Origin: Closterium sp. NIES-65
Taxonomy: Eukaryota; Streptophyta; Zygnematophyceae; Desmidiales; Closteriaceae
Assembly: GCA_948144175.1 (NCBI GenBank)
Contig: CANXME010000803.1
Location: forward strand, 434,001-498,000
Reading direction: 5' to 3'
Length of the DNA: 64,000 bases
Shown: piece after piece, positions 1 to 64,000 of the stretch
Numbering within the stretch: the first letter of the stretch is position 1
How the letters are laid out: the number at the start of each line of letters is the position of its first letter
Program-made: the position numbers and the translations under genes
Notes under the pieces: generated by a model
What the model saw: only the letters and a program-made list of their open reading frames with translations
Database searches by the model: none
Told to the model about the DNA's origin: nothing

Positions 1-2301
1 CTACACAACTTGTTGTCGTCGTCGTCACTCCCGAACAACGCATCACCGCATCTGCTGTGGACAGGGAAGCAGGGCAGCACGAAAATGTTACGAGTTTTCG
101 GGTGCATGGTACAGTACAGACCCCCAGAAGCACGAGCGGGAAGATTTTCGCAACGGGCACAGTGGGGACTACACCTCGGCACCGAGAAAAATTACAACGC
201 ATGGAAAATCTTCGACGTCCACACAAAGGAAACAGTAGCAGCACGTGACGTGATCTTCTACGAAAGACTCACCCTTCAGACGTACCTCGCCAACTTGCAC
301 GAGAATCGGGACCTCACCAGTGGTTTTCGTGGTGACCGAGCCTTCGCGTCAGCAGCGGACGAAGCAGACTGGGATGAACAGAACGTCGACAACGCCTCAG
401 AAGAAGCCGGACCTCTCCCATACTGCTCCGTCGACGTGCCCATGGATGAGGATAATCCTCGCGACAGTAACAACGCCGAAATCTTCTACCGTTTCGCCGA
501 CGATGGTTACGTAACACCTGTGACAGTCAACACCAACGAAGCAGAAAGGGTAGGGCCAAATTTCATGCCCGACCCAGAAACGGGAGACGAAGCAGCTTAT
601 CCCGAGGATCCAGAACTCCCTCGATACTCACAGACTGGGCTGCAAATCCTCGGCCTCGTCACCGCAGTCCACGGGAACACACGCAGCTCGCTTCCTAAGG
701 AGCCTGCAACGGTTCAGCAGGCTCTGGGGGGGGAACACAGGGAGAAATGGCGTGAAGCCATGGATAGAGAACTGAAGGCATTAGAGGAACGCAACACTTG
801 GAAGGTTGTTCCCGTAAGCGTGGCACGGAACAAAACCATCCTTACCGGGAAATGGGTCTTCCGCATCAAGACGAAAGCAGACGGCACGATCGAAAAATTC
901 AAAGCACGCTGGGTCGTACGTGGATTCGACCAAGAGCAAGGACGAGACTTCACCGAGACCTTTGCTCCAGTCAGCCGCCACACGTCACTCCGAATTCTCC
1001 TCGCCATTGCCGCCATGAAGAAGAAGAAGTTACGGCAGATCGACGTCGCGAATGCCTTCCTCTACGCACCTGTGGATGCAGAAATCTACGTCGAGCTCCC
1101 GCACGGTTCCCACGGCGAACCCAACCGAATCTGTCAACTACTTAAGTCGCTCTACGGGATCAAGCAGGCACCGCGACTGTGGCAGCAGTACCTGCACGCC
1201 CGTCTCATCCGCATCGGCTTTAGTCAACTACCTCACGACCAAGGCATGTACCGCCTCACTAAGGGAAGCGACTACGTTCTCCTGATCGTCTACGTGGACG
1301 ATCTCCTCTACATTGGGTCAACCGACGGCATCGCCACGTGGTTCGAAGGAGAGCTCCAGAAAGACCTCACGCTCACGGTCTCCTCCACCGTTACACAGTA
1401 CCTCGGGCTCAACATCCGCGAAGAAGAAAACGCCATCTATCTAAGCGCCGAGAAATACGCCGACACCATCGCGAAACGTTTCAGCCTCACACCAAGCGCC
1501 ATCTCCACGCCCTACCGCTACACATCAGGAACCGAGAAGGAACGAACTACTCTACTCAAGCCCGCCGGCATACGCGACTATCAGAAGAAGCTCGGATGCC
1601 TGCTATTCGCCGCCGTCACCTGCCGTCCTGACTTATCCTACTCCGCAAGTCAGCTCGCCACCTATCTCAAGAAGCCTGAAGCTGAACACCTGGCGGAACT
1701 TGATCGCGCTCTCCACTACTTCGTCAGCACCGCGACGATCGGGCTAACCTACCACAAGAGCGCAGCTACACCGACTAAGCTAATCGGCTACGTCGACGCC
1801 GATCACGCCGGCGACACCGACAACAGGCGCTCACGCACCGGCTATGTCTACCGCCTTGAGCCTATCGGTCCTATCTCCTGGCAGTCGAGCAAGCAGGAGT
1901 TAATCGCACTATCTTCAGCAGAAGCAGAATATATTGCACTCTGCTCAGCCACCAAGGAGGGACTTTACCTTCGCGAACTACTGGAAGAAGCGAAGCTAGC
2001 CGAGTTACCCAGCTTCACCGTGTTCTGCGACAACCAGTCAGCAATTCGCATCGCCAACAAAAACGGCTTCGCAAACAGGACGAAACACATCGCCCTGCGC
2101 TATTTCTTCGGGAAGGACGAGATAGAAAAAGGGAAACTCGATCTGTCATACTGTCCAACATCCGAGATGGCAGCCGATTACTTGACCAAGAAACTCGGCA
2201 AGCAGAAGTTCGAATACTGCATGATGCTGACTGGACAAGGCCACGTCACCAGCAGTAACACTCCAGAAGCGAAGGGGAGTGTTGGAAACAATAAGTCCTA
2301 A
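1..2301 (+). CDS. Ty1/copia polyprotein, 3' part (integrase tail, RT, RNase H), cut by window edge
   Basis: The frame is open from base 1, so the 5' part lies outside the window and no start can be assigned. It begins in the integrase C-terminus (LLWTGKQG, FGCMVQY). RT starts near nt 740 (REAMDRELKALEERNTW), with the motif-A region LRQIDVANAFLYAP near nt 1032 and the catalytic YVDD near nt 1290. RNase H follows with GYVDADHAGD (near nt 1785), LSSAEAEY (near 1910), CDNQSAI and RTKHIALRYFF. The order integrase before RT places it in Ty1/copia. The frame has no internal stop, so this half is intact. It differs clearly from the other copia families in the window, which have the DASWADD type of RNase H. 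Confidence 0.95.
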   Translation, partial: LHNLLSSSSLPNNASPHLLWTGKQGSTKMLRVFGCMVQYRPPEARAGRFSQRAQWGLHLGTEKNYNAWKIFDVHTKETVAARDVIFYERLTLQTYLANLHENRDLTSGFRGDRAFASAADEADWDEQNVDNASEEAGPLPYCSVDVPMDEDNPRDSNNAEIFYRFADDGYVTPVTVNTNEAERVGPNFMPDPETGDEAAYPEDPELPRYSQTGLQILGLVTAVHGNTRSSLPKEPATVQQALGGEHREKWREAMDRELKALEERNTWKVVPVSVARNKTILTGKWVFRIKTKADGTIEKFKARWVVRGFDQEQGRDFTETFAPVSRHTSLRILLAIAAMKKKKLRQIDVANAFLYAPVDAEIYVELPHGSHGEPNRICQLLKSLYGIKQAPRLWQQYLHARLIRIGFSQLPHDQGMYRLTKGSDYVLLIVYVDDLLYIGSTDGIATWFEGELQKDLTLTVSSTVTQYLGLNIREEENAIYLSAEKYADTIAKRFSLTPSAISTPYRYTSGTEKERTTLLKPAGIRDYQKKLGCLLFAAVTCRPDLSYSASQLATYLKKPEAEHLAELDRALHYFVSTATIGLTYHKSAATPTKLIGYVDADHAGDTDNRRSRTGYVYRLEPIGPISWQSSKQELIALSSAEAEYIALCSATKEGLYLRELLEEAKLAELPSFTVFCDNQSAIRIANKNGFANRTKHIALRYFFGKDEIEKGKLDLSYCPTSEMAADYLTKKLGKQKFEYCMMLTGQGHVTSSNTPEAKGSVGNNKS

Positions 2302-2655
2302 GTGCGCTTCTGTCGTATCAAAATCCAAGGTACCAAGCGAAGCAGTCCCAATCGAAGCATCGAGTCAACCTCGGAGGTTAGGGTAACCGCCTGGAGGTTA
2401 CGAGAAAGTCAAAGGTCGCTGACCTTTGACTCGACAATTACAGCGCGACAGTTAAGGACACACAACTGACTCGTTACAGAGCAGTTGCCCGAGTCGCGCT
2501 ATATCGAACCGCAACAGCAATACAGTTATCTATTCCCTGTACTCTTATATAAATCCTTGTATTTGCTTGTTTAATTCAATCAACTTTGCTCTCACACACC
2601 AGTGCAAGGTCGGTTCAAATTCTTCACTAAACGCTTCCGCTATTACAACTACTTC
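2280..2655 (+). repeat. 3' LTR of the left-edge copia (right end uncertain)
   Basis: A purine tract (AGCGAAGGGGAG) lies directly before TGTTGGAAACA, as expected for polypurine tract plus LTR start. The last 22 bases of the pol ORF run into the LTR. A TATA-like CTTATATAAATCC lies at about 2543-2555 and would mark the U3/R boundary. The 5' partner is outside the window, so the right end near 2655 is a guess. Confidence 0.6.
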
Positions 2656-3091
2656 ACCTAGAGTTATCCCTTGCAAAGATCCTAAGGGGCTATCTCAGCC
2701 CAACAGCCTAAAACCAATTTTGGGCCCTGGACAGGAAGTGGGGGCAAGGCGCGTGTTGACGGGCAGCGGGGGGAAAGCGCGACTCGACGGGCAGCAGGGG
2801 GGGAAAGCGCGACGCGACGGGGAAAGTAGGTCGGCGGTAACGAACGAATGGGACTAGATCGGGCCAGCGCTAGGCTCGGGCAAGACGGGCGCAACTAGTA
2901 CGACAGTGTGAGACAGGCTCGGGCGAGACGAACGAGGACAGGAGGAGCGGGATCCCTCAGGATCCTAACCGAGGTGATACCATGTCAAGAACAGAAGTGT
3001 TGGTTCATTGATGTGGGTTGGGGTACATATAACAAACCCTAACATCCGTACCCCCTAAGACAAACCTCACTACAGGCTACAACATTTGACA
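2656..3091 (-). mobile_element. Relic of a - strand copia: leader plus 109-bp LTR
   Basis: The LTR spans 2983-3091 and has perfect 6-bp inverted ends (TGTCAA/TTGACA). On the - strand it is followed at once by TGGTATCACCTC, a primer site like that of the initiator tRNA-Met, then by a GGATCC-TGAG-GGATCC hairpin. These match the leader plan of the copia elements at 28392 and 61052, and the LTR shares blocks with them (TGTCAAA start, AGGGGGTAC, AGGGTTT). The remaining 330 bp is GC-rich leader with no coding potential. No second LTR or pol is present. Confidence 0.65.
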
Positions 3092-3484
3092 GTTTCCTAT
3101 TGCTTCCATCTGGGCTGGCCACCTTGCACAGTACAGCCCACACATCCTATATGTACAGGCCCCACTGCTGCGACATAAGTGTGATATGTACGAGCAGCAT
3201 GTGCAGCACCAGCAGTAAGAGCGACACATGGTTTTGTGGACAAGGAGGCAAGGGTGGGAAAGGAGGGAGCGAGCAGGAGATGGCACAAGAGCGAGAGATG
3301 GGCGGCAGAGAGTAGTGGAAAGGAGAGCAGCAGTACCCAGTACTCCTCAGCAGCGATCTCACGGCAATGGCTTGTATGGCAGGCGACATGGTACAGGTTT
3401 CAGTGCAGCTATGCCCTCTTGAGAGATCCCTGGCGTGCAATACTGTCCCACAAACACCCTCTGCACATGTCAGCCCCAGCTGTC
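3092..3484. other. Intergenic, nothing recognised
   Basis: No protein-like frame or RNA gene was recognised. It would include the 3' UTR of the - strand gene that ends at 3485. Confidence 0.4.
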
Positions 3485-5400
3485 TCATCGTTTATTCCTG
3501 CCAGACACATGCTTGTTATGGAAGAGCGACGCTGGCAGGGAGACCCTCACGAGCAGCATGCAAGGCAGTGCGAGGACAGGCAGATAGATGGCCAGCAGTA
3601 TCAGGCTGGCGATCCAGTGCATGAGACCCAGTGGGTGGGGGTACTTGGAGGATATCATCTCTGCAAATTCGAATGGAGTGGAGGTCTGCAGGGGTGGGTG
3701 GGAGACAGGGAGAACAGGAGGGTTGGGTCTGGGAGAGAGGCTACAGCACAGCAACCCCTCTGACAAGGTGGTAACAGCGTTAGGGGGATGGAGTCACTCA
3801 AATTGGGAGTGGCGAATAGTCAGAATTACCAAATTGGGGGAAGCTTGCTTGGATGGATGGAAGGGCAACAAGCAAAGGAGAGCATTGTGTATGGACAGGA
3901 GGAGGTGCAGCTGACGGGCATTACCATGAAGGTGATGACATGGACGGAGTAGGCAACGGCAGGGAGACGGATCCACTCCCCACCTGGGGGAGGTGTCATG
4001 GGAAGCAGGGAGGATGGAAGCGAGGAGGGGCCGGAGAGATTGGGTGAGCACAGGGCATGGATATGGGGGGGATATGTTGTCTGATAGGGAATGGGGAGAA
4101 CGGAAATGTAGCAGACTGATGCAGCATGAGGCATACATGGGCACGAAGCATGACATTTCACCATGGGCTAAAACTAAGGCATGATTCATACCACATGGGC
4201 ATGAATCATCACTACGAATCATCAGCAGCAGGACGTGCATATACATCTGCGGGGAAGGGACGAAGATCGAGGTGCCTAAAAGAGCGTCTCAATCACACCT
4301 GGAATGTCACATGTGTTTAATCACATGGGCATCACGAGGCAAACAGCACGACCCACCGAAGGAGAAGGCGAAGATAGCTGCGAGGCAGAAGGTGATATGC
4401 AGCAGCAGCTGTAAGGCTGTGGAGAAAAGAAACCAGGGGCGGGACGGGCAACATTGGTGGTAGGAGTCGACAGGGGGGGAGGGGAAGAAGGGGAGGAAAG
4501 GAGAAAGGAGAGGGTGAAGGAGATGAAGGGGAGGGAGGAGAAGAAAGGGGGTGAAGGAAAAAGAGGGGAAGGATGAGAAACGGAAGAAGGTTGATGAAGA
4601 ATGGGAACAACATCTCAGGTTACAACAGGAACCATGCTGGGACGAGGCTGCCTTTGGAACAGAGAGGTTGGCAATAGAGAAAAGAAGGGGTGAGACTTGA
4701 GAGCAGGAGCGCAGGAGCCAGAAGCGAACAATAAGCAGCAGCAGTTCACAGGCTACGAAAAAGAGAAACCAGGGTTGGGCGGACGTGCAAGAAGGATGGA
4801 GAGGGAAGAGAGAAGGAAGAGGGAGCGGGAAGAGGCGCATTAAGGAAGGCAACAAGATGAAGATTCAAAATATCCTTTGCCTTGTTGCCTTCCAAACGGT
4901 TATGAGATTTCTATTAAAAGCGCCAACAAACAAAGGAACGATGGAGAATAAGACGCCTGTTGCCCTATAGCCTTCCCTAGCCAAGTGAGAGCTGAGGGGG
5001 ACGAAGCAGCGAGCAGGTGAGGCTGTGAGCAAACGGGAAGAATCGAAGGGACGCGAGAGGCAAACATGAATTTGGAGTGCATGATCACGCAACCTGGTTT
5101 ACACGACTCCCATGCGTTATCTCACAACAAAGACGAAACGAATCTAGAAAGAGGGCACAACGCATTCCCTATTCGTGTGAAACAAGATAAAGAATCCTCA
5201 CCAACGAAGTAGGCCATTGCAGACTGTGTCCCAATCGGAACATCGCGTAAAGCTTCTGGGAGAAGAGCGCGTGGCAACAGAACCTTCGCGGAAAAGAGAG
5301 CGGCGTTGAGCGCGTAAACGGTGAAGAAAAGCACGAACAAACCGTCCAAGGGACGCTGGGAGAGGGGCACGACTGTCGTTTTGCTCGTCATCGCAAACAT
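3485..5400 (-). CDS. TMEM97 / sigma-2 receptor-like EXPERA membrane protein, spliced
   Basis: Four exons are recognisable on the - strand. Exon 1 runs from ATG at 5400 (or 5391) to donor TTG|GTGAGG at 5202 and encodes LFVLFFTVYALNAALF...LLPRALLPEALR, the TMEM97 first helix. Exon 2 candidate 4416-4357 (ctccacag acceptor, gtgggt donor) encodes LQLLLHITFCLAAIFAF. Exon 3, 3983-3925 (ccccag|GTGG, ATG|gtaatg), encodes EWIRLPAVAYSVHVITFM, matching the family's WIR.PA..YSVH..T block. The last exon, 3660-3485, encodes LLAIYLPVLALPCMLLVR, matching the Y.P....P..L block, and ends in basic NKR. An exon between 1 and 2 (the WY..DPL block) was not found. In animals this family acts in ER sterol and lipid trafficking. 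Exon ends are predictions; the family match is inferred from motif order. Confidence 0.6.
4694..4790 (-). other. Decayed or alternative duplicate of exon 2 of the TMEM97-like gene
   Basis: On the - strand, CCCTGGTTTCTC...TTCGTAG|CCTGTGAACTGCTGCTG resembles the acceptor region and start of exon 2 at 4440-4357 (CCCTGGTTTCTT...CCACAG|CCTTACAGCTGCTGCTG). It would encode CELLLLIVRFWLL, also TMEM97-like. It has no clear donor site. It may be a relic of a local duplication or an alternative exon. Confidence 0.4.
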
Positions 5401-5804
5401 GTGAGTGCTGGGAAGTCGCGGAGTTTCCGTGTCTAGGGTTCTGAGGCGCCCTGATGATCTGTTTCCGTCGCTCTTTGAAACAAGACGACGGCGACGCAAG
5501 GAAGGGATATTAATAGCAGCGGGAGCGGGCTGTCTGTTAGTGGCGAGACAATGAGAGAAGGAAACGACGATGATACAAACAAGAAGACTATTACAGCAGG
5601 AAGAAGGAAGGCGATCGGAAGACGAATGCTGGCATGGCGCCTCGATGCCATGCCGGGCTGCACTATCGTTCCAATGAGGATGCGAGTAGAAACTATAGGG
5701 CAGCAGGAGTCGCCATCAGATGTGCGCGATGCTGATACCTACATGCCACCTCACCACCACAATACCCACCCCCCCTTCAACATGCAGAAGAATTGCACGA
5801 GTAA
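5401..5804. other. Intergenic region between the divergent genes
   Basis: It contains the 5' flank of the TMEM97-like gene. No coding frame resembling a protein was found. Confidence 0.4.
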
Positions 5805-6041
5805 GGGCGTGCTACATTTTTTGAAGTCGCTGAAACTCCAGACGGCTGTCCGGACACGTGCGAATAATGCGACGTCGCACGGTCGCGTTGCGACCAATAC
5901 GACGTCGTAAGGAGGCAGTGCGACGAATACGACGTCGTTTATACCCTGACGAACTCACTATTGAGATTCAACGAGTTCCGTAACCACACAATCGTCCGGA
6001 CGGTTGGCTATCTGGACGGAAAAAACAATTGTTACACGCCC
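5805..6041. mobile_element. PIF/Harbinger-like (Tourist-type) MITE
   Basis: A 237-bp element is bounded by GGGCGTG...CACGCCC and flanked by TAA on both sides (5802-5804 and 6042-6044), the 3-bp target duplication typical of PIF/Harbinger. The imperfect terminal repeats extend about 55 bp (a run of T or A after the first 13-16 bp, then GTCCGGAC on both sides). No transposase is encoded. The centre holds three palindromes of the type GCGACGTCGC / ACGACGTCGT. It sits in the promoter-proximal region of the RMND5-like gene. Confidence 0.7.
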
Positions 6042-6320
6042 TAACATTGAACCTCAAGGTACGAACGTGGAAGCCCTACTTTCACCCTTCCACCCTCACC
6101 AATCCAGCATTCACTCGGGTATGAAGTTTGACCCCAGACTCGCATGAGCCCACCCTTGCTTCATCGATCGCATGAGCCTAGTCGCCAGTCAGTTTCGCTA
6201 GCCCACAAAGCGGCGGTCGCCTGTCGTCGGCCATCGTAGCGTATCGCCCTTGCTCGTCGGTTTTCGCCTTCGCCTGCCGCCTGTCGCCAGTCAGCTTCGA
6301 CTGTCGCCCGTCGTCGTCGT

Positions 6321-6350
6321 CTGACGTCTGACGTCATGATGGACGTCAGC
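6321..6350. promoter_or_regulatory. Cluster of GACGTC cores over the start codon of the RMND5-like gene
   Basis: Three GACGTC cores (6323-6328, 6330-6335, 6342-6347) lie within 25 bp. The middle one is a full TGACGTCA palindrome (6329-6336), the consensus for bZIP/CRE-type factors. It overlaps the A of the ATG. Function is inferred from the motif only. Confidence 0.35.
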
Positions 6351-8420
6351 ACTATCGAGGACGCCCTCGCCCGCCTCGTTAAGAGGCACGGCGCCGTACG
6401 CGCTAAAGAGCTCGCGCTTCTCGACAAGGTGCAGCAGGCGCTGGAGCAGATGCAGGCGGCGCTTCAGGCGGAGATGCAGGCGGAAGCGACGGAACGCGCG
6501 GGGGGATTGGCGGAGCGCAGGGAAAAGGGGGAAATTGTGAGTGATGCGAGTGCTGACGTGGCAACGGACGTCACCAAGCCTAGTCTTTCCAGCGCTACTC
6601 TCAACAGCAACCCTGGATGCCGAGCCGCTGTGTCGAGCCTGCTGTCCAGGCTCGGCAGCCTAGGTCCGGAAAAGGAGATAGCAGCGCTGCATCGGGAACT
6701 GCACGGGGCAGTGGCGCGGCTGAGCAAGGCGGTGGAGCGGGAGAAAGAAAAGGGCACGTTCGTTGCTGATATCGGAGGTGCTTATAGAGAGGCCGTGCAG
6801 TTCGACCCCGTTATAGTAAACCGCGAGATCGCGAAGCATCTGTTCCGCCAAGGGTTGTTCGCCGTGGGGGACGCGCTCGTGGCGGAGGCGGGGCTGGGGG
6901 ACGCGGGGCGAGGGGCGGAAGGGGAAGGGGGGGATGAAGCGGAGGAAGGGGAGGTGCGGGAAGGGGAGGAGGATGGGGAGGAGGGGGAGGCGATGGAGGA
7001 GGGGAAGGGGGACGAGCGGATGGAGGTGGGGGAGGGTGCAGGGGCGGAGGCGGACATAGAAAGGGGGAGCAGTGGCAGGGCGGGGAGCGGCAGGGTGGGG
7101 GGAGTTGCGGGGGAGGGGGGTGGGGGGCTGTGGGGGGAAGGCGTGGCTGGGCGGGGCGGAAGGGCGCGCCTGTCATGGTCAGCGCGGAGAAGGATGGCCT
7201 CTGGCAGTGGCGCCGGGGGAGGGGGCGCTGGGGGAGGGAGCGCGGGGGCCAGGGCGGGGGGAGAGGCGAGGGGAAAAGATGGGGGAGTGGTGGGCGCGCA
7301 GGGGGGCGCAGCAGCAGTGGCAGGTGGGGAGGCGAGGGGCGGAGTGGGGGGAGTGGGCGAGGGAGTGAGCCTGCAGGAGCACCGCCACAGGTACGGCGCC
7401 ATGCACGCTATTCTGCACGCCATCCGAGCCAAGGATCTAGGTCCGGCGCTGGCTTGGGCGGCGCAGCATCGGGAGGAGCTACAGCGGGAAGTTGCTGGGG
7501 GGTTTCCAGACGTGAAGGTGGGAGGGGGGGAAGGGGGAGGGAAGGCGGTGGTTGGAGGGCTGAAGACAAGCTCTCTGGAGTTTGAAATCCATCGACTGCA
7601 GTTTCTGAATCTTCTACAGGAGCAGCAGAAACAGCTTATATGGAAGCAACAGCAGCAGCAGAAGGAATGCTCGTTTTTCATGTCTGATCCTACCAGTGAT
7701 GAAAACCATGGCCAATCACGACCTGCCACCTCACCAGCCCTCCAATACGCGCGTCAGCATTTCCCGCCGTTCGCGGCCACCCATCTCCCGGACATCCAAC
7801 GACTCATGTGCGCTCTCTTGTGGGTTGGGCGGCTGAATTTGTCTCCATATGCCGACCTCCTGCCACTCACTGCCGCCCACTGGGATCAGATTGCTGCCCG
7901 GTTCACTGCTGACTACTGTGCCGTGGAGTGCCTCGAATCCGCTGAAAGCCCATTGGCTGTCGTGGTGGCTGCAGGCGGCGAGGCCCTCCCAATGCTGACA
8001 AAGCTCGCCGCCCTGCTGAACCACAGCAGCGGGATCGGCAGCGGGGGAGGAATCAGCCGATCAGGCGGCAGCACCACCATTGCTGCTACCACTCCTACCG
8101 CTGTTGCTAGCACTCCTACTACTGCTGCTGCTGGTGGCACGGGCGGCAGCAGGAGGGCAGCGCGGGACTGGCAGGGCATGGAGCAGCTGCCAGTGGAGAT
8201 CGAGCTGCCGCGCGCCTTCCACTTCCACTCCATCTTCGCCTGCCCTGTCTCCCGTGAGCCCGCTTCCTACCCCGACAACCCGCCCGTGCTGCTGCCCTGT
8301 GGCCACGTCGTGTGCCGTGCCTCCGTGCTCAAGCTCGCCAAGGGCGCCACGCGCCCCTTCAAGTGCCCCTACTGCCCGCTGGAAACCACGCCGCTTGACT
8401 GCCGCCCCATCCAGTTCTAG
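6336..8420 (+). CDS. RMND5/GID2-type E3 ubiquitin ligase subunit (CTLH complex)
   Basis: A single-exon 694-residue frame begins with ATGATG. A LisH-like segment lies at about 154-187 (FDPVIVNREIAKHLFRQG). A CTLH segment starts near 348 (HRYGAMHAILHAIRAKDLG). A CRA-like region occupies about 465-540 (ALQYARQHFPPF, MCALLWVGRLNLSPYADLL). The C-terminal degenerate RING at about 633-694 has FACPVSRE, NPPVLLPCGHVV and FKCPYCP, ending in PIQF. This is the RMND5/Gid2 RING, which in yeast and animals pairs with MAEA/Gid9 for substrate ubiquitination. Residues 188-347 are an unusual Glu/Gly-rich low-complexity insertion. Orthology is well supported by domain order; the catalytic state was not tested. 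Confidence 0.88.
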   Translation: MMDVSTIEDALARLVKRHGAVRAKELALLDKVQQALEQMQAALQAEMQAEATERAGGLAERREKGEIVSDASADVATDVTKPSLSSATLNSNPGCRAAVSSLLSRLGSLGPEKEIAALHRELHGAVARLSKAVEREKEKGTFVADIGGAYREAVQFDPVIVNREIAKHLFRQGLFAVGDALVAEAGLGDAGRGAEGEGGDEAEEGEVREGEEDGEEGEAMEEGKGDERMEVGEGAGAEADIERGSSGRAGSGRVGGVAGEGGGGLWGEGVAGRGGRARLSWSARRRMASGSGAGGGGAGGGSAGARAGGEARGKDGGVVGAQGGAAAVAGGEARGGVGGVGEGVSLQEHRHRYGAMHAILHAIRAKDLGPALAWAAQHREELQREVAGGFPDVKVGGGEGGGKAVVGGLKTSSLEFEIHRLQFLNLLQEQQKQLIWKQQQQQKECSFFMSDPTSDENHGQSRPATSPALQYARQHFPPFAATHLPDIQRLMCALLWVGRLNLSPYADLLPLTAAHWDQIAARFTADYCAVECLESAESPLAVVVAAGGEALPMLTKLAALLNHSSGIGSGGGISRSGGSTTIAATTPTAVASTPTTAAAGGTGGSRRAARDWQGMEQLPVEIELPRAFHFHSIFACPVSREPASYPDNPPVLLPCGHVVCRASVLKLAKGATRPFKCPYCPLETTPLDCRPIQF

Positions 8421-9016
8421 AGTGCAACATTCTGCTGCTCTTGCTGCTGCTCATCCTGCTGGCAGCAGTGCTGAGCATCGCCTAAGGCGTGTTGCGCCGC
8501 TGCAAGACCATGTCCTTCCGATGGCCGCCCCATCCAGTTTTAATCCTGTATCCTTCACCACCCTGCTGCTCCGTCAAGTACCCCTACAGCCTACTCTACA
8601 CCACGCTGCTCAACTGCCCTCCCCCTCCACTTCTACAGTTCACCAAACCTCCCCCTCCCCTTCCCCACCCCCTATCTCGCCCTTTTACCCCACCCTGCCC
8701 ACCCCTTCCCCGCCCTTTCCCTCTCACACGCTAGGCTTGGATGTATCATTTCCTTGCACACGCGTGTGTGTACAGTTGACCCCCACGTGCTCCCTGGAGT
8801 GGAGACCTCGCCTCTTGACTGCCCCCCCATCCAATTCCCATCGCTTCTCACTCGCCCTTGAGTGAGACAGAAGAGCAGGGTTGGGGAGAGAGGAGGGGTG
8901 GAAGGGGGGGGATGCAGCGTGTGTTGCTGTGGTAGCAAGGGAGAAGTGTGCGTTGCTGAGTGCGTAGCAGTGAATGGAGTGGTGTCATGTCCTGCCACGG
9001 GGGGTTTGTCTGACCC
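8421..9016. other. 3' flank of the RMND5-like gene with echoes of its last codons
   Basis: Two decayed copies of the sequence encoding the RING tail occur downstream of the stop: one near 8519-8590 (GGCCGCCCCATCCAGTTTT, then TCAAGTACCCCTAC) and one near 8785-8832 (CTTGACTGCCCCCCCATCC). Neither has a useful frame. The rest is C/T-rich, with no gene recognised. Confidence 0.45.
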
Positions 9017-9099
9017 GTGCCAGTGCCAGTGCCAGTGCCAGTGCCAGTGCCAGTGCCAGTGCCAGTGCCAGTGCCAGTGCCAGTGCCAGTGCCGTGCCA
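9017..9099. repeat. Hexanucleotide microsatellite (GTGCCA)n
   Basis: About 13 tandem GTGCCA units with a single irregular unit at the right end. Both strands read through it as dipeptide repeats with no other support for coding. Confidence 0.95.
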
Positions 9100-9336
9100 G
9101 GGATTCTGCTTGCACAGAGCAGCAGGGAGGAATTCAGGGAGCAGATGGGCAGATGGAGTGCCAAGTGCCACGTTAGTGAAGCGCATGTTGGGTTGTGCTG
9201 AAGTGAGTACTTAGGAAAGCTACCTCGTGAGATTGTTCATGCGGTACCCTTGTAATTTGAGTGCTTGTACAGTTGAATATGCAGGTATGGAGTAGGGAGA
9301 AAGCCTGGAGGCAGGCCCTATTTTTTCGAGTAAATT

Positions 9337-9437
9337 ACTCTGATTCTTTGAAAATCAGAGTAGTTTTTGAAGGTAACTCTGGACCTGCTGGGTAAATTTT
9401 TAGAGAGTTAAAAGTTCTCTGATTTATCAGAGTTACC
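9337..9437. repeat. Compound foldback sequence
   Basis: Three nested perfect inverted repeats occur: ACTCTGATT/AATCAGAGT (9337-9361), CTCTGAT/ATCAGAG (9417-9432), and GGTAACTCT/AGAGTTACC (9372-9437). The region 9300-9560 is AT-rich, unlike its surroundings, and has no ORF. It could be a small foldback element; no target duplication was found. Confidence 0.5.
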
Positions 9438-9569
9438 GTATTCTCCCAGCCATAACACCCTAGGGTATAGCTAAAAATACAGAGAAAAAATGTGGGGGGT
9501 CTCCTCGTAGGGAAAAGCTACATAATACCCGGGTGGATATATATGGTATATTTTAGTGTACGAGCTTCT

Positions 9570-10862
9570 TCAAATTAGACAACTTGAGTGTTTCCATGGT
9601 CCTTCTAACATCACAGGATGAGGCGCGAATGTGAGTTTCGACGCGAACATCATCACCCCCTCGAAAATGTCATGTGGCACCTCTCTGCCACTTGCAGCGG
9701 AAGATTCACTAGCGCGTGGCAACAGCGAAATAGTGGGAGGGGAGAAATCTCGGCAGATTTGAATTAAAACGAAGGAATGATGTTGAAGGACCTGCTGCAC
9801 CATGTGTGACTGAGTGAGGGTGATGGTGCGGCGTGCTCTGTCCCGGGTGATCTGCAAGCCAAGATAGCTCCGCAGCTCACCTAGGTCAGTGCAGGTGTGT
9901 CTCTCCTGCAGCTCCGCCTTACAAGGCCGGAGCCTTAGTGTCAGCAGTAGCAAAAACCAAGTCGTCAATGTACACAAGAACGTAGAACGGCGGCAGAGAA
10001 GTGTTTGTGCGTAGAAACAACGAAGGGTCAGCAGTCGAGGGAGCCAAGCCAAGAGCCGCAAGTGTAGTCCTCAGTGTGTCGTAGGCACTCGCGGGACGCC
10101 TGTCGTAGGCCGTAGACTGGTCGCCGAAGGCTCCACTGGGTACCCTCAGGAAATGACCCAGTCAAGCCACGTGGGCGGCACAACCAGATAGCCTCATGAA
10201 GGCTGCCCTACAGGAAGGCTGTCGAGAAGTCGAGGGAGTGCAGCTCGTAGTCGCGCTGTGCTGTAACGTGCAGTAGCACCCGAAGAGTGGTTATCTTCGG
10301 GGTGGGGGAGAAGGTCTGGAAGAAATCGACCCCCACATGCTGACTGAAGCCTCGTGCAACGTAACGCGCCTTGAAGGCAGGCGGAGAACCGACGGCCGCT
10401 TCACCCTGAAATTCCACATGCCATCGACTATGTTCGCCCCAGGTGGGGGAACCTCGTCGACGTAGGTGTCTGTGGACATTTAGGAAGCCATCTCTGCGTC
10501 CATGGCTATCTGCCACTGAGAGGAGTATGGACCCGTGATCGCCTTGCGTAAGTGCGCGGGGTCGGGATGTCCAGTGCATCCGGGTCTCCCTAAGGGCAAA
10601 GTAGCGTGGACGCGAGATGAGGTGCAGCGGCCACTAGGCACTCCAAATCAAACTGCCTATCCTCAAGAACGTAACAGCCAAAGGCAAGCTCACCCCCGAT
10701 GGACGGAGGACAGGAAGAGTAAAAAAGCAAGACTTGCAGCGTAGTCAAGGCGGCACGAGTGACGAGGGAAAAACGACGGGCTGGCGACGAGGGAAAGGCG
10801 GCCAGCTCACCGCCGCGCCCGTCGCAACGAGCGTCGTGCCGTGATTGGGTGGGCCCATTCAC
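9570..10862 (-). pseudogene. Copia pol remnant (RT part), frame-broken
   Basis: Reading down the - strand it carries PPSIGGELAFGCYVLEDRQF (near 10700), TYVDEVPPPGANIVDGMW and ARYVARGFSQHVGVDFFQTF (10290-10400), HSLDFSTAFL (10208), then a YVLVYIDDL-like stretch out of frame and RHTCTDLGELRSYLGLQI (near 9850). These follow the order of the intact copia RT at 33100-34000. At least three frame breaks occur and the RNase H end is missing or unrecognisable, so it is dead. Confidence 0.8.
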
Positions 10863-10892
10863 TTAGGTCAGGATCTTACAAGCTCAATACCA

Positions 10893-11125
10893 TGTCAACA
10901 AACGAACGTTAGCTAGCAGACGAGCCTAGGCTTTGTAGCCTAGGCCAAGCGGGTGTCGAGGAGTTTGTTCAAGGAGGTATGCTGAGAAAGAGTGGTTTCA
11001 CTATTGAATGTGAAGAACATATAGTGAACAAAAGGTGCACCACCAACAGAAATGCGCTATAACTACACTACAGCTTCAGCTACAGGCAGTTGTACACACA
11101 TATATATAAAATATATAATCTGACA
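10893..11125 (-). repeat. LTR of the - strand copia remnant, with primer site
   Basis: Ends are TGTCA...TGACA (233 bp). On the - strand it is followed by TGGTATTGAGC (initiator-tRNA-like primer site, 10882-10892) and a little further by GGGCCCACC, as in the other copia leaders. The pol remnant begins almost at once after this, so most of the leader, the gag region and the integrase are deleted. The right end abuts the host copia leader. Confidence 0.6.
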
Positions 11126-13705
11126 CTGCCCGCGCTGCAGCTGCTCCTAAGCTGCTGTTGCTTCCCGCGCCGAGCCGCCCTGCCCTGCCCGAGCTACGCC
11201 GCCCTGCCGAGCCGCCCAGCTGAGCCGCCCTACCGAGCTGCCCAGCCGAGCTGCCTTTGCTGCTGCACCTATTACTACTGCTGCTACTACTGCTGCTGCT
11301 ATTGCCTACTATGGCTACCATTTCGGTCCTTACTTTTGACGCGAAGGGTTGCCCTATTTAGTTTGACTGGTGGCTCGAGGATCTCCAGCTGTACCTGCAA
11401 AGCATTGCTAGGGACGACGTCTCACTGTTAGATGATACTACCGTTCCCTTCCCGCCCCTGATGAGTCAGCTGACCGTGTGGTTCGTTCGCCAGGCTCACG
11501 CGCGATGCTGTTGCTTGCCTTGCTGTCTGCAACACCCTCCCGCTAGATGAAAGGGCCCATTTTGGCCAGCTTATGACGCAGTAGTCGCTCGCTACTCCTC
11601 CCCCTCTACTGCTGCCCTACGTCGTCTCATGCTGCAATATCTCTTTCCTGATCTGTCGGACTTTCACACCATTGCAGATCTCATGACCTGCCTTCACTCA
11701 AGTGACACTCGCTATCGTGCCGCACTCAAGCCGGCTTTTGTAACTGCGAACCCGCCCCCAATGTACATCACTCTTTACTTCCTCGTCACTCGCCTCCCTA
11801 ACTCCCTCCGCGCCATTCGGGATCACTTCCTCGCCCTTGACCCCACCGAGCTCATGCTTGCCTCGCTAGAGAAGCATCTTAACAAGGCTGAGACTAGTGC
11901 CGTTGTTGTAGCTGCCTCTCGTGGCACTCCCCACTCCCCCTTCTTTGAGGGGTGTTCTCCCTCCCTTCTCGTACCCTTTGTTGCCTCTGGTGCTGCTGTT
12001 GACTTCCTTCGTGCTGAGGAGGTCGGTGCTGCATCTGCTCCTAGTGGGAGGCACCGCCGCGGCAAGGGCAAGCGGGGTAAGGGCGGTGGGGGTGGCGCTG
12101 GCGGGGGTGGTGGCGGTGGTCGTGGTGGGGGTGGAGGCGGTGGTACTGGCGGTGGAGGTGGCGTGGGTGGTGGAGGCGGTGGGGTGGGCGCAGGGGGCTC
12201 GGGTGGTGGTCGGGGTGGAGCTGGTAAGGGTGGAGGCTCTGGGGCGGTGATTGGGGGTGCAGCTCGTGGCGGCGGAGGCTCTGGGGGTGGACAGCAGCAG
12301 CAGACAGGCCAGCGGGAGACAATCACGCCCCAGCAGCTTCGTGAGTGGGCTGTCCAGCTTGGCTCCTCTAAGGGTAGTGGTCGTTGCCTGTATGTCAGGC
12401 GCACGGTTCCCCGGGCTGGCCACCCTTGCGGGAAGGTTGGGCACACTGAGTATTGTTGTTTCTTCCGTCTCAAAGATGCTTGGCGCACCGAGTACGGTGA
12501 TGATATGGAGATTCCCAACTGGTTAGGATTGCTAGCGAAGGGGGTGGATGCGTTTGCTCTTAATTTTGACAAGATCAATGCTGGCCTATATGCTATGTAT
12601 GCTGGTTCTGCTAGTGTTGAGGGTGACAGTTACTCGTGTGTACCTCGCGCTGCTGGTGTAGAGGCTACTGCTCTATGCGCTTGTGAGTCTGCTGCCACAG
12701 GTGCTACCCCTGCTGAGGCCTTGCACACCTTCGCACGCATTTCGCCACTTCTTCCGCGATTGCACCACAGTCACACCGCTCACAGTCATGCAGCCACCTA
12801 TCAGGTCAGGTGGCTGCGTTGAGTCAGTTAGCTGAGTGTTGTTCGTGTCGCCTTCTCACGCACCCATCTCTCCTCTGGCACCACGGTCTTGGTCACTCCT
12901 CCCTGCTGCGTCTGCGTGGCATGCACTCTCGTCTGCTTGTCTCTGGCCTCCCTAGGTCCCTGCCTCGCTCCCGCGCTCGCTCACACCTCCGTGCCTTCCC
13001 TGCGTCGAGAGGTGGCAGCGCGCCGCTCCTCACTCCTCCTCATTTTATCCTACCACTGCGCCTCTGTGTCCATGGACAGGACCAAGAGTGCTACTTTGTG
13101 CTGGTTGTTGACGACTACACGCGCTACACCACGGTCTTCCCCTTGTAGAGCAAGGCGGAAGTCCGCGGTGTTTTGATCCCCTTGATCCACACTGTTCATC
13201 GTCAGCTGAGCGCACGGTTTAAGCAGGACCTTCAGGTCCTACGACTACACTCTGACAGAGGCGATGAGTTCCTTGAGAACTTTTGTCGTTCAGGCTTCCG
13301 GAATCGTTACAGTAGAATGGGATTGCTGAGCATCGCATTGGCTTGATCATGGAGGTTGCTCGCACCTCCATGATCCATGCAGCTGCTCCCCATTTTCTGT
13401 GGCCGTCTGCAGTCCGATACGCCGTGCATCAGCTCAACCTCTAGCTCCGTGTCCCTCTGCCAGAGACCTTACCTACACTGCATTGGAAAGAGAAGGTTGG
13501 CGATGCGTCGGCGTTTTGTGTCAGGGGCTCGCTTGCCCTTGTCCGCGATCCTACCACTGGCAAACTCTCTCCTCACACTCTCCACCGCACCTTCCTTGGC
13601 TTTCCCGCCGACACCCCGCCCTGGCAGTTTTACCACCCTGCCTCGCACCACGTCCTGTCCTCCCAGAATGTCACCTTTGACAAGTCGGTTTGTTTCTACC
13701 GTCTC
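11126..13705 (+). pseudogene. Host copia, 5' piece: leader, gag, GAG-pre-integrase, integrase (decayed)
   Basis: After a GAGCCGCC-rich leader comes a gag of the copia type: FDWWLEDLQLYLQS near 11360, YDAVVARYSSPSTAALRRL near 11580, and PPPMYITLYFLVTRLPNSLR near 11750. A long Gly-rich tract (12070-12300), the motif TPQQLREW, DAWRTEYGDD, the pre-integrase WHHGLGHSSL (12880) and integrase fragments (YFVLVVDDYTRYTTVFPL, LRLHSDRG) follow. Several stops and frameshifts break it. It stops in ...FYRL at 13705, where the gypsy element is inserted. The next pieces are 27134-27147 and 59948-61051. Confidence 0.85.
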
Positions 13706-14084
13706 TGTGAGGATCTAAGATCGAGCTCAGAAAAGAGAATGAGAACTGAGTCGAATTGAATGATCACCTGGGTACAACACGAGGCTATATATAGGCTCGA
13801 CACAAGGCCCCGTAACCAGGTGTTACGCGAAGGTTCCGCGGGCCGCGTAGCGTCCCGAACGGATCCTTACCGAATTCGGTAGAAGGCAATTCGGTGGCAA
13901 CCGAAAAGGCCAGAATTCGGTGCACGCAACCTAGCTCGGTGCTATAACTATAATAAAATATAGGAAAGCACCTAGCCTAGGAAATCAAGCAATTCATGCA
14001 TGCATATGATTATCCTATGCTAGAAATAGCATGATAAAGTAGAGGCAAGCAAGCATAGCTGGAATAAGCCGTCGTACTCTCACA
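13706..14084 (-). repeat. Gypsy 3' LTR
   Basis: Partner of 26750-27128. It contains a TATA-like GCTATATATAGG on both strands. Confidence 0.93.
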
Positions 14085-14133
14085 CGTCCCCCCCTCAAAG
14101 CTGGGTGGCGTGAGATACACCCTGCTTGACAAG

Positions 14134-16260
14134 CTAGTCCTTGAGAGCACGGCGTGCGTTGCCCATATCAGCTTCTGCAACCCAACTGTCCTCACTGGGG
14201 TCGTATCCCTTCCAGCGTATCAGGAACTCGAGGGTCTTGCCGCCGCGGCGCCGATGAGAGAGAACGCGCTCGATCTCGTACTCGGGTTCATCCTGTACAA
14301 GAACAGGTGTAGGTGGCGGTAGCGACCGTCCCTGGAATTGTTGGTTGGGGTCCTTGTAGGGTTTCAGTAGCTGCACATGGAAAGCGTTGTGAAGCTTCCA
14401 AGTATCTGGTAAGCGCAAGCGGAATGTAACTGGTGTCACCTGTGCCTCAACAAGAAAAGGACCACAGAAGCTAGGCCGGAGTTTGGATGGGAGGTGAGAC
14501 ATGTTCAAGTTGCGCGTGTCAAGAAGCACCTGATCTCCGACTGCTACTGAGTGATCACGTTGCTGACGATCGGCATACTGCTTCTGGGATGTCTGCATCG
14601 TGGTGAGACGTCGCTGAGTCTTCTCCCATAGCTGCTGCATGGTGGTGACGAAGTCATGTGCAGCATGGACGTGTGACGGTGTGGTTGGCTGCTGTGGTGT
14701 GAGTGGTTCCCGTCCGTAACACAGGAAGAAAGGAGTTTTCCCTGTGGCCGCATGTGATGCGTTGTTGTAAGCGAACTCTAGGGTCGGTAACTGTGTGTCC
14801 CAGTGGCTGACGTCGTCCTTGCAAGCTGTGCGCAGTAACTGTTTAACCACTTGATTGAGTCGCTCTGTCTGTCCGTCAGTTTGGGGGTGGTATGCTGAAG
14901 ACATTGCAAGCTTTGTCCCCAACAGTCCCATGAGCTCCTTCCAGAACTTACTGGTGAATTTTGGGTCTCTGTCTGAGATGAGTGTAGCGGGGATGCCGTG
15001 GATGGTGATGATGCGGTCGAAGAAGAGGCGAGCAGTTGCTTCAGCTGTAGCTGTGGCGTTCGTCGCTATGAAGTGACCCATTTTGGAGAACTTATTGATG
15101 ACTACAACGATGGAATCGTGCCCCCGTGAGGTCGAAGGAAGTCCGGTGATGAAGTCGAGGCTAACGACCTGCCACGGCTGCTCCGGTACGGGTAGAGGCT
15201 GAAGTAACCCTGCTTTTTTCTGCTTGCTGCTCTTCATCCGCTGGCACGTGTCGCATGAGGTGACGAACTGCTGCACGTCTGCTGCCATCCCGGGCCAGTA
15301 GTAATACTTCGCTATCCCTGCTAACATCTTGTTGCTCCCGAAATGTCCCGCGTATGGTACGTCGTGAAACTCCTCCAATAGGATCTGCCGTAGCGGGGCA
15401 TAATTCGGTACCCAAATCTTTCCTGAACCCTTCCTTACAGCTAAGTCTTTCTCCCACTGTAATAGCTTCTTGGTCTGTGCTGTAGAAATCTCTGCGTCCA
15501 CGGAGTACCCATGTTGGAATAGACCCTTGAGCAGAGGGTTCATCCCGTCGAGCTGGATGCCTGCTACATGTCCGGGGCGGCTCAACGCGTCTGCCTTGTT
15601 GTGTAGCCCGGGTTTGTAGACGATGTCGTAGTGGAAGTGAGTTTCCAGGAAGTCCACCCACCGCACCTGTCGTCGTGAGAGCGTTGGCTGTGACTTCAGG
15701 TATTTGAGACTGCAGTGGTCAGTATAGACTGTAGTCTTGGCTCCCTCTAGGTAACACCTCCACGCCTTGAAGGCTATGACTATCGCTAAGGCTTCCTTGT
15801 CATGGATGGGGTAGTTCAGTTCTGCTCCGTGTAGCTTCTTACTGAGGTAGGCGATGGGCTGCAAACCGCGTCCGTGATCCTGCATCAGTACTGCTCCGAC
15901 TGCTTGGTCACTAGCGTCTGCTTCCACCACGTAGTCCTTGTCTGGATCTGGCAAGATGAGTACTGGCGCTGTAGTCATTGCTGTCTGTAGCTGCTCCATG
16001 GCTTGCTGATGAGGGGTATCCCATTTGTAGGGCGTATCCTTTTTTAGTAGGTCGGTCAGTGGCGCTGCTATCTTAGCGTACTGCGGCACGAACGTGTTGT
16101 AGTAGTTGGCGAAGCCTAGGAACTGCTGCAACTCCTTCACGTTCTTCGGTACTTTCCACTTCTTGACGGCTTCGATCTTCCGCGGGTCCACGTGTACGCC
16201 CTTGGCACTCACCATGTGCCCGAGAAACTGCACCTTCTTCAGGGCGAAGTCGCTCTTCGG
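14134..16260 (-). pseudogene. Gypsy pol 3' half: RNase H, integrase, chromodomain
   Basis: The - strand frame starts inside RT just after the palm (DFALKKVQFLGHMVS) and is open to the stop at 14134. RNase H: VEADASDQAVGAVL and YTDHCSLKYL. Integrase: zinc-binding H..H..C..C ending CDTCQRMKS, core DFITGLPSTSRG, ISDRDPKF and YHPQTDGQTERL. The C-terminus is a chromodomain (EYEIERVLSHRRR, LIRWKGYDPSEDSW), marking a chromovirus; chromodomains of this type bind modified histone H3. The half is uninterrupted, but it is cut from the rest of RT, so no complete pol can be made. Confidence 0.93.
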
Positions 16261-17460
16261 CTAGACTGAACTACGTCGCGGTGTTCGGTCCACGCTCACC
16301 GCACCATGCGGAGATAACTGCTGCAACGGGAGCTAGACTACGGGCTAGGCACGTGTGCTCGTGTGATCTCTGCGTTCGTTCACTTAGTCATTTCCTTGTG
16401 TTTACGCTTCTTGCTAGTTCACGGGGAGAATTGGCAAGAGGTTTTTTTACTAGGAAAACATGACAACAATGATCCAATGAAGTTGGCAATGCAAGACTAC
16501 ATCAGAGCTAGCATTCAGGTCGGCCAACTGCCTGCGCAGCTTGGTTGACCGCGTTCCAGCACGACTTGGTCGACCGCACTCCAGCAAGGCAAGGTCGACG
16601 GCGTGCCAACGTCGCAGGTTGATGGCGTACTAGCATTGCTCACGCAGGATAGCAGTGCACCCGCTTTGCAGGTGCGCGCAGATGATTGGCGTGCAGAGTC
16701 TCGTCACCTGCACAGCGCACACACCACGTCAACCTCGAGCTGACGACTGCCTCTGATCCGCCACGACGACCTCGGGATACCACCACCGAGGTCGGTCTCG
16801 CCAACTTCGCCTGGGCGACCGTCGCACTCCTCCGCAGCACTTCGTCACCCAGGTAACCTGGTCGACCGGGCAACCACATCGACCAGCAGCTCCCGTACGT
16901 GCACGTCAACCTCCCAAGTCGACGACCACCTCCATGTCGACCTCACCAGGACGACCACGCCCCTCGGTCGACCTCCTCCAGGTCAACGTCCCTTCTGGTT
17001 GACCAGCTCCACGTCGACCAGCACTAAGTCAGCCAGCGCAGTTGTCGGCCGACCACCCACGTCGGCCACCCGAAGTCGGCGTCACGAAGTTGACGCCCCG
17101 CTACTCGACGCCCAACTGCTCGTCGTCCTGAGTCGAGGTCGACGTCGGCCCCTCCTTCGTCGACCACCAGGTTCAGTCGACCACCCGCAGGTAGACCAGC
17201 AGTCCATCAGCCGACCACCGAAGTCGGCTTCCCCAAGTTGACGTCACCAAGTTGACGTCCTCCGTAGGTCGACTCCTAAGTCGACCTCCCTGAAGTTGGC
17301 GCCACCCTGAAGTCGGCGCCCGTGCAGTGGTCCCCGTGCAGGTCGACCTCCTCGTCAACCAGCTCACCCATTGCTGCAGGTCGGCTGCTCCCCTCACACC
17401 CGACCACGATGTCGGCTCCGCCCAAGCGAGGACGGGGCCAACACACAACTCCCGTTGACA
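16261..17460 (-). repeat. 3' LTR (1.2 kb) of the nested copia
   Basis: It is dense in GTCGAC, CGACC and AAGTCGG motifs spaced irregularly by 8-20 bp. I counted about 27 differences from 22816-24015, mostly C/T. Confidence 0.85.
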
Positions 17461-17592
17461 CTCCCCTGCCGCGTTCACACTTGGGCACCCAGCTCACACG
17501 GCAGTACAGCTCCGAGAATAGCCCGTCGGCGTGCACCCAACACACAGCACGCCGGTCACCGCACCAGCCATGCAAGAGGGCATGGCACCTAC

Positions 17593-19196
17593 TGCTGCAC
17601 GTCGTTATCGCCGTCGCCCACGTCGGCCAAGCGCACCTGGCCGATTGCGACGGAGCACCGGTTGAAGGTCGGATAGTGCAGCGCCTTCGTCAGGAAGTCG
17701 GCTGGCTGCTCAGCAGTCGGGATGTACTGCAGCGAGAACTTCCCGCGCTTCACCACGTGCTACAGCCAGGCCTGTCGCCGCTCCATGTGCTTGAGGTTAC
17801 CCGTCAACCCCATGCCCTCAGCGACTGTGATAGCCGACTTGTTGTCCACTCGCAGGACAGTTGGCTTCCCGGCGTCCAGCTGCCGGAACTCCGCAAGAAG
17901 GAAGCGAAGGCGGCGTCCCTCCTTGCCAGCTTCAGTGGCCGCAACGTACTCCGACTCGGTCGACGACAGCGTCGCGCACTTGATGCGCTGGCTCGACCAG
18001 GAGACCGCGGCCCCACCGTAGACGAACACGTACCCACCCGTGCTCGTCCTGTTCTGCTTGTCACCGGCATCATCGGCGTCCACGTAGCCGACCAGCTCCA
18101 GCGACTCAGGTCCACCGCCGAACTCCAGGGCGGTGTCGCGTGTGTTGGTGAGGTAGGCGAGGCAGCGGTCGAACTCGTGCCAGTGCTGGTCGCTCCTCAC
18201 CGTGAGGCCGCTCCCCAGCTTGCTGCAGGCAAAGGCGATGTCCGGCCTCGTCGTTGTCGCCGCGAACTGCAACGAGCCGACCTTCTGCCGGTACTCCTCT
18301 TCCTGGCGTTCCTGCGCCTCCTCGTCGTCGAAGGTGAGCTCGGCGTAGGCGTCGACCGAGACCGGCGTCTTCAGGGTGCGCCCGGTCTGCTCCTCGTCGA
18401 TGAAGCGCCTACGCAGCCTGTCGGTGTAGCCCTGCTGGTGCAGCCACAGCTTCCCCGCCGACCTGTCGCGCACGATCTCCAGCCCGAGGTACTTCTGCAC
18501 CGGCGAGATCTCGCGCAGCTCGAAGGCGGCTTCCAGCAGCTCCTTCAGCTCCTTCAGCATCGCGGCGCTGCTGCTGGCGGCAAGTAGGTCGTCGACGTAG
18601 ACCAGCACCCAGCAGGCCACTCCGTCCTTTCCGACCTTGAAGTAGAGAGCCTCGTCGACCTGGCTCTTCTTCCACCCGGCGCCGACCAGCATATTGTTGA
18701 GCGCCAAGTACCACAACAACGGCGACTGCTTCAGCCCGTACAGGCTCTTCAGCAGCTTGTACACCTGGCCGGATCCGTCGTTCAAGTAGTCCGGCTGGGA
18801 CATGTACAGCACCTGATCGAGCTTGCTCTGCAGGAAGGCGTTCTTCATGTCGAGCTGCATCAGGTTAAGGTCGAGGACGGCGACGATGCTGAGGAAGATC
18901 CTCAGCGTGATGAGCTGCCCAACGGCGCGAACGTCTCGTCGTAGTCGGCGCCGTACACCTGTGTGAAGCCCTTCACGACCAGCCTCGCCTTCTTGCGCTC
19001 GACGGTGTCGTCGACGTGGTACTTCGTCGTCAACACCCACCGGTTCTTCATGACGTTCACTCCCGGCGGGCGTTCGACCAGCTCCCACGTTCCCATGTTG
19101 AGGAGGCTGCGAATCTCCTCCTCCATGGTGGCCTTCACCGCCGGGCCCTTCCAGCTCGCCAACGCCTCCTTCACCGTCATCGTCGAGATGTCCCAA
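17593..19196 (-). pseudogene. Nested copia RT and RNase H
   Basis: RT: LDLNLMQLDMKNAFLQS, SLYGLKQSPLLW and the catalytic YVDDLLA. RNase H: GYVDADDAGDKQNRTSTGGY, LSSTESEYVAA and DNKSAI. A frame change near 18920 separates it from the preceding frame (DETFAP). An in-frame TAG at 17760 replaces the expected Gln codon in QAWLQHVVKRG; downstream the frame resumes (QYIPTAEQPADFLTKAL) to about 17593. Confidence 0.88.
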
Positions 19197-19552
19197 CGGT
19201 GCTCGGGGTCGGCTAGCATGTCGGGGTCGAGCTCTGGAAACTCCTCATCCTCCTCGGCGTCGTCGTACAGCAGGTCGTCGGCCTCACCGTCCACGTCGTA
19301 CACCGTGGTGAAGGCAGCGGGGACGAAGAAGTCAGGCGGCCTCCGAAGTCGGCCTGAACGCCGTGGTCCTGGCTGGACCTCCTCGGCGTCCCGTCCATCG
19401 TCGCTGTTGTCGCTGCCCTCGGCGTCCTGCTGCTCCTCACCCGGCGTCCCAGCCGACTTCTCCCCTGTGGTCGGCGTCCCAGCCGACTTCTCCCCTATGG
19501 TCGGCTCCCCTGCCGACTGCCCGGTCGCCGACTGCTCCTTGGTCGGCGTCAC
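18902..19552 (-). pseudogene. Nested copia integrase-RT linker and RT start
   Basis: It begins in an acidic, Ser/Thr-rich linker with three GTPTTGEKSA-like repeats (TIGEKSAG, TTGEKSAG). RT then starts: TMEEEIRSLLNMGTWELV, NRWVLTTKYHVDD, KARLVVKGFTQVYGADYDE. It ends by frameshift at about 18915. It is in the same frame as 19577-21913, separated only by a TAG stop. Confidence 0.85.
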
Positions 19553-19576
19553 TGCTGCCTGCTCCTTTGTCGGCCG

Positions 19577-21913
19577 CTAGTCCTCGACCTGCTTCTCGAC
19601 CTGCTCCTCCCCTGTCGACGTCGACTGCAATCCCACGTTGACCTGCCGCTCGTCACGTCGGCCACCGGCGATGCACTTGGCCGAAGGCGACGTCCCACTA
19701 CTCCCCTCATCGCCGGAGGCCGACACCGAGGTCAGCCCACGCAGGTCGGCCACGAGGGGAGGGGCAGGGGTCGGAGGGGGAGGGGTAGGGGGGCGGACGT
19801 CCTCGACGTCCTCAATAGTAAGCTCACCGACCTCGGCAAGCAGTGGCAGCGTCGCCGACGAGGTGTGAGAGGGCGGGGTGGGCAACGAGCGGTCGGACAC
19901 CGACCCGTACTTCGTCTTCCACTCGGCCAGCGACATCTCCTCGTAGAACACCACGTCCGACGTGGTGACCACCCGGTCGGTGTCGACGTCGAGGAGCTCC
20001 CAGCCCTTGCTCGCCGCTGACACGCCAAGGTGCAGGCCCCACCTGGCCTTCGGCTGCAGCTTCCCACCACGCTGCTGCTCGGGGACTAAGAACTGCGCCA
20101 TGCAGCCCCACACCCGCGCCAGCGACAAGTCGGGCTTCTTCCCGGTCAGCAGCTGGTACGGCGTCGTCCCCGGCGGCAGCGCCGACCTCTCAAGGCAGTT
20201 GCGGACCCAGACGGCCTGCCGGAGAGCGAGGTGCCACCAGTGGTGCTGCACGCCCATGTGCAGCAGCATTGTCCGCACCGACTCCACCACCGTCCTCATC
20301 TCCCGCTCCGCCATGCCGTTCTGCTGCAGGGTGTATGGGCAGGTTAGGTCGTGGACGATCCCCTTGCCGTTCACGAAGTCGGTGAACTGCTTCCCGAGGA
20401 ACTCCCCTCCCCGGTCAGAGCGCAGCATCAACACCGACTTCTTCGTCTGCCGCTCAGCCACTGCCAGCCACTGCACGAACACCGGCAACGCATCTGACTT
20501 CTTGGTGACCGGCTTCACCCACACGTAGCGGGTCTTGCGGTCCTTCAGCAACAAGAAGTACAGGCTGCCATCCTTGGCAGCCACGCGGAACGGCCCGCAC
20601 AGGTCGATGTGCACGACGGCCAGCACGTCGTCGGCGTCGGAGCCTTGGTCGCGGAAGGTGTGCCGCGCCAGCTTCCCGCCGACGCACGAGACACACGGTG
20701 AGTCGGCACCCGTCGCCGACTTGAGGTCCAGCCCAATGGCGACCTCGTTCTTCGCCGAGCTCCTGATGGTGTCCATGCCGACGTGCGCAAGTCTAGCATG
20801 CATCCTGTCCGGCGTCGACTTCGTTTTCGAGACGATCGCCCGCAGGGCGACAACCTCCGTTGTGGGCGACGCCGACCTCGTTGAGCAGGGACACATGTCA
20901 GTGCAGAGGACACGCTCGGAGTACGTCGCCCGACCGAGCACCATTCCGGCTGCAGAGACGAGCATCAGTCCGTCTCCGTCCTCCTGCAGCTTCACGCCGT
21001 GCTCCTTCAGCTGGCCGGACGACAGCAGGTTGGCCCGCACACCCGGGACATACAGTACGTCGGGGATGAGTACCTGCTTCCCTGCCTCCCCTTGTAGGGC
21101 GACGGTGCCACGGCCTTGGACGTCCTGCAGCGCCCCATTGAAGCCGCGCACATGCCTGATGGCGCCGCTCGGCTGCAGGTCGACGAATGCTTCCTTCGTC
21201 CCCATCAGGTGGTGGGAGCAACCGCTGTCGAGCAGGACCACCACCGGGTTCGCCTGTACCGCTGCCGCCACCGCCTGGAAGTCCTCTCCAGCCTCCGGCG
21301 CCAGCGAGACGGTCGGCTCCACGACGCCGACCAGTGAGCACGACGCCGTCTTGTCATCCCGCGCCTTGCCGCCAGGAGGGGAGTCGGCGTCCTTCGCCGA
21401 AGTCGACGTCTTGGTCGACTGCTTCTCCTTGCGCGGCCGGTTTCCTCCTCGACAACGATGACAACTGCTCGACCTCCCGCGGCCGCCCTTGTCGTCGTCG
21501 TCGGAGTCACTTCGGTCGGGACACTCGAAGGAGAGTTGATTGGGGCTGTGGCAGATCCAGCACTCCCGACGTCGACCTCCTCCTCCTTGACCGCCGTCCT
21601 TGGTCGACTTCTTCTCGACCTCCTTGGTCGACTTCCAGCCACCGCTCCCGCCGCCACCAGACTGTCCGCGCTGTCCTGGTCGGCCTCCTTGCTTCGCCGG
21701 GGCGACGAAGTTGGCCTGCGCCAAGAGTTCCTGTGACCGCTCAGCCTCCTGCATCGCCTCGTCCTGCAGGATGTACGAGGTCAGGTTGTCCTCGTTGAGC
21801 GTCGCCCTTGTGCTCGGCGCCATGGACAGCCGCTTCAGGAGGTTATAGCTGCTAGAAAGTCCCTGCATGACATGGGTGATGTACGACGCCGTGGAGTACT
21901 GCGCGCCGGCCAT
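19577..21913 (-). pseudogene. Nested copia gag zinc knuckle, protease and integrase
   Basis: Gag: LTSYILQDEAMQEAERSQEL and a CCHC knuckle CWICHSPNQLSFECP. Protease: VVLLDSGCSHHL. GAG-pre-integrase: MHARLAHVGMDTI. Integrase: HIDLCGPFRVAAKDGS, LRSDRGGEFLGKQF, QQNGMAEREMRTVV, LLTGKKPDLSLARVWGC. It is open over 778 codons and ends at TAG (19577). Confidence 0.9.
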
Positions 21914-21940
21914 CCTGATAGTGGCGAAAATTCGCCGGGC

Positions 21941-22825
21941 TCAGTTGCAGTAGTCAGTCGCTGTCTCCTCGTCACCCATACGCAGGTGCGTCAGCTGTCC
22001 CTCCAGCTGGGCGATGAACAGGTCGTCGGTGACCTGGTACGTTGACTCAATGAAGTGCCACGCCCGGTGGCCGGCGTCGATGTACTCCCGGCACCACTTT
22101 AAGGCGATCTGCACGCCCGGCGAGCAGCACCGCGAGATGACCGTGAAGGTCAGCAGCTGCACGGCGTGAAACTCCGCACGCAGGTCGGGGTGGTGCTCCC
22201 CCGGCGTCGCCACGGTCCCTCGGGCGAAGCCAATCAGCCCGGCCATCTCAAGATGGGGCTTGATAGCTTCCTTCAAGGTGAGAATGTCGGGTTGACCGAC
22301 CAGTGGAGGGGTGACCGAGATCCTGTGCGGCGTAAACTTGAAGTAGCCGTAGCTCGGCGCAATCGCACCTGCCGTCACCTAGGACGCCAACATCGGCGAC
22401 AGCCCACTCCGTCGACCTCCGACGTCACCCTGCGAAGAGCCTGCAGCCGCCGACGACTGCATCCCTCGCGCCTGAACGCCGCCGACTTCACCGGCGTGTA
22501 TCACACCTCGCTGCCTCGGCGTGCCTCCCGCACTGCTGCCGACCTGACCTCCACCGGCGTTGACGCCCACGTCGACACCGCCGTCGTTGTTCACCGGTCG
22601 AGGAGAGGCAGGTCGAGAAGGGGGGTGCTCCGCCGCCCACACGGAGCGGAGTCCGGCTTCGACGACTGCCCAGGGTATCGCCCCATACTCCTGGGCCTCA
22701 TGGCGTCTCCTCGCATCCTCCAGCCGTCCCTCCAGGGTGTCCATCATCTCGGCGTCGCCTACGCGCACGCTAGTGACTGCCGGTCTACGAACACGATCGG
22801 TATGTGCAGAGTCGGCTAGACTCAA
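21941..22825 (-). pseudogene. Nested copia gag N-terminal part
   Basis: Two frames in the same phase as the 778-codon frame, broken by TAG near 22379 and TGA near 21941. It contains WHFIESTYQVTDDLFIAQLE and LTHLRMGDEETATDY, typical of copia gag. The first 100 codons are low complexity. Confidence 0.75.
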
Positions 22826-24015
22826 CTACGTCGCGGTGTTCGGTCCACGCTCACCGCACCATGTGGAGATAACTGCTGCAACGGGAGCTAGACTACGGGC
22901 TAGGCACGTGTGCTCGTGTGATCTCTGCGTTCGTTCACTTAGTCATTTCCTTGTGTTTACGCTTCTTGCTAGTTCACGGGGAGAATTGGCAAGAGGTTTT
23001 TTTACTAGGAAAACATGACAACAATGATCCAATGAAGTTGGCAATGCAAGACTACATCAGAGCTAGCATTCAGGTCGGCCAACTGCCAGCGCAGCTTGGT
23101 CGACCGCGTTCCAGCACGACTTGGTCGACCGCACTCCAGCAAGGCAAGGTCGACGGCGTGCCAACGTCGCAGGTTGATGGCGTACTAGCATTGCTCACGC
23201 AGGATAGCAGTGCACCCGCTTTGCAGGTGCGCGCAGATGATTGGCGTGCAGAGTCTCGTCACCTGCACAGCGCACACACCACGTCAACCTCGAGCTGACG
23301 ACTGCCTCTGATCCGCCACGACGACCTCGGGATACCACCACCGAGGTCGGTCTCGCCAACTTCGCCTGGGCGACCGTCGCACTCCTCCGCAGCACTTCGT
23401 CACCCTGGTAACCTAGTCGACCGGGCAACCACATCGACCAGCAGCTCCCGTACATGCACGTCGACCTCCCAAGTCGACGACCACCTCCATGTCGACCTCA
23501 CCAGGACGACCACGCCCCTCGGTCGACCTCCTCCAGGTCGACGTCCCTTCTGGTCGACCAGCTCCACGTCGACCAGCACTAAGTCGGCCAGCGCAGTCGT
23601 CGGCCGACCACCCACGTCGGCCACCCGAAGTCGGCGTCACGAAGTTGACGCCCCGCTACTCGACGCCCAACTGCTCGTCGTCCTGATTCGAGGTCGACGT
23701 CGGCCCCTCCTTCGCCGACCACCAGGTTCAGTCGACCACCCGCAGGTAGACCAGCAGTCCATCAGCCGACCACCGAAGTCGGCTCCCCCAAGTAGACGTC
23801 ACCAAGTTGACGTCCTCCGCAAGTCGACTCCTAAGTCGACCTCCCCGAAGTTGTCACCACCTTGAAGTCGGCGCCCGTGCAGTGGTCCCCGTGCAGGTCG
23901 ACCTCCTCGTCAACCAGCTCGCCCACTACTGCAGGTCGGCTGCTCCCCTCACACCCGACCACGATGTCGGCTCCGCCCAAGCGAGGACGGGGCAAACACA
24001 TAACTCCCGTTGACA
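22816..24015 (-). repeat. 5' LTR (1.2 kb) of the nested copia
   Basis: Partner of 16261-17460. It ends in TTGACA at 24015, where gypsy RT resumes. Confidence 0.85.
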
Positions 24016-24544
24016 GGAACGCCGTCTTGTGGACGGAGTTATCTGCCATCTTGATCTGCCAGTAACCCGATCGTAGGTCCAGCTTCGAAAATACTGTTGC
24101 TCCACGCAGTTGATCGAGTAGGTCGTCTATGTGCGGTATGGGATATTTGTTTTTTAATGTCTGTTTGTTCAGTGCGCGGTAGTCGATGCACATCCGTAGA
24201 CTCCCGCCTGGTTTTGGAGTGAAGAGAACTGGTGCGCCATAGGGAGAGGTGGATGGGCGGATCAGTTGTCTGTCCAGTAGATACTCTATCTGTTTTTTCA
24301 TGTCTGTTAGTTCCGTCGGACTCAGTCGGTATGGTGCACGTGAGACGGGTTTCGCACCTGTTTCCTCCACGATCTCGTGCTCGTGGGTGCGTGCTGGAGG
24401 TACGCCTGCAGGTAGGTCGTCGGGCATTATATCCTTGTACTGCTCCAAGACCTCCTTCACTGCTGCAGGTAGCTCGGAACTCAGCTTCTCCTCCTCTGCT
24501 GCTGCCATAACCAGTGCTAGGTAACCCGTGTTACTCTCGTTCAC
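24016..24544 (-). pseudogene. Gypsy RT N-terminal half
   Basis: RT fingers and palm start: SRAPYRLSPTELTDMKKQI, PYGAPVLFTPKPGGSLRMC, DYRALNKQT, FSKLDLRSGYWQIKM, then HKTAF, after which the copia LTR begins. The catalytic YxDD segment that should follow is missing from the window. It is in phase with the protease frame, separated by one TAG. Confidence 0.92.
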
Positions 24545-24547
24545 CGT

Positions 24548-24937
24548 CTATTCGAACCGTGCCAGTGTCGTTTCAGGTACGTCCCCTGTATCCGTCCAGC
24601 TTCGCAGTGCTATCCGCTTCCCGTTGTTGTAGATGCACACCTTGCTGTTGACCCAATCGATCTCGGGGTTGAACCGCTTCAGGAAATCTCGCCCCAAGAT
24701 AAAATCTAATCCTTTGATGTTGGTGACTGGTAGCTTCGGCTTCCACCTCAACGCACCTATATGCAGCTGCAGTGATGCTTCGCCGTGGATAGGAAGCTTC
24801 GTACCGTCCACCATGGTTGCTGAAAACTGGGTCTCTTCCACCTTCTCTCCAATTTTCTCAAATGCTCCGTGGTCACACACCGAGTGAGATGCACCGCTGT
24901 CCACCAGTGCGTGGAGGCCTCGCCCATTGCATAACAC
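24548..24937 (-). pseudogene. Gypsy aspartic protease
   Basis: The active site motif ALVDSGASHSVC is intact and is followed by IKGLDFILGRDFL, typical of retroviral-type proteases. The frame ends in RFE then TAG, and continues in phase as TVNESNTGYLA into RT. This is either a nonsense mutation or a leaky stop. Confidence 0.88.
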
Positions 24938-25149
24938 CTCGAGGAGTAGTGGTTTCTGCTGCGCTTAGTAGCCAAAGAGGGTCTCGTCAATAGGATCATA
25001 GGGTACATCAAACTTAATACCTTCCCTTTTTCCTATACCTGACTCAGCGCTTTCCCACTTCACCTGGGGGGTAGGAGGATTTTTCCGAGGCTTGTATAAT
25101 TTTTTCTGAGCCTGGATGTCTCCTCAAAGCCTTGGCAGCTGTGTAGGCT

Positions 25150-25669
25150 TCACCTGTGGGCAACGGGGAGCCTTAACATTGTGCTGCGGGGGAGAATATT
25201 AACTCCACGGAACGCACGACCCTTTTCTACGCTCCGTAGTATTTTGCCCAACTTCTCAGGTACCTGAATAATTTCTAAAGGCTTTTTCTTGGCCTCTAGA
25301 CCTCCCCTGAATGTTTTGAAGGCTTGTAAACCACGAGAAGCAATATTCTTCGTTAGAGCATCTTTATAGGATACTTTTAACGAATTCTTACTTTCGTGGG
25401 TGTTCGACTGGAGTTTCCCGGTCGGTGCAGAGTCTTTTTTCGCGGAGCGTCCATTCGCCTCGCCGATTTCCCCTGATGCCGGCCGGTCGTGACGTTTTAA
25501 ATTCGCGCCATCTTTTTCTCCTTTTCTCACCCGCTCCGAAGTCGCCACGTCGTCGCCTTTTCCTGCTTTTTGGATCTTTACGCGATCGCCAGGTCGATCC
25601 GCGGCTACTAGCGATTCCCGTTTTTTGACTTCGGGGGTGCTCCACTGTTTCCGTCCCGGAGTGCCGCAC
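25150..25669 (-). pseudogene. Gypsy gag-protease linker, broken frames
   Basis: Basic, low-complexity stretches in two frames (KSRKRRRRGDFG; KVSYKDALTKNIASRG). No CCHC knuckle was recognised. It lies between gag and protease, so it is part of the polyprotein by position. Confidence 0.45.
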
Positions 25670-25739
25670 GTGCTTTCTTCATTTTATAGCACGACAAAAA
25701 CTGATGTCCTGCTGCGCCGCGAAATTCGCATTTTGTCGG

Positions 25740-26591
25740 CTACTGCTTCGCGTCGTATTTGTCGATATCCATCGGTTCGGCGAACGTGGGGGGTGCCGAT
25801 CGCTCCGTGCCGAATGTACGGTTCGGCGTGAAGCGTCGTGTTTCGGGTTGAACTCGAGTCAGCGCGTCGTATCGCTCGGCAGCACGCACGATGTCTTTGT
25901 AGCTGTTGTAATTCTCCGCAATCACCTGCCGCCGAATCTCCATTTTTAACCCTTCGGTGTACGCCTGGATTTTTTCGCCGTCGGTCAGGTCGGTGATGCG
26001 GTTGAACAGTAACTCCATCTGCTGCGTGTACTGTGTTACACTACTGTATTGCTTGTGTCGGTGTATCTGCTGCCGCGCCATGTAGGTTGTATTAATTGGT
26101 TCGAAACGCTCGATTAAATCTGCCCAAAACTGCTGCCACGTTTTCTCCCCGCGGGCTACGTCGGTGTAGTAAATCCATTTGAGAGCCGGACAACGTAACA
26201 GTGTCGCTGCGAGCCAAATCCTTGCTGCGTCGTGTTGCGGGGTCGAACAGCCAATGGCCTCGAAGTAAATTTCGAGGGTGGCCACGAATCGCCGGACGTC
26301 GGATCCCTTTGCGCTTGGATCGAACGCCTCCGGGAGCCTCGGTCGTGCTGCTTCGAGGTTCGACGACAGTGGTGCCATTGGTCCGTGAAATGTCGGTGTC
26401 GCCACTGCTGCTGGAGTTGTCGGTGCTGCAGTCGCTGTGGTCGCTGCTGCTGCGGTGGCGAACCCTGGTTGGCTTGTCAGAAAAGCCTCGAGTCGACGAA
26501 GCGTCGCCTGCGTCTGCTCCATGTCGGTGCGGAGGCTTGCGATGTCGCTCGTAGTCGCGTAGTTCTCGCCTTGGCCCTCCATGCCTGACAT
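25740..26591 (-). CDS. Gypsy gag
   Basis: The first AUG on this strand is at 26591 (MSGMEGQGEN). A short coiled segment (ASLRTDMEQTQATLRRLEAF) precedes the capsid region: RLPEAFDPSAKGSDVRRFV, TWQQFWADLIERFEPINTT, QYTQQMELLFNRITDLTD, YTEGLKMEIRRQVI. This matches retrotransposon gag of chromoviruses. It ends at TAG near 25740. The frame is uninterrupted. Confidence 0.9.
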   Translation of the reverse strand: MSGMEGQGENYATTSDIASLRTDMEQTQATLRRLEAFLTSQPGFATAAAATTATAAPTTPAAVATPTFHGPMAPLSSNLEAARPRLPEAFDPSAKGSDVRRFVATLEIYFEAIGCSTPQHDAARIWLAATLLRCPALKWIYYTDVARGEKTWQQFWADLIERFEPINTTYMARQQIHRHKQYSSVTQYTQQMELLFNRITDLTDGEKIQAYTEGLKMEIRRQVIAENYNSYKDIVRAAERYDALTRVQPETRRFTPNRTFGTERSAPPTFAEPMDIDKYDAKQ

Positions 26592-26749
26592 CAACGCGTC
26601 CGAAAAACCGAATCGAGGGGGAGCGAAAAACACGGAACCGGTTTTACGTACCCGAAATCGATGTTTGACTGCGTCGCCCCCGCGGTTTTTGAAGACTGGT
26701 TTTTAGCGGTCGAAAGAACTTCACGTGTAAACGGGCTCTGATTACCAAG

Positions 26750-27128
26750 TGTGAGGATCTAGGATCGAGCTCAGAAAAGAGAATGAGAATTGAGTCGAAT
26801 TGAATGATCACCTGGGTACAACACGAGGCTATATATAGGCTCGACACAAGGCCCCGTAACCAGGTGTTACGCGAAGGTTCCGCGGGCCGCGTAGCGTCCC
26901 GAACGGATCCTTACCGAATTCGGTAGAAGGCAATTCGGTGGCAACCGAAAAGGCCAGAATTCGGTGCACGCAACCTAGCTCGGTGCCATAACTATAATAA
27001 AATATAGGAAAGCACCTAGCCTAGGAAATCAAGCAATTCATGCATGCATATGATTATCCTATGCTAGAAATAGCATGATAAAGTAAAGGCAAGCAAGCAT
27101 AGCTGGCATAAGCCGTCGTACTCTCACA
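26750..27128 (-). repeat. Gypsy 5' LTR
   Basis: Partner of 13706-14084. The primer site is directly inside it. Confidence 0.93.
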
Positions 27129-27133
27129 GTCTC

Positions 27134-27147
27134 CACCCCCAAGCGTC
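27134..27147 (+). pseudogene. Host copia, 14-bp middle piece
   Basis: This piece is CACCCCCAAGCGTC. Joined in frame to the pieces on both sides it continues the integrase end as FYRL-HPQAS-SPVPSAPLFLVP, matching FYRLFPYRTPS...DFLVP of the intact copia at 31615. Its last 5 bases (27143-27147) are the GCGTC target duplication of the short copia. Confidence 0.85.
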
Positions 27148-27376
27148 TGTTGAAATATAAGTTCTATATAAACTCCTTGTTGTGTAGTTTACTGTAGTTA
27201 TCCCTTGTTACTCTTGGTGGTGTACCTCATTGCTTGCTTGCATTTCCTATGTGTACCTTCCGAACTATAGTGAATGCCCCTTCTTGGTCGATACTCTCTC
27301 TCATGCTCACGCTACTCCCGTGCCTCACGCTACCTCTAGCCATGGCTCCTGAGTTAAGATAGTTACCGCTTTAACA
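27148..27376 (+). repeat. 5' LTR of the short copia
   Basis: Partner of 59719-59947. Confidence 0.9.
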
Positions 27377-28160
27377 TGTTATCAGAGCAGGTCCTGATTC
27401 AGGACCTATATTTCAATGGGCCCACCCTTAGCAACCGTCGTGACTCGCTCTGCCCGTTGCGCGTCTGCTAGTGCGCCCGTCGTGAGTGTTGCAACGGTCG
27501 CGACGGCCGCAATGGCCAGCCTTGACGGTTCGCGGCGATGTCGCACCGCACGTCGTCACCTTCCCGTCGCACGTCGTCACCTTCCCGTCGCACGTCGTCA
27601 GCCTCACACCGACGATCGCTACAGCCCTGCCGTTCGTCGCGACATCCCCCACGCCCGTCGTCACCCCCTCGTCGCCCGTCGTCATCTCAACGTCGCCCGA
27701 CATCAGCTCACCGCCGCCCGTCGTCAGCTCCACGCCGCCCGTTGCGCACCAGCAGCTTTCCCAACCCGCCCTCCCGTCGGCCCCTATGCTGCTGCAGCGG
27801 CTGCACATTCCGCGACTGCAGCTACTGTGCCGCCTTGTGCGGCCTCCCTGCGCTTCCCCGTCGCCTTCCCTTCAGCGACTCCGGCTGTGGGGGGGGAGTT
27901 GGTGTGGAAGGGGTGGCCGCCGTGAGGCACTCCAGCACCACCCTTTACCCTGCCTCTCCCCTCCCACGGATGCTGCTGTGGTGGGGACGAACGGGTGGGG
28001 GGGCTGGCCGCCGTGTGAAGGAATGTGCAGGGACCACCATGGGTGGGGAGGGGCCTGGAGGAAGAAAGGGGGGGGTGGGGTGAGGTTCTAAGGGGCGGCT
28101 GAAAGGGGGAGTGAGGTTAAGGGGGGGTGGTTGAAAGGGGGTGGGGAATTGGGGGTTACT
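27377..28160 (+). other. Leader/internal region of the short copia
   Basis: The primer site is followed by hairpin GGTCC-TGATTCA-GGACC and then GGGCCCACC. Next comes a CGTCGTCACC-type short repeat (27540-27740). The last 140 bp are G-rich runs (28030-28155). The open frames are repeat-driven (RRHLPVARRHLP) and not gag-like. No gene is called. Confidence 0.6.
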
Positions 28161-28391
28161 AATGGTCCTTGTATTGATGTGGCCGCCATGTACAAGCATG
28201 CAGGGTATAGAGGCATACACACAAAGGCAAATCCTACCCTAAACCCCCCCCCCCTAAAGGTCTAGGAGGGGCTCTATCACTGCAAAACAATCTCCAAGGT
28301 GCAACTCCTGCCCAATGCCGCCCACAGGTGGGTTCTCAGCAGCAGCCGCCTCGCCCATCTTCATCAGGAGGCCCACAGATTGGGCCCTTTG

Positions 28392-28523
28392 TGTCAAACA
28401 TTATATATGTTATACTTGTGTAGGCTACAGTGGGTTAGCCTATAGGGGGTACACAATTCTAGGGTTTACTACTTGTACTCTTTTCACTTCTAGTTCATCC
28501 ATTCCTGTTCGCTTATTCTCACA
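28392..28523 (+). repeat. 5' LTR of the intact copia
   Basis: Identical to 35034-35165. An internal stem TAGGCTA/TAGCCTA lies about 32 bp in. Confidence 0.95.
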
Positions 28524-29592
28524 TGGTATAGAGCGGGTCCTTCTACGGACCGTTTTTTTTTTTGGGCCCACCGAAGCGCCCCCCGAGGCGCGATCTTTTT
28601 TTTTTAGCGACCCCTCGGGTCGCCATTTCCCCTGCGGCCCCGCCGCCTTCACTGACGCGGCCCCGCCGCCCTCTCTGTCACGGCCCCGCCGCCTGCTCTC
28701 ACGCGGCCCCGCCCCGGCTCCTTCGCGGCCCCGCCGCCTGCTCTCGCGCGGCCCCGCCCCGGCTTCTACGCGGCCCCGCCCCGGCTTTCACGCGGCCCCG
28801 CCGACGGCTTTGTCGCGGCCCCGCCCAGGCCCTTACGCGGCTCCGCCGCCTGCTCTCACGCGGCCCCGCCCCGGCTCCTTCGCGGCCCCGCCGCCTGCTC
28901 TCGCGCGGCCCCGCCCCGGCTTCTACGCGGCCCCGCCCCGGCTTTCACGCGGCCCCGCCGACGGCTCTGTCGCGGCCCCGCCCAGGCCCTTACGCGGCCC
29001 CGCCGCCTGCCCCCGTCGCGGCCCGGTCACCTCCTGACGGCCCCGCCGTCCCTTCGTGACGGCCCCGCCGTCCCTTCCTGACGGCCCCGCCGTCCCCTCC
29101 TGACGGCTCCTGCCGTCCCCTTCTACCGGCCCCGCAACTGCACCTGCTGGCCCCGCCGCTGCACCTACCGGCCCCCCACCACCCACCCCCCCCTTTTCCC
29201 GTCGCCTGTCGAGGCGACCTGAGGGGGCCGCTTGCGGGGGCAGCGGAGGGGTGGCAGGTGTGTGGCCTCCCCTGCTTCTCCTCCTCCTTCATCTCCCCTG
29301 CAGCAGCCGAGCCGCCCCACAGCCGAGCCGCCCTGCCGCCGAGTCACCGAGCTACTGAGCTGCAGTTGCTGCTGAGCCGCCTTGCCGCCGAGCCGCCCGA
29401 GTCGCCCGAGCCGCCGAGCCGCCGAGCTGCCGAGCCGCTGAGTCGCCGAACCTACTCTTCCCACCACTGGTGAGCTCTTGCCCTGCTAGCACGCTGCGAG
29501 TCGCCTGCTTGCCTGCCTGCCTGCCTTTTGGCTTGCCTGGCTGCCTGCCTCCCTGCTGCTAGTCCTGCTCCTGCTTCTACTTGCGGAGCCAA
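28524..29592 (+). other. Structured GC-rich leader of the intact copia
   Basis: After the primer site there are three hairpins separated by T tracts: GGTCC/GGACC, GCGCC/GGCGC and GCGACCC/GGGTCGC. Then follow tandem CGCGGCCCCGCC units (28640-29030), including a long duplicated block, CCGCCGTCCC units to 29110, and GAGCCGCC units (29295-29450). Translations are Pro/Arg/Ala repeats. No capsid-like frame is found where gag is expected. Confidence 0.75.
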
Positions 29593-32500
29593 ATGCAGCC
29601 CCAGCGACGCCGGCGTGAGTCCCTCACGCCGCAGCAGCTGCGTGAGTGGTACGCTGGTTGGGGCTGTAGGGGTGGCGACGCTACTCCTACTACCACTCCT
29701 GCTGCTTCTACTCGTGGTGGCGGCCAGATGCAGCTCCCGCGACCCTCTCGCGTGTCTCTCACGCCTCGCCAGCTTCGTGAGTGGTACGCTCAGAGTGGAG
29801 GGTCTCTTAGTGCTGTTCGCTGCTCTTACGTGATTCGCACTGGTACTCGGACTGGTCAGCCTTGTGGGACACGTAGTCATACACCGTCCCGCTGCTTCGC
29901 CCGTCTGAGCGACGCCTGGCGTACCGTGTTTGGCGACGAGGCTGAGCTTCCCGACTGGGTGGAGTTGCTTAGGCAGAGGGTAGATATATATGCTCTTGAC
30001 TATGATGCTATTCTCACTGCCATGTATGCATTGCCTACTAGTGCTGACCGTGCCGGTCACCTGTGCGTCCCGCCTGACCCAGGTATAGGACCTGCTTCTC
30101 TAGCTACTGGTGAGGCTGCTGCTCTGGGTGCTAGTGAGTCTCCTGCTCCAGGTACAGGTGCGGCTGCTGCTCTAGGTGCTAGTGAGTCTGCTTCCTCAGG
30201 TGCGGGTGAGGCTGCGCTCTCAGGTACCGCGTTGGCTTCGGCCTCCCTCACCTTTACACTTGACTCTGGGGCTTCTCGCTCCTTCTTTCGGGACCGCACC
30301 ACACTCACGCCGCTTGGTCGGCCGGTTGCAGTCTCCCTGGCTGACCCCTCTGGGGGTCCTATCCTCGCTCACTTCTCCACTGTCCTCCCGTGTCCAGCTG
30401 CCCCCTCGGGCACCCTGTCTGGCCTGTACCTCCCCTCGTTCTCGACGAACTTGGTGAGTGGTGCAGACCTACAGGATGCGGGGGTTCACCAGTTCACTCC
30501 TGCGAGTCAGCGGGTGACCCACTGCACGGACGCACGCACAGGCCGGCACCTGGCCACGTTCTCGCGTCGGCCGGGGTCGAGCCTCTACACCCTGACCACA
30601 GAGTCTCCTCCTGTCCCCGCGTCCGGTCAGGTAGCAGCGTCGGGTCAGGTGTTTGCTGCTGCGTCCAGGTCTGGTCCTGAGTCTGCCCCCTGTTCGTGTC
30701 GCCTCCTGTCTCACGAGACTCTTCTGTGGCACCACCGTCTAGGCCACCCCTCCTTGCCCCGTCTTCGGGGCATGGCTTCCCGTGTCCTTGTCTCTGGTCT
30801 TCCCCAGTCTCTCCCTCCCCTTCCTTCGGGACCAGGACCTTCCTGTGTCCCCTGTGTCGAGGGGCGCCTCAGGGCTGCTCCTCACTCCTCCCAGTTTCCC
30901 CCGACAGAGGCTCCTATGCAGACGCTTCACATGGACGTGTGGGGCCCGGCCCCCGTCCGTGGGCAGGGTCACGAGCGCTACTTCCTGTTGGTGGTTGACG
31001 ACTACTCGCGTTACACCTCAGTCTTCCCCTTGCGCAGCAAGGGTGCTGTCACTGAGGTGCTGATCGACTGGATCCGCGAGGCTCGTCTCCAGCTCAGGAG
31101 GAGCTTCGGCTCGGACTTTCCTGTTCTGCGTCTGCACTCTGACCGAGGTGGGGAGTTCTCCTCTCGCCTTCTGCGAGACTACTGTCGTGCACAGGGGATC
31201 CGCCAGACCTTTACGCTTCCGGACTCTCCACAGCAAAATGGGATTGCTGAGCGCCGCATTGGCATGGTCATGGATGTCGCTCGTACGTCCATGATGCATG
31301 CGGCTGCCCCCCATTTTCTGTGGCCGTTTGCGGTTCGGTACGCGGCGCATCAGCTCAACCTTCACCCCAGGGTCTCTCGGCCCGCGATGTCCCCAGTGTT
31401 ACTGTGGACGGGGAAGGTCGGCGATGCGTCTGCGTTCCGTGTCTGGGGATCTCGGGCGTTTGTCCGCGACTTGTCTGCGGACAAGCTGTCCCCCCGTGCT
31501 GCTCCCTGTGTCTTCCTTGGCTTCCCCCCTGACGCTCCAGGGTGGCAGTTCTACCACCCCTCCTCTCGTCGTGTTCTGTCCTCCCAGGACGTCACGTTCG
31601 ACGAGTCAGTCCCCTTCTACCGCCTCTTCCCCTACCGTACTCCTTCCCTTCCCCCCCCACCGGACTTCCTGGTACCAGTTCCCCCCCCGGTAGACCCCCT
31701 CCCCCCTCAGGTTCCTGCCCCTTCGGGTGTGTCCCAGGTAGACACGGTCGAGCCGGTCGAGGTTGCTGCTGAGTCTGGTCCTGCTGCGGGTGCTGAGCCT
31801 GGGGGTGCTGCTGCTGGGGGTGCTGAGCCTGGGGGTGCTGAGCCTGGGGGTGCGAGGCCGGGGGGTGCTGGGTCTGGGGGTGCTGAGCCGGGGGGTGCTG
31901 AGCCGGAGGGTGCTACGTCAGGAGCTGCTGAGCCTGGGGGTGCTGGGCCTGGAGGTGCGGAGCCTGCGCCTGCTGGACCTGGGGGCTCTCCGATTCTTCC
32001 GTCTCGGCGGGAGCCGCTCTCTCCACAGGAGCTGCGCGAGTGGTTTGCTCGCCGCTGGAGGCGTGCTGCTGGAGCTGGAGCTTCTTCGCCTGCTGAGGGT
32101 ACCGCCGGTCCCGGAGCTGCTGGGCCTGCGGGTCCTACTGGAGCTGGAGCTACTGAGTCTGGGGGTGCTGAGTCTGGAGCTGCTGAGCCTGGAGGTGCTG
32201 AGTCTGGAGCGGCTGTGCCTGGGGGTGCTGAGTCTGGAGCTGCTGAGCCTGGGGTTTCTCCTGCTGCTGCGACTCGCCGGGAGCCCCTCTCTCCACAGGA
32301 GCTGCGTGAGTGGTTTGCTCGCCGCTGGAGGAGTGCTGCTGGAGCTGGAGCTTCGTCGACCGTGGAGGGTGCTGGTGCTGCCGGTCCCGGAGCTACTGGG
32401 CCTGCGAGTCCTACTGGAGCTGGAGCTGCTGAGGGTGTTGGTGCTGAGACTACTGCTGTCTGTCCTGGCGGTGGTTCTGCTGCTGGTGCTGCTGGAGGTC

Positions 32501-34827
32501 CTGCCGCTGGAGGTGTTGGTGGCGCTGGTGCTGTCGCTGAGGGTGCTGGTGCTGTCCCTGCTGAGTCTGGAGCTACCGCGCGGCCTCGGCCGTACTTCGT
32601 TCCGCTCCTACAGCAGGTTCTTGGTCTTTCTCCTTCGGTAGAGTGTCCACAGCCTGTCCAGTCGCAGTCACTGTTGGAGCCTTCCTCTCCTCTGCCTGCT
32701 CCCTCTCCTTACACTGGTCCTACTGGAGGTCTTGCTGAGCGTCGTGAGCCTGCGTCTCGTCCCGCGTCGCCTGTTCGTGCTGCTCGCGCTAGTGGTCGCG
32801 GTTCGCGTCAGCGTCCTCCTCCTGTCCCTGGCACGCACCGGATGTCTCTGCGTCCGTCCACTGCTCCTCTGCGTGCCCCTTTGCCTTCTCCTCCTGAGTC
32901 CTCTCTTCCTGCGCTTGCCGACCCTAAGTCGGACTCTCTTCGCGCTGCCAGTCCTACTGTCACGCGTCTGCTTGCTACTGTCGTCACTGACCCCTCTTTT
33001 GAGTCCACTGCTGCGTCTGCTCTAGTCGCTGAGCTCGTTGACTTTGCTGCTCGCTGTCGTCTCGACTACGCTGCTGGTCTTGTTGCTGAGTCTGCGTCTG
33101 TCTATCCTCCGTCCGTCGGGGGTGAGTGTGCTCTTGGCACGGACGTCCTAGAGGACAGACAGGAGGAGTTACAGTGTCTAGCGGCTGCTTCACCTCATCT
33201 CGCGTCTGTACTGCTTGCCCCTGAGGGAGACCCGGATGCACTAGACATCCCGACTCCGTGTTCTTACGCGGAGGCCGTAGAGGGTCCCTACTCCTCTCAG
33301 TGGCAGGCAGCTATGGATGCAGAGATGGCTTCCTGGAAGTCCACAGGCACCTACGTTGACGCAGTTCCCCCTCCTGGGGCGAACATCGTCAGTGGCATGT
33401 GGATCTTCCGGGTGAAGCGGCCGCCGGGCTCTCCACCTGTCTTCAAGGCGCGGTACGTTGCTCGTGGCTTCAGTCAGCGGCAGGGAGTTGACTACTTTCA
33501 GACCTTCTCTCCCACCCCGAAGATGACCACTCTTCGGGTGCTGCTGCACATAGCCGCTCAGCGCGACTACGAGCTTCACTCTCTCGACTTCAGCACTGCG
33601 TTCCTGCAGGGTAGCCTGCACGAGGAGATCTGGCTGCGCCGTCCACCTGGCTTCACTGGGACTTTCCCTCCTGGCACCCAGTGGAGCCTCCGACGGCCAG
33701 TCTACGGTCTCCGCCAGGCACCGCGTGAGTGGCACGACACACTGAGGACTACGCTTGCGGCTCTTGGGTTTGCTCCTTCTACTGCTGACCCGTCGCTGTT
33801 TCTGCGCACCGACACTTCACTGCCGCCGTTCTACATCCTCGTGTACGTCGACGACTTGGTCTTTGCCACAGCGGACACTGCTGGACTCGCCTACGTGAAG
33901 TCCGAACTGCTGAAGAGACACACGTGCACAGACCTGGGTGAACTGCGCAGCTACCTTGGCTTGCAGATCACTCGGGACAGAGCACGCCGCACCATTACCT
34001 TGACTCAGTCACACATGGTGCAGCAGGTCCTTCAGCGCTTCGGCTTCACGTACTCCTCGCCTCAGGCCACTCCTCTGCCTACTCGCCACTCACTCTCAGC
34101 TCTGCCTTCGGATGAGTCCGTAGAGTCGAGTGGTCCGTATGCAGAGCTTGTTGGCTGCCTCATGTACCTGATGACCTGCACACGACCTGACCTTGCATAC
34201 CCTCTGAGCATTCTTGCACGCTATGTTGCTCCTGGGAGACACAGACCAGAGCACATGGCTGCAGCGAAGAGGGTATTGCGCTACCTGTGCAGTACGTCGG
34301 GCATGGGGCTTGTGCTTGGAGGGCGGAGTCCAGTGGTCCTTACCGGCCACGCGGACGCTTCTTGGGCTGACGACCAGGCTACGCAGCGGTCGTCACAGGG
34401 TTACACCTTCAGCCTTGGTTCCGGCTCTGTCTCGTGGCGGTCTACTCGCTCGTCTTCGGTTCTCAGCTCCAGTTGTGAGGCTGAGATCTACGCCGGGGCC
34501 ATGGCTGCACAGGAGCTTCGCTGGCTCACCTACCTGCTGACTGACCTTGGAGAGCCGCCTCGTTCTCCTCCAGTGCTGTACGTAGACAACAAGGCCATGC
34601 TGGCCTTGTGTCGAGAGCAGCGCTTGGAGCACAGAACGAAGCACATTGCTCTCCGCTACTTCCTTGCTCGTGAGCTGCAGCAGCGTGGTCAGTTGCGACT
34701 TGCGTACGTGGCCTCTGAGGCCAACACTGCTGATGTGTTCACCAAGGCACTCGCGCCTTGTGATCATCAGCGCTTTTGCACCCAGCTGGGTCTTGTGTCT
34801 GTCTTGCCTCACTTGCTCTCCTCTTGA
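29593..34827 (+). CDS. Copia polyprotein, intact (protease, integrase, RT, RNase H)
   Basis: The frame is open from an upstream stop at 29560. The first AUG is at 29593 (MQPQRRRRESLTPQQLREWY). Order: two PxQLREWY repeats; CSYVIRTG/DAWRTVFGDE region; protease FTLDSGASRSFF (near 30260); pre-integrase WHHRLGHPSL; integrase DVWGPAPVRGQG, LHSDRGGEF, QQNGIAERRI; an Ala/Gly/Glu-rich linker with two REPLSPQELREWFARRW repeats (about 32010 and 32280); RT FKARYVARGFSQ, LDFSTAFLQGSL and catalytic YVDDLVFA; RNase H GHADASWADDQ, SSSCEAEIY, VDNKAML, EHRTKHIALRYFL. All catalytic motifs are present and there is no stop in about 1744 codons. It lacks a recognisable capsid domain. Confidence 0.96.
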   Translation: MQPQRRRRESLTPQQLREWYAGWGCRGGDATPTTTPAASTRGGGQMQLPRPSRVSLTPRQLREWYAQSGGSLSAVRCSYVIRTGTRTGQPCGTRSHTPSRCFARLSDAWRTVFGDEAELPDWVELLRQRVDIYALDYDAILTAMYALPTSADRAGHLCVPPDPGIGPASLATGEAAALGASESPAPGTGAAAALGASESASSGAGEAALSGTALASASLTFTLDSGASRSFFRDRTTLTPLGRPVAVSLADPSGGPILAHFSTVLPCPAAPSGTLSGLYLPSFSTNLVSGADLQDAGVHQFTPASQRVTHCTDARTGRHLATFSRRPGSSLYTLTTESPPVPASGQVAASGQVFAAASRSGPESAPCSCRLLSHETLLWHHRLGHPSLPRLRGMASRVLVSGLPQSLPPLPSGPGPSCVPCVEGRLRAAPHSSQFPPTEAPMQTLHMDVWGPAPVRGQGHERYFLLVVDDYSRYTSVFPLRSKGAVTEVLIDWIREARLQLRRSFGSDFPVLRLHSDRGGEFSSRLLRDYCRAQGIRQTFTLPDSPQQNGIAERRIGMVMDVARTSMMHAAAPHFLWPFAVRYAAHQLNLHPRVSRPAMSPVLLWTGKVGDASAFRVWGSRAFVRDLSADKLSPRAAPCVFLGFPPDAPGWQFYHPSSRRVLSSQDVTFDESVPFYRLFPYRTPSLPPPPDFLVPVPPPVDPLPPQVPAPSGVSQVDTVEPVEVAAESGPAAGAEPGGAAAGGAEPGGAEPGGARPGGAGSGGAEPGGAEPEGATSGAAEPGGAGPGGAEPAPAGPGGSPILPSRREPLSPQELREWFARRWRRAAGAGASSPAEGTAGPGAAGPAGPTGAGATESGGAESGAAEPGGAESGAAVPGGAESGAAEPGVSPAAATRREPLSPQELREWFARRWRSAAGAGASSTVEGAGAAGPGATGPASPTGAGAAEGVGAETTAVCPGGGSAAGAAGGPAAGGVGGAGAVAEGAGAVPAESGATARPRPYFVPLLQQVLGLSPSVECPQPVQSQSLLEPSSPLPAPSPYTGPTGGLAERREPASRPASPVRAARASGRGSRQRPPPVPGTHRMSLRPSTAPLRAPLPSPPESSLPALADPKSDSLRAASPTVTRLLATVVTDPSFESTAASALVAELVDFAARCRLDYAAGLVAESASVYPPSVGGECALGTDVLEDRQEELQCLAAASPHLASVLLAPEGDPDALDIPTPCSYAEAVEGPYSSQWQAAMDAEMASWKSTGTYVDAVPPPGANIVSGMWIFRVKRPPGSPPVFKARYVARGFSQRQGVDYFQTFSPTPKMTTLRVLLHIAAQRDYELHSLDFSTAFLQGSLHEEIWLRRPPGFTGTFPPGTQWSLRRPVYGLRQAPREWHDTLRTTLAALGFAPSTADPSLFLRTDTSLPPFYILVYVDDLVFATADTAGLAYVKSELLKRHTCTDLGELRSYLGLQITRDRARRTITLTQSHMVQQVLQRFGFTYSSPQATPLPTRHSLSALPSDESVESSGPYAELVGCLMYLMTCTRPDLAYPLSILARYVAPGRHRPEHMAAAKRVLRYLCSTSGMGLVLGGRSPVVLTGHADASWADDQATQRSSQGYTFSLGSGSVSWRSTRSSSVLSSSCEAEIYAGAMAAQELRWLTYLLTDLGEPPRSPPVLYVDNKAMLALCREQRLEHRTKHIALRYFLARELQQRGQLRLAYVASEANTADVFTKALAPCDHQRFCTQLGLVSVLPHLLSS

Positions 34828-35033
34828 CTTTACTTGTACTGTGACATATATATATACCTGCTCTTGCTTGTCTAGTTTTATATATATGTCTGTACTCCTG
34901 TATGTGAACTGGCCTCTGGCCCTGCTCTTGTGCTCGGACTGTGTGGTGACTTTGTGATCCACCCTGAGCTTGCTTTGCTTTGCTTGACTGGTCTTGTGAC
35001 CCCTTGTTCTCCCCCACTTTGCCTATGGGGGTG

Positions 35034-35165
35034 TGTCAAACATTATATATGTTATACTTGTGTAGGCTACAGTGGGTTAGCCTATAGGGGGTACACAATT
35101 CTAGGGTTTACTACTTGTACTCTTTTCACTTCTAGTTCATCCATTCCTGTTCGCTTATTCTCACA
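35034..35165 (+). repeat. 3' LTR of the intact copia
   Basis: Identical to 28392-28523 by direct comparison. Confidence 0.95.
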
Positions 35166-35308
35166 TGGTATAGAGCGGGTCCTTCTACGGACCGTTTTTT
35201 TTTTGGGCCCACCGAAGCGCCCCCCGAGGCGCGATCTTTTTTTTTTAGCGACCCCTCGGGTCGCCATTTCCCCTGCGGCCCCGCCGCCTTCACTGACGCG
35301 GCCCCGCC
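35166..35308 (+). repeat. Duplicate copia leader fragment after the 3' LTR
   Basis: A copy of 28524-28668 apart from two shorter T tracts. It includes the primer site and all three hairpins, and ends at ...GCGGCCCCGCC where LINE A sequence (GACCATC) begins. Confidence 0.92.
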
Positions 35309-38300
35309 GACCATCTTTGTCGAAACTGATGTAGAAACTTTGCGGCATAGTATGATTTTGAGTCGGCGTTGAAGTGCCGCCGAGCCGCCGTATCTGCCAA
35401 CAGCTTCAGGAAGGTGGGTACTTCCGCGCATGGGCAGCCATAGGTGTCGACCGCCAGAGGGAAAAAGCCAACCGTCTCCGGCCGGTTGGCGTAGTGCTGG
35501 ATCTTCTTATCCGCTTGTTCCCGTGCCGCCCATCCCCTGCCTTTCTGCGCCTCTGGGTCCCTCGTGCTTATGGGATCCGTGATAGTGACATCACACACAT
35601 ATACCGCCCCACTGCTACGATCCGTCATGGTGAAGTCGGCGGTTTGTTCCTCGATGGGGCAATGAGCGGCCGACTCGCTGTGGACAATGAAACCTGCGTG
35701 CTGCGCCATGCTGATGCATGCATCCCGCAGCTCGTTGTGACTGTTAATGCGGTGTTTGCCCAAACCGCAGCGCAAGAGATGGTTCGGCAGACGGGGGTCA
35801 GTGATAGCCGTTTTGTCCGCGCAGTCACAATTCTTAGGAGTCGAGAAGGGGAGAGCTAGGCGGAATTTGATGGAGTTAGCGAAGTGGACGGGGCCCATCC
35901 GCCTAGTCGCTTCGATAGGTATCGCGGTCAGCCAATCCCCGGTGCCGTACCCCGTCAGCGAAAACATGCGCTGAGTGTGGCCGGAGAGTGGGTTCAATCG
36001 CATGTGCCTGGTTGCCTGGACCTGTACGGCGTATCTGCTGCCGTGCACCTGCAGCCCAAGGACGTGTTGGAGACGTATGTCCGATCGCTCCAACCGCTCC
36101 TTTTCCAGTATCTCCCGGGCGTCTGTCGGCAGCGCTTCCTCGCACCCCTTCACCCAAACGTGAAGGCGCGTGCTGGTATCCCGCGGTATGAGCATGTGGT
36201 CCCGTGCCTGCTTCAGTGCATTCCCATCGCACAGCGTGAGGTCGTTGAGAAACAGCGCCGCCTGGGTGAAGCTCGCGGCAAAACCGTAGACCCCCTCAAT
36301 CAAGGGGTTCGTGATGCCTAGCCCTCCTAATGACGGCGGCAGTGACGCTTGCTCCCAAACCCTCGTCTGCTCCGAATGGCTGGTCGGCATGCGGATGTCG
36401 CAGGCGGTAAGGAGCGTGGTGAGGAGGTCCATGCCCCACTGGCTCCATTTGTCGCGGGGTAGAAGATTCAGGGGCGTCGTCCGGGTCAAGTACGCGACAC
36501 GCCTCGATATGCATCGCGTGATAAGTAGTGATGCGACCTGGGGATCCGTTCGTTCGATGAGCCTCAACGGCTTCGCCATGTCAGCCAACTGCTCCGCCAG
36601 AAAAGAAGCGGCGTCGTCGTCCGGTCCAAGGAAACTGCCCAGTAGCTGGACGCCGTCGTTTGAAAACGGCACTCCGGGGGGTAAGTGCGGTGCTTGTATC
36701 GTACTGGAGCTCCACGCAGCACATTTTCGTGGGTTGTGCTCAAGCCCCAGGAGTGACAATTTGTCGGTGAAGTACGAAAATGCTGCTACAGTGTCTCTTT
36801 GTTCCCCGATGAACGTCACGTCATCCGCATACGCCAAACACAGTACCCCGGGGTGTGTGTCCGCCGTATCGTAGAGCGTGGCATGTATTCCAGCTGCAAA
36901 TAGCAGCGGGCCTAGTGGGTCCCCCTGGCGAACACCGCGTTCGCTTCGCAGTGGTTCGGAATCGAAGGTTGCATCTAGGATCAGCTGCGATGGGTTACCG
37001 TACGTGAACCTGACGAGCGGCAGCAGCGGCGAGAGGGTGGGGGTTTGTAACGCGGTGGCGATGGCTTTTCGCGAGATACTGTTGAATGCGTTCCTGATGT
37101 CTGCTTGTAGCACGAGGCTGTCGGGGCGAGCGTCCAAGAAAGCCCTGGCCGCGTGGATCACTGTCTCGGCGCCACCTGGCACTGCCACGCCGTACTGTAG
37201 AGGAAGGAAGAATTCGCGAGCTGCTTCCCCCATTGCCAGCAGGGCTGCCTTGGCTGCTAGCCTCGTCAGGCATTCGCCAATCGCGATTGGCCGAGCGCCC
37301 CCCCCTGGTTTGGCCAAGGCAATGAGGCGCGACGCGGTTAACAAATTCGCCACCGTGTCTGGCAAATTGCCTCCCAGAATTGTGTTAACCAGGGCGTGCA
37401 GATGGGTGCTGACCAGCGCATTTGTTATCGCCGAGTCGCGCAAATGCTCAAATGTCATTCCCGACGGCCCAGCTCCAACTCCATTTTCGCACCTGCCCAA
37501 CAGCTTAGCGAAATCCGCGTGGGTGATGGAAATCGTTGACTTCTCCGGTGTCGACCAGATCACCTCTTCGTCGACAGCTGGTGGGTGCTTCTGGCGCAGT
37601 TCATCCAAGATTTCGGGGCTGGGCGTGCAGACAGGCGTTGACTCCAATGCAAGAACGGCTCGTCGTAGGCTGCCACGTTTCGCCAGCCCTTCGGCCCGTT
37701 TGATTACTCCCGTCACGTCTGGCCTGTGCCGGGGCGGGGGTGGCGCGTTGACTGCAGCAATCGTGTCCAGGTACAGTTGCTCCCATTCGCCACGTTGGAA
37801 GGCTCGCAGCCGGGCCTTGACTTTCGGCCAGTCCGGTCGTTGCGGCGAGGTTTGGCGAAGGGTCAGGCGCGGGAGAAATAGCAACAGACGCCAACCTGTT
37901 TCCGACTCCGGGTTTCGGGAGAGATGCTGTAACGGCGTCAGTAACACTAGCGAGAACAGCTGACACAGGTTTGGCGGTAAGCGCCGCGACAGCGGGGGCT
38001 GACGACTATCGCTCAAAGCTGCGACATCCCAATCCCCTACCGCAGCGAACAGGTCTGTTCGCTTCGCCAGTTCCTCAGACGAAAAATAGCGGGGGGCCGA
38101 AGCGGCCTGTCGTGGTGCAGCCCCCCTACTCGCGGCCCGATTTCGCCGGGCCTGACTCGGTCCCGCTGGTGAGGCGAATGTTGGAGGCTCTACCGTCCGA
38201 TCAGCATCGTGCGGCGTGCGTGCCTCCTGGAGCGGTTGTGCTCGTGCTATCCTGGCCCCGGCTTCTCTTCTCCCAGAGCTCACCCTCATCTCGTCCCTTT

Positions 38301-38667
38301 CCTCCTCCCCTTCATCCTCGCTATCCGGCGTGGCGTCTCTCCTATAAGAGGGGTCCATTCTCTCGTCGTCTTCGTCTGCTGATTGTAGGTTGTTTAAAGC
38401 CACACGTGCTGCTGCTTGGTATCCGTTCTCTGGGCCCCCGCCGACTCCGCTTCCTGCTACGTGGTTCGTCCCGCGTGCTCCTCGCGTCCGAGATGGTGGT
38501 GATTGCCGGGGCTGATGAGCCGTCGCCAGAGCGCGTTGTCGCCTGGTCGGCTGTTGTCGCCAGGCCTCAGTCGGGACTCGAAAAGGGGACCACGGCGACG
38601 AAACCCCCTCTACCGCCTGCTCCGAACGCCGGGACAACAGTCTCTGAAAGGACTCCTCTCCACGCAC
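35290..38667 (-). CDS. LINE A RT-endonuclease ORF, 3' end displaced by copia
   Basis: A 1125-codon frame on the - strand. N-terminus: RGEESFQRLLSR and GGGPENGYQAAAR, shared by all copies. RT: LIALAKPGGGARPIAIGE, motif A QADIRNAFNSISR, motif B GVRQGDPLGPLLFAAGIH, motif C CLAYADDVTFIG. Then a C-x-C-x13-H-x3-C cluster (CDCADKTAITDP...NHLLRC) and a restriction-like endonuclease pattern (AD-x14-DVTI...ADKK). The C-terminus diverges after HQFRQRWS because the copia lies there; the true last ~35 codons are at 28255-28391. The codon at 38667 is GTG; there is no in-frame AUG until about residue 110, although the frame is open upstream to 38766. Confidence 0.88.
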   Translation of the reverse strand: MRGEESFQRLLSRRSEQAVEGVSSPWSPFRVPTEAWRQQPTRRQRALATAHQPRQSPPSRTRGARGTNHVAGSGVGGGPENGYQAAARVALNNLQSADEDDERMDPSYRRDATPDSEDEGEEERDEMRVSSGRREAGARIARAQPLQEARTPHDADRTVEPPTFASPAGPSQARRNRAASRGAAPRQAASAPRYFSSEELAKRTDLFAAVGDWDVAALSDSRQPPLSRRLPPNLCQLFSLVLLTPLQHLSRNPESETGWRLLLFLPRLTLRQTSPQRPDWPKVKARLRAFQRGEWEQLYLDTIAAVNAPPPPRHRPDVTGVIKRAEGLAKRGSLRRAVLALESTPVCTPSPEILDELRQKHPPAVDEEVIWSTPEKSTISITHADFAKLLGRCENGVGAGPSGMTFEHLRDSAITNALVSTHLHALVNTILGGNLPDTVANLLTASRLIALAKPGGGARPIAIGECLTRLAAKAALLAMGEAAREFFLPLQYGVAVPGGAETVIHAARAFLDARPDSLVLQADIRNAFNSISRKAIATALQTPTLSPLLPLVRFTYGNPSQLILDATFDSEPLRSERGVRQGDPLGPLLFAAGIHATLYDTADTHPGVLCLAYADDVTFIGEQRDTVAAFSYFTDKLSLLGLEHNPRKCAAWSSSTIQAPHLPPGVPFSNDGVQLLGSFLGPDDDAASFLAEQLADMAKPLRLIERTDPQVASLLITRCISRRVAYLTRTTPLNLLPRDKWSQWGMDLLTTLLTACDIRMPTSHSEQTRVWEQASLPPSLGGLGITNPLIEGVYGFAASFTQAALFLNDLTLCDGNALKQARDHMLIPRDTSTRLHVWVKGCEEALPTDAREILEKERLERSDIRLQHVLGLQVHGSRYAVQVQATRHMRLNPLSGHTQRMFSLTGYGTGDWLTAIPIEATRRMGPVHFANSIKFRLALPFSTPKNCDCADKTAITDPRLPNHLLRCGLGKHRINSHNELRDACISMAQHAGFIVHSESAAHCPIEEQTADFTMTDRSSGAVYVCDVTITDPISTRDPEAQKGRGWAAREQADKKIQHYANRPETVGFFPLAVDTYGCPCAEVPTFLKLLADTAARRHFNADSKSYYAAKFLHQFRQRWSAGPRQ

Positions 38668-39899
38668 CCGTGGCTCCGCAAGGCGTGGCAGCGGCTGGCC
38701 CGTCTGCTCCGCCTGCGGCTCCCGTGCTCCCTGCCCTCGTGGTGGCAGCGGAGGCTTCTCTGTCTGCTAGGGTGGCTGCTGCAATGCCTGCCCCTGCACT
38801 TGGCGCGGTCGTTGTCCCGGCCGTGTCTGTTCCCGGCGTGTCTGCGCCGCCGTCTTCTTCTTCCCCGAGGGCGGTGTCCTCCACCACTGTCTCCCCTGCT
38901 CCGGTGGTTGCTCCTCCTGGCGCGAAACCGGCGGCACCTGCTCAACTGCAGGCGGCCCTTGCAGCGCAGCCGTCTCGTCTTCCGTCGCCGGATTGCCGAT
39001 CGTCTCGCCCTCATTCCCCCTCGCCTCCTCAGGAACGCAAGTCGTCTCGTCGCCGTCGTGACTCTCCCCGGCGGTACCAGGAGCGGCCTCGCTGGCCTGC
39101 TTGGCCCGGTGGTCAAGGGGACTGGAGGGGTCCCCGCGGGCGCGGTGGTGGTGGGGGGTACCGCCCGCCGGTGACGATGGCCGATCTTCAGCGGGAGGTG
39201 TCCCGGGCCGTTCGCGAGGAGAGGGCGGCGCAAGGCCAGAGCAGTTCGTCGCGGGCTGCGCCGGCTCCCGAGGCTCCTCGTCCGCCTGTGTCTCCTGCCG
39301 TCCCTCCGCCGACCGGTCTACTTCCTTCCTCTGTCCTCGTCCCGTCTGCTCCGTCTCCTTCCGTCTCGGCGCCTGCTCCTGGGTCACGCCTGCAGTTGCC
39401 CCCGGTTCCGCCTGTTTCGGGGGTGGAGTTTGTTGCCGCTGGGGATGGCACTGCGGCTCTGCGTTCGCACCTTGCTGCTGCTGATGCGCCGCTGCTATTT
39501 CTGTCCGAGGCGCTGCAGCCTCCGCAGACGCGAGTTCCGGCAGCAACTCTTGGCCAGCTCCACCGACTGGCGGAGAGCCTCCACGCGTTGCTGCTGATCC
39601 AGGTTCTTGCTCACTCGTCTCTCCCCGTGATTCCTGAGGAGACGTTCCGCGGCCGCCAGCGTGACACGTGCTTGGACGCGGCAGACCAGCTCGCGACGCT
39701 GTTGGCACCCGTGTTGGCTGAGCCCGCGGAGGGAGGCGCTGCTGCTGCGGGACAGCTTGACGATGCTGTCCGGGGCCTGAGGAGGCACTTGCGCGCTGGA
39801 TCTGGAGCCGCGGCGATCGGCGCAAGCACAATTGTGGTCCGGGAGCTGTGGCGCTCCCTGACGGGCATTCTCCATGCCCTTGGAGCTCACCGCCTGTAG
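38493..39899 (+). CDS. LINE A opposite-strand ORF (basic, ORF1/gag-like, unknown)
   Basis: A 468-residue frame from ATG (MVVIAGADEPSPE) on the strand opposite RT. It has a Pro/Ala-rich first half; an Arg/Ser-rich stretch (SSRRRRDSPRR); Gly-rich GQGDWRGPRGRGGGGGYR; the conserved segment TMADLQREVSRAVREERAAQ; GVEFVAAGDG; and an Ala/Leu-rich helical C-terminus (LGQLHRLAESLHALLLIQV, CLDAADQLATLLAPVL, VVRELWRSLTGILHALGAHR). Differences from the other copies over the last two thirds are mostly third-position and synonymous in this frame. The first 60 codons overlap the RT frame, where the RT strand looks constrained instead, so the start is uncertain. No known domain was recognised. Confidence 0.65.
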   Translation: MVVIAGADEPSPERVVAWSAVVARPQSGLEKGTTATKPPLPPAPNAGTTVSERTPLHAPVAPQGVAAAGPSAPPAAPVLPALVVAAEASLSARVAAAMPAPALGAVVVPAVSVPGVSAPPSSSSPRAVSSTTVSPAPVVAPPGAKPAAPAQLQAALAAQPSRLPSPDCRSSRPHSPSPPQERKSSRRRRDSPRRYQERPRWPAWPGGQGDWRGPRGRGGGGGYRPPVTMADLQREVSRAVREERAAQGQSSSSRAAPAPEAPRPPVSPAVPPPTGLLPSSVLVPSAPSPSVSAPAPGSRLQLPPVPPVSGVEFVAAGDGTAALRSHLAAADAPLLFLSEALQPPQTRVPAATLGQLHRLAESLHALLLIQVLAHSSLPVIPEETFRGRQRDTCLDAADQLATLLAPVLAEPAEGGAAAAGQLDDAVRGLRRHLRAGSGAAAIGASTIVVRELWRSLTGILHALGAHRL

Positions 39900-40100
39900 G
39901 CGCGGGCTCTTCTTGCACTGTTGGGGCAGCTTGCACTGCTTGACGCGGACGGGATGTGGCGGCCGCGTGCCCCTGGAGCTCACCGCTGCTGGTTGCGGGC
40001 TCCTCTTGCTCCATGTATCTCTTAGGCCTCTGTGGAGTGATGCATGCTTGTGTATTTTCCTATAGTTGCTTATGTTGCTGTTTTCCTTGCCGCCCTTCAC

Positions 40101-40152
40101 GCGCGGCCGAAGGCCGCGCTATCGAGCGTCGGCCGCCGAAGGCGGCCGGCGC
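40101..40152 (-). promoter_or_regulatory. Twin C(UUCG)G hairpins, LINE A
   Basis: GCGCGGCC-GAA-GGCCGCGC (40101-40119) and GCGTCGGCCGCC-GAA-GGCGGCCGGCGC (40126-40152, one mismatch). Read on the RT strand both loops become C(UUCG)G, the extra-stable tetraloop. Equivalent pairs occur in copies B, C and D, and one remains in E. Confidence 0.85.
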
Positions 40153-40156
40153 GAGC

Positions 40157-40685
40157 CGCTCGGTTAGGAGGGCACACGAACTATGAAACGAATAATGAGG
40201 CACCAGGAACAGATCCTAGGGCCTTTATACTAGGCTGGAGGTGGCTGGAGAGGCTAAGGACTAGGTCTCTCTCTCTCTCTCTCTCTCCTCTCTCTCCCGC
40301 TCGGTTAGGAGGGCACACGAACTATGAAACGAATAATGGTGCACCAGGAACAGATCCTAGGGCCTTTATACTAGGCTGGAGGTGGCTGGAGAGGCTAAGG
40401 ACTAGGTCTCTCTCTCTCTCTCTCTCTCCTCTCTCTCCCGCTCGGTTAGGAGGGCACACGAACTATGAAACGAATAATGAGGCACCAGGAACAGATCCTA
40501 GGGCCTTTATACTAGGCTGGAGGTGGCTGGAGAGGCTAAGGACTAGGTCTCTCTCTCTCTCTCTCTCTCCTCTCTCTCCCGCTCGGTTAGGAGGGCACAC
40601 GAACTATGAAACGAATAATGAGGCACCAGGAACAGATCCTAGGGCCTTTATACTAGGCTGGAGGTGGCTGGAGAGGCTAAGGACT

Positions 40686-40720
<35 letters not shown>

Positions 40721-40832
40721 CTCTCCCGCTCGGTTAGGAGGGCACACGAACTATGAAACGAATAATGAGGCGCCAGGAACAGATCCTAGGGCCTTTATAC
40801 TAGGCTGGAGGTGGCTGGAGAGGCTAAGGACT

Positions 40833-40927
<95 letters not shown>

Positions 40928-41039
40928 CTCTCCCGCTCGGTTAGGAGGGCACACGAACTATGAAACGAATAATGAGGCACCAGGAACAGATCCTAGGGCC
41001 TTTATACTAGGCTGGAGGTGGCTGGAGAGGCTAAGGACT

Positions 41040-41135
<96 letters not shown>
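40157..41135 (-). repeat. Six tandem promoter monomers with (CT)n, LINE A 5' end
   Basis: Units start at 40157, 40298, 40439, 40580, 40727 and 40934. They are 141-207 bp; size differences come from the (CT)n tail. Each has CGCTCGGTTAGGAGGGCAC at its left and a - strand TATAAAGG (e.g. 40222-40229) at its centre. They lie at the 5' end of the RT strand. They read as LSLSLS repeats in one frame, which is not coding. Confidence 0.9.
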
Positions 41136-41136
<1 letters not shown>

Positions 41137-41246
41137 ATGGTCCTTGTATTGATATAGCAGGAAAGTACAAGCATGCATGGTATAAGGGCCTAGGTAACCA
41201 ACAAACAAAGCCAACCAGTCACACAACTACCACACCGTCACACACT

Positions 41247-44200
41247 CTAGAGCTCCAGCAAAGGCTCGACCACCGCAAAGCAGTCCCCAAGGTGCATCTC
41301 CTGCCCTATGCCTCCAACAGGTGGGTTCTCAGCTGCTGCAGCCTCCCCCAATTTGATCAAGAGTCCCACTGACTGAGCCCTCTGGAGGGCCACAGACCAC
41401 CTCTGTCTGAATTGATGCAGAAACTTGGCGGCATAGAAGGATTTTGAGTCGGCGTTGAAGTGGCGCCGAGCCGCTGTGTCTGCCAGGAGCTTGAGGAAGA
41501 CCGGGACCTCGGCACATGGGCAGCCGTAGGTGTCTACCGCCAGTGGGAAGAAGCCTATCGTCTCTGGGCGGTTGGCGTAATGTTTTATTTTCTTGTCCGC
41601 TTGCTCACGTGCCGCCCACCCCCTGCCCTTCTGTGCCTCTGGGTCCCTGGTGCTGATGGGGTCAGTGATGGTTACATCGCAGATGTAAACCGCCCCACTG
41701 CTTCTGTCGGTCATAGTGAAGTCGGCGGTTTGCTCCTCGATGGGGCAGTAGGCGGCCGACTCTCTGTGTACTATAAACCCTGCGTCTTGCGCCATGCTGA
41801 CGCAGGCATCCCTTAGCTCGTTGTGCGTGTTCGTGCGGTGCTTGCCTGTGCCGCAGCAGAGCAGGTGGTTCAGAAGGCGGGGGTCTGTGATAGCCGTGTG
41901 GTCAGTGCAGTCACAGTTTTTGGGGGTCGAAAACGGTAGGCCGAGTCGGAAACGGACCGCATTTGCGAAGTGTACCGGCCCTATCCGCCTAGCAGGGGCA
42001 ATGGGGATCGCGGTGAGCCAGTCGCCTGTGCCGTAGCCCGTCATTGAAAACATCCTCTGTGTGTGCCCCGCAAGCGGATTCGGCTTCATGCGCCTCGTCG
42101 CCTGCACCTGCTTTGCGTATCTGCTTCCGTGGACCTTGAGTCCAAGCACGTGTTGGAGCCGGATGTCGGAACGTTTGAGCCGCTCTGTCTCGAGTATCTC
42201 CCGTGCATCCTGCGGCAGTGCCTCCTCACACTCCTTCAGCCACTCGTGTAGCGGTGTGCTGTCAGCCCGTGGCAGTAGCATATGATTCCGTGCCAGGGTG
42301 AGGGCGGTATCTTCCTCCAGCGGTAAACACCCGAGGTACAATGCCGCCTGCGTAAAACTGGCTGCGAAACCATAGATCCCTTCGACTAGGGGGTCGGTGA
42401 TGCCCAGCCCTCCCAAGGATGGCGGCAGTGATGCTTGCTCCCAGACCCGTCACTGTTCGGTTCGACACGTGGGAACACGGATATCGCAAGCTGTGAGGAG
42501 CGTGGCGAGCAGATCCCTACCCCACTGGCTCCATGTGTCACGAGGGAGAAGGTGCAGTGGGGTCGTCCTGGTGAGATATGCAACTCGTCGCGATATGCAT
42601 CGCGTAAGTAGCAGCGCTGCGACCTGGGGGTCCGTTCGCTCGAGCAGGGGTAAGGGTTTCGCCATCTCGGCGAGCTGACCCGCCAGGAACCGAGCTGCGC
42701 CGCTGTCTGGCCCCACGAAGCTACCCAGTAGTTTCATGCCACCTTTAGAGAACGGCACTCCTGGCGGAAGGCAGGATGTGTCAATTGCGCAGGAGCTCCA
42801 GGCACTACACTTCTGTGGGTTGTGTTCGAGGCCCAGGCGCGCCAATTTTGTCGTGAAGCATGTGAATGCAGCTACAGTGCGGTCTGTGCCACCCAGGAAG
42901 GTGACATCGTCAGCATATGCCAGGCACAGCACGTCCGGGTGTGCTTCGGCAGTTTCTCGGAGTGTAGCGTGTATCCCTGCTGCAAATAGAAGTGGCCCAA
43001 GTGGGTCTCTCTGGCGTACGCCGCGTTCGCTTGTCAGTGGTGCGCTGTTGAAATTGGAGTCCAGTAGTAGCTGCGACGGGTTACCGTATGTCAGTTGCAC
43101 GAGCGGCAGCAGTGGCGAGAGGGTGGGCTCTTGTAACGCGTCGGCGATGGCGGAACGCGAAATGCTGTTGAACGCGTTTGTAATGTCGGCTTGTAGTACC
43201 AGGCTGTCCGGGCGGGCATCCGAAAAAGCCCTGGCTGCGTGGATTACTGCCTCTGCCCCACCTGGAACTGCTACCCCGTACTGTAGGGGTAAGAAAAATT
43301 CGCGGACCGGGTCTCCCATGATTAACAGGGCAGCCTTGGCTGCCAGCCTGGTTAGGCATTCGCCGATGGCGATAGGCCTAGCCCCTCCCCCTGGCTTGGC
43401 GAGGGCGATGAGTCGTGATGCCGTCAGCAGGTTCGCTACCGGGCCTGGCAATTTGCCTCCCAACACAGTGTTGACCAAGGCGTGGAGATGGGTGCTGACC
43501 ATTCCGTTCGTGATCGCCGCATCGCGTAGGTGCTCGAACGTCATCCCTGAAGGTCCGGCACCAACCCCATTTTCGCACCTCGCCAACATTTTAGCGAAGT
43601 CAGCGTGGGGGATTGACAATTTTGACCCCTGTGTTTCGGGCCACGTCACTGCCTCGTCTTCAGCACGTGGGTGCTTCTGTCCCAGCTCCTCCAATATTTC
43701 CGGACTGGGCGTGCAGACGGGCGTTGACTCGAGGGCCAACACGGCTCGGCGCAGACTCCCACGTTTTGCTAGGCTCTCTGCGCGGCTGATGACACCAGTC
43801 GCATCTGGCTGATGTCTTGGCGGGGGCGGTGTGTTGACTGCGGTCAACGCGTCTTGGTACAGCTGATCCCATTCGCCACGCTGGAAGGCTCAGAGCCGTC
43901 TCTTGACGCATGGCCAGTTCGGGCGTGCAGGCGAGGTTTGGCGAAGTGTTAGTCGCGGGAGAAACAACAGCAGTCGCCATCCCGTTTCCGAATCGGGGTT
44001 TCGTGATAGGTGGTGTAACGGTGTCAGTAGCGCTAGCGAAAACAGCTGGCACAGATTTGGCGGTAAACGCCGCGAAAGTGGGGGCTGACGACTATCGCAT
44101 AGTCCTGCCAAGTCCCAGTTCGCGATGGCCGCGAACAGGTCTGTCCGCTTCGCTAGCTCATCGGGTGAAAAGTAGCGGGGAATTGACGCCTGTAGGTGCA

Positions 44201-44747
44201 GTGCCGGACTGGCATTGGCGGCTCGATTTCTCCCATCGCGGCTCGCTCTCATTGGTGGGTTTGAGGTTGGATTCACACCCGTCCGATCGGCATCGGATGG
44301 CGGCAAACCCATCTGTGGCACTTGCACCACTGGCTGCTGCACTACCTCTTCCCTTCTCCTTGGTCCTTCTCTCGCCATGCCTTCCCCCTCCGTCTCCTCC
44401 TCCTCGCTCTCGGGGAGTGCTTCTTCCATATAAGTGGGGTCGTCCCGCTCGTCTTCTTCATTATTTTTCTCCGCGTTACTTAAAGCCCTTCGTGCCGCCG
44501 CCTGATACCCGTTCTCCGGCCCTCCGCCTGTTCCGCTTACGGTTTGTCTTCTCGCCCCGCGGTTTTCCTGCTCCAGGGATGGTGATTGCCGGTGCGCCTG
44601 AGCCGTCGCCAGAGCTCGTTGCCGCCTGGTCGGCTGTGGCCGCGACGCCTCCGGCGGAGGCCGGAAGGGCGACCACGGCGATGAAGCCCCCTCTACCGCC
44701 GGCTCCGACCCTCGTGACAGCAGCCGCTGAAAAGCTTCCTCCCCACG
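41247..44747 (-). pseudogene. LINE B RT-endonuclease ORF with two nonsense codons
   Basis: The frame is intact except for TGA near 43890 (RRL-stop-AFQRGEW) and TGA near 42450 (CRTEQ-stop-RVWEQA). Both stand where other copies have an Arg codon (CGA). RT motifs: QADITNAFNSISR, GVRQRDPLGPLLFAAG (one Gly to Arg change in motif B), CLAYADDVTFLG. CCHC and endonuclease motifs are as in copy A. The C-terminus ends normally in EPLLEL. The conserved N-terminus begins at GTG-CGT (RGEEAFQ, 44747); the frame remains open upstream to 45971, but that stretch lies antisense to the opposite-strand ORF and is poorly conserved. Confidence 0.9.
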
Positions 44748-45940
44748 CACCCGCGGATCCCGTTGCCCAGTCTGCAGCACATGACCCCCTGGTTCCCCTT
44801 GTCGCGCCGTCGACGTCTTCCCCTGTTGGGGTTGTTGCTGACCCCCCTGCGCCTGTCCCTGGCGCCCCTGTTGCGCTGAGCGCCTCTGTCCCTTGCTCGC
44901 CTGCGCATGCTTCTGCTTCGTCACCGAAGGCGGTGTCCGCCACCACTGGCGAGCCGGCTCCGTTGGTTGCGCCCACGGCGTCGGGACCGCCCGCCCCTGC
45001 TGCGACGGCGGTAGTTCCTGCTGGCCAGCCGTCACGTCCTCCGTCGCCTGACCGTCGTTCGTCACGCCCGCATTCCCCTGCTCCCCATCAGGACCGCCGG
45101 TCCTCTCGTCGCCGCCGTGAGTCTCCGCGGCGGTTCCAGCGACACCCCCGCTGGCCTGCTCACCCCGGGGGTCAGGGGGAATGGGGAGGTCCCCGCGCCT
45201 ATGGGGGGTTGCGCCCGCCTGTGACGATGGCGGATCTTCAGCGTGAAGTGTCGAGGGCGGTTCGGGAGGAGAGGGCGGCGCAGAGTCAGAGCAGTTCGCT
45301 GCGCGCCGCGCCCGTCCACGAGGCTCCCCGTCCGGCTGCGCTCCCCCCTGTTGCTGCGCCTCCCCCTCCGATTCAGTCGCCGCCTGCGCTTGCTCCCGCC
45401 GCGTCGGCGCCCGTTCCTGGTTCTCGTCTGCAACTGCCGCCGCTTCCACCCGTTGCTGGCGTGGAGTTTGTGGCCGCGGGCGGAGGCTCGCTATCGGCTC
45501 CGTTTGCTCTCCTCGCCGGCGCTGATGAGCCGCTTCAGTTCCTGGCGGAGGCACTGCAGCCTCCGCAGACCCGTGTTCCCGAGGCGACTCTTGGACAGCT
45601 GCACCGCCTCGCTGACAGCCTCCATGCTCTGCTGCTGATTCAGGTGCTGGCTCATTCGTCGCTTCCGGTGATTCCTCCTGAGACCTTCCATTCTCGCCAG
45701 CGTGACCCTTGCTTGGACGCGGCAGACCAGCTCGCAGTGCTGCTGGCGCCCGTGCTGGCTGCGCCCGCGGAGGGAGGCGCTGCTGCTGCGGGACAGCTCG
45801 ACGAAGCTGTCCGGGGCCTGAGGCGGCACTTGCGCGCTGGATCTGGAGCCGCGGCGATCGGCGCAAGCACGCTTGTGGTCCGGGAGCTGTGGCGCTCCCT
45901 GACGGGCGTTCTTCACGCCCTTGGAGCTCACCGCATGTAG
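44579..45940 (+). CDS. LINE B opposite-strand ORF
   Basis: 453 residues from ATG (MVIAGAPEPSPE). It has the same domain order as in copy A: SSRRRRESPRRFQ, RPPVTMADLQREVSRAVREE, GVEFVAAGGG, LGQLHRLADSLHALLLIQV, CLDAADQLAVLLAPVL, ending LGAHRM-TAG. In a 74-codon hand alignment with copy A (39510-39731 against 45551-45772), 33 codons differ and 25 of the changes are synonymous in this frame. Differences at codon positions 1/2/3 number 7/6/28. Confidence 0.65.
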   Translation: MVIAGAPEPSPELVAAWSAVAATPPAEAGRATTAMKPPLPPAPTLVTAAAEKLPPHAPADPVAQSAAHDPLVPLVAPSTSSPVGVVADPPAPVPGAPVALSASVPCSPAHASASSPKAVSATTGEPAPLVAPTASGPPAPAATAVVPAGQPSRPPSPDRRSSRPHSPAPHQDRRSSRRRRESPRRFQRHPRWPAHPGGQGEWGGPRAYGGLRPPVTMADLQREVSRAVREERAAQSQSSSLRAAPVHEAPRPAALPPVAAPPPPIQSPPALAPAASAPVPGSRLQLPPLPPVAGVEFVAAGGGSLSAPFALLAGADEPLQFLAEALQPPQTRVPEATLGQLHRLADSLHALLLIQVLAHSSLPVIPPETFHSRQRDPCLDAADQLAVLLAPVLAAPAEGGAAAAGQLDEAVRGLRRHLRAGSGAAAIGASTLVVRELWRSLTGVLHALGAHRM

Positions 45941-46059
45941 ATGCGGGCTCCGCTTCTACTTGTGTCGCCATTGCTGCTTAGGATGTTCTTGATGCCGCCA
46001 TTGTTTGTATGCCGTTTGCTTAACCTCGGTTGTGTTCGTGTTCCTTGCCGTCCCCTCAC

Positions 46060-46530
<471 letters not shown>

Positions 46531-46620
46531 ATGGTCCTTGTATTGATATAGACGGCAAGTACAAGCATGCAAGTCATAGAGGCATAGGTTACACGCATGC
46601 AAAGCACAAGCACCGCAGAT

Positions 46621-49600
46621 CTACAACTCCACCAGAGGCTCAATGACCGCAAAGCAGTCCCCAAGGTGCAACTCGTCCCCAATTCCCCCTACAGGCCGGT
46701 TTTCTACTGCCGCAGCCTCTCCAAGCTTGAGCAGGAGACCCACAGATTGGGCCCTTTGCAAGGCCACCGACCAGCGTTGCCTGAACTGGTGCAGGAACTT
46801 TGCAGCATAGAACGATTTGGAGTCGGCGTTGAAGTGGCGCCGAGCTGCAGTGTCCGCCAAGAGCTTCAGGAAGGCTGGCACCTCTGCGCAGGGGCAGCCG
46901 TAGGTGTCTACCGCAAGTGGGAAGAACTTCACTGTCTCTGGCAGGGTGGCGTAGTGCTGGATCTTCTTGTCCGCTTGCTCCCTTGCCGCCCAGCCCCTGC
47001 CTTTCTGCGCCTCTGGATCCCTAGTGCTAATAGGGTCAGTAATGGTGACGTCGCATACGTAGACTGTCCCACTGCTTCTGTCCGTCATTGTAAAATCTGC
47101 CGTCTGTTCCTCAATGGGGCAGTGCGCCGATGACTCGCTGTGGACAATGAACCCCGCGTCTTGGGCCATGCTAATGCAGGCATCGCGCACGTCGTTATGG
47201 GTGTTGATGCGATGCTTGCCCGTGCCGCAGCGGAGTAGGTGGTTAGGGAGGCGGGGGTCTGTGATGGCGGTGTGATCAGCGCAGTCACACTTCTTTGGTG
47301 TGGAGAAGGGGAGGGTCAGCTGGAAACGCACGGCATTAGAGAAGTGGGTGGGCCCTATCCTCCTGTTGGCCGCAATGGGGATAGCGTTCAGCCAATCCCC
47401 GGTCCCGTAGCCAGTGAGTGAGTACATCCGCTGCGTGTGTCCGCACAGAGGGTTCAGCGCCATCCGTCGAGTCTCCATGACCTGTACCGCATATCTGCTT
47501 CCATGTACCCTTAGTGCTAATGCGTGCTGGAGCCTAATGTCTGATCGCTCCAGCCGCTCCTTCTCCAGGATCTCCCGTGCATCCTCTGGTAAAGCCGCTT
47601 CGCACTCCGATAGCCATGCGTGGAGAGGCGTGGCGACGTCTGCAGGCAGCAGCATGTGATCCCGAGCCTGCGTCAAGGCGCCATCAGGGGCGCCGTCTAG
47701 TGATGCCAGGAAAAGCGCGGCTTGTGTGAAGCTCGCTGCGTACCCGTATACTCCCTTGATTAGGGGTTCGGTAATGCCTATCCCTCCCAAGGACGGCGGT
47801 AGTGAGGCCTGCGCCCAGACACGTGCTTGTTCAATGCGGCAGGTGGGGACGCGGATGCCGCATGCTGTGAGTAGCGCTGCAAGCAGATCAGTGCCCCACC
47901 GACTCCAGGTGTCGTGAGGCAGGAGGTGGAGCGGTGTCGTTCTGGTGAGGTATGCCACCCGCCTCGAGATACAGCGGGTGAGCAATAGCGATGCTACCTG
48001 GGGGTCGGCTTTCTCGAGGAGTGGCAAAGGATTTGCCATTTCGTGTAACTGACCCGACAAGAACTGTGATGCCCCGCTGTCAGGGCCCACAAAGCTTCCC
48101 AGCAAGCGCACGCCGTCTTGGGAAAATGGAACTCCTTGCGGCAGCTGATCCTTCACTGCTGCTTCCCTGCTCCAGGCTGCGCATTTCTGCGCGTTGTGTC
48201 TTAGCCCCAGGTGCGCCAACCTCTCGGTGAAGTGATTAAATGCGGCTACAGTGTCCGCCGCCTCCCCAAGGAATGTGACATCGTCTGCGTAAGCCAGACA
48301 AAGCACCTGTGGATATGCCTCAGCAATGTCGCGAAGTGCTGGGTGTATTCCTGCCGCGAATAGTAACGGACCGAGTGGGTCCCCTTGACGCACGCCCCGT
48401 TCGCTGATCAGTGGGTCACATTTGAAATTTGCGTCGAGGTGCAACTTGGACGGGTTACCATAGGTCAGTTTCACCAGCGGCACTAGTGGCGATAGCCCGG
48501 GTTCTTGTAACGCCGTCGCGATAGCTTGTCGGGATATGCTGTTGAATGCATTCGAGATGTCGGTCTGCAGCACCAGGCTGTTGGGTAGCTTGTCCAGATA
48601 CGCCCGCGCCACGTGGATAACTGCCTCGGCCCCACCTGGCACAACCAAACCATACTGTTGAGGCAGGAAATAGTCACGTGCAGCATCGCCCGTGGCTGCG
48701 AGGGCTGCCTTGGCTGTCAGCCGAGTGATGCACTCGCCAATCGCGATTGGTCGAGCCCCCCCACCAGGTTTGGCCAGGGCTATGAGTCGCGAGGCTGTCA
48801 GTAGGTCCGCCACCGGTGCTGGTAGGTTGCCCCCCAAAATGGTGTTTATCAATGCGTGCAGATGGGTGCTGACTCGCCCATTCGTGATTGCCGCGTCGCG
48901 CATGTGCTCGAAAGTTGTTCCCGAAGGGCCGGCACCGACCCCATTCTCACACCTCCCCAGTAGTTTGGCGAAGTCAGCGTGGGAGATGGATAATTTTGAC
49001 TCGGACGTGGGTGGCCACGTCGTTTGTCCTGATTCGGCTAGCGGATGTTTCCGTCGGAGCTCCTCCAGAATTTCTGGGGTTGGTTTGCAGACTGGCGTTG
49101 ACTCTAATGCCAACACTGCTCGGCGCAGGCTACCCCGTTTCGCCAGCCCCTCGGCTCTGCTGATGACCCCGGTAGCGTCGGGCTGATGACTTGGTGGCGC
49201 GGGTGAGTTGACTGCTTCAATCGCGTCCTTGTACAGTTGGTCCCACTCGCCACGCTGGAAGGCTCGGAGCCGGGCCTTGATCTGGGGCCAGTTCGGTTTC
49301 CGTGGCGAGTTTTGGCGAAGCGTCAGGCGTGGCAGAAAGAGGAGGAGGCGCCAACCTGCCTCTGATTCCGGGTTTCGTGACAGGTGGAGTAACGGGGTCA
49401 GTAGCGTCAGCGAAAACAACTGGCACAGGTTTGGCGGTAACCGCCGTGCCAGAGATGGTTGCCGTCTGTCGCAGAGAGCAGGGATATCCCAGTTCGCGAT
49501 GTCCGCGAACCAGTCTGCCCGCACCGCCAGCTCCTCTGGCGTGAAATAGCGAGGGAGATTTGGATTTTCCCGCACCGCCGTCGTGTCTGCGGCGGCCCAA

Positions 49601-50112
49601 TGTCGCCTGGTGCGGCCCGTCCTTGCTCGTGATGGTGTGGGTGGAATGTCGCCCGTACGATCGGCATCGGACGGTCCACCAGCGGTGTCCATTTGCTCGC
49701 CAAGGGACTGTCTTGGTCTTGCTCCCGTCCTCCTCCCATTCTCCCTTACTCCTTCCTCTCCTTCTGTCCCTTCATCTTCGCTCGAGGGCATGGGCTCCTC
49801 CCTATAAGAGGGGTCCGTTCCCTCTTCGTCATTATCTAACCTGTTTAAAGCCCTTCGTGCCTCTGACTGATAGCCGTTCTCCGGCCCTCCTCCCTGTCTG
49901 CTAGCAGCTTCGCGCCTTCCGCCTCGCGCTCCTTGTTCTCGCGATGGTGATTGCTGGTGTGACCGATTACTCGCCAATGCACGCTGGCGCTGCGTCGGTT
50001 GTGTTTGAAAAGCCGTCGGCTGCCTCCGGAGCGGGGACCATGGCGACGGGTTCCCCGCCGCCGTCTGCTCCGAAGCACGCGACAGTAGACGCTGAAAAGA
50101 CTCCTCCCCTCG
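46621..50112 (-). CDS. LINE C RT-endonuclease ORF, uninterrupted
   Basis: From the conserved RGEESFQRLLSR (50112) to the stop at 46621 there are about 1163 codons without a break; the frame stays open up to 50310. RT: motif A QTDISNAFNSISR (about 48.55 kb), motif B GVRQGDPLGPLLFAAG, motif C CLAYADDVTFLG (about 48.28 kb). CCHC cluster: CDCADHTAI...NHLLRCGTGKH (about 47.25 kb). Endonuclease: HSESSAHCPIEEQTADFTM, VYVCDVTITDP, EQADKKIQHY, then FFPLAVDTYGCP. The R2-type layout (RT, CCHC, restriction-like endonuclease; no apurinic-type endonuclease seen) suggests an early-branching non-LTR clade; the clade is inferred. No AUG stands at the conserved N-terminus (ATA before RGEE). Confidence 0.9.
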   Translation of the reverse strand, partial: RGEESFQRLLSRASEQTAAGNPSPWSPLRRQPTAFQTQPTQRQRALASNRSHQQSPSREQGARGGRREAASRQGGGPENGYQSEARRALNRLDNDEEGTDPSYREEPMPSSEDEGTEGEEGVRENGRRTGARPRQSLGEQMDTAGGPSDADRTGDIPPTPSRARTGRTRRHWAAADTTAVRENPNLPRYFTPEELAVRADWFADIANWDIPALCDRRQPSLARRLPPNLCQLFSLTLLTPLLHLSRNPESEAGWRLLLFLPRLTLRQNSPRKPNWPQIKARLRAFQRGEWDQLYKDAIEAVNSPAPPSHQPDATGVISRAEGLAKRGSLRRAVLALESTPVCKPTPEILEELRRKHPLAESGQTTWPPTSESKLSISHADFAKLLGRCENGVGAGPSGTTFEHMRDAAITNGRVSTHLHALINTILGGNLPAPVADLLTASRLIALAKPGGGARPIAIGECITRLTAKAALAATGDAARDYFLPQQYGLVVPGGAEAVIHVARAYLDKLPNSLVLQTDISNAFNSISRQAIATALQEPGLSPLVPLVKLTYGNPSKLHLDANFKCDPLISERGVRQGDPLGPLLFAAGIHPALRDIAEAYPQVLCLAYADDVTFLGEAADTVAAFNHFTERLAHLGLRHNAQKCAAWSREAAVKDQLPQGVPFSQDGVRLLGSFVGPDSGASQFLSGQLHEMANPLPLLEKADPQVASLLLTRCISRRVAYLTRTTPLHLLPHDTWSRWGTDLLAALLTACGIRVPTCRIEQARVWAQASLPPSLGGIGITEPLIKGVYGYAASFTQAALFLASLDGAPDGALTQARDHMLLPADVATPLHAWLSECEAALPEDAREILEKERLERSDIRLQHALALRVHGSRYAVQVMETRRMALNPLCGHTQRMYSLTGYGTGDWLNAIPIAANRRIGPTHFSNAVRFQLTLPFSTPKKCDCADHTAITDPRLPNHLLRCGTGKHRINTHNDVRDACISMAQDAGFIVHSESSAHCPIEEQTADFTMTDRSSGTVYVCDVTITDPISTRDPEAQKGRGWAAREQADKKIQHYATLPETVKFFPLAVDTYGCPCAEVPAFLKLLADTAARRHFNADSKSFYAAKFLHQFRQRWSVALQRAQSVGLLLKLGEAAAVENRPVGGIGDELHLGDCFAVIEPLVEL

Positions 50113-50421
50113 TATCCGCGGATTCTCACATCGTAAACGAGGCTGCGCCGTCTGCGCCGGCTGTTGCTCCTCCCGCTCCGACTGTCGCTCCTGTTCCTCC
50201 TGCTCCCGTTGTGGCGCCGACGACGGCTGCTCCTGCAGGGGAAGTTGTTGTTCCCCCTGTCCCAGTCCCTGGCGCTCTTGGCGCTCTGGAGCCGCTCCAG
50301 TTCCTGGCATTTGCGCGCTGGATCTGGAGCCGCGGCAATCGGCGCAAGTACGCTGGTGGTCCGGGAGCTTTGGCGGACATTAACTGGCATTCTCCATGCC
50401 CTTGGAGCTCACCGGATGTAG
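49944..50421 (+). pseudogene. LINE C opposite-strand ORF, deleted and frame-shifted
   Basis: It starts MVIAGVTDYSP like the others but lacks the Arg/Ser, MADLQREV and helical segments. The end (HLRAGSGAAAIGASTLVV...LGAHRM) is in another frame. Confidence 0.75.
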
Positions 50422-50539
50422 ATCCGGCCTCCGCTTGCCCCTGTGTTGACATTGGTGCTTAGGATTGTGTTGATGCCGCCATAGTTTGTATGCCGTTGCT
50501 TGCAGTCAATCGTGTGCGTGTTTCCTTGCCACCCCTCAC

Positions 50540-50717
50540 GCGTGGCCGAAGGCCGCGCTGTCGAGCGTCGGCCGCCGAAGGCGGCCGGCGCGAGCCGTTG
50601 GGTTAGAAGAAATGAACCCTCAGCTGAATAATGACCCACCAGACCAAGCCCAGGGCCTTATATACTAGGGGTAGGGTTGGCTGAGAGGCTGAGAGGATAA
50701 GGGACTAAGGGACTATG

Positions 50718-50780
<63 letters not shown>
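50540..50780 (-). promoter_or_regulatory. LINE C 5' region: twin hairpins, one monomer, (CT)n
   Basis: Hairpins at 50540-50558 and 50565-50591. One monomer has a - strand AGTATATAAGG box, followed by about 60 bp of (CT)n. Confidence 0.85.
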
Positions 50781-50781
<1 letters not shown>

Positions 50782-50876
50782 ATGGTCCTTGTATTGATAT
50801 AGCAGCAAGGTACAAGCATGCAGTGTAAGGATGTAACAAACAAACAAACAAAGCACCAATCCTACCCACTATTCCC

Positions 50877-53800
50877 CTAGAGCTCCAGGATGGGCTCTAC
50901 CACAGCAAAACAGACCCCTAGGTGTAACTCTTGCCCAATACCCCCTACAGGCGGGTTCTCTGCTGCTGCTGCCTCGCCCAACTTGAGTAGAAGACCCACT
51001 GATTGGGCCCTTTGGAGGGCCACTGACCACCGCTGCCGAAACTGGTGCAGGAACTTGGCGGCATAAAAGGATTTGGAGTCGGCGTTAAAGTGGCGCCGAG
51101 CCGCCGTGTCTGCAAGGAGCTTCAGGAAGGTTGGTACTTCCGCGCATGGGCAACCATAGGTGTCAACTGCCAATGGGAAAAAGCCAACCGTCTCCGGCCG
51201 GTTGGCGTAATGTTGGATTTTCTTATCGGCTTGTTCCCGTGCCGCCCATCCCCTGCCTTTCTGCGCCTCTGGGTCTCTCGTGCTGATGGGGTCCGTGATG
51301 GTGACATCACAGACATAAACCGCCCCACTGCTTCTATCCGTCATTGTGAAGTCGGCGGTTTGTTCCTCGATAGGGCAATGGGCGGCCGACTCGCCGTGAA
51401 CAATGAAACCTGCGTGCTGCGCCATGCTAATGCATGCATCCCGTAGCTCGTTGTGGGTGTTGATGCGGTGTTTGCCCAAACCGCAGCGGAGGAGATGGTT
51501 CAGTAGGCGGGGATCGGTGATGGCGGTCTTGTCCGCACAGTCGCAGTTCTTAGGGGTTGAAAAGGGGAGGGCCAGGCGGAATCGAACGGCGTTGGCGAAG
51601 TGTACGGGGCCTATCCGTCTGGTGGGCTCAATGGGGATCGCGGTCAGCCAATCGCCGGTGCCGTACCCGGTCAGCGAAAACATACGCTGCGTGTGGCCTG
51701 ACAGTGGGTTCAACCGCATGCGCCTGGTTGCTTGGACCTGTACCGCATATTTGCTTCCGTGTACCTTAAGCCCGAGCACATGTTGCAGTCAAATATCCGA
51801 TCGCTCCAGCCGCTCCTTCTCCAGGATCTCGCGCGCGTCTAGTGGCAGACTTGCTTCGCACTCCTTGAGCCAGGAATGCATCGGCGTGCTGTCATCTCTT
51901 GGCAGCAGCATGTGGTTCTGAGCGATCGTCAAGGCGTTCTCCGATGCTAGCGCCAGGGAGGACAAGAACAGCGCTGCTTGGGTGAAACTTGCTGTAAAAC
52001 CGTAGGTTCCTTCAACGAGCGGGTCTGTAATGCCGATGCCTCCTAGCGATGTGGGCAGCGACGCCTGCTCCCACACACGTGCTTGCTCAGTGCGGCAAGT
52101 TGGCATGCGGATGTCGCAGGAGGTGAGTAAGGTAGTGAGCAGGTCCCAACCCCACTGGCTCCAGGTGTCGCGGGGGAGTAGGTGAAGCGGTGTCGTTCTG
52201 ATGAGGTAGGCTACTCGTCTAGAAATGCATCGCGTGAGTAGAAGCGCGGCTACTTGGGGGTCAGCTCGTTCTATTAGTGGCAGCGGCTTTGTCATCTCGG
52301 CTAGCTGTTCGGTTAGGAACTTGGCTGCTCCGGCGTCCGTCCCCACGTAGCTACCAAGGAGTCGTACCCCGTTCGTTGAAATCGGCAGCCCGGGTGGGAG
52401 TTGCGCTTGTGTGACTGTCGTCGAGCTCCAGGCCGCACATTTTTGCGGATTATGCGTCAGGCCCAGGCGTGCCAGCTTGGCTGTGAAGTCTGTGAATGCT
52501 GCTACAGTGGCAGAAGTGTTACCCAGGAAGGTGACATCGTCCGCATATGCCAAGAAGAGCACGTTGGGGTGTGCATCTGTAATCTCGCGGAGCGTGGGGT
52601 GTATTCCCGCTGCAAACACTAACGGGCCTAATGGATCACCCTGCCGAACGCCCCGTTCACTTTGCAGTGGTTCGCTGTTGAAATCAGAGTCGAGGAAAAG
52701 CTGCGAAGGGTTACCGTACGTCAGTTTTATAAATGGCTGTAGTGGCGAGAGTCCGGGCTCCAGTAACGCAGTGGCGATGGCATCTCGCGAAATGCTGTTG
52801 AATGCGTTCGATATATCGGCTTGCAGGACCAGGCTTGTGGGACGGGCATCCAAGAATGCCCTGGCTGCGTGAATTAGTGCCTCAGCTCCACCTGGCACTG
52901 CCACGCCGTACTGAATTGGCAGGAAATGTTCGCGTGCAGCTTCTCCCATGGCTATCAGGGCTGCCTTGGCCGTCAGCCTTGTCAAGCATTCGCCTATCGC
53001 AATTGGCCGGGCTCCTCCCCCAGGCTTGGCCAAAGCTATGAGCCGTGACGCTGTCAGGATTTTTGCGACCGGGCCTGGCAAATTCCCTCCGAGAATGGTA
53101 TTGACCAAGGCGTGCAGATGGGTGCTAACCATTCCGTTGGTGATCGCTGCGTCACGTAGGTGCTCAAATGTCGTACCCGAAGGTCCGGCCCCTACCCCGT
53201 TCTCGCACCTTCCAAGAAGCTTGGAGAACTCAGCATGAGTGATGGAAAGCTTTGACTCTGGTGGCTCGGGCCAGGTCACTGCTTCGGGTACTGCTGGCGG
53301 GTGCTTCTGTCGCAGCTCTTCCAATATTTCCTGGCTCGGGGTGCAGACGGGTGTTGACTCCAGGGCCAGCACGGCCCTTCGTAGGCTGCCACGTTTCGCC
53401 AGGCCCTCGGCTCGGCTGATGACCCCGGTCGTGTCAGGCTGGTGTCGTGGTGGTGGGGGTGTGTTGACCGCGTCGACCGCATTCTGGTATAGCTGCCCCC
53501 ATTCGCCGCGCTGAAAGGCTCGGAGCTGGGCTTTGACCCACGGCCAATTCGGTCGTTGTGGCGAGGTCTGGCGAAGTGTTAGGCGCGGGAGAAACAGCAG
53601 CAGGCGCCAACCCTCCTCGGATTCAGGGTTTCGCGATAGGTGGAGTAACGGTGTCAGAAGCGCCAGCGAGAACAGTTGGCTCAGATTAGGCGGTAAACGA
53701 CGTGTCAGCGAAGGCTGGCGACTGTCGCAGAGTGCCGCGATGTCCCAGCTCGAGATTGTTGCGAACAAGTCTGCTCTCTTCGCAAGTTCGTCAGGGGAAA

Positions 53801-54386
53801 AATAGCGGGGTGTCGGAGTGGTTTGTCGCGTCGCGACATTGGTAGTAGCGGTCTGATACCGTCGAGCGCGACCCGTCTGCCCTGGCAAGATTGGGGTTGG
53901 AATTTCACCCGTTCGATTGGCATCGGACAGTCGCTGAGCCGCCTGTGCTGCTTGCGTGGCCAAGAGCCCTACCCGCGCTACTCCTCTTCCCGTTGCCTCC
54001 CGTGTACTGCCTTCGTCCTCGATCCCCTCGTCTTCGCTTGGAGGGAGGGATTCTTCCCTATAAGGTGGGTCCCTTATCTCGTCATCCCTAGAATCCTCAT
54101 TAGTTGCCTCCAAGGCCCTTAAAGCCCTACGCCCCGCCGCTTGATACCCGTTTTCTGGACCTCCGCTTGCTCCGCTCGTAACCTGCCTCCTGGCCCCGCT
54201 GCCTCCCCGGTCTCCAGATGGTGATTGCCGGTGCATCTGAGCCATCGCCAGTGCGCGCTGCCGCCTGGTCGGCTGTGGTCGCCCTGCCTCAGTCGGGGCC
54301 CGGAAAGGCGACCATGCCGACGGAGCCCCCTGTACCGCCGGCTCCGACGCCCTCGACAACAGTCGCTGAAAAGACTCTTCCCCACG
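50877..54386 (-). pseudogene. LINE D RT-endonuclease ORF with one nonsense codon
   Basis: It is intact except for TGA near 51788 (ERSDI-stop-LQHVLG, where other copies have CGA or CGG Arg). RT: QADISNAFNSISR, GVRQGDPLGPLVFAAG, LAYADDVTFLG. CCHC cluster and endonuclease motifs follow (CDCADKTAI, VYVCDVTITDP). The stop separates RT from the CCHC/endonuclease part. Confidence 0.9.
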
Positions 54387-55291
54387 CACCCGCGGATCCC
54401 CTTGCCGTGTTGGGAGATGGCCCGTCTGTTCCTGCGGCTGCTCTTGGACCTGGGGCGCCCGTTGCTCTGCCTGCTTCCGTCCCCGACGCGCCGGCACCGG
54501 CTTCTGTTTCGTCGACGAATGCGGCGTCTGCCACCACTGGCGGCCCGGCTCCGTCGGTTGCGCCTTTAGCGGCGGCGCAATCCGCGCCTGTTGCGACAAC
54601 AGTGGACCCGGCTGGTCAGCTGGTGCGCCCGCCGTCGCCTGATCGCCGATCGTCTCGCCCTCATTCCCCCTCGCCTCACCAGGATCGCAAGTCGTCTCGT
54701 CGCCGTCGTGATTCTCCTCGGCGACACCAGCAGCAGCGTGACTGGCCTGCTCGCCCCGGTGGTCAGGGGGACTGGAAGGGTCCCCGCGAGCGCGGTGGGG
54801 GGTACCGCCCGCCGGTGACGATGGCCGATCTTCAGCGGGAAGTGTCCCGGGCTGTTCGCGAGGAGAGGGCGGCGCAGAGCCAGAGCAGGTCGCCGCGGGC
54901 TGCGCCGGCGCGCATGGCTCCTCGTCCGCATGTGCCTCCTGTGGTCCCTCCGCCGACCGCTTTACTTCCTTCCCCTGTCCTCGTCCCGTCTGCTCCCTCT
55001 CCCTCTGTAGCGGCGCCAGCTCCCGGCTCTCGTCTGCATCTGCCGACGGTTCCGCCTGTTGCGGGGGTGGAGTTTGTGGCCGCGGGTGGTGGCGCGGCAG
55101 CGGCTCAGTATGCAGCTGATGAGCCGCTCCAGTTCCTGGCGGAGGCGCGCTGGATCTGGAGCCGCTCCAGTTCCTGGCATTTGCGCGCTGGATCTGGAGC
55201 CACGGCGATCGGCGCAAGTACGCTGGTGGTCCGGGAGCTTTGGCGGACATTAACTGGCATTCTCCATGCCCTTGGAGCTCACCGGATGTAG
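54218..55291 (+). CDS. LINE D opposite-strand ORF, in-frame deletion
   Basis: 357 residues from ATG (MVIAGASEPSP) to LGAHRM-TAG. It keeps SSRRRRDSPRRHQ, MADLQREVSRAVREE and GVEFVAAGGG. About 110 codons are missing between EPLQFLAEA and HLRAGSGA, replaced by a short duplicated segment (GCGCTGGATCTGGAGCC twice). The frame survives. Confidence 0.6.
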   Translation: MVIAGASEPSPVRAAAWSAVVALPQSGPGKATMPTEPPVPPAPTPSTTVAEKTLPHAPADPLAVLGDGPSVPAAALGPGAPVALPASVPDAPAPASVSSTNAASATTGGPAPSVAPLAAAQSAPVATTVDPAGQLVRPPSPDRRSSRPHSPSPHQDRKSSRRRRDSPRRHQQQRDWPARPGGQGDWKGPRERGGGYRPPVTMADLQREVSRAVREERAAQSQSRSPRAAPARMAPRPHVPPVVPPPTALLPSPVLVPSAPSPSVAAPAPGSRLHLPTVPPVAGVEFVAAGGGAAAAQYAADEPLQFLAEARWIWSRSSSWHLRAGSGATAIGASTLVVRELWRTLTGILHALGAHRM

Positions 55292-55409
55292 ATCCGGCCT
55301 CCGCTTGCCCCTGTGTTGACATTGGTGCTTAGGATTGTGTTGATGCCGCCATAGTTTGTATGCCGTTGCTTGCAGTCAATCGTGTGCGTGTTTCCTTGCC
55401 ACCCCTCAC

Positions 55410-55588
55410 GCGTGGCCGAAGGCCGCGCTGTCGAGCGTCGGCCGCCGAAGGCGGCCGGCGCGAGCCGTTGGGTTAGAAGAAATGAACCCTCAGCTGAATA
55501 ATGACCCACCAGACCAAGCCCAGGGCCTTATATACTAGGGGTAGGGTTGGCTGAGAGGCTGAGAGGATAAGGGACTGAGGGACTATGC

Positions 55589-55648
<60 letters not shown>
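55410..55648 (-). promoter_or_regulatory. LINE D 5' region: twin hairpins, one monomer, (CT)n
   Basis: Hairpins at 55410-55428 and 55435-55461, and one monomer; nearly identical to copy C over 400 bp. Confidence 0.85.
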
Positions 55649-55649
<1 letters not shown>

Positions 55650-55745
55650 ATGGTCCTTGTATTGATTTAGCCGCAAAGTACAAGCATGCAGGTTTATAGA
55701 GGCCTAGGAAACAACCAACGCACCGGATCCTACCCACAACCCCCT

Positions 55746-57838
55746 CTAGAGCTCCAGGAGGGGCTCGACCACCGCAAAACAATCCCCCAGGTTCAGTTCC
55801 TTCCGAATTCCGCCTACTGGCGGGTTCTCTGCCGCCGCCGCCTCCCTGAGCTTGAGTAAGAGGCCTACAGATTGTGCCCTTTGAAGGGCCACCGACCATC
55901 TATGTCTGAACTGGTGCAGAAACTTCGCGGCATGAAAGGATTTTGAGTCGGCGTTGAAGTGGCGCCGAGCCGCCGTGTCTGCTAAGAGCTTCAGAAAAAC
56001 AAGTACCTCGGCACAAGGGCAGCCGTAGGTTTCCACAGCCAGAGGGAAGAAGCTAACCGTATCTGGGCGGTTAGCGTAGTGCTGTATCTTTTTGTCGGCT
56101 TGCTCCCTTGCCGCCCACCCCCTGCCTTTCTGTGCTTCAGGGTCCCTTATGCTGATGGGGTCCGTGATGGTCACATCACAGACGTAGACTGCCCCGCTGC
56201 TACGGTCTGTCATGGTGAAGTCAGCGGTCTGCTCTTCAATGGGACAGTGGGCGGCTGATTCCCTGTGAACGATAAACCCCGCGTCCTGCGCCATGATGAC
56301 GCATGCGTCACGCAGTTCGTTGTGGGTATTGATGCAGTGCCTACCCGTGCCGCAGCGAAAGAGGTGATTTGGGAGGCGGGGGTCGGTGATAGGTGTGTGG
56401 TCAGAGCAGTCGCATTTCTTTGGCGTTGAGAAAGGGAGCCCGAGCCGAAAGCGAACGGAGTTGGCGAAATGTACCGGGCCTATTCGTCGGTTTGGGGCAA
56501 TCGGAATCGCGGTTAGCCAGTCGCCGGTGCCGTACCCCGTCAGTGAGAACAAACGCTGCGTATGGCCTGAAAGTGGGTTCGGTTTCATGCGCCTCGTGGC
56601 CTGCACCTGCACGGCGTATCTGCTGCCGTGCACCTTCAAGCCGAGTACGTGTTGGAGTCGAGTGTCCGACCGCTTCAGTCGCTCCTGTTCTAAAATTTCA
56701 CGCGCGTCCTTTGGCAATGCGGCTTCGCATTCGGTAAGCCATGTGTGCAGTGGTGTGGTGACATCCCGTGGTGAGAGCATGTGATTCCTAGCTCGGATCA
56801 GGGCACCAAATGGTTCTAGCGCCAGGGTGGAGAGAAAAAGCGCCGCCTGGGTGAAACTCGCCGTGTACCCATATACACCTTCGACTAACGGGTCTGTGAG
56901 GCCGATGCCTCCTAGTGATGGTGGCAGTGACGCCTGTGCCCATACTCGGGCCTGCTCGGTTTCGCATGTGGGGACGCGGATATCGCATGATACTAGGAGT
57001 GCGATGAGTAGGTCCCGTCCCCACTGGCTCCAAATATCGCGAGGGAGTAGGTGGAGAGGTGTCGTACGGGTGAGATAAGCCACCCGCCTGGAGATGCAAC
57101 GGGTGAGTAGCAATGAAGCTACCTGAGGGTCGGCTCGTTCAAGGAGGTGTAATGGCTTCGTCAATTCTTCTAGCTGGCTTGACAGGAATTTGGCTGCTCC
57201 TGAGTCCGGCCCTAGATAGCTTCCAAGAAGCCGTACGCCTTCCCTCGAATACGGCACTCCGTGTGGAAGCTGCGCTGGCTCGACCGCGTCGCGACCCCGG
57301 AATTGGCGGTTCGATTTTGCCGAGCATGGCGCATCCTTGCTGGTGTAGCTGAAGTTGGAATAACCCCCGTCCGATCATCATCGGACGGTCCCGGATCAGC
57401 GTGTGGGTGTTGCAGGGCTGGGCTCTCAACATCCACTGTCCTTCTCCTCGCCGTCTCTCTCGTCCCGTCTTCCCCCTCTGACTCTCCTTCCTCGCTCTCA
57501 GGTAGAGCTTCCTCCCTATAAGTAGGGTCCCGTAATTCTTCCTCCTCGTTAGCTTCTTCCAGAGCAGTTAAAGCCCTTCTTGCTGCTGCCTGGTACCCAT
57601 TCTCCGGGCCTCCACCTGTACCACTAGCCGCCTGCCTCCTAGCCCCTGGGCCTCCTTGTACGAGCGATGGTGATTGCAGGAGCTGACGGGCCGTCGCCAG
57701 AGCGCGCTGCCGCCTGGTCGGCTGTGGTCGCCACGCCCCATTCGGGCCCCGAAAAGGTGACCACGGCGACAAAGCCCCCTCTACCGCAGGCTCCGAAGCC
57801 CGTGTCAGCAGTCTCTGAAATGATTCTTCCCCTCGCAC
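55746..57838 (-). pseudogene. LINE E RT-endonuclease remnant
   Basis: The N-terminal 200 codons (RGEESFQRLLTR...GPENGYQAAARRAL) are joined near 57260 to MPYSREGVRLLGSYLGPDSG, which in other copies lies after the catalytic YADD. About 1.4 kb with the whole RT palm is missing and the frame changes at the junction. The distal part (CCHC cluster, VYVCDVTITDP, endonuclease, EPLLEL end) is open over 503 codons. Confidence 0.9.
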
Positions 57839-59127
57839 CCGCAGCTCCTCATGCCGCTCCCGATTCCGGCCCGTCTACCCCTGTTGCTGTTCCGTCCGGT
57901 CCGGCTGCTCTTCCTGCACCCCTTGCCGCTGCTGTAGAGCCGTCTGTTCCTGCCCCTGGTCCCGATCCTGAACCGTCTGCGCTACCCGCAATGTCTGCTC
58001 CCGTCGTTGCGCAGTCTGCCCCCGGCGTTCCTGCAGCGCTCCCTGCCGCTGTTGTCCTCCCTGCGGCGATCCCCGCCGTTGCACGGTCGCTGCTGGCGGT
58101 GTCTGCCACCACTGACGGCCCGGCTCCTTTGGTTGCACCCTCGACGGCGGGTCCGTTTGTGCCTGCTGTGGCTCCGATGGCCCCGGCAGGTCAGCCGTCA
58201 CGTCCCCAGTCACCTGACCGCCGCCCGTCCCGTCCTCATTCCCCCGTGCCTCGCCTGGCTCGCAGGTCGTCTCGTCGCCGTCATGATTCTCCCCAGTGTT
58301 ATCAGCAACAGCCTCACTGGGCTGCTCACCCCGGTGGTCAGGGGGATCGGAGGGGTTACCGCGGGCGCGGTGGTGGCGGGGGGTACCGTCCGCCGGTGAC
58401 GATGGCAGATCTTCAGCGGGAGGTGTCGAGGGCAGTGCGCGAGGAGAAGGCGTCGCAGAGCCAGAGCAGCTCGATGCGCGCCTCGCCGGTCCTTGAGGCT
58501 CCGCGACAGCCTGCACTCCCCTTGAGCCCGCCGCCTGTTGCCGCACCCCCTCCGCGGGTGCACATCCCAACGGCCCTTGCTCCCGCTGCGTCGGCGCCAA
58601 TCCCCGGCGTGCGTCTTCGTTTGCCGCCAGTTCCGCCTGTTGCGGGGGTTGAATTTGTGGCCGCAGGTGGCGGCGCGTCTGCCGCGCCGCGTTCACATCG
58701 GGCTGATGAGGATCAGCCGCTCCTGTTCCTGGCGGAGGCTCTTCAGCCTCCGCAGACTCGCGTTCCGGAGGCGACGCTCGGCCAACTCCATCGCCTTGCT
58801 GAGAGTCTTCATGCGCTGCTGCTGATTCAGGTGGTTGCACATTCGTCTCTCCCCGTGGTCCCTCCTGAGTCCTTCGGTGGCCGCCAGCGTGACACTTGTC
58901 TGGACGCGGCGGACCAGCTCGCGGTGCTGCTGGCACCCGTGTTGGCTGCGCCCGCGGAGGGAGGCGCTGCTGCTGCGGGACAGCTTGACGACGCTGTCCG
59001 GGGCCTGAGGCGGCACTTGCGCGCTGGATCTGGAGCCGCGGCGATCGGCGCAAGCACGCTTGTGGTCCGGGAGCTGTGGCGCTCCCTGACGGGCATTCTT
59101 CACGCCCTCGGAGCTCACCGCCTGTAG
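57667..59127 (+). CDS. LINE E opposite-strand ORF, full length
   Basis: 486 residues from ATG (MVIAGADGPSPE) to LGAHRL-TAG. It has all conserved segments: SSRRRHDSPQC, GYRGRGGGGGYR, MADLQREVSRAVREEKASQ, GVEFVAAGGG, LGQLHRLAESLHALLLIQV, CLDAADQLAVLLAPVL. It is open although the RT of the same copy is destroyed. Confidence 0.65.
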   Translation: MVIAGADGPSPERAAAWSAVVATPHSGPEKVTTATKPPLPQAPKPVSAVSEMILPLAPAAPHAAPDSGPSTPVAVPSGPAALPAPLAAAVEPSVPAPGPDPEPSALPAMSAPVVAQSAPGVPAALPAAVVLPAAIPAVARSLLAVSATTDGPAPLVAPSTAGPFVPAVAPMAPAGQPSRPQSPDRRPSRPHSPVPRLARRSSRRRHDSPQCYQQQPHWAAHPGGQGDRRGYRGRGGGGGYRPPVTMADLQREVSRAVREEKASQSQSSSMRASPVLEAPRQPALPLSPPPVAAPPPRVHIPTALAPAASAPIPGVRLRLPPVPPVAGVEFVAAGGGASAAPRSHRADEDQPLLFLAEALQPPQTRVPEATLGQLHRLAESLHALLLIQVVAHSSLPVVPPESFGGRQRDTCLDAADQLAVLLAPVLAAPAEGGAAAAGQLDDAVRGLRRHLRAGSGAAAIGASTLVVRELWRSLTGILHALGAHRL

Positions 59128-59235
59128 ACGCGGGCTCCGGCTCTGCCATTAGAGGTTTGCGCGGCTAGGCCGCGGTAGGGCTTGCCATGTTTGTATGCCT
59201 GTTGCGAGCAACTCTGAGTGTTGTGTGCTTGTCGT

Positions 59236-59378
59236 TCCGCCGAAGGCGGCCGGCGCGAGCCGCTCGGTTAGGAGAAACAAATGAAAAGGAAACCGAACAA
59301 TGAAGAGAGCTAGCTGCAGAGGAGCACTATATACTAGGCTGAATAGTGCTGGAGAGGCTAAGGACTAGCTCCTAGGTG

Positions 59379-59460
<82 letters not shown>

Positions 59461-59615
59461 CTCTCTCCGCTCGGTTAGGAGAAACAACTGAAAAGAGAAC
59501 CGAACAATGAAGAGAGCTAGCTGCAGAGGAGCACTATATACTAGGTTGAATAGTGCTGGAGAGGCTAAGGACTAGCTCCTAGGTGCCTCTCTCTCTCTCT
59601 TTCTCTCTCTCGCCT
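59236..59615 (-). promoter_or_regulatory. LINE E 5' region: one hairpin, two monomers
   Basis: CCGCC-GAA-GGCGG at about 59237-59249 (one of the twin hairpins is lost). Two monomers carry a - strand TAGTATATAGTGC box and a (CT)n tail. Confidence 0.8.
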
Positions 59616-59718
59616 CCTCCTCCTTACTTGTCTCTCCGCCCTCTTCCACTGCGCCAGGTTTACCGCTTCAGGGGGGTGTTGACTATGCTAGCTACTATTG
59701 CAAGCAGTTTGGGGGGTG

Positions 59719-59947
59719 TGTTGAAATATAACTTCTATATAAACTACTTGTTGTGTAGTTTACTGTAGTTATCCCTTGTTACTCTTGGTGGTGTACCTCA
59801 ATGCTTGCTTGCATTTCCTATTTGTACCTTCCGAACTATAGTGAATGCCCCTTCTTGGTCGATACTCTCTCTCATGCTCATGCTACTCCCGTGCCTCACG
59901 CTACTTCTAGCCATGGCTCCTGAGTTAAGATACTTACCACTTTAACA
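59719..59947 (+). repeat. 3' LTR of the short copia
   Basis: Partner of 27148-27376, preceded by the polypurine-like GTTTGGGGGGTG. Confidence 0.9.
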
Positions 59948-61051
59948 GCGTCTTCTCCTGTCCCCTCGGCGCCCCTCTTCCTCGTTCCAAGCCCCCCCGG
60001 TAGACCCCCTCCCCCCACAGGGTCCTGCTCTCTCACGTGTGTCTCAGGTCGGCCCACCCCCCTTGGTTGAGCCTTTGGAGGTCTCCTTTGACACCTCTGA
60101 CCCAGCTGAGGGGTGTGACCCCGCTGCTGACGACACAACGGCCACTCGCCGCTCCCCGCGTTTGGAGACCCGTCCCGGTTTTCCGCCTTGGCTGTCTTCG
60201 CCGCCTCTGTAGCGTGTCGCTGTGGACTCCGGTGCTATTGGGGGTGGTTATATTGGGGGTGAGGACTCTGGGGATGTTGGTCATGGGGGTGCTAATTCTG
60301 GGGGTGCTGAGTCTGGGGGTGCTGAGTCTGGGTGCTGGTTCTGGGGGTGTTGCTCCTTAGGGTGCTGATTCTGGGGTCGTTGCACGTCCAAGTTGTGGTG
60401 GAGTCGGGGGTGCTCCTTCTGGAGGTCCTGGCGCTGGACAGCAGCTGCAGTCTCATCAACAGGAGACTTTTTCGCCGCAACACCTTCGCAAGTGGGTTCT
60501 TCGGCGAGGTTGCTCTGGTTGGGGTACTGGAGCTTCTGGTGCTGGAGGTTTTGGAGCTGGAGGAGCTGGTGGTCTTGGAGTTGCTGGTGATGGAGGTACT
60601 AGAGCTGCTGGAGCTGTAGAAACTGGAGCTGCTGGAGCTGGAGGTACTGGAGCTACTGGCGCTGGAGGTGCTGGAGCTGGAGTTGCTGGAGGTACTGGAG
60701 CTGCTGGTATTGGAGTTCCTAGAGCTGGAGGAACTGGAGATACTGGAGCTGCTGGTGCTGGAGGCACTAGAGCTGGATGTGCTGGAGGTACTGGTGCTAA
60801 AGGTTCTGGAGGTCCTAGAGCTGCAGGTGCTGGAGGTGCTAGAGCCGGAGGTACTGGAGCTGCTGGAGGTACTAGTGCTGGAGGTACTGGAGCTAGAGGC
60901 TCTGGTAATGTGCAGTGGCAACCGTTTTTCTTGCCGCATCCACAGCTGTCACTGCCACCAGCTGACTCGGCACTTTGCCAGGTTCTTAGTCTTTCGTCTT
61001 CCAGTGGCCTTACTCCACCTCTCCTGTGTCCTCCACCTGACCAATCACAGG
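59948..61051 (+). pseudogene. Host copia, 3' piece: integrase-RT linker
   Basis: It resumes in frame after the GCGTC duplication: SSPVPSAPLFLVPSPPVDPL, matching DFLVPVPPPVDPLPP of the intact copia. A TAG near 60210, several frame changes and a long GGTGCTGGAG-type Ala/Gly-rich repeat (60240-60900) follow. Then comes LPHPQLSLPPADSALCQVLS, matching the YFVPLLQQVLGLSPS region. RT would begin soon after, but the right-hand copia interrupts at 61052. Confidence 0.8.
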
Positions 61052-61185
61052 TGTCAAACGTTATATCTACTATACATGTTTAGGATGTAGTGGGGTAGCC
61101 AATATGGGGTACAACCCACTTTAGGGTTTCATATTTGTACCCAACTCTTCCATAGTTCAATCATTCGTGCTGCTAAATTCTAACA
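61052..61185 (+). repeat. 5' LTR of the right-edge copia
   Basis: TG...CA ends with a primer site directly after. Similar in length and start to the 132-bp LTR at 28392. Confidence 0.85.
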
Positions 61186-62396
61186 TGGTTTCAGAGCACT
61201 AGATCCGTAGGACCGGTTTTTTTCGAGCCCACCTACCGTTGCGTTTACCACGCTACCCCACGTATTGTCCTGAGCCTGCCTGCCTGCCTGCCTTGCCTTG
61301 TGCCATGCTGCGCTGCGCGCGCCGTCCTGCAGCCCTCGCGCTGCCTACTGCTGCCCTAGGCCAGCGCGCCGCCCCTGCAGGCCCGTACGGCCCGCGCGCC
61401 GCCCCTACAGCCTCGTAAGGCTCGTGCGTCGCCCTTGCGGGCCCGTCAGGCCCGTTAGCCGACCCTGCAGGCCCGTCAGGCCCTTGAGCCGCCCTTGCAG
61501 GCCCGTCAGGCCAGAGCGCCGCCCCTACAGGCCCGTCAGGCCAGAGCGCCGCCCCTGCAGGCCCGTCAGGCCCGCCAGCCGTCCCTGCAGGCCGGTCAGG
61601 CCTGCTAGCCGCCTCGGCAGGCCTGTCAGGCCCGCGAGCCGCCCCTGCAGGCCCGTCAGGCCCGCGAGCCGCCCCTGCAAACCCGTCAGGCCAGGTCGCC
61701 GCCCCGCGCGTCGCGCTGCAGCCCCGCGCGTCGCGTCCGCTGCCCGCGCGTCGCGCTGCAGCCCTGCGCGTTGCGCCCGCTGCCCGCGCGTCGCGCTGCA
61801 GCCCCGCGCGTCGCATTCGCTGCCCGCGCGTCGCGGTGCAGCCCCGCGCGCCGCGCCTGCAACTCGCGCAGCGCGCTGCAGCCTCGCGCGCCGCGGCTGC
61901 CCCTGTTCCTCACGGCTGCCCCTGGACGCCGCCCTGCAGCAGCTACCACCGTCGCTCCTGCAGCAGCTGCCACGGAGCGCCCTGCCACAGTCGCGGCCCT
62001 ACCCAGCAGCAGCTGCCACGGAGCCTTCTGCCGCGGTCGCGGCCCTGCCCTGCAGCAGCTGCCGCGGAGCCTCCTGCTGCAGTCGCAGCCCCGCCCTGCA
62101 GCAGCTGCCGCAGAGCCTTCTGCCGCCGTTGCGGCCCCGCCCTGCAGCTGTCACGGCCCCGCTCTGCAGCAGCTGTCGCGGACCTGCCCTACCGCCGACG
62201 CGGCCCTCCTCTGCCGCAGCTGTAGCGGCCCCGCCGTCGCCGCCGTTGTGCGCCTGCCCTTCCCGCCACTGGTGAGCACCTACCTTGTTCGTGCGCTGCC
62301 GCCTGCCTGCCTGCCTGCCGGCCTGCCTGCCTGCCGCGCCTGCCCTGCACGCGCTGCTGCTGCTACTACTACTACTGCTACTACTGGCGGTGGCCA
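61186..62396 (+). other. GC-rich repeated leader of the right-edge copia
   Basis: Tandem units of about 27-39 bp around GCCCCTGCAGGCCCGTCAGG (61380-61690), then GCGCGTCGCGCTGCAGCC units (61700-61880), then GCAGCAGCTGCC units (61930-62230). All six frames are open over long stretches because of the repeats. No capsid-like sequence. Confidence 0.7.
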
Positions 62397-64000
62397 GATG
62401 CAGCTCCAGCGACGTCCGCGCGAGTCTTGCACGCCCCAGCAGCTTAGTGAGTGGTACGCTAGTTGGGGTTGTCGCGGTAGCTGTCGTAGCTGTCGCCCTG
62501 GAGCTGGTCAGTTGGGAGAGTCTGGTAGTGGCCAGCTGCAGCTGCAGCGGCGTCCACGCGAGACACTTACGTCCCAGTAGCTTCACAAGTGGTACGCCAG
62601 AGTAGAGGGTTTCTGAGTACCGTTCGCTGCCCGTACGTCATTCGCACTGGTGCTTGGACTGGTCAGGCTTGCGGGACACTCACTCACACAGAGTCCCGCT
62701 GCTTTGCCCGTCTGAGCGACGCCTGGCGTACCGAGTTTGGCGACGAGGCTGAGATCCCCGATTTGGTGGAGCTGCTTAGGCAGAGGGTAGATATCTTTGC
62801 TCTTGACTATGATGCTATTCTCACTGCCATGTATGCACTGCCTACTAGTGTTGAGCGTGCCTGTTACCTGTGCGTACCGCCTGACCCAGGTATAGAGCCT
62901 ACTGCTCTAGGTGCTGGTGAGGCTGCTGCTCTAGGGGCTAGTGTGTCTCCTGCTCTAGGTACAGGTGAGAATGCTGCTCGAGGTGCTCGTGAATCTGCTT
63001 TCTCTGGTACTGCGCCTGCTCAGGCCTTGTACACCTTCACACCTGACTCTGGTGCTTCTCGCTCCTTCTTTCGCGACAGCACCACCCTCACGCCGCTCAG
63101 TCGGCCGGTTCCAGTCTCTCTGGCAGACCCCTCTGGGGGTCCAGTCCGTGCGACCTCCTCCACTATCCTCCCTTGTCCTGCTGTCCCGTCCGGCACACTG
63201 TCGGGTCTTCACCTCCCCTCATTCTCTACGAACTTGGTGGCGGGTTCTGCGCTCCAGGACGCGGGTGTTCACCAGTTCACCCCTGCCTACAAGCGTGTGA
63301 CACACTGCACGTGTGCTCAGACGGGTCGTCACCTGGCTACCTTCACTCGGCAGCCGGGGTCGGGCCTGTACACACTAACCACTGAGTCACCTCAGGTAGC
63401 TGCGTCTGGGTCTGCGTCAGGTCAGTTGTCGGCCCCCTGCTCGTGTCGCGCCTTGTCGCACCAGACCCTCCTTTGGCACCACCGCCTTGGTCACCCCCCG
63501 GTGCAGCGCCTTCGTAGCATGCACCGCCGTGTCCTTGTCTCTGGTCTTCCCAGGGTTCTCCCTCCCCTCCCACCCTCGCCTGCTCCTCCCTGTCTTCCCT
63601 GTGTCGAGGGGCGGAAGCGCGCCGCTCTTCACTCCTCCTCGTTCCCTCCCACAGAGGCTCCCCTGCAAACTCTCCACCTGGACGTGTGGGGCCCAGCCCG
63701 CGTCCGTGGACAGGGCCACGAGCGATACTTCCTGCTGGTCATCGACGACTACACGCGTTACACCACGGTCTTCCCCTTGCGCACCAAGGGTGAAGTCCCT
63801 GATGTTTTGATCCCCTGGATCCGCGCTGCTCGTCTCCAGCTCCGCGAGCGGTTTGGGACGGAGTTTCCCGTCGTGCGTCTGCACTCTGACAGAGGTGGTG
63901 AGTTTTCCTCCGACCTCTTGGCAGCCTTCTGTGAGGAGCACGGCATCACCCAGTCGTTCACGCTTCTGGCCTCTCCGCAGCAGAATGGGGTTGCTGAGCG
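62397..64000 (+). pseudogene. Right-edge copia pol (protease, integrase part), partial
   Basis: MQLQRRPRESCTPQQLSEWY starts the frame. An in-frame TAG near 62578 replaces a Gln in SQQLHKWY, followed by a frame change. From about 62589 a single frame is open to the window edge: VRCPYVIRTG, DAWRTEFGDEAEI, protease FTPDSGASRSFF, WHHRLGHPPV, DVWGPARVRGQG, LHSDRGGEFSSDLL, QQNGVAER. The end lies outside the window. Confidence 0.85.

Follow-up and report, generated by a model that had tools for sequence, protein, structure and literature searches.

We found that a LINE family of Closterium sp. NIES-65 very probably encodes proteins on both strands of the same stretch of DNA. Five copies (A to E) lie head-to-tail in one array in the window (the whole stretch of DNA analyzed, 64,000 nucleotides), with the reverse transcriptase (RT) on the minus strand and, on the plus strand, a conserved ORF that occupies the same position in every copy and falls entirely within the 5′ portion of the RT ORF. 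Codon comparisons show that this plus-strand ORF of about 470 codons has been under past purifying selection as a protein. As judged from stop-codon statistics, selection also maintains an open RT frame, a point absent from the preliminary description; this makes the arrangement antisense dual coding and not a strand swap. The full explanation that we favor, an ambisense, dual-coding non-LTR retrotransposon with an R2-like RT, is likely.

The copies are mostly about 70 to 80% identical, and the 5′ ends of C and D are 97 to 100% alike, indicating some exchange between copies. Because the copies are related, share one array and have undergone such exchange, the tests below, made in four copies of this single array within the window, are not independent. 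No LTR was seen in the family. The preliminary description reported an open plus-strand ORF of 357 to 486 aa opposite a minus-strand RT in four of the five copies, and all of these ORFs are present, as follows.

38493 to 39899, plus strand: antisense ORF of copy A, 468 aa
44579 to 45940, plus strand: antisense ORF of copy B, 453 aa
49944 to 50421, plus strand: antisense ORF remnant of copy C, start kept (49944), middle deleted, tail in another frame
54218 to 55291, plus strand: antisense ORF of copy D, 357 aa, its helical C-terminal domain shortened in frame by a net 81 residues
57667 to 59127, plus strand: antisense ORF of copy E, 486 aa, all domains complete

The C-terminal domain is complete in only three of the five copies (A, B, and E); most of the helical domain is lost in C and D, so that the plus-strand protein is not intact in every copy. 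On the minus strand, the ATG that opens the RT ORF lies immediately beyond the stop codon of the plus-strand ORF, and the overlap holds one RT-frame stop each in A and E and none in B and D.

35290 to 38667, minus strand: RT ORF of copy A after its in-frame TAG (38767); 3′ end cut by an inserted LTR element
38767 to 40014, minus strand: N-terminal extension of the RT ORF of copy A, 415 aa
43890 to 45971, minus strand: N-terminal part of the RT ORF of copy B, open over the entire plus-strand ORF
46621 to 50310, minus strand: RT ORF of copy C, 1,229 aa, with RVT_1, R2-like RT, CCHC-like knuckle, and presumed C-terminal endonuclease
51789 to 55322, minus strand: RT ORF of copy D, 1,177 aa, open from an ATG outside the plus-strand ORF through the RT domain
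57875 to 59149, minus strand: N-terminal extension of the RT ORF of copy E, 424 aa, overlapping the plus-strand ORF

The RT is of the R2 type of non-LTR elements, as indicated by an RVT_1 match (E value of 4.4e-20) and by R2 retrotransposon proteins as its best solved-structure matches (E value of 1.6e-11). A conserved D...D...K pattern was noticed by eye in the C-terminus, which may correspond to a variant of the PD-(D/E)XK endonuclease motif; a comparison of the 359-aa C-terminus of copy C with solved structures brought up no endonuclease, and Pfam models stayed below the cut-off. A regular expression, which unusual fingers could escape, found no C2H2/CCHH zinc finger in one minus-strand ORF segment from each of the five copies, and Pfam gave no Myb match in C, D, and the extension of E.

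We measured codon constraint as bootstrapped dN/dS in each of the six frames, comparing copies A, B, D, and E in all six pairings; the RT body provided a natural control. This comparison, proposed in the preliminary description, bore out the plus-strand constraint. Over the last 142 plus-strand codons, dN/dS was 0.16 (0.09 to 0.23) in the plus frame and 3.14 in the RT frame, and from RPPVTMAD to the end the values were 0.22 (0.17 to 0.29) and 1.81, respectively. The RT-frame value was 0.65 (0.49 to 0.83) in the middle part of the overlap and 0.09 in the RT body. Besides, the 74-codon hand alignment from which the constraint had been proposed (39510 to 39731 against 45551 to 45772) was exact, with 7, 6, and 28 differences at codon positions 1, 2, and 3 and with 25 of the 33 changed codons synonymous on the plus strand; the frame arithmetic, by which position 2 of the RT frame is position 3 of the plus frame, was likewise correct.

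It might be argued that the RT strand alone is coding and that the plus-strand ORF and its third-position excess arise from GC-rich composition or from selection on a minus-strand frame. Long antisense ORFs do arise in GC-rich DNA, and the plus frames of A and B remain open for 672 nt more upstream of the ATG. However, RT-frame selection raises the plus-phase ω, which was at least 2.49 in all 35 RT-body windows, so that selection on the RT does not mimic the plus pattern, and the overlap shows 0.16. The minus frame that shares third positions with the plus frame (dN/dS of 0.35 in the C-terminal part) is a shadow, since across the plus-strand ORFs it runs into 8 stops in A, 12 in B, 8 in D, and 17 in E, and it does not account for the excess. 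The six-frame values and the RT-body control thus support the original contention that minus-frame selection cannot explain the conserved ORF; we consider coding on the RT strand alone to have a negligible probability, and it is refuted unless some unknown nucleotide-level constraint with triplet periodicity exists.

Further left, near RGEESFQRLLSR, where changes had been described as mostly synonymous on the RT strand, the constraint is indeed reversed: at 57667 to 57840 of copy E, dN/dS was 0.27 (0.13 to 0.47) in the RT frame and 1.32 (0.71 to 2.65) in the plus frame. A switch of the constrained strand, initially placed near 38.7 to 38.9 kb, was recovered, but it is gradual rather than sharp and extends from about 38.65 to 39.1 kb. 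Windows starting at 38.67 to 38.86 kb gave 0.55 to 0.80 in the plus frame and 0.35 to 0.74 in the RT frame. Beyond about 38.92 kb the plus value is below the RT value, and past about 39.1 kb most windows give an RT value above 1. The first 57 or so codons of the plus-strand ORF show no plus-strand constraint, and hence the true start may be downstream.

Whether the RT frame is held open was assessed by shuffling synonymous plus-strand codons and counting RT-frame stops (2,000 shuffles per copy). The ORFs of A, B, D, and E contain 1, 0, 0, and 1 RT-frame stops, respectively, versus 10.9, 9.8, 8.1, and 10.1 expected, and none of the 2,000 shuffles in any copy had as few stops as observed. From RPPVTMAD on, all four copies have no RT-frame stop versus 4.2 to 6.2 expected (P = 0.0003 to 0.006), and in the reverse shuffle all four have no plus-frame stop versus 4.5 to 6.3 expected (P = 0.001 to 0.003). 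Ten control ORFs had 238 stops in total versus 245.6 expected, two of them with a mild deficit at P < 0.05 (5 versus 8.3 and 6 versus 10.5). The overlap therefore combines protein constraint on one frame with stop avoidance beyond codon shuffling in the other. Plus-strand synonymous changes were not conservative in the RT frame, either in the C-terminal part (BLOSUM sum of −215 observed versus −224 expected, 200 changes) or in the middle part (−126 versus −119, 115 changes), a test that is uninformative on stops, with only 0.8 expected. In this test, RT residues in the overlap showed no constraint beyond the openness of the frame. Where the plus strand is most constrained, the RT frame stays open while its residues drift, and the N-terminal extension thus behaves like a loosely constrained linker.

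In an alternative that we regard as very unlikely, most of the overlap contains no genuine gene except the plus-strand ORF, RT translation begins downstream near RGEESFQRLLSR, and the RT frame upstream of that point is open by chance. This would agree with an RT-frame dN/dS of at least 1 over most of the right-hand overlap and with the single in-frame TAG in A (38767) and in E (57875), both upstream of RGEESF. Chance openness is opposed by the 0 or 1 stop versus 8 to 11 expected in each of four copies, with the ten controls as expected overall, and by the middle-part value of 0.65 (0.49 to 0.83). In addition, apart from the distal RT ATG, the stretch between the TATA of the minus-strand leader and the RT ORF has no ATG but that of a 7-codon uORF, in five of five copies. 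A minus-strand intron hiding the plus-strand ORF (GTGAGC at the plus-strand stop in five copies) was also considered and is not favored, because retrotransposition would eliminate any spliced intron and the RT frame is maintained.

Two motifs within the RT-coding sequence constitute a candidate plus-strand promoter.

57517 to 57522, plus strand: TATAAG of copy E, 150 nt upstream of the plus-strand ATG (A, 38343; B, 44429; C, 49803; D, 54059)
57568 to 57574, plus strand: TTAAAGC of copy E, 99 nt upstream of the plus-strand ATG, kept in five of five copies

TATAAG, found in five of five copies, is the only TATAA conserved across the alignment, and the first ATG after it is the plus-strand ATG in every copy; a plus-strand ATG is absent from about 15% of 150-nt RT-body stretches. 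TTAAAGC includes, on the minus strand, the Leu codon TTA, used for 6% of the leucines of the RT bodies. Synonymous-conservation windows revealed no clear promoter island, the TATAAG windows having 5 of 12 identical codons versus 1.8 to 2.4 expected and other windows being equal or better, and the conserved TATAAG may be due to chance or driven by amino acids. We nonetheless judge an internal promoter of this kind to be somewhat probable; it would yield a plus-strand transcript whose first ATG starts the plus-strand protein.

The putative product has two distinctive parts.

58162 to 58401, plus strand: Arg/Ser-rich and Gly-rich basic stretch, residues 166 to 245 of copy E (pI 11.9, net charge of +12)
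58699 to 59124, plus strand: C-terminal 142 codons of copy E, predicted to be helical with low confidence (model from copy B), plus-frame dN/dS of 0.16

Structure prediction of the C-terminus, suggested in the preliminary description, returned helices but no confident fold (pLDDT 57, pTM 0.50), and the full-length model had a pLDDT of 46. Foldseek gave no match to the C-terminal model at an E value of 0.001 (best, 0.024), and the 50 matches listed were mostly helical bundles, e.g., TIP47 and FAT domains. No Pfam domain was above the cut-off in the plus-strand protein of B and E or in the C-terminus of A, B, and E. No relatives of the RT (copies C and A) or of the plus-strand ORF alignment were confirmed in viral contigs, nor of the plus-strand C-terminus and RT alignments in genome contigs; as these collections consist of viruses and prokaryotes, the outcome tells little on eukaryotes. 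Rfam produced seven matches within 34 to 64 kb at E values up to 1, none reaching the gathering score. The proposal that the product is an ORF1-like nucleic-acid-binding protein is supported only in part: its composition and predicted helices agree with it, whereas neither a homolog nor a confident fold was obtained. The protein would most likely be a nucleic-acid-binding accessory of the element RNP, given its basic stretch, a helix, and its helical C-terminus; an ORF1-like role is plausible and putative, at a little under even chances.

Alternatively, the plus-strand protein may be a regulator rather than an RNP protein, tuning sense transcription or copy number like some retroviral antisense proteins, and the antisense transcript may limit sense RNA. 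The transcript would pair with the first 1.5 kb or so of the element mRNA, and the protein constraint is compatible with any protein role. In the available text of the sources, an antisense promoter in ORF1 of mouse L1 restrains retrotransposition (PMC3985663), and a regulatory role has been proposed for the antisense ORF proteins of Retand (PMC11963269). No DNA-binding domain was recognized by Pfam in the plus-strand protein. Furthermore, Arg/Ser- and Gly-rich stretches are more usual for RNA binding. We regard a regulator as possible and rather doubtful.

Still less likely, in our view, is a gene captured from another element or the host, which would have entered a common ancestor in antisense orientation before the RT frame overprinted it, with a function that is perhaps not retrotransposition. 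Codon usage of the plus-strand ORF correlates better with Copia/Gypsy-like ORFs of the window (r = 0.65) than with the RT body (r = 0.25), but such comparisons are noisy in overlapping frames, and the minus-strand extension correlates at 0.56 to 0.57 with all three references. Codon usage gives no answer as to which frame is older. The ORF lies at the same position in all copies, and the virus and prokaryote contig searches found no relative of its product, neither of which favors capture.

Among known systems, the restriction-like-endonuclease non-LTR elements R2, R4, NeSL, HERO, CRE, and Utopia resemble the present element in an R2-like RT, one sense RT ORF, a CCHC-like knuckle, and a presumed C-terminal endonuclease. 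According to the available text of PMC5678591, these LINEs have a single ORF and a knuckle spacing of CX2-3CX7-8HX4C, whereas here the knuckle of copy C, although knuckle-like, is CX1CX13HX3C, and a further conserved ORF runs antisense to the one long sense ORF. (GA)n adjoins the 3′ end in four of the five copies (not in A), as in microsatellite-targeting members (available text of PMC4640811), although (GA)n also occurs in the element's own 5′ repeats and all copies belong to one array. The N-terminal zinc finger pattern of the group was not found here. By its sequence, the element would function as a restriction-like-endonuclease LINE does, and it may be a member of that group.

Other antisense ORFs offer more partial parallels, including primate L1 ORF0, which is much shorter (about 70 aa), and HTLV-1 HBZ, another antisense overlapping gene in a reverse-transcribing element. 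L1 ORF0 is likewise an antisense ORF at a LINE 5′ end with an antisense promoter (candidate here), but, as far as the available text of PMC7746726 goes, it is driven from the 5′ UTR, whereas here about 470 codons overlap the main ORF under strong protein-level constraint. The mouse L1 promoter is also an antisense promoter within LINE coding sequence (candidate here), for which the available part of PMC3985663 describes fusion transcripts and no conserved antisense protein. Plant Retand carries conserved antisense ORFs (TRP28) whose product may bind nucleic acid, but it is an LTR element with these ORFs between pol and the 3′ LTR (PMC11963269, available text), whereas here the ORF overlaps the RT ORF, the RT is R2-like, and neither an LTR nor a Pfam domain in the plus-strand protein was found. 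HIV-1 asp, opposite env, is an antisense overlapping gene of recent origin in a reverse-transcribing element, with env codon choice lowering the chance of asp stops (PMC8781085, available text); asp is viral and about 190 aa, in contrast to about 470 codons kept here between copies mostly about 70 to 80% identical.

A bolder reading, which we put forward tentatively, is an ambisense LINE lineage in which the RT has an antisense, nucleic-acid-binding partner of the ORF1 type, about 470 aa long and expressed from the internal promoter, both being needed for transposition, with the antisense protein replacing the RT's zinc fingers; it would perhaps do the job of the N-terminal fingers of relatives, which were not found in this element. 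To our knowledge, long antisense overlaps of two protein genes are rarely well supported, and none of the literature matches listed describes a single-ORF LINE that obtained a second protein in this way. Here, a stretch of about 1.4 kb shows measurable, opposite codon constraint on its two strands, between copies whose sequences diverge for the most part at a fifth to a third of their positions, so that antisense dual coding can be tested directly in a retrotransposon of a eukaryote. Should the plus-strand protein be produced, it would represent a novel means for an element of this kind to encode two genes, and if that protein serves transposition, a single-ORF LINE would have gained a second protein.

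The R2-like LINE carries, opposite the 5' part of its minus-strand RT ORF, a plus-strand ORF that is constrained at the protein level over its C-terminal part. The five copies analysed, all on the minus strand, form a single head-to-tail array.

LINE copies in the array
about 35.2-40.15 kb, minus strand, LINE copy A
41.2-46.15 kb, minus strand, LINE copy B
46.57-50.56 kb, minus strand, LINE copy C
50.83-55.48 kb, minus strand, LINE copy D
55.7-59.34 kb, minus strand, LINE copy E

Every plus ORF reported in the preliminary description was present (A, 38493-39899; B, 44579-45940; D, 54218-55291; E, 57667-59127), and its hand count on 74 codons of A and B was reproduced exactly, giving difference counts of 7/6/28 for codon positions 1/2/3; of the 33 codons that changed, 25 did so synonymously. 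We compared dN/dS in six frames across all pairwise combinations of A, B, D, and E (six pairs), excluding C, in which the plus ORF is broken. Over the whole ORF, dN/dS was 0.36-0.56 in the plus frame and 0.69-1.16 in the RT frame, i.e., the minus-strand frame continuous with RT. The plus frame was not favoured by the alignment, because the copies were aligned as nucleotides (MAFFT). From the protein landmark RPPVTMAD to the end, the plus frame was constrained (0.22; 0.17-0.29, all regional ranges being bootstraps over codon columns), whereas the RT frame was not (1.81; 1.33-2.46), and the last 142 codons gave 0.16 (0.09-0.23) and 3.14 (1.94-6.1), respectively. Both frames were below 1 in the middle part (plus, 0.53 [0.41-0.66]; RT, 0.65 [0.49-0.83]). 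Constraint on the plus frame was absent from the first ~57 codons, and the proposed leftward reversal was borne out in E at 57667-57840, which was constrained in the RT frame (0.27; 0.13-0.47) and unconstrained in the plus frame (1.32; 0.71-2.65). The RT body gave an RT-frame dN/dS of 0.09 (0.07-0.10).

Differences at plus codon positions 1/2/3 numbered 56/36/160 in the C-terminal part (576 codon pairs) and 338/958/204 in the RT body (1899 codon pairs). The plus-phase omega was at least 2.49 in 35 of 35 RT-body windows of equal length, indicating that selection on RT raises this omega and does not lower it. As had been claimed, selection on the RT frame does not explain the third-position excess. 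The only other low frame there, the minus-strand frame that shares third positions with the plus frame (omega, 0.35), is a shadow holding 8, 12, 8, and 17 stops in the ORFs of A, B, D, and E.

The RT frame, for its part, is kept open across the plus ORF. When synonymous plus codons were permuted with protein and codon usage preserved (2000 shuffles), RT-frame stops in A, B, D, and E numbered 1, 0, 0, and 1 versus 10.85, 9.77, 8.05, and 10.12 expected, with none of the shuffles giving so few. From RPPVTMAD onward, where RT residues drift, all four copies had no stops versus 6.24, 4.61, 4.18, and 4.61 expected (P of 0.0003, 0.0027, 0.006, and 0.0027; 3000 shuffles). Ten other ORFs of the window, examined as a control in the same relative frame, contained 238 stops in total versus 245.6 expected; single ORFs varied, two of the ten being at P <0.05 (5 versus 8.3 and 6 versus 10.5). 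Three RT-body stretches showed no stop deficit, and the reverse shuffle gave 0 plus stops in each copy versus 4.5-6.3 expected (P of 0.001-0.003). The four copies are related, so the shuffle tests are not independent, yet each stands alone. The deficit and the drifting residues together imply that the RT frame is held open and the RT residues are not. The N-terminal extension of RT has a high content of P, Q, A, R, and G and is likely disordered. In A, B, D, and E, moreover, the RT ATG sits beyond the plus stop codon, at a distance of 22-115 nt, so the RT ORF from that ATG must be read through the entire plus ORF; in C, the corresponding ATG (50452) is out of frame with the RT ORF (from 50310). 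Within the overlap, the RT frame of A and that of E are each interrupted by one in-frame TAG (38767 and 57875); the two lie about 110 alignment columns apart, both upstream of the RT landmark RGEESF, and reflect either decay or readthrough.

None of the five RT genes is intact: a single in-frame TAG and an LTR-element insertion interrupt A; E combines one in-frame TAG with a deletion within RT and a frame change; B and D have two breaks and one, respectively; and the 5' part of C is broken. Thus, the measured constraint mostly dates from ancestors of the copies. Identity between copies is about 70-81% in long local matches, with a wider spread in 200-column windows. RVT_1 was the sole Pfam model above the cut-off in the RT proteins (C and D scanned), and R2 retrotransposon proteins were the best solved-structure relatives.

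Copy A seems to be interrupted by a Copia-like LTR element spanning about 28.4-35.3 kb, whose two ends match in terminal sequence when inspected by eye; the part of the RT-protein ORF that copy A lacks, together with the 3' terminus of this copy, lies at 28155-28391 (whole span, 28155-40150). The 3' end CAATACAAGGACCATTA continues into (GA)n in B to E (41130, 46524, 50775, and 55643) but not in A (28155). The 5' end consists of tandem repeats (40156-41135, 46150-46530, and 59290-59600), five of 141 bp in A and two units in B and E (by eye). Every unit contains a TATA-like box and a (GA)n run, an arrangement resembling the promoter monomers of mouse L1. The head-to-tail arrangement would follow if new copies inserted into the (GA)n within the 5' repeats of an existing one. 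C and D share 97-100% identity at their 5' ends (50290-50560 and 55160-55480) versus 51-81% per window elsewhere, and both copies are without most of the plus C-terminal domain, which we read as a recent exchange or template switch. Neighbouring ORFs resemble Copia and Gypsy polyproteins, and a long plus-strand ORF (6336-8420), perhaps a host gene, resembles an RMD5/GID2-type E3 ligase with a RING-like C-terminal part. From these neighbours the host would be a eukaryote, possibly belonging to the green lineage.

Between a TATA box and the RT ORF, the minus leader of all five copies (that of C being near-identical to that of D) contains only the ATG of one uORF and the RT ATG. The uORFs (minus strand; 40045, 46001, 50482, 55352, and 59188) have exactly seven codons in every copy and differing peptides (MHHSTEA, MAASRTS, MAASTQS twice, and MASPTAA), a constancy that suggests reinitiation or a regulated start. 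On the plus strand, TATAAG (141-159 nt) and TTAAAGC (99 nt) precede the plus ATG in all five copies, each fully conserved at no other place in the alignment, and the plus ATG is the first after TATAAG in all five. Read on the minus strand, TTAAAGC contains TTA as its Leu codon in all five copies, a codon that makes up 33 of 538 Leu codons in RT bodies. Since about 15% of 150-nt RT-body stretches are without a plus ATG, the first-ATG and motif pattern is only suggestive of a candidate promoter signal.

In E, the plus protein begins with an Ala/Pro-rich part (residues 1-165; pI 4.8), followed by a basic part (166-245; pI 11.9; net charge, +12) that contains Arg/Ser- and Gly-rich runs; residues 246-265 are predicted to form a helix (block pLDDT, 57-79). 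Its C-terminus is predicted to contain helices only, in weak models with unspecific fold matches, and this helical domain is mostly lost in C and D. Pfam gave no model above the cut-off for the full-length plus proteins of B and E and listed none for the C-termini of A, B, and E; searched with the C-terminal profile up to an E of 10, solved structures likewise yielded no match. The basic runs and predicted helices agree with the proposed nucleic-acid-binding, ORF1-like product, for which these searches yielded no recognised domain. The leading but tentative reading of the protein is a nucleic-acid-binding partner; a regulator ranks next and is somewhat less likely.

Antisense ORFs have been described in plant LTR elements (PMC11963269), in L1 (ORF0; PMC7746726), and in retroviruses (HIV-1 asp; PMC8781085, with a codon permutation test among the keywords), and mouse L1 has an antisense promoter within ORF1 (PMC3985663). 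Among the top-ranked matches listed from the open-access literature, no report of a long dual-coding antisense ORF in a restriction-like-endonuclease LINE was found. Judged from sequence, the element is most likely an ambisense retrotransposon yielding both products from one DNA stretch: a sense RNA starting in the 5' repeats would give the RT protein, and an antisense RNA starting inside the RT-coding part would give the plus protein. Relatives have zinc fingers at the N-terminus (PMC5678591 and PMC4640811), and scanning of minus-strand segments revealed no zinc-finger pattern there. This would fit a division of labour between RT and the plus protein, with the latter perhaps taking the zinc-finger role.
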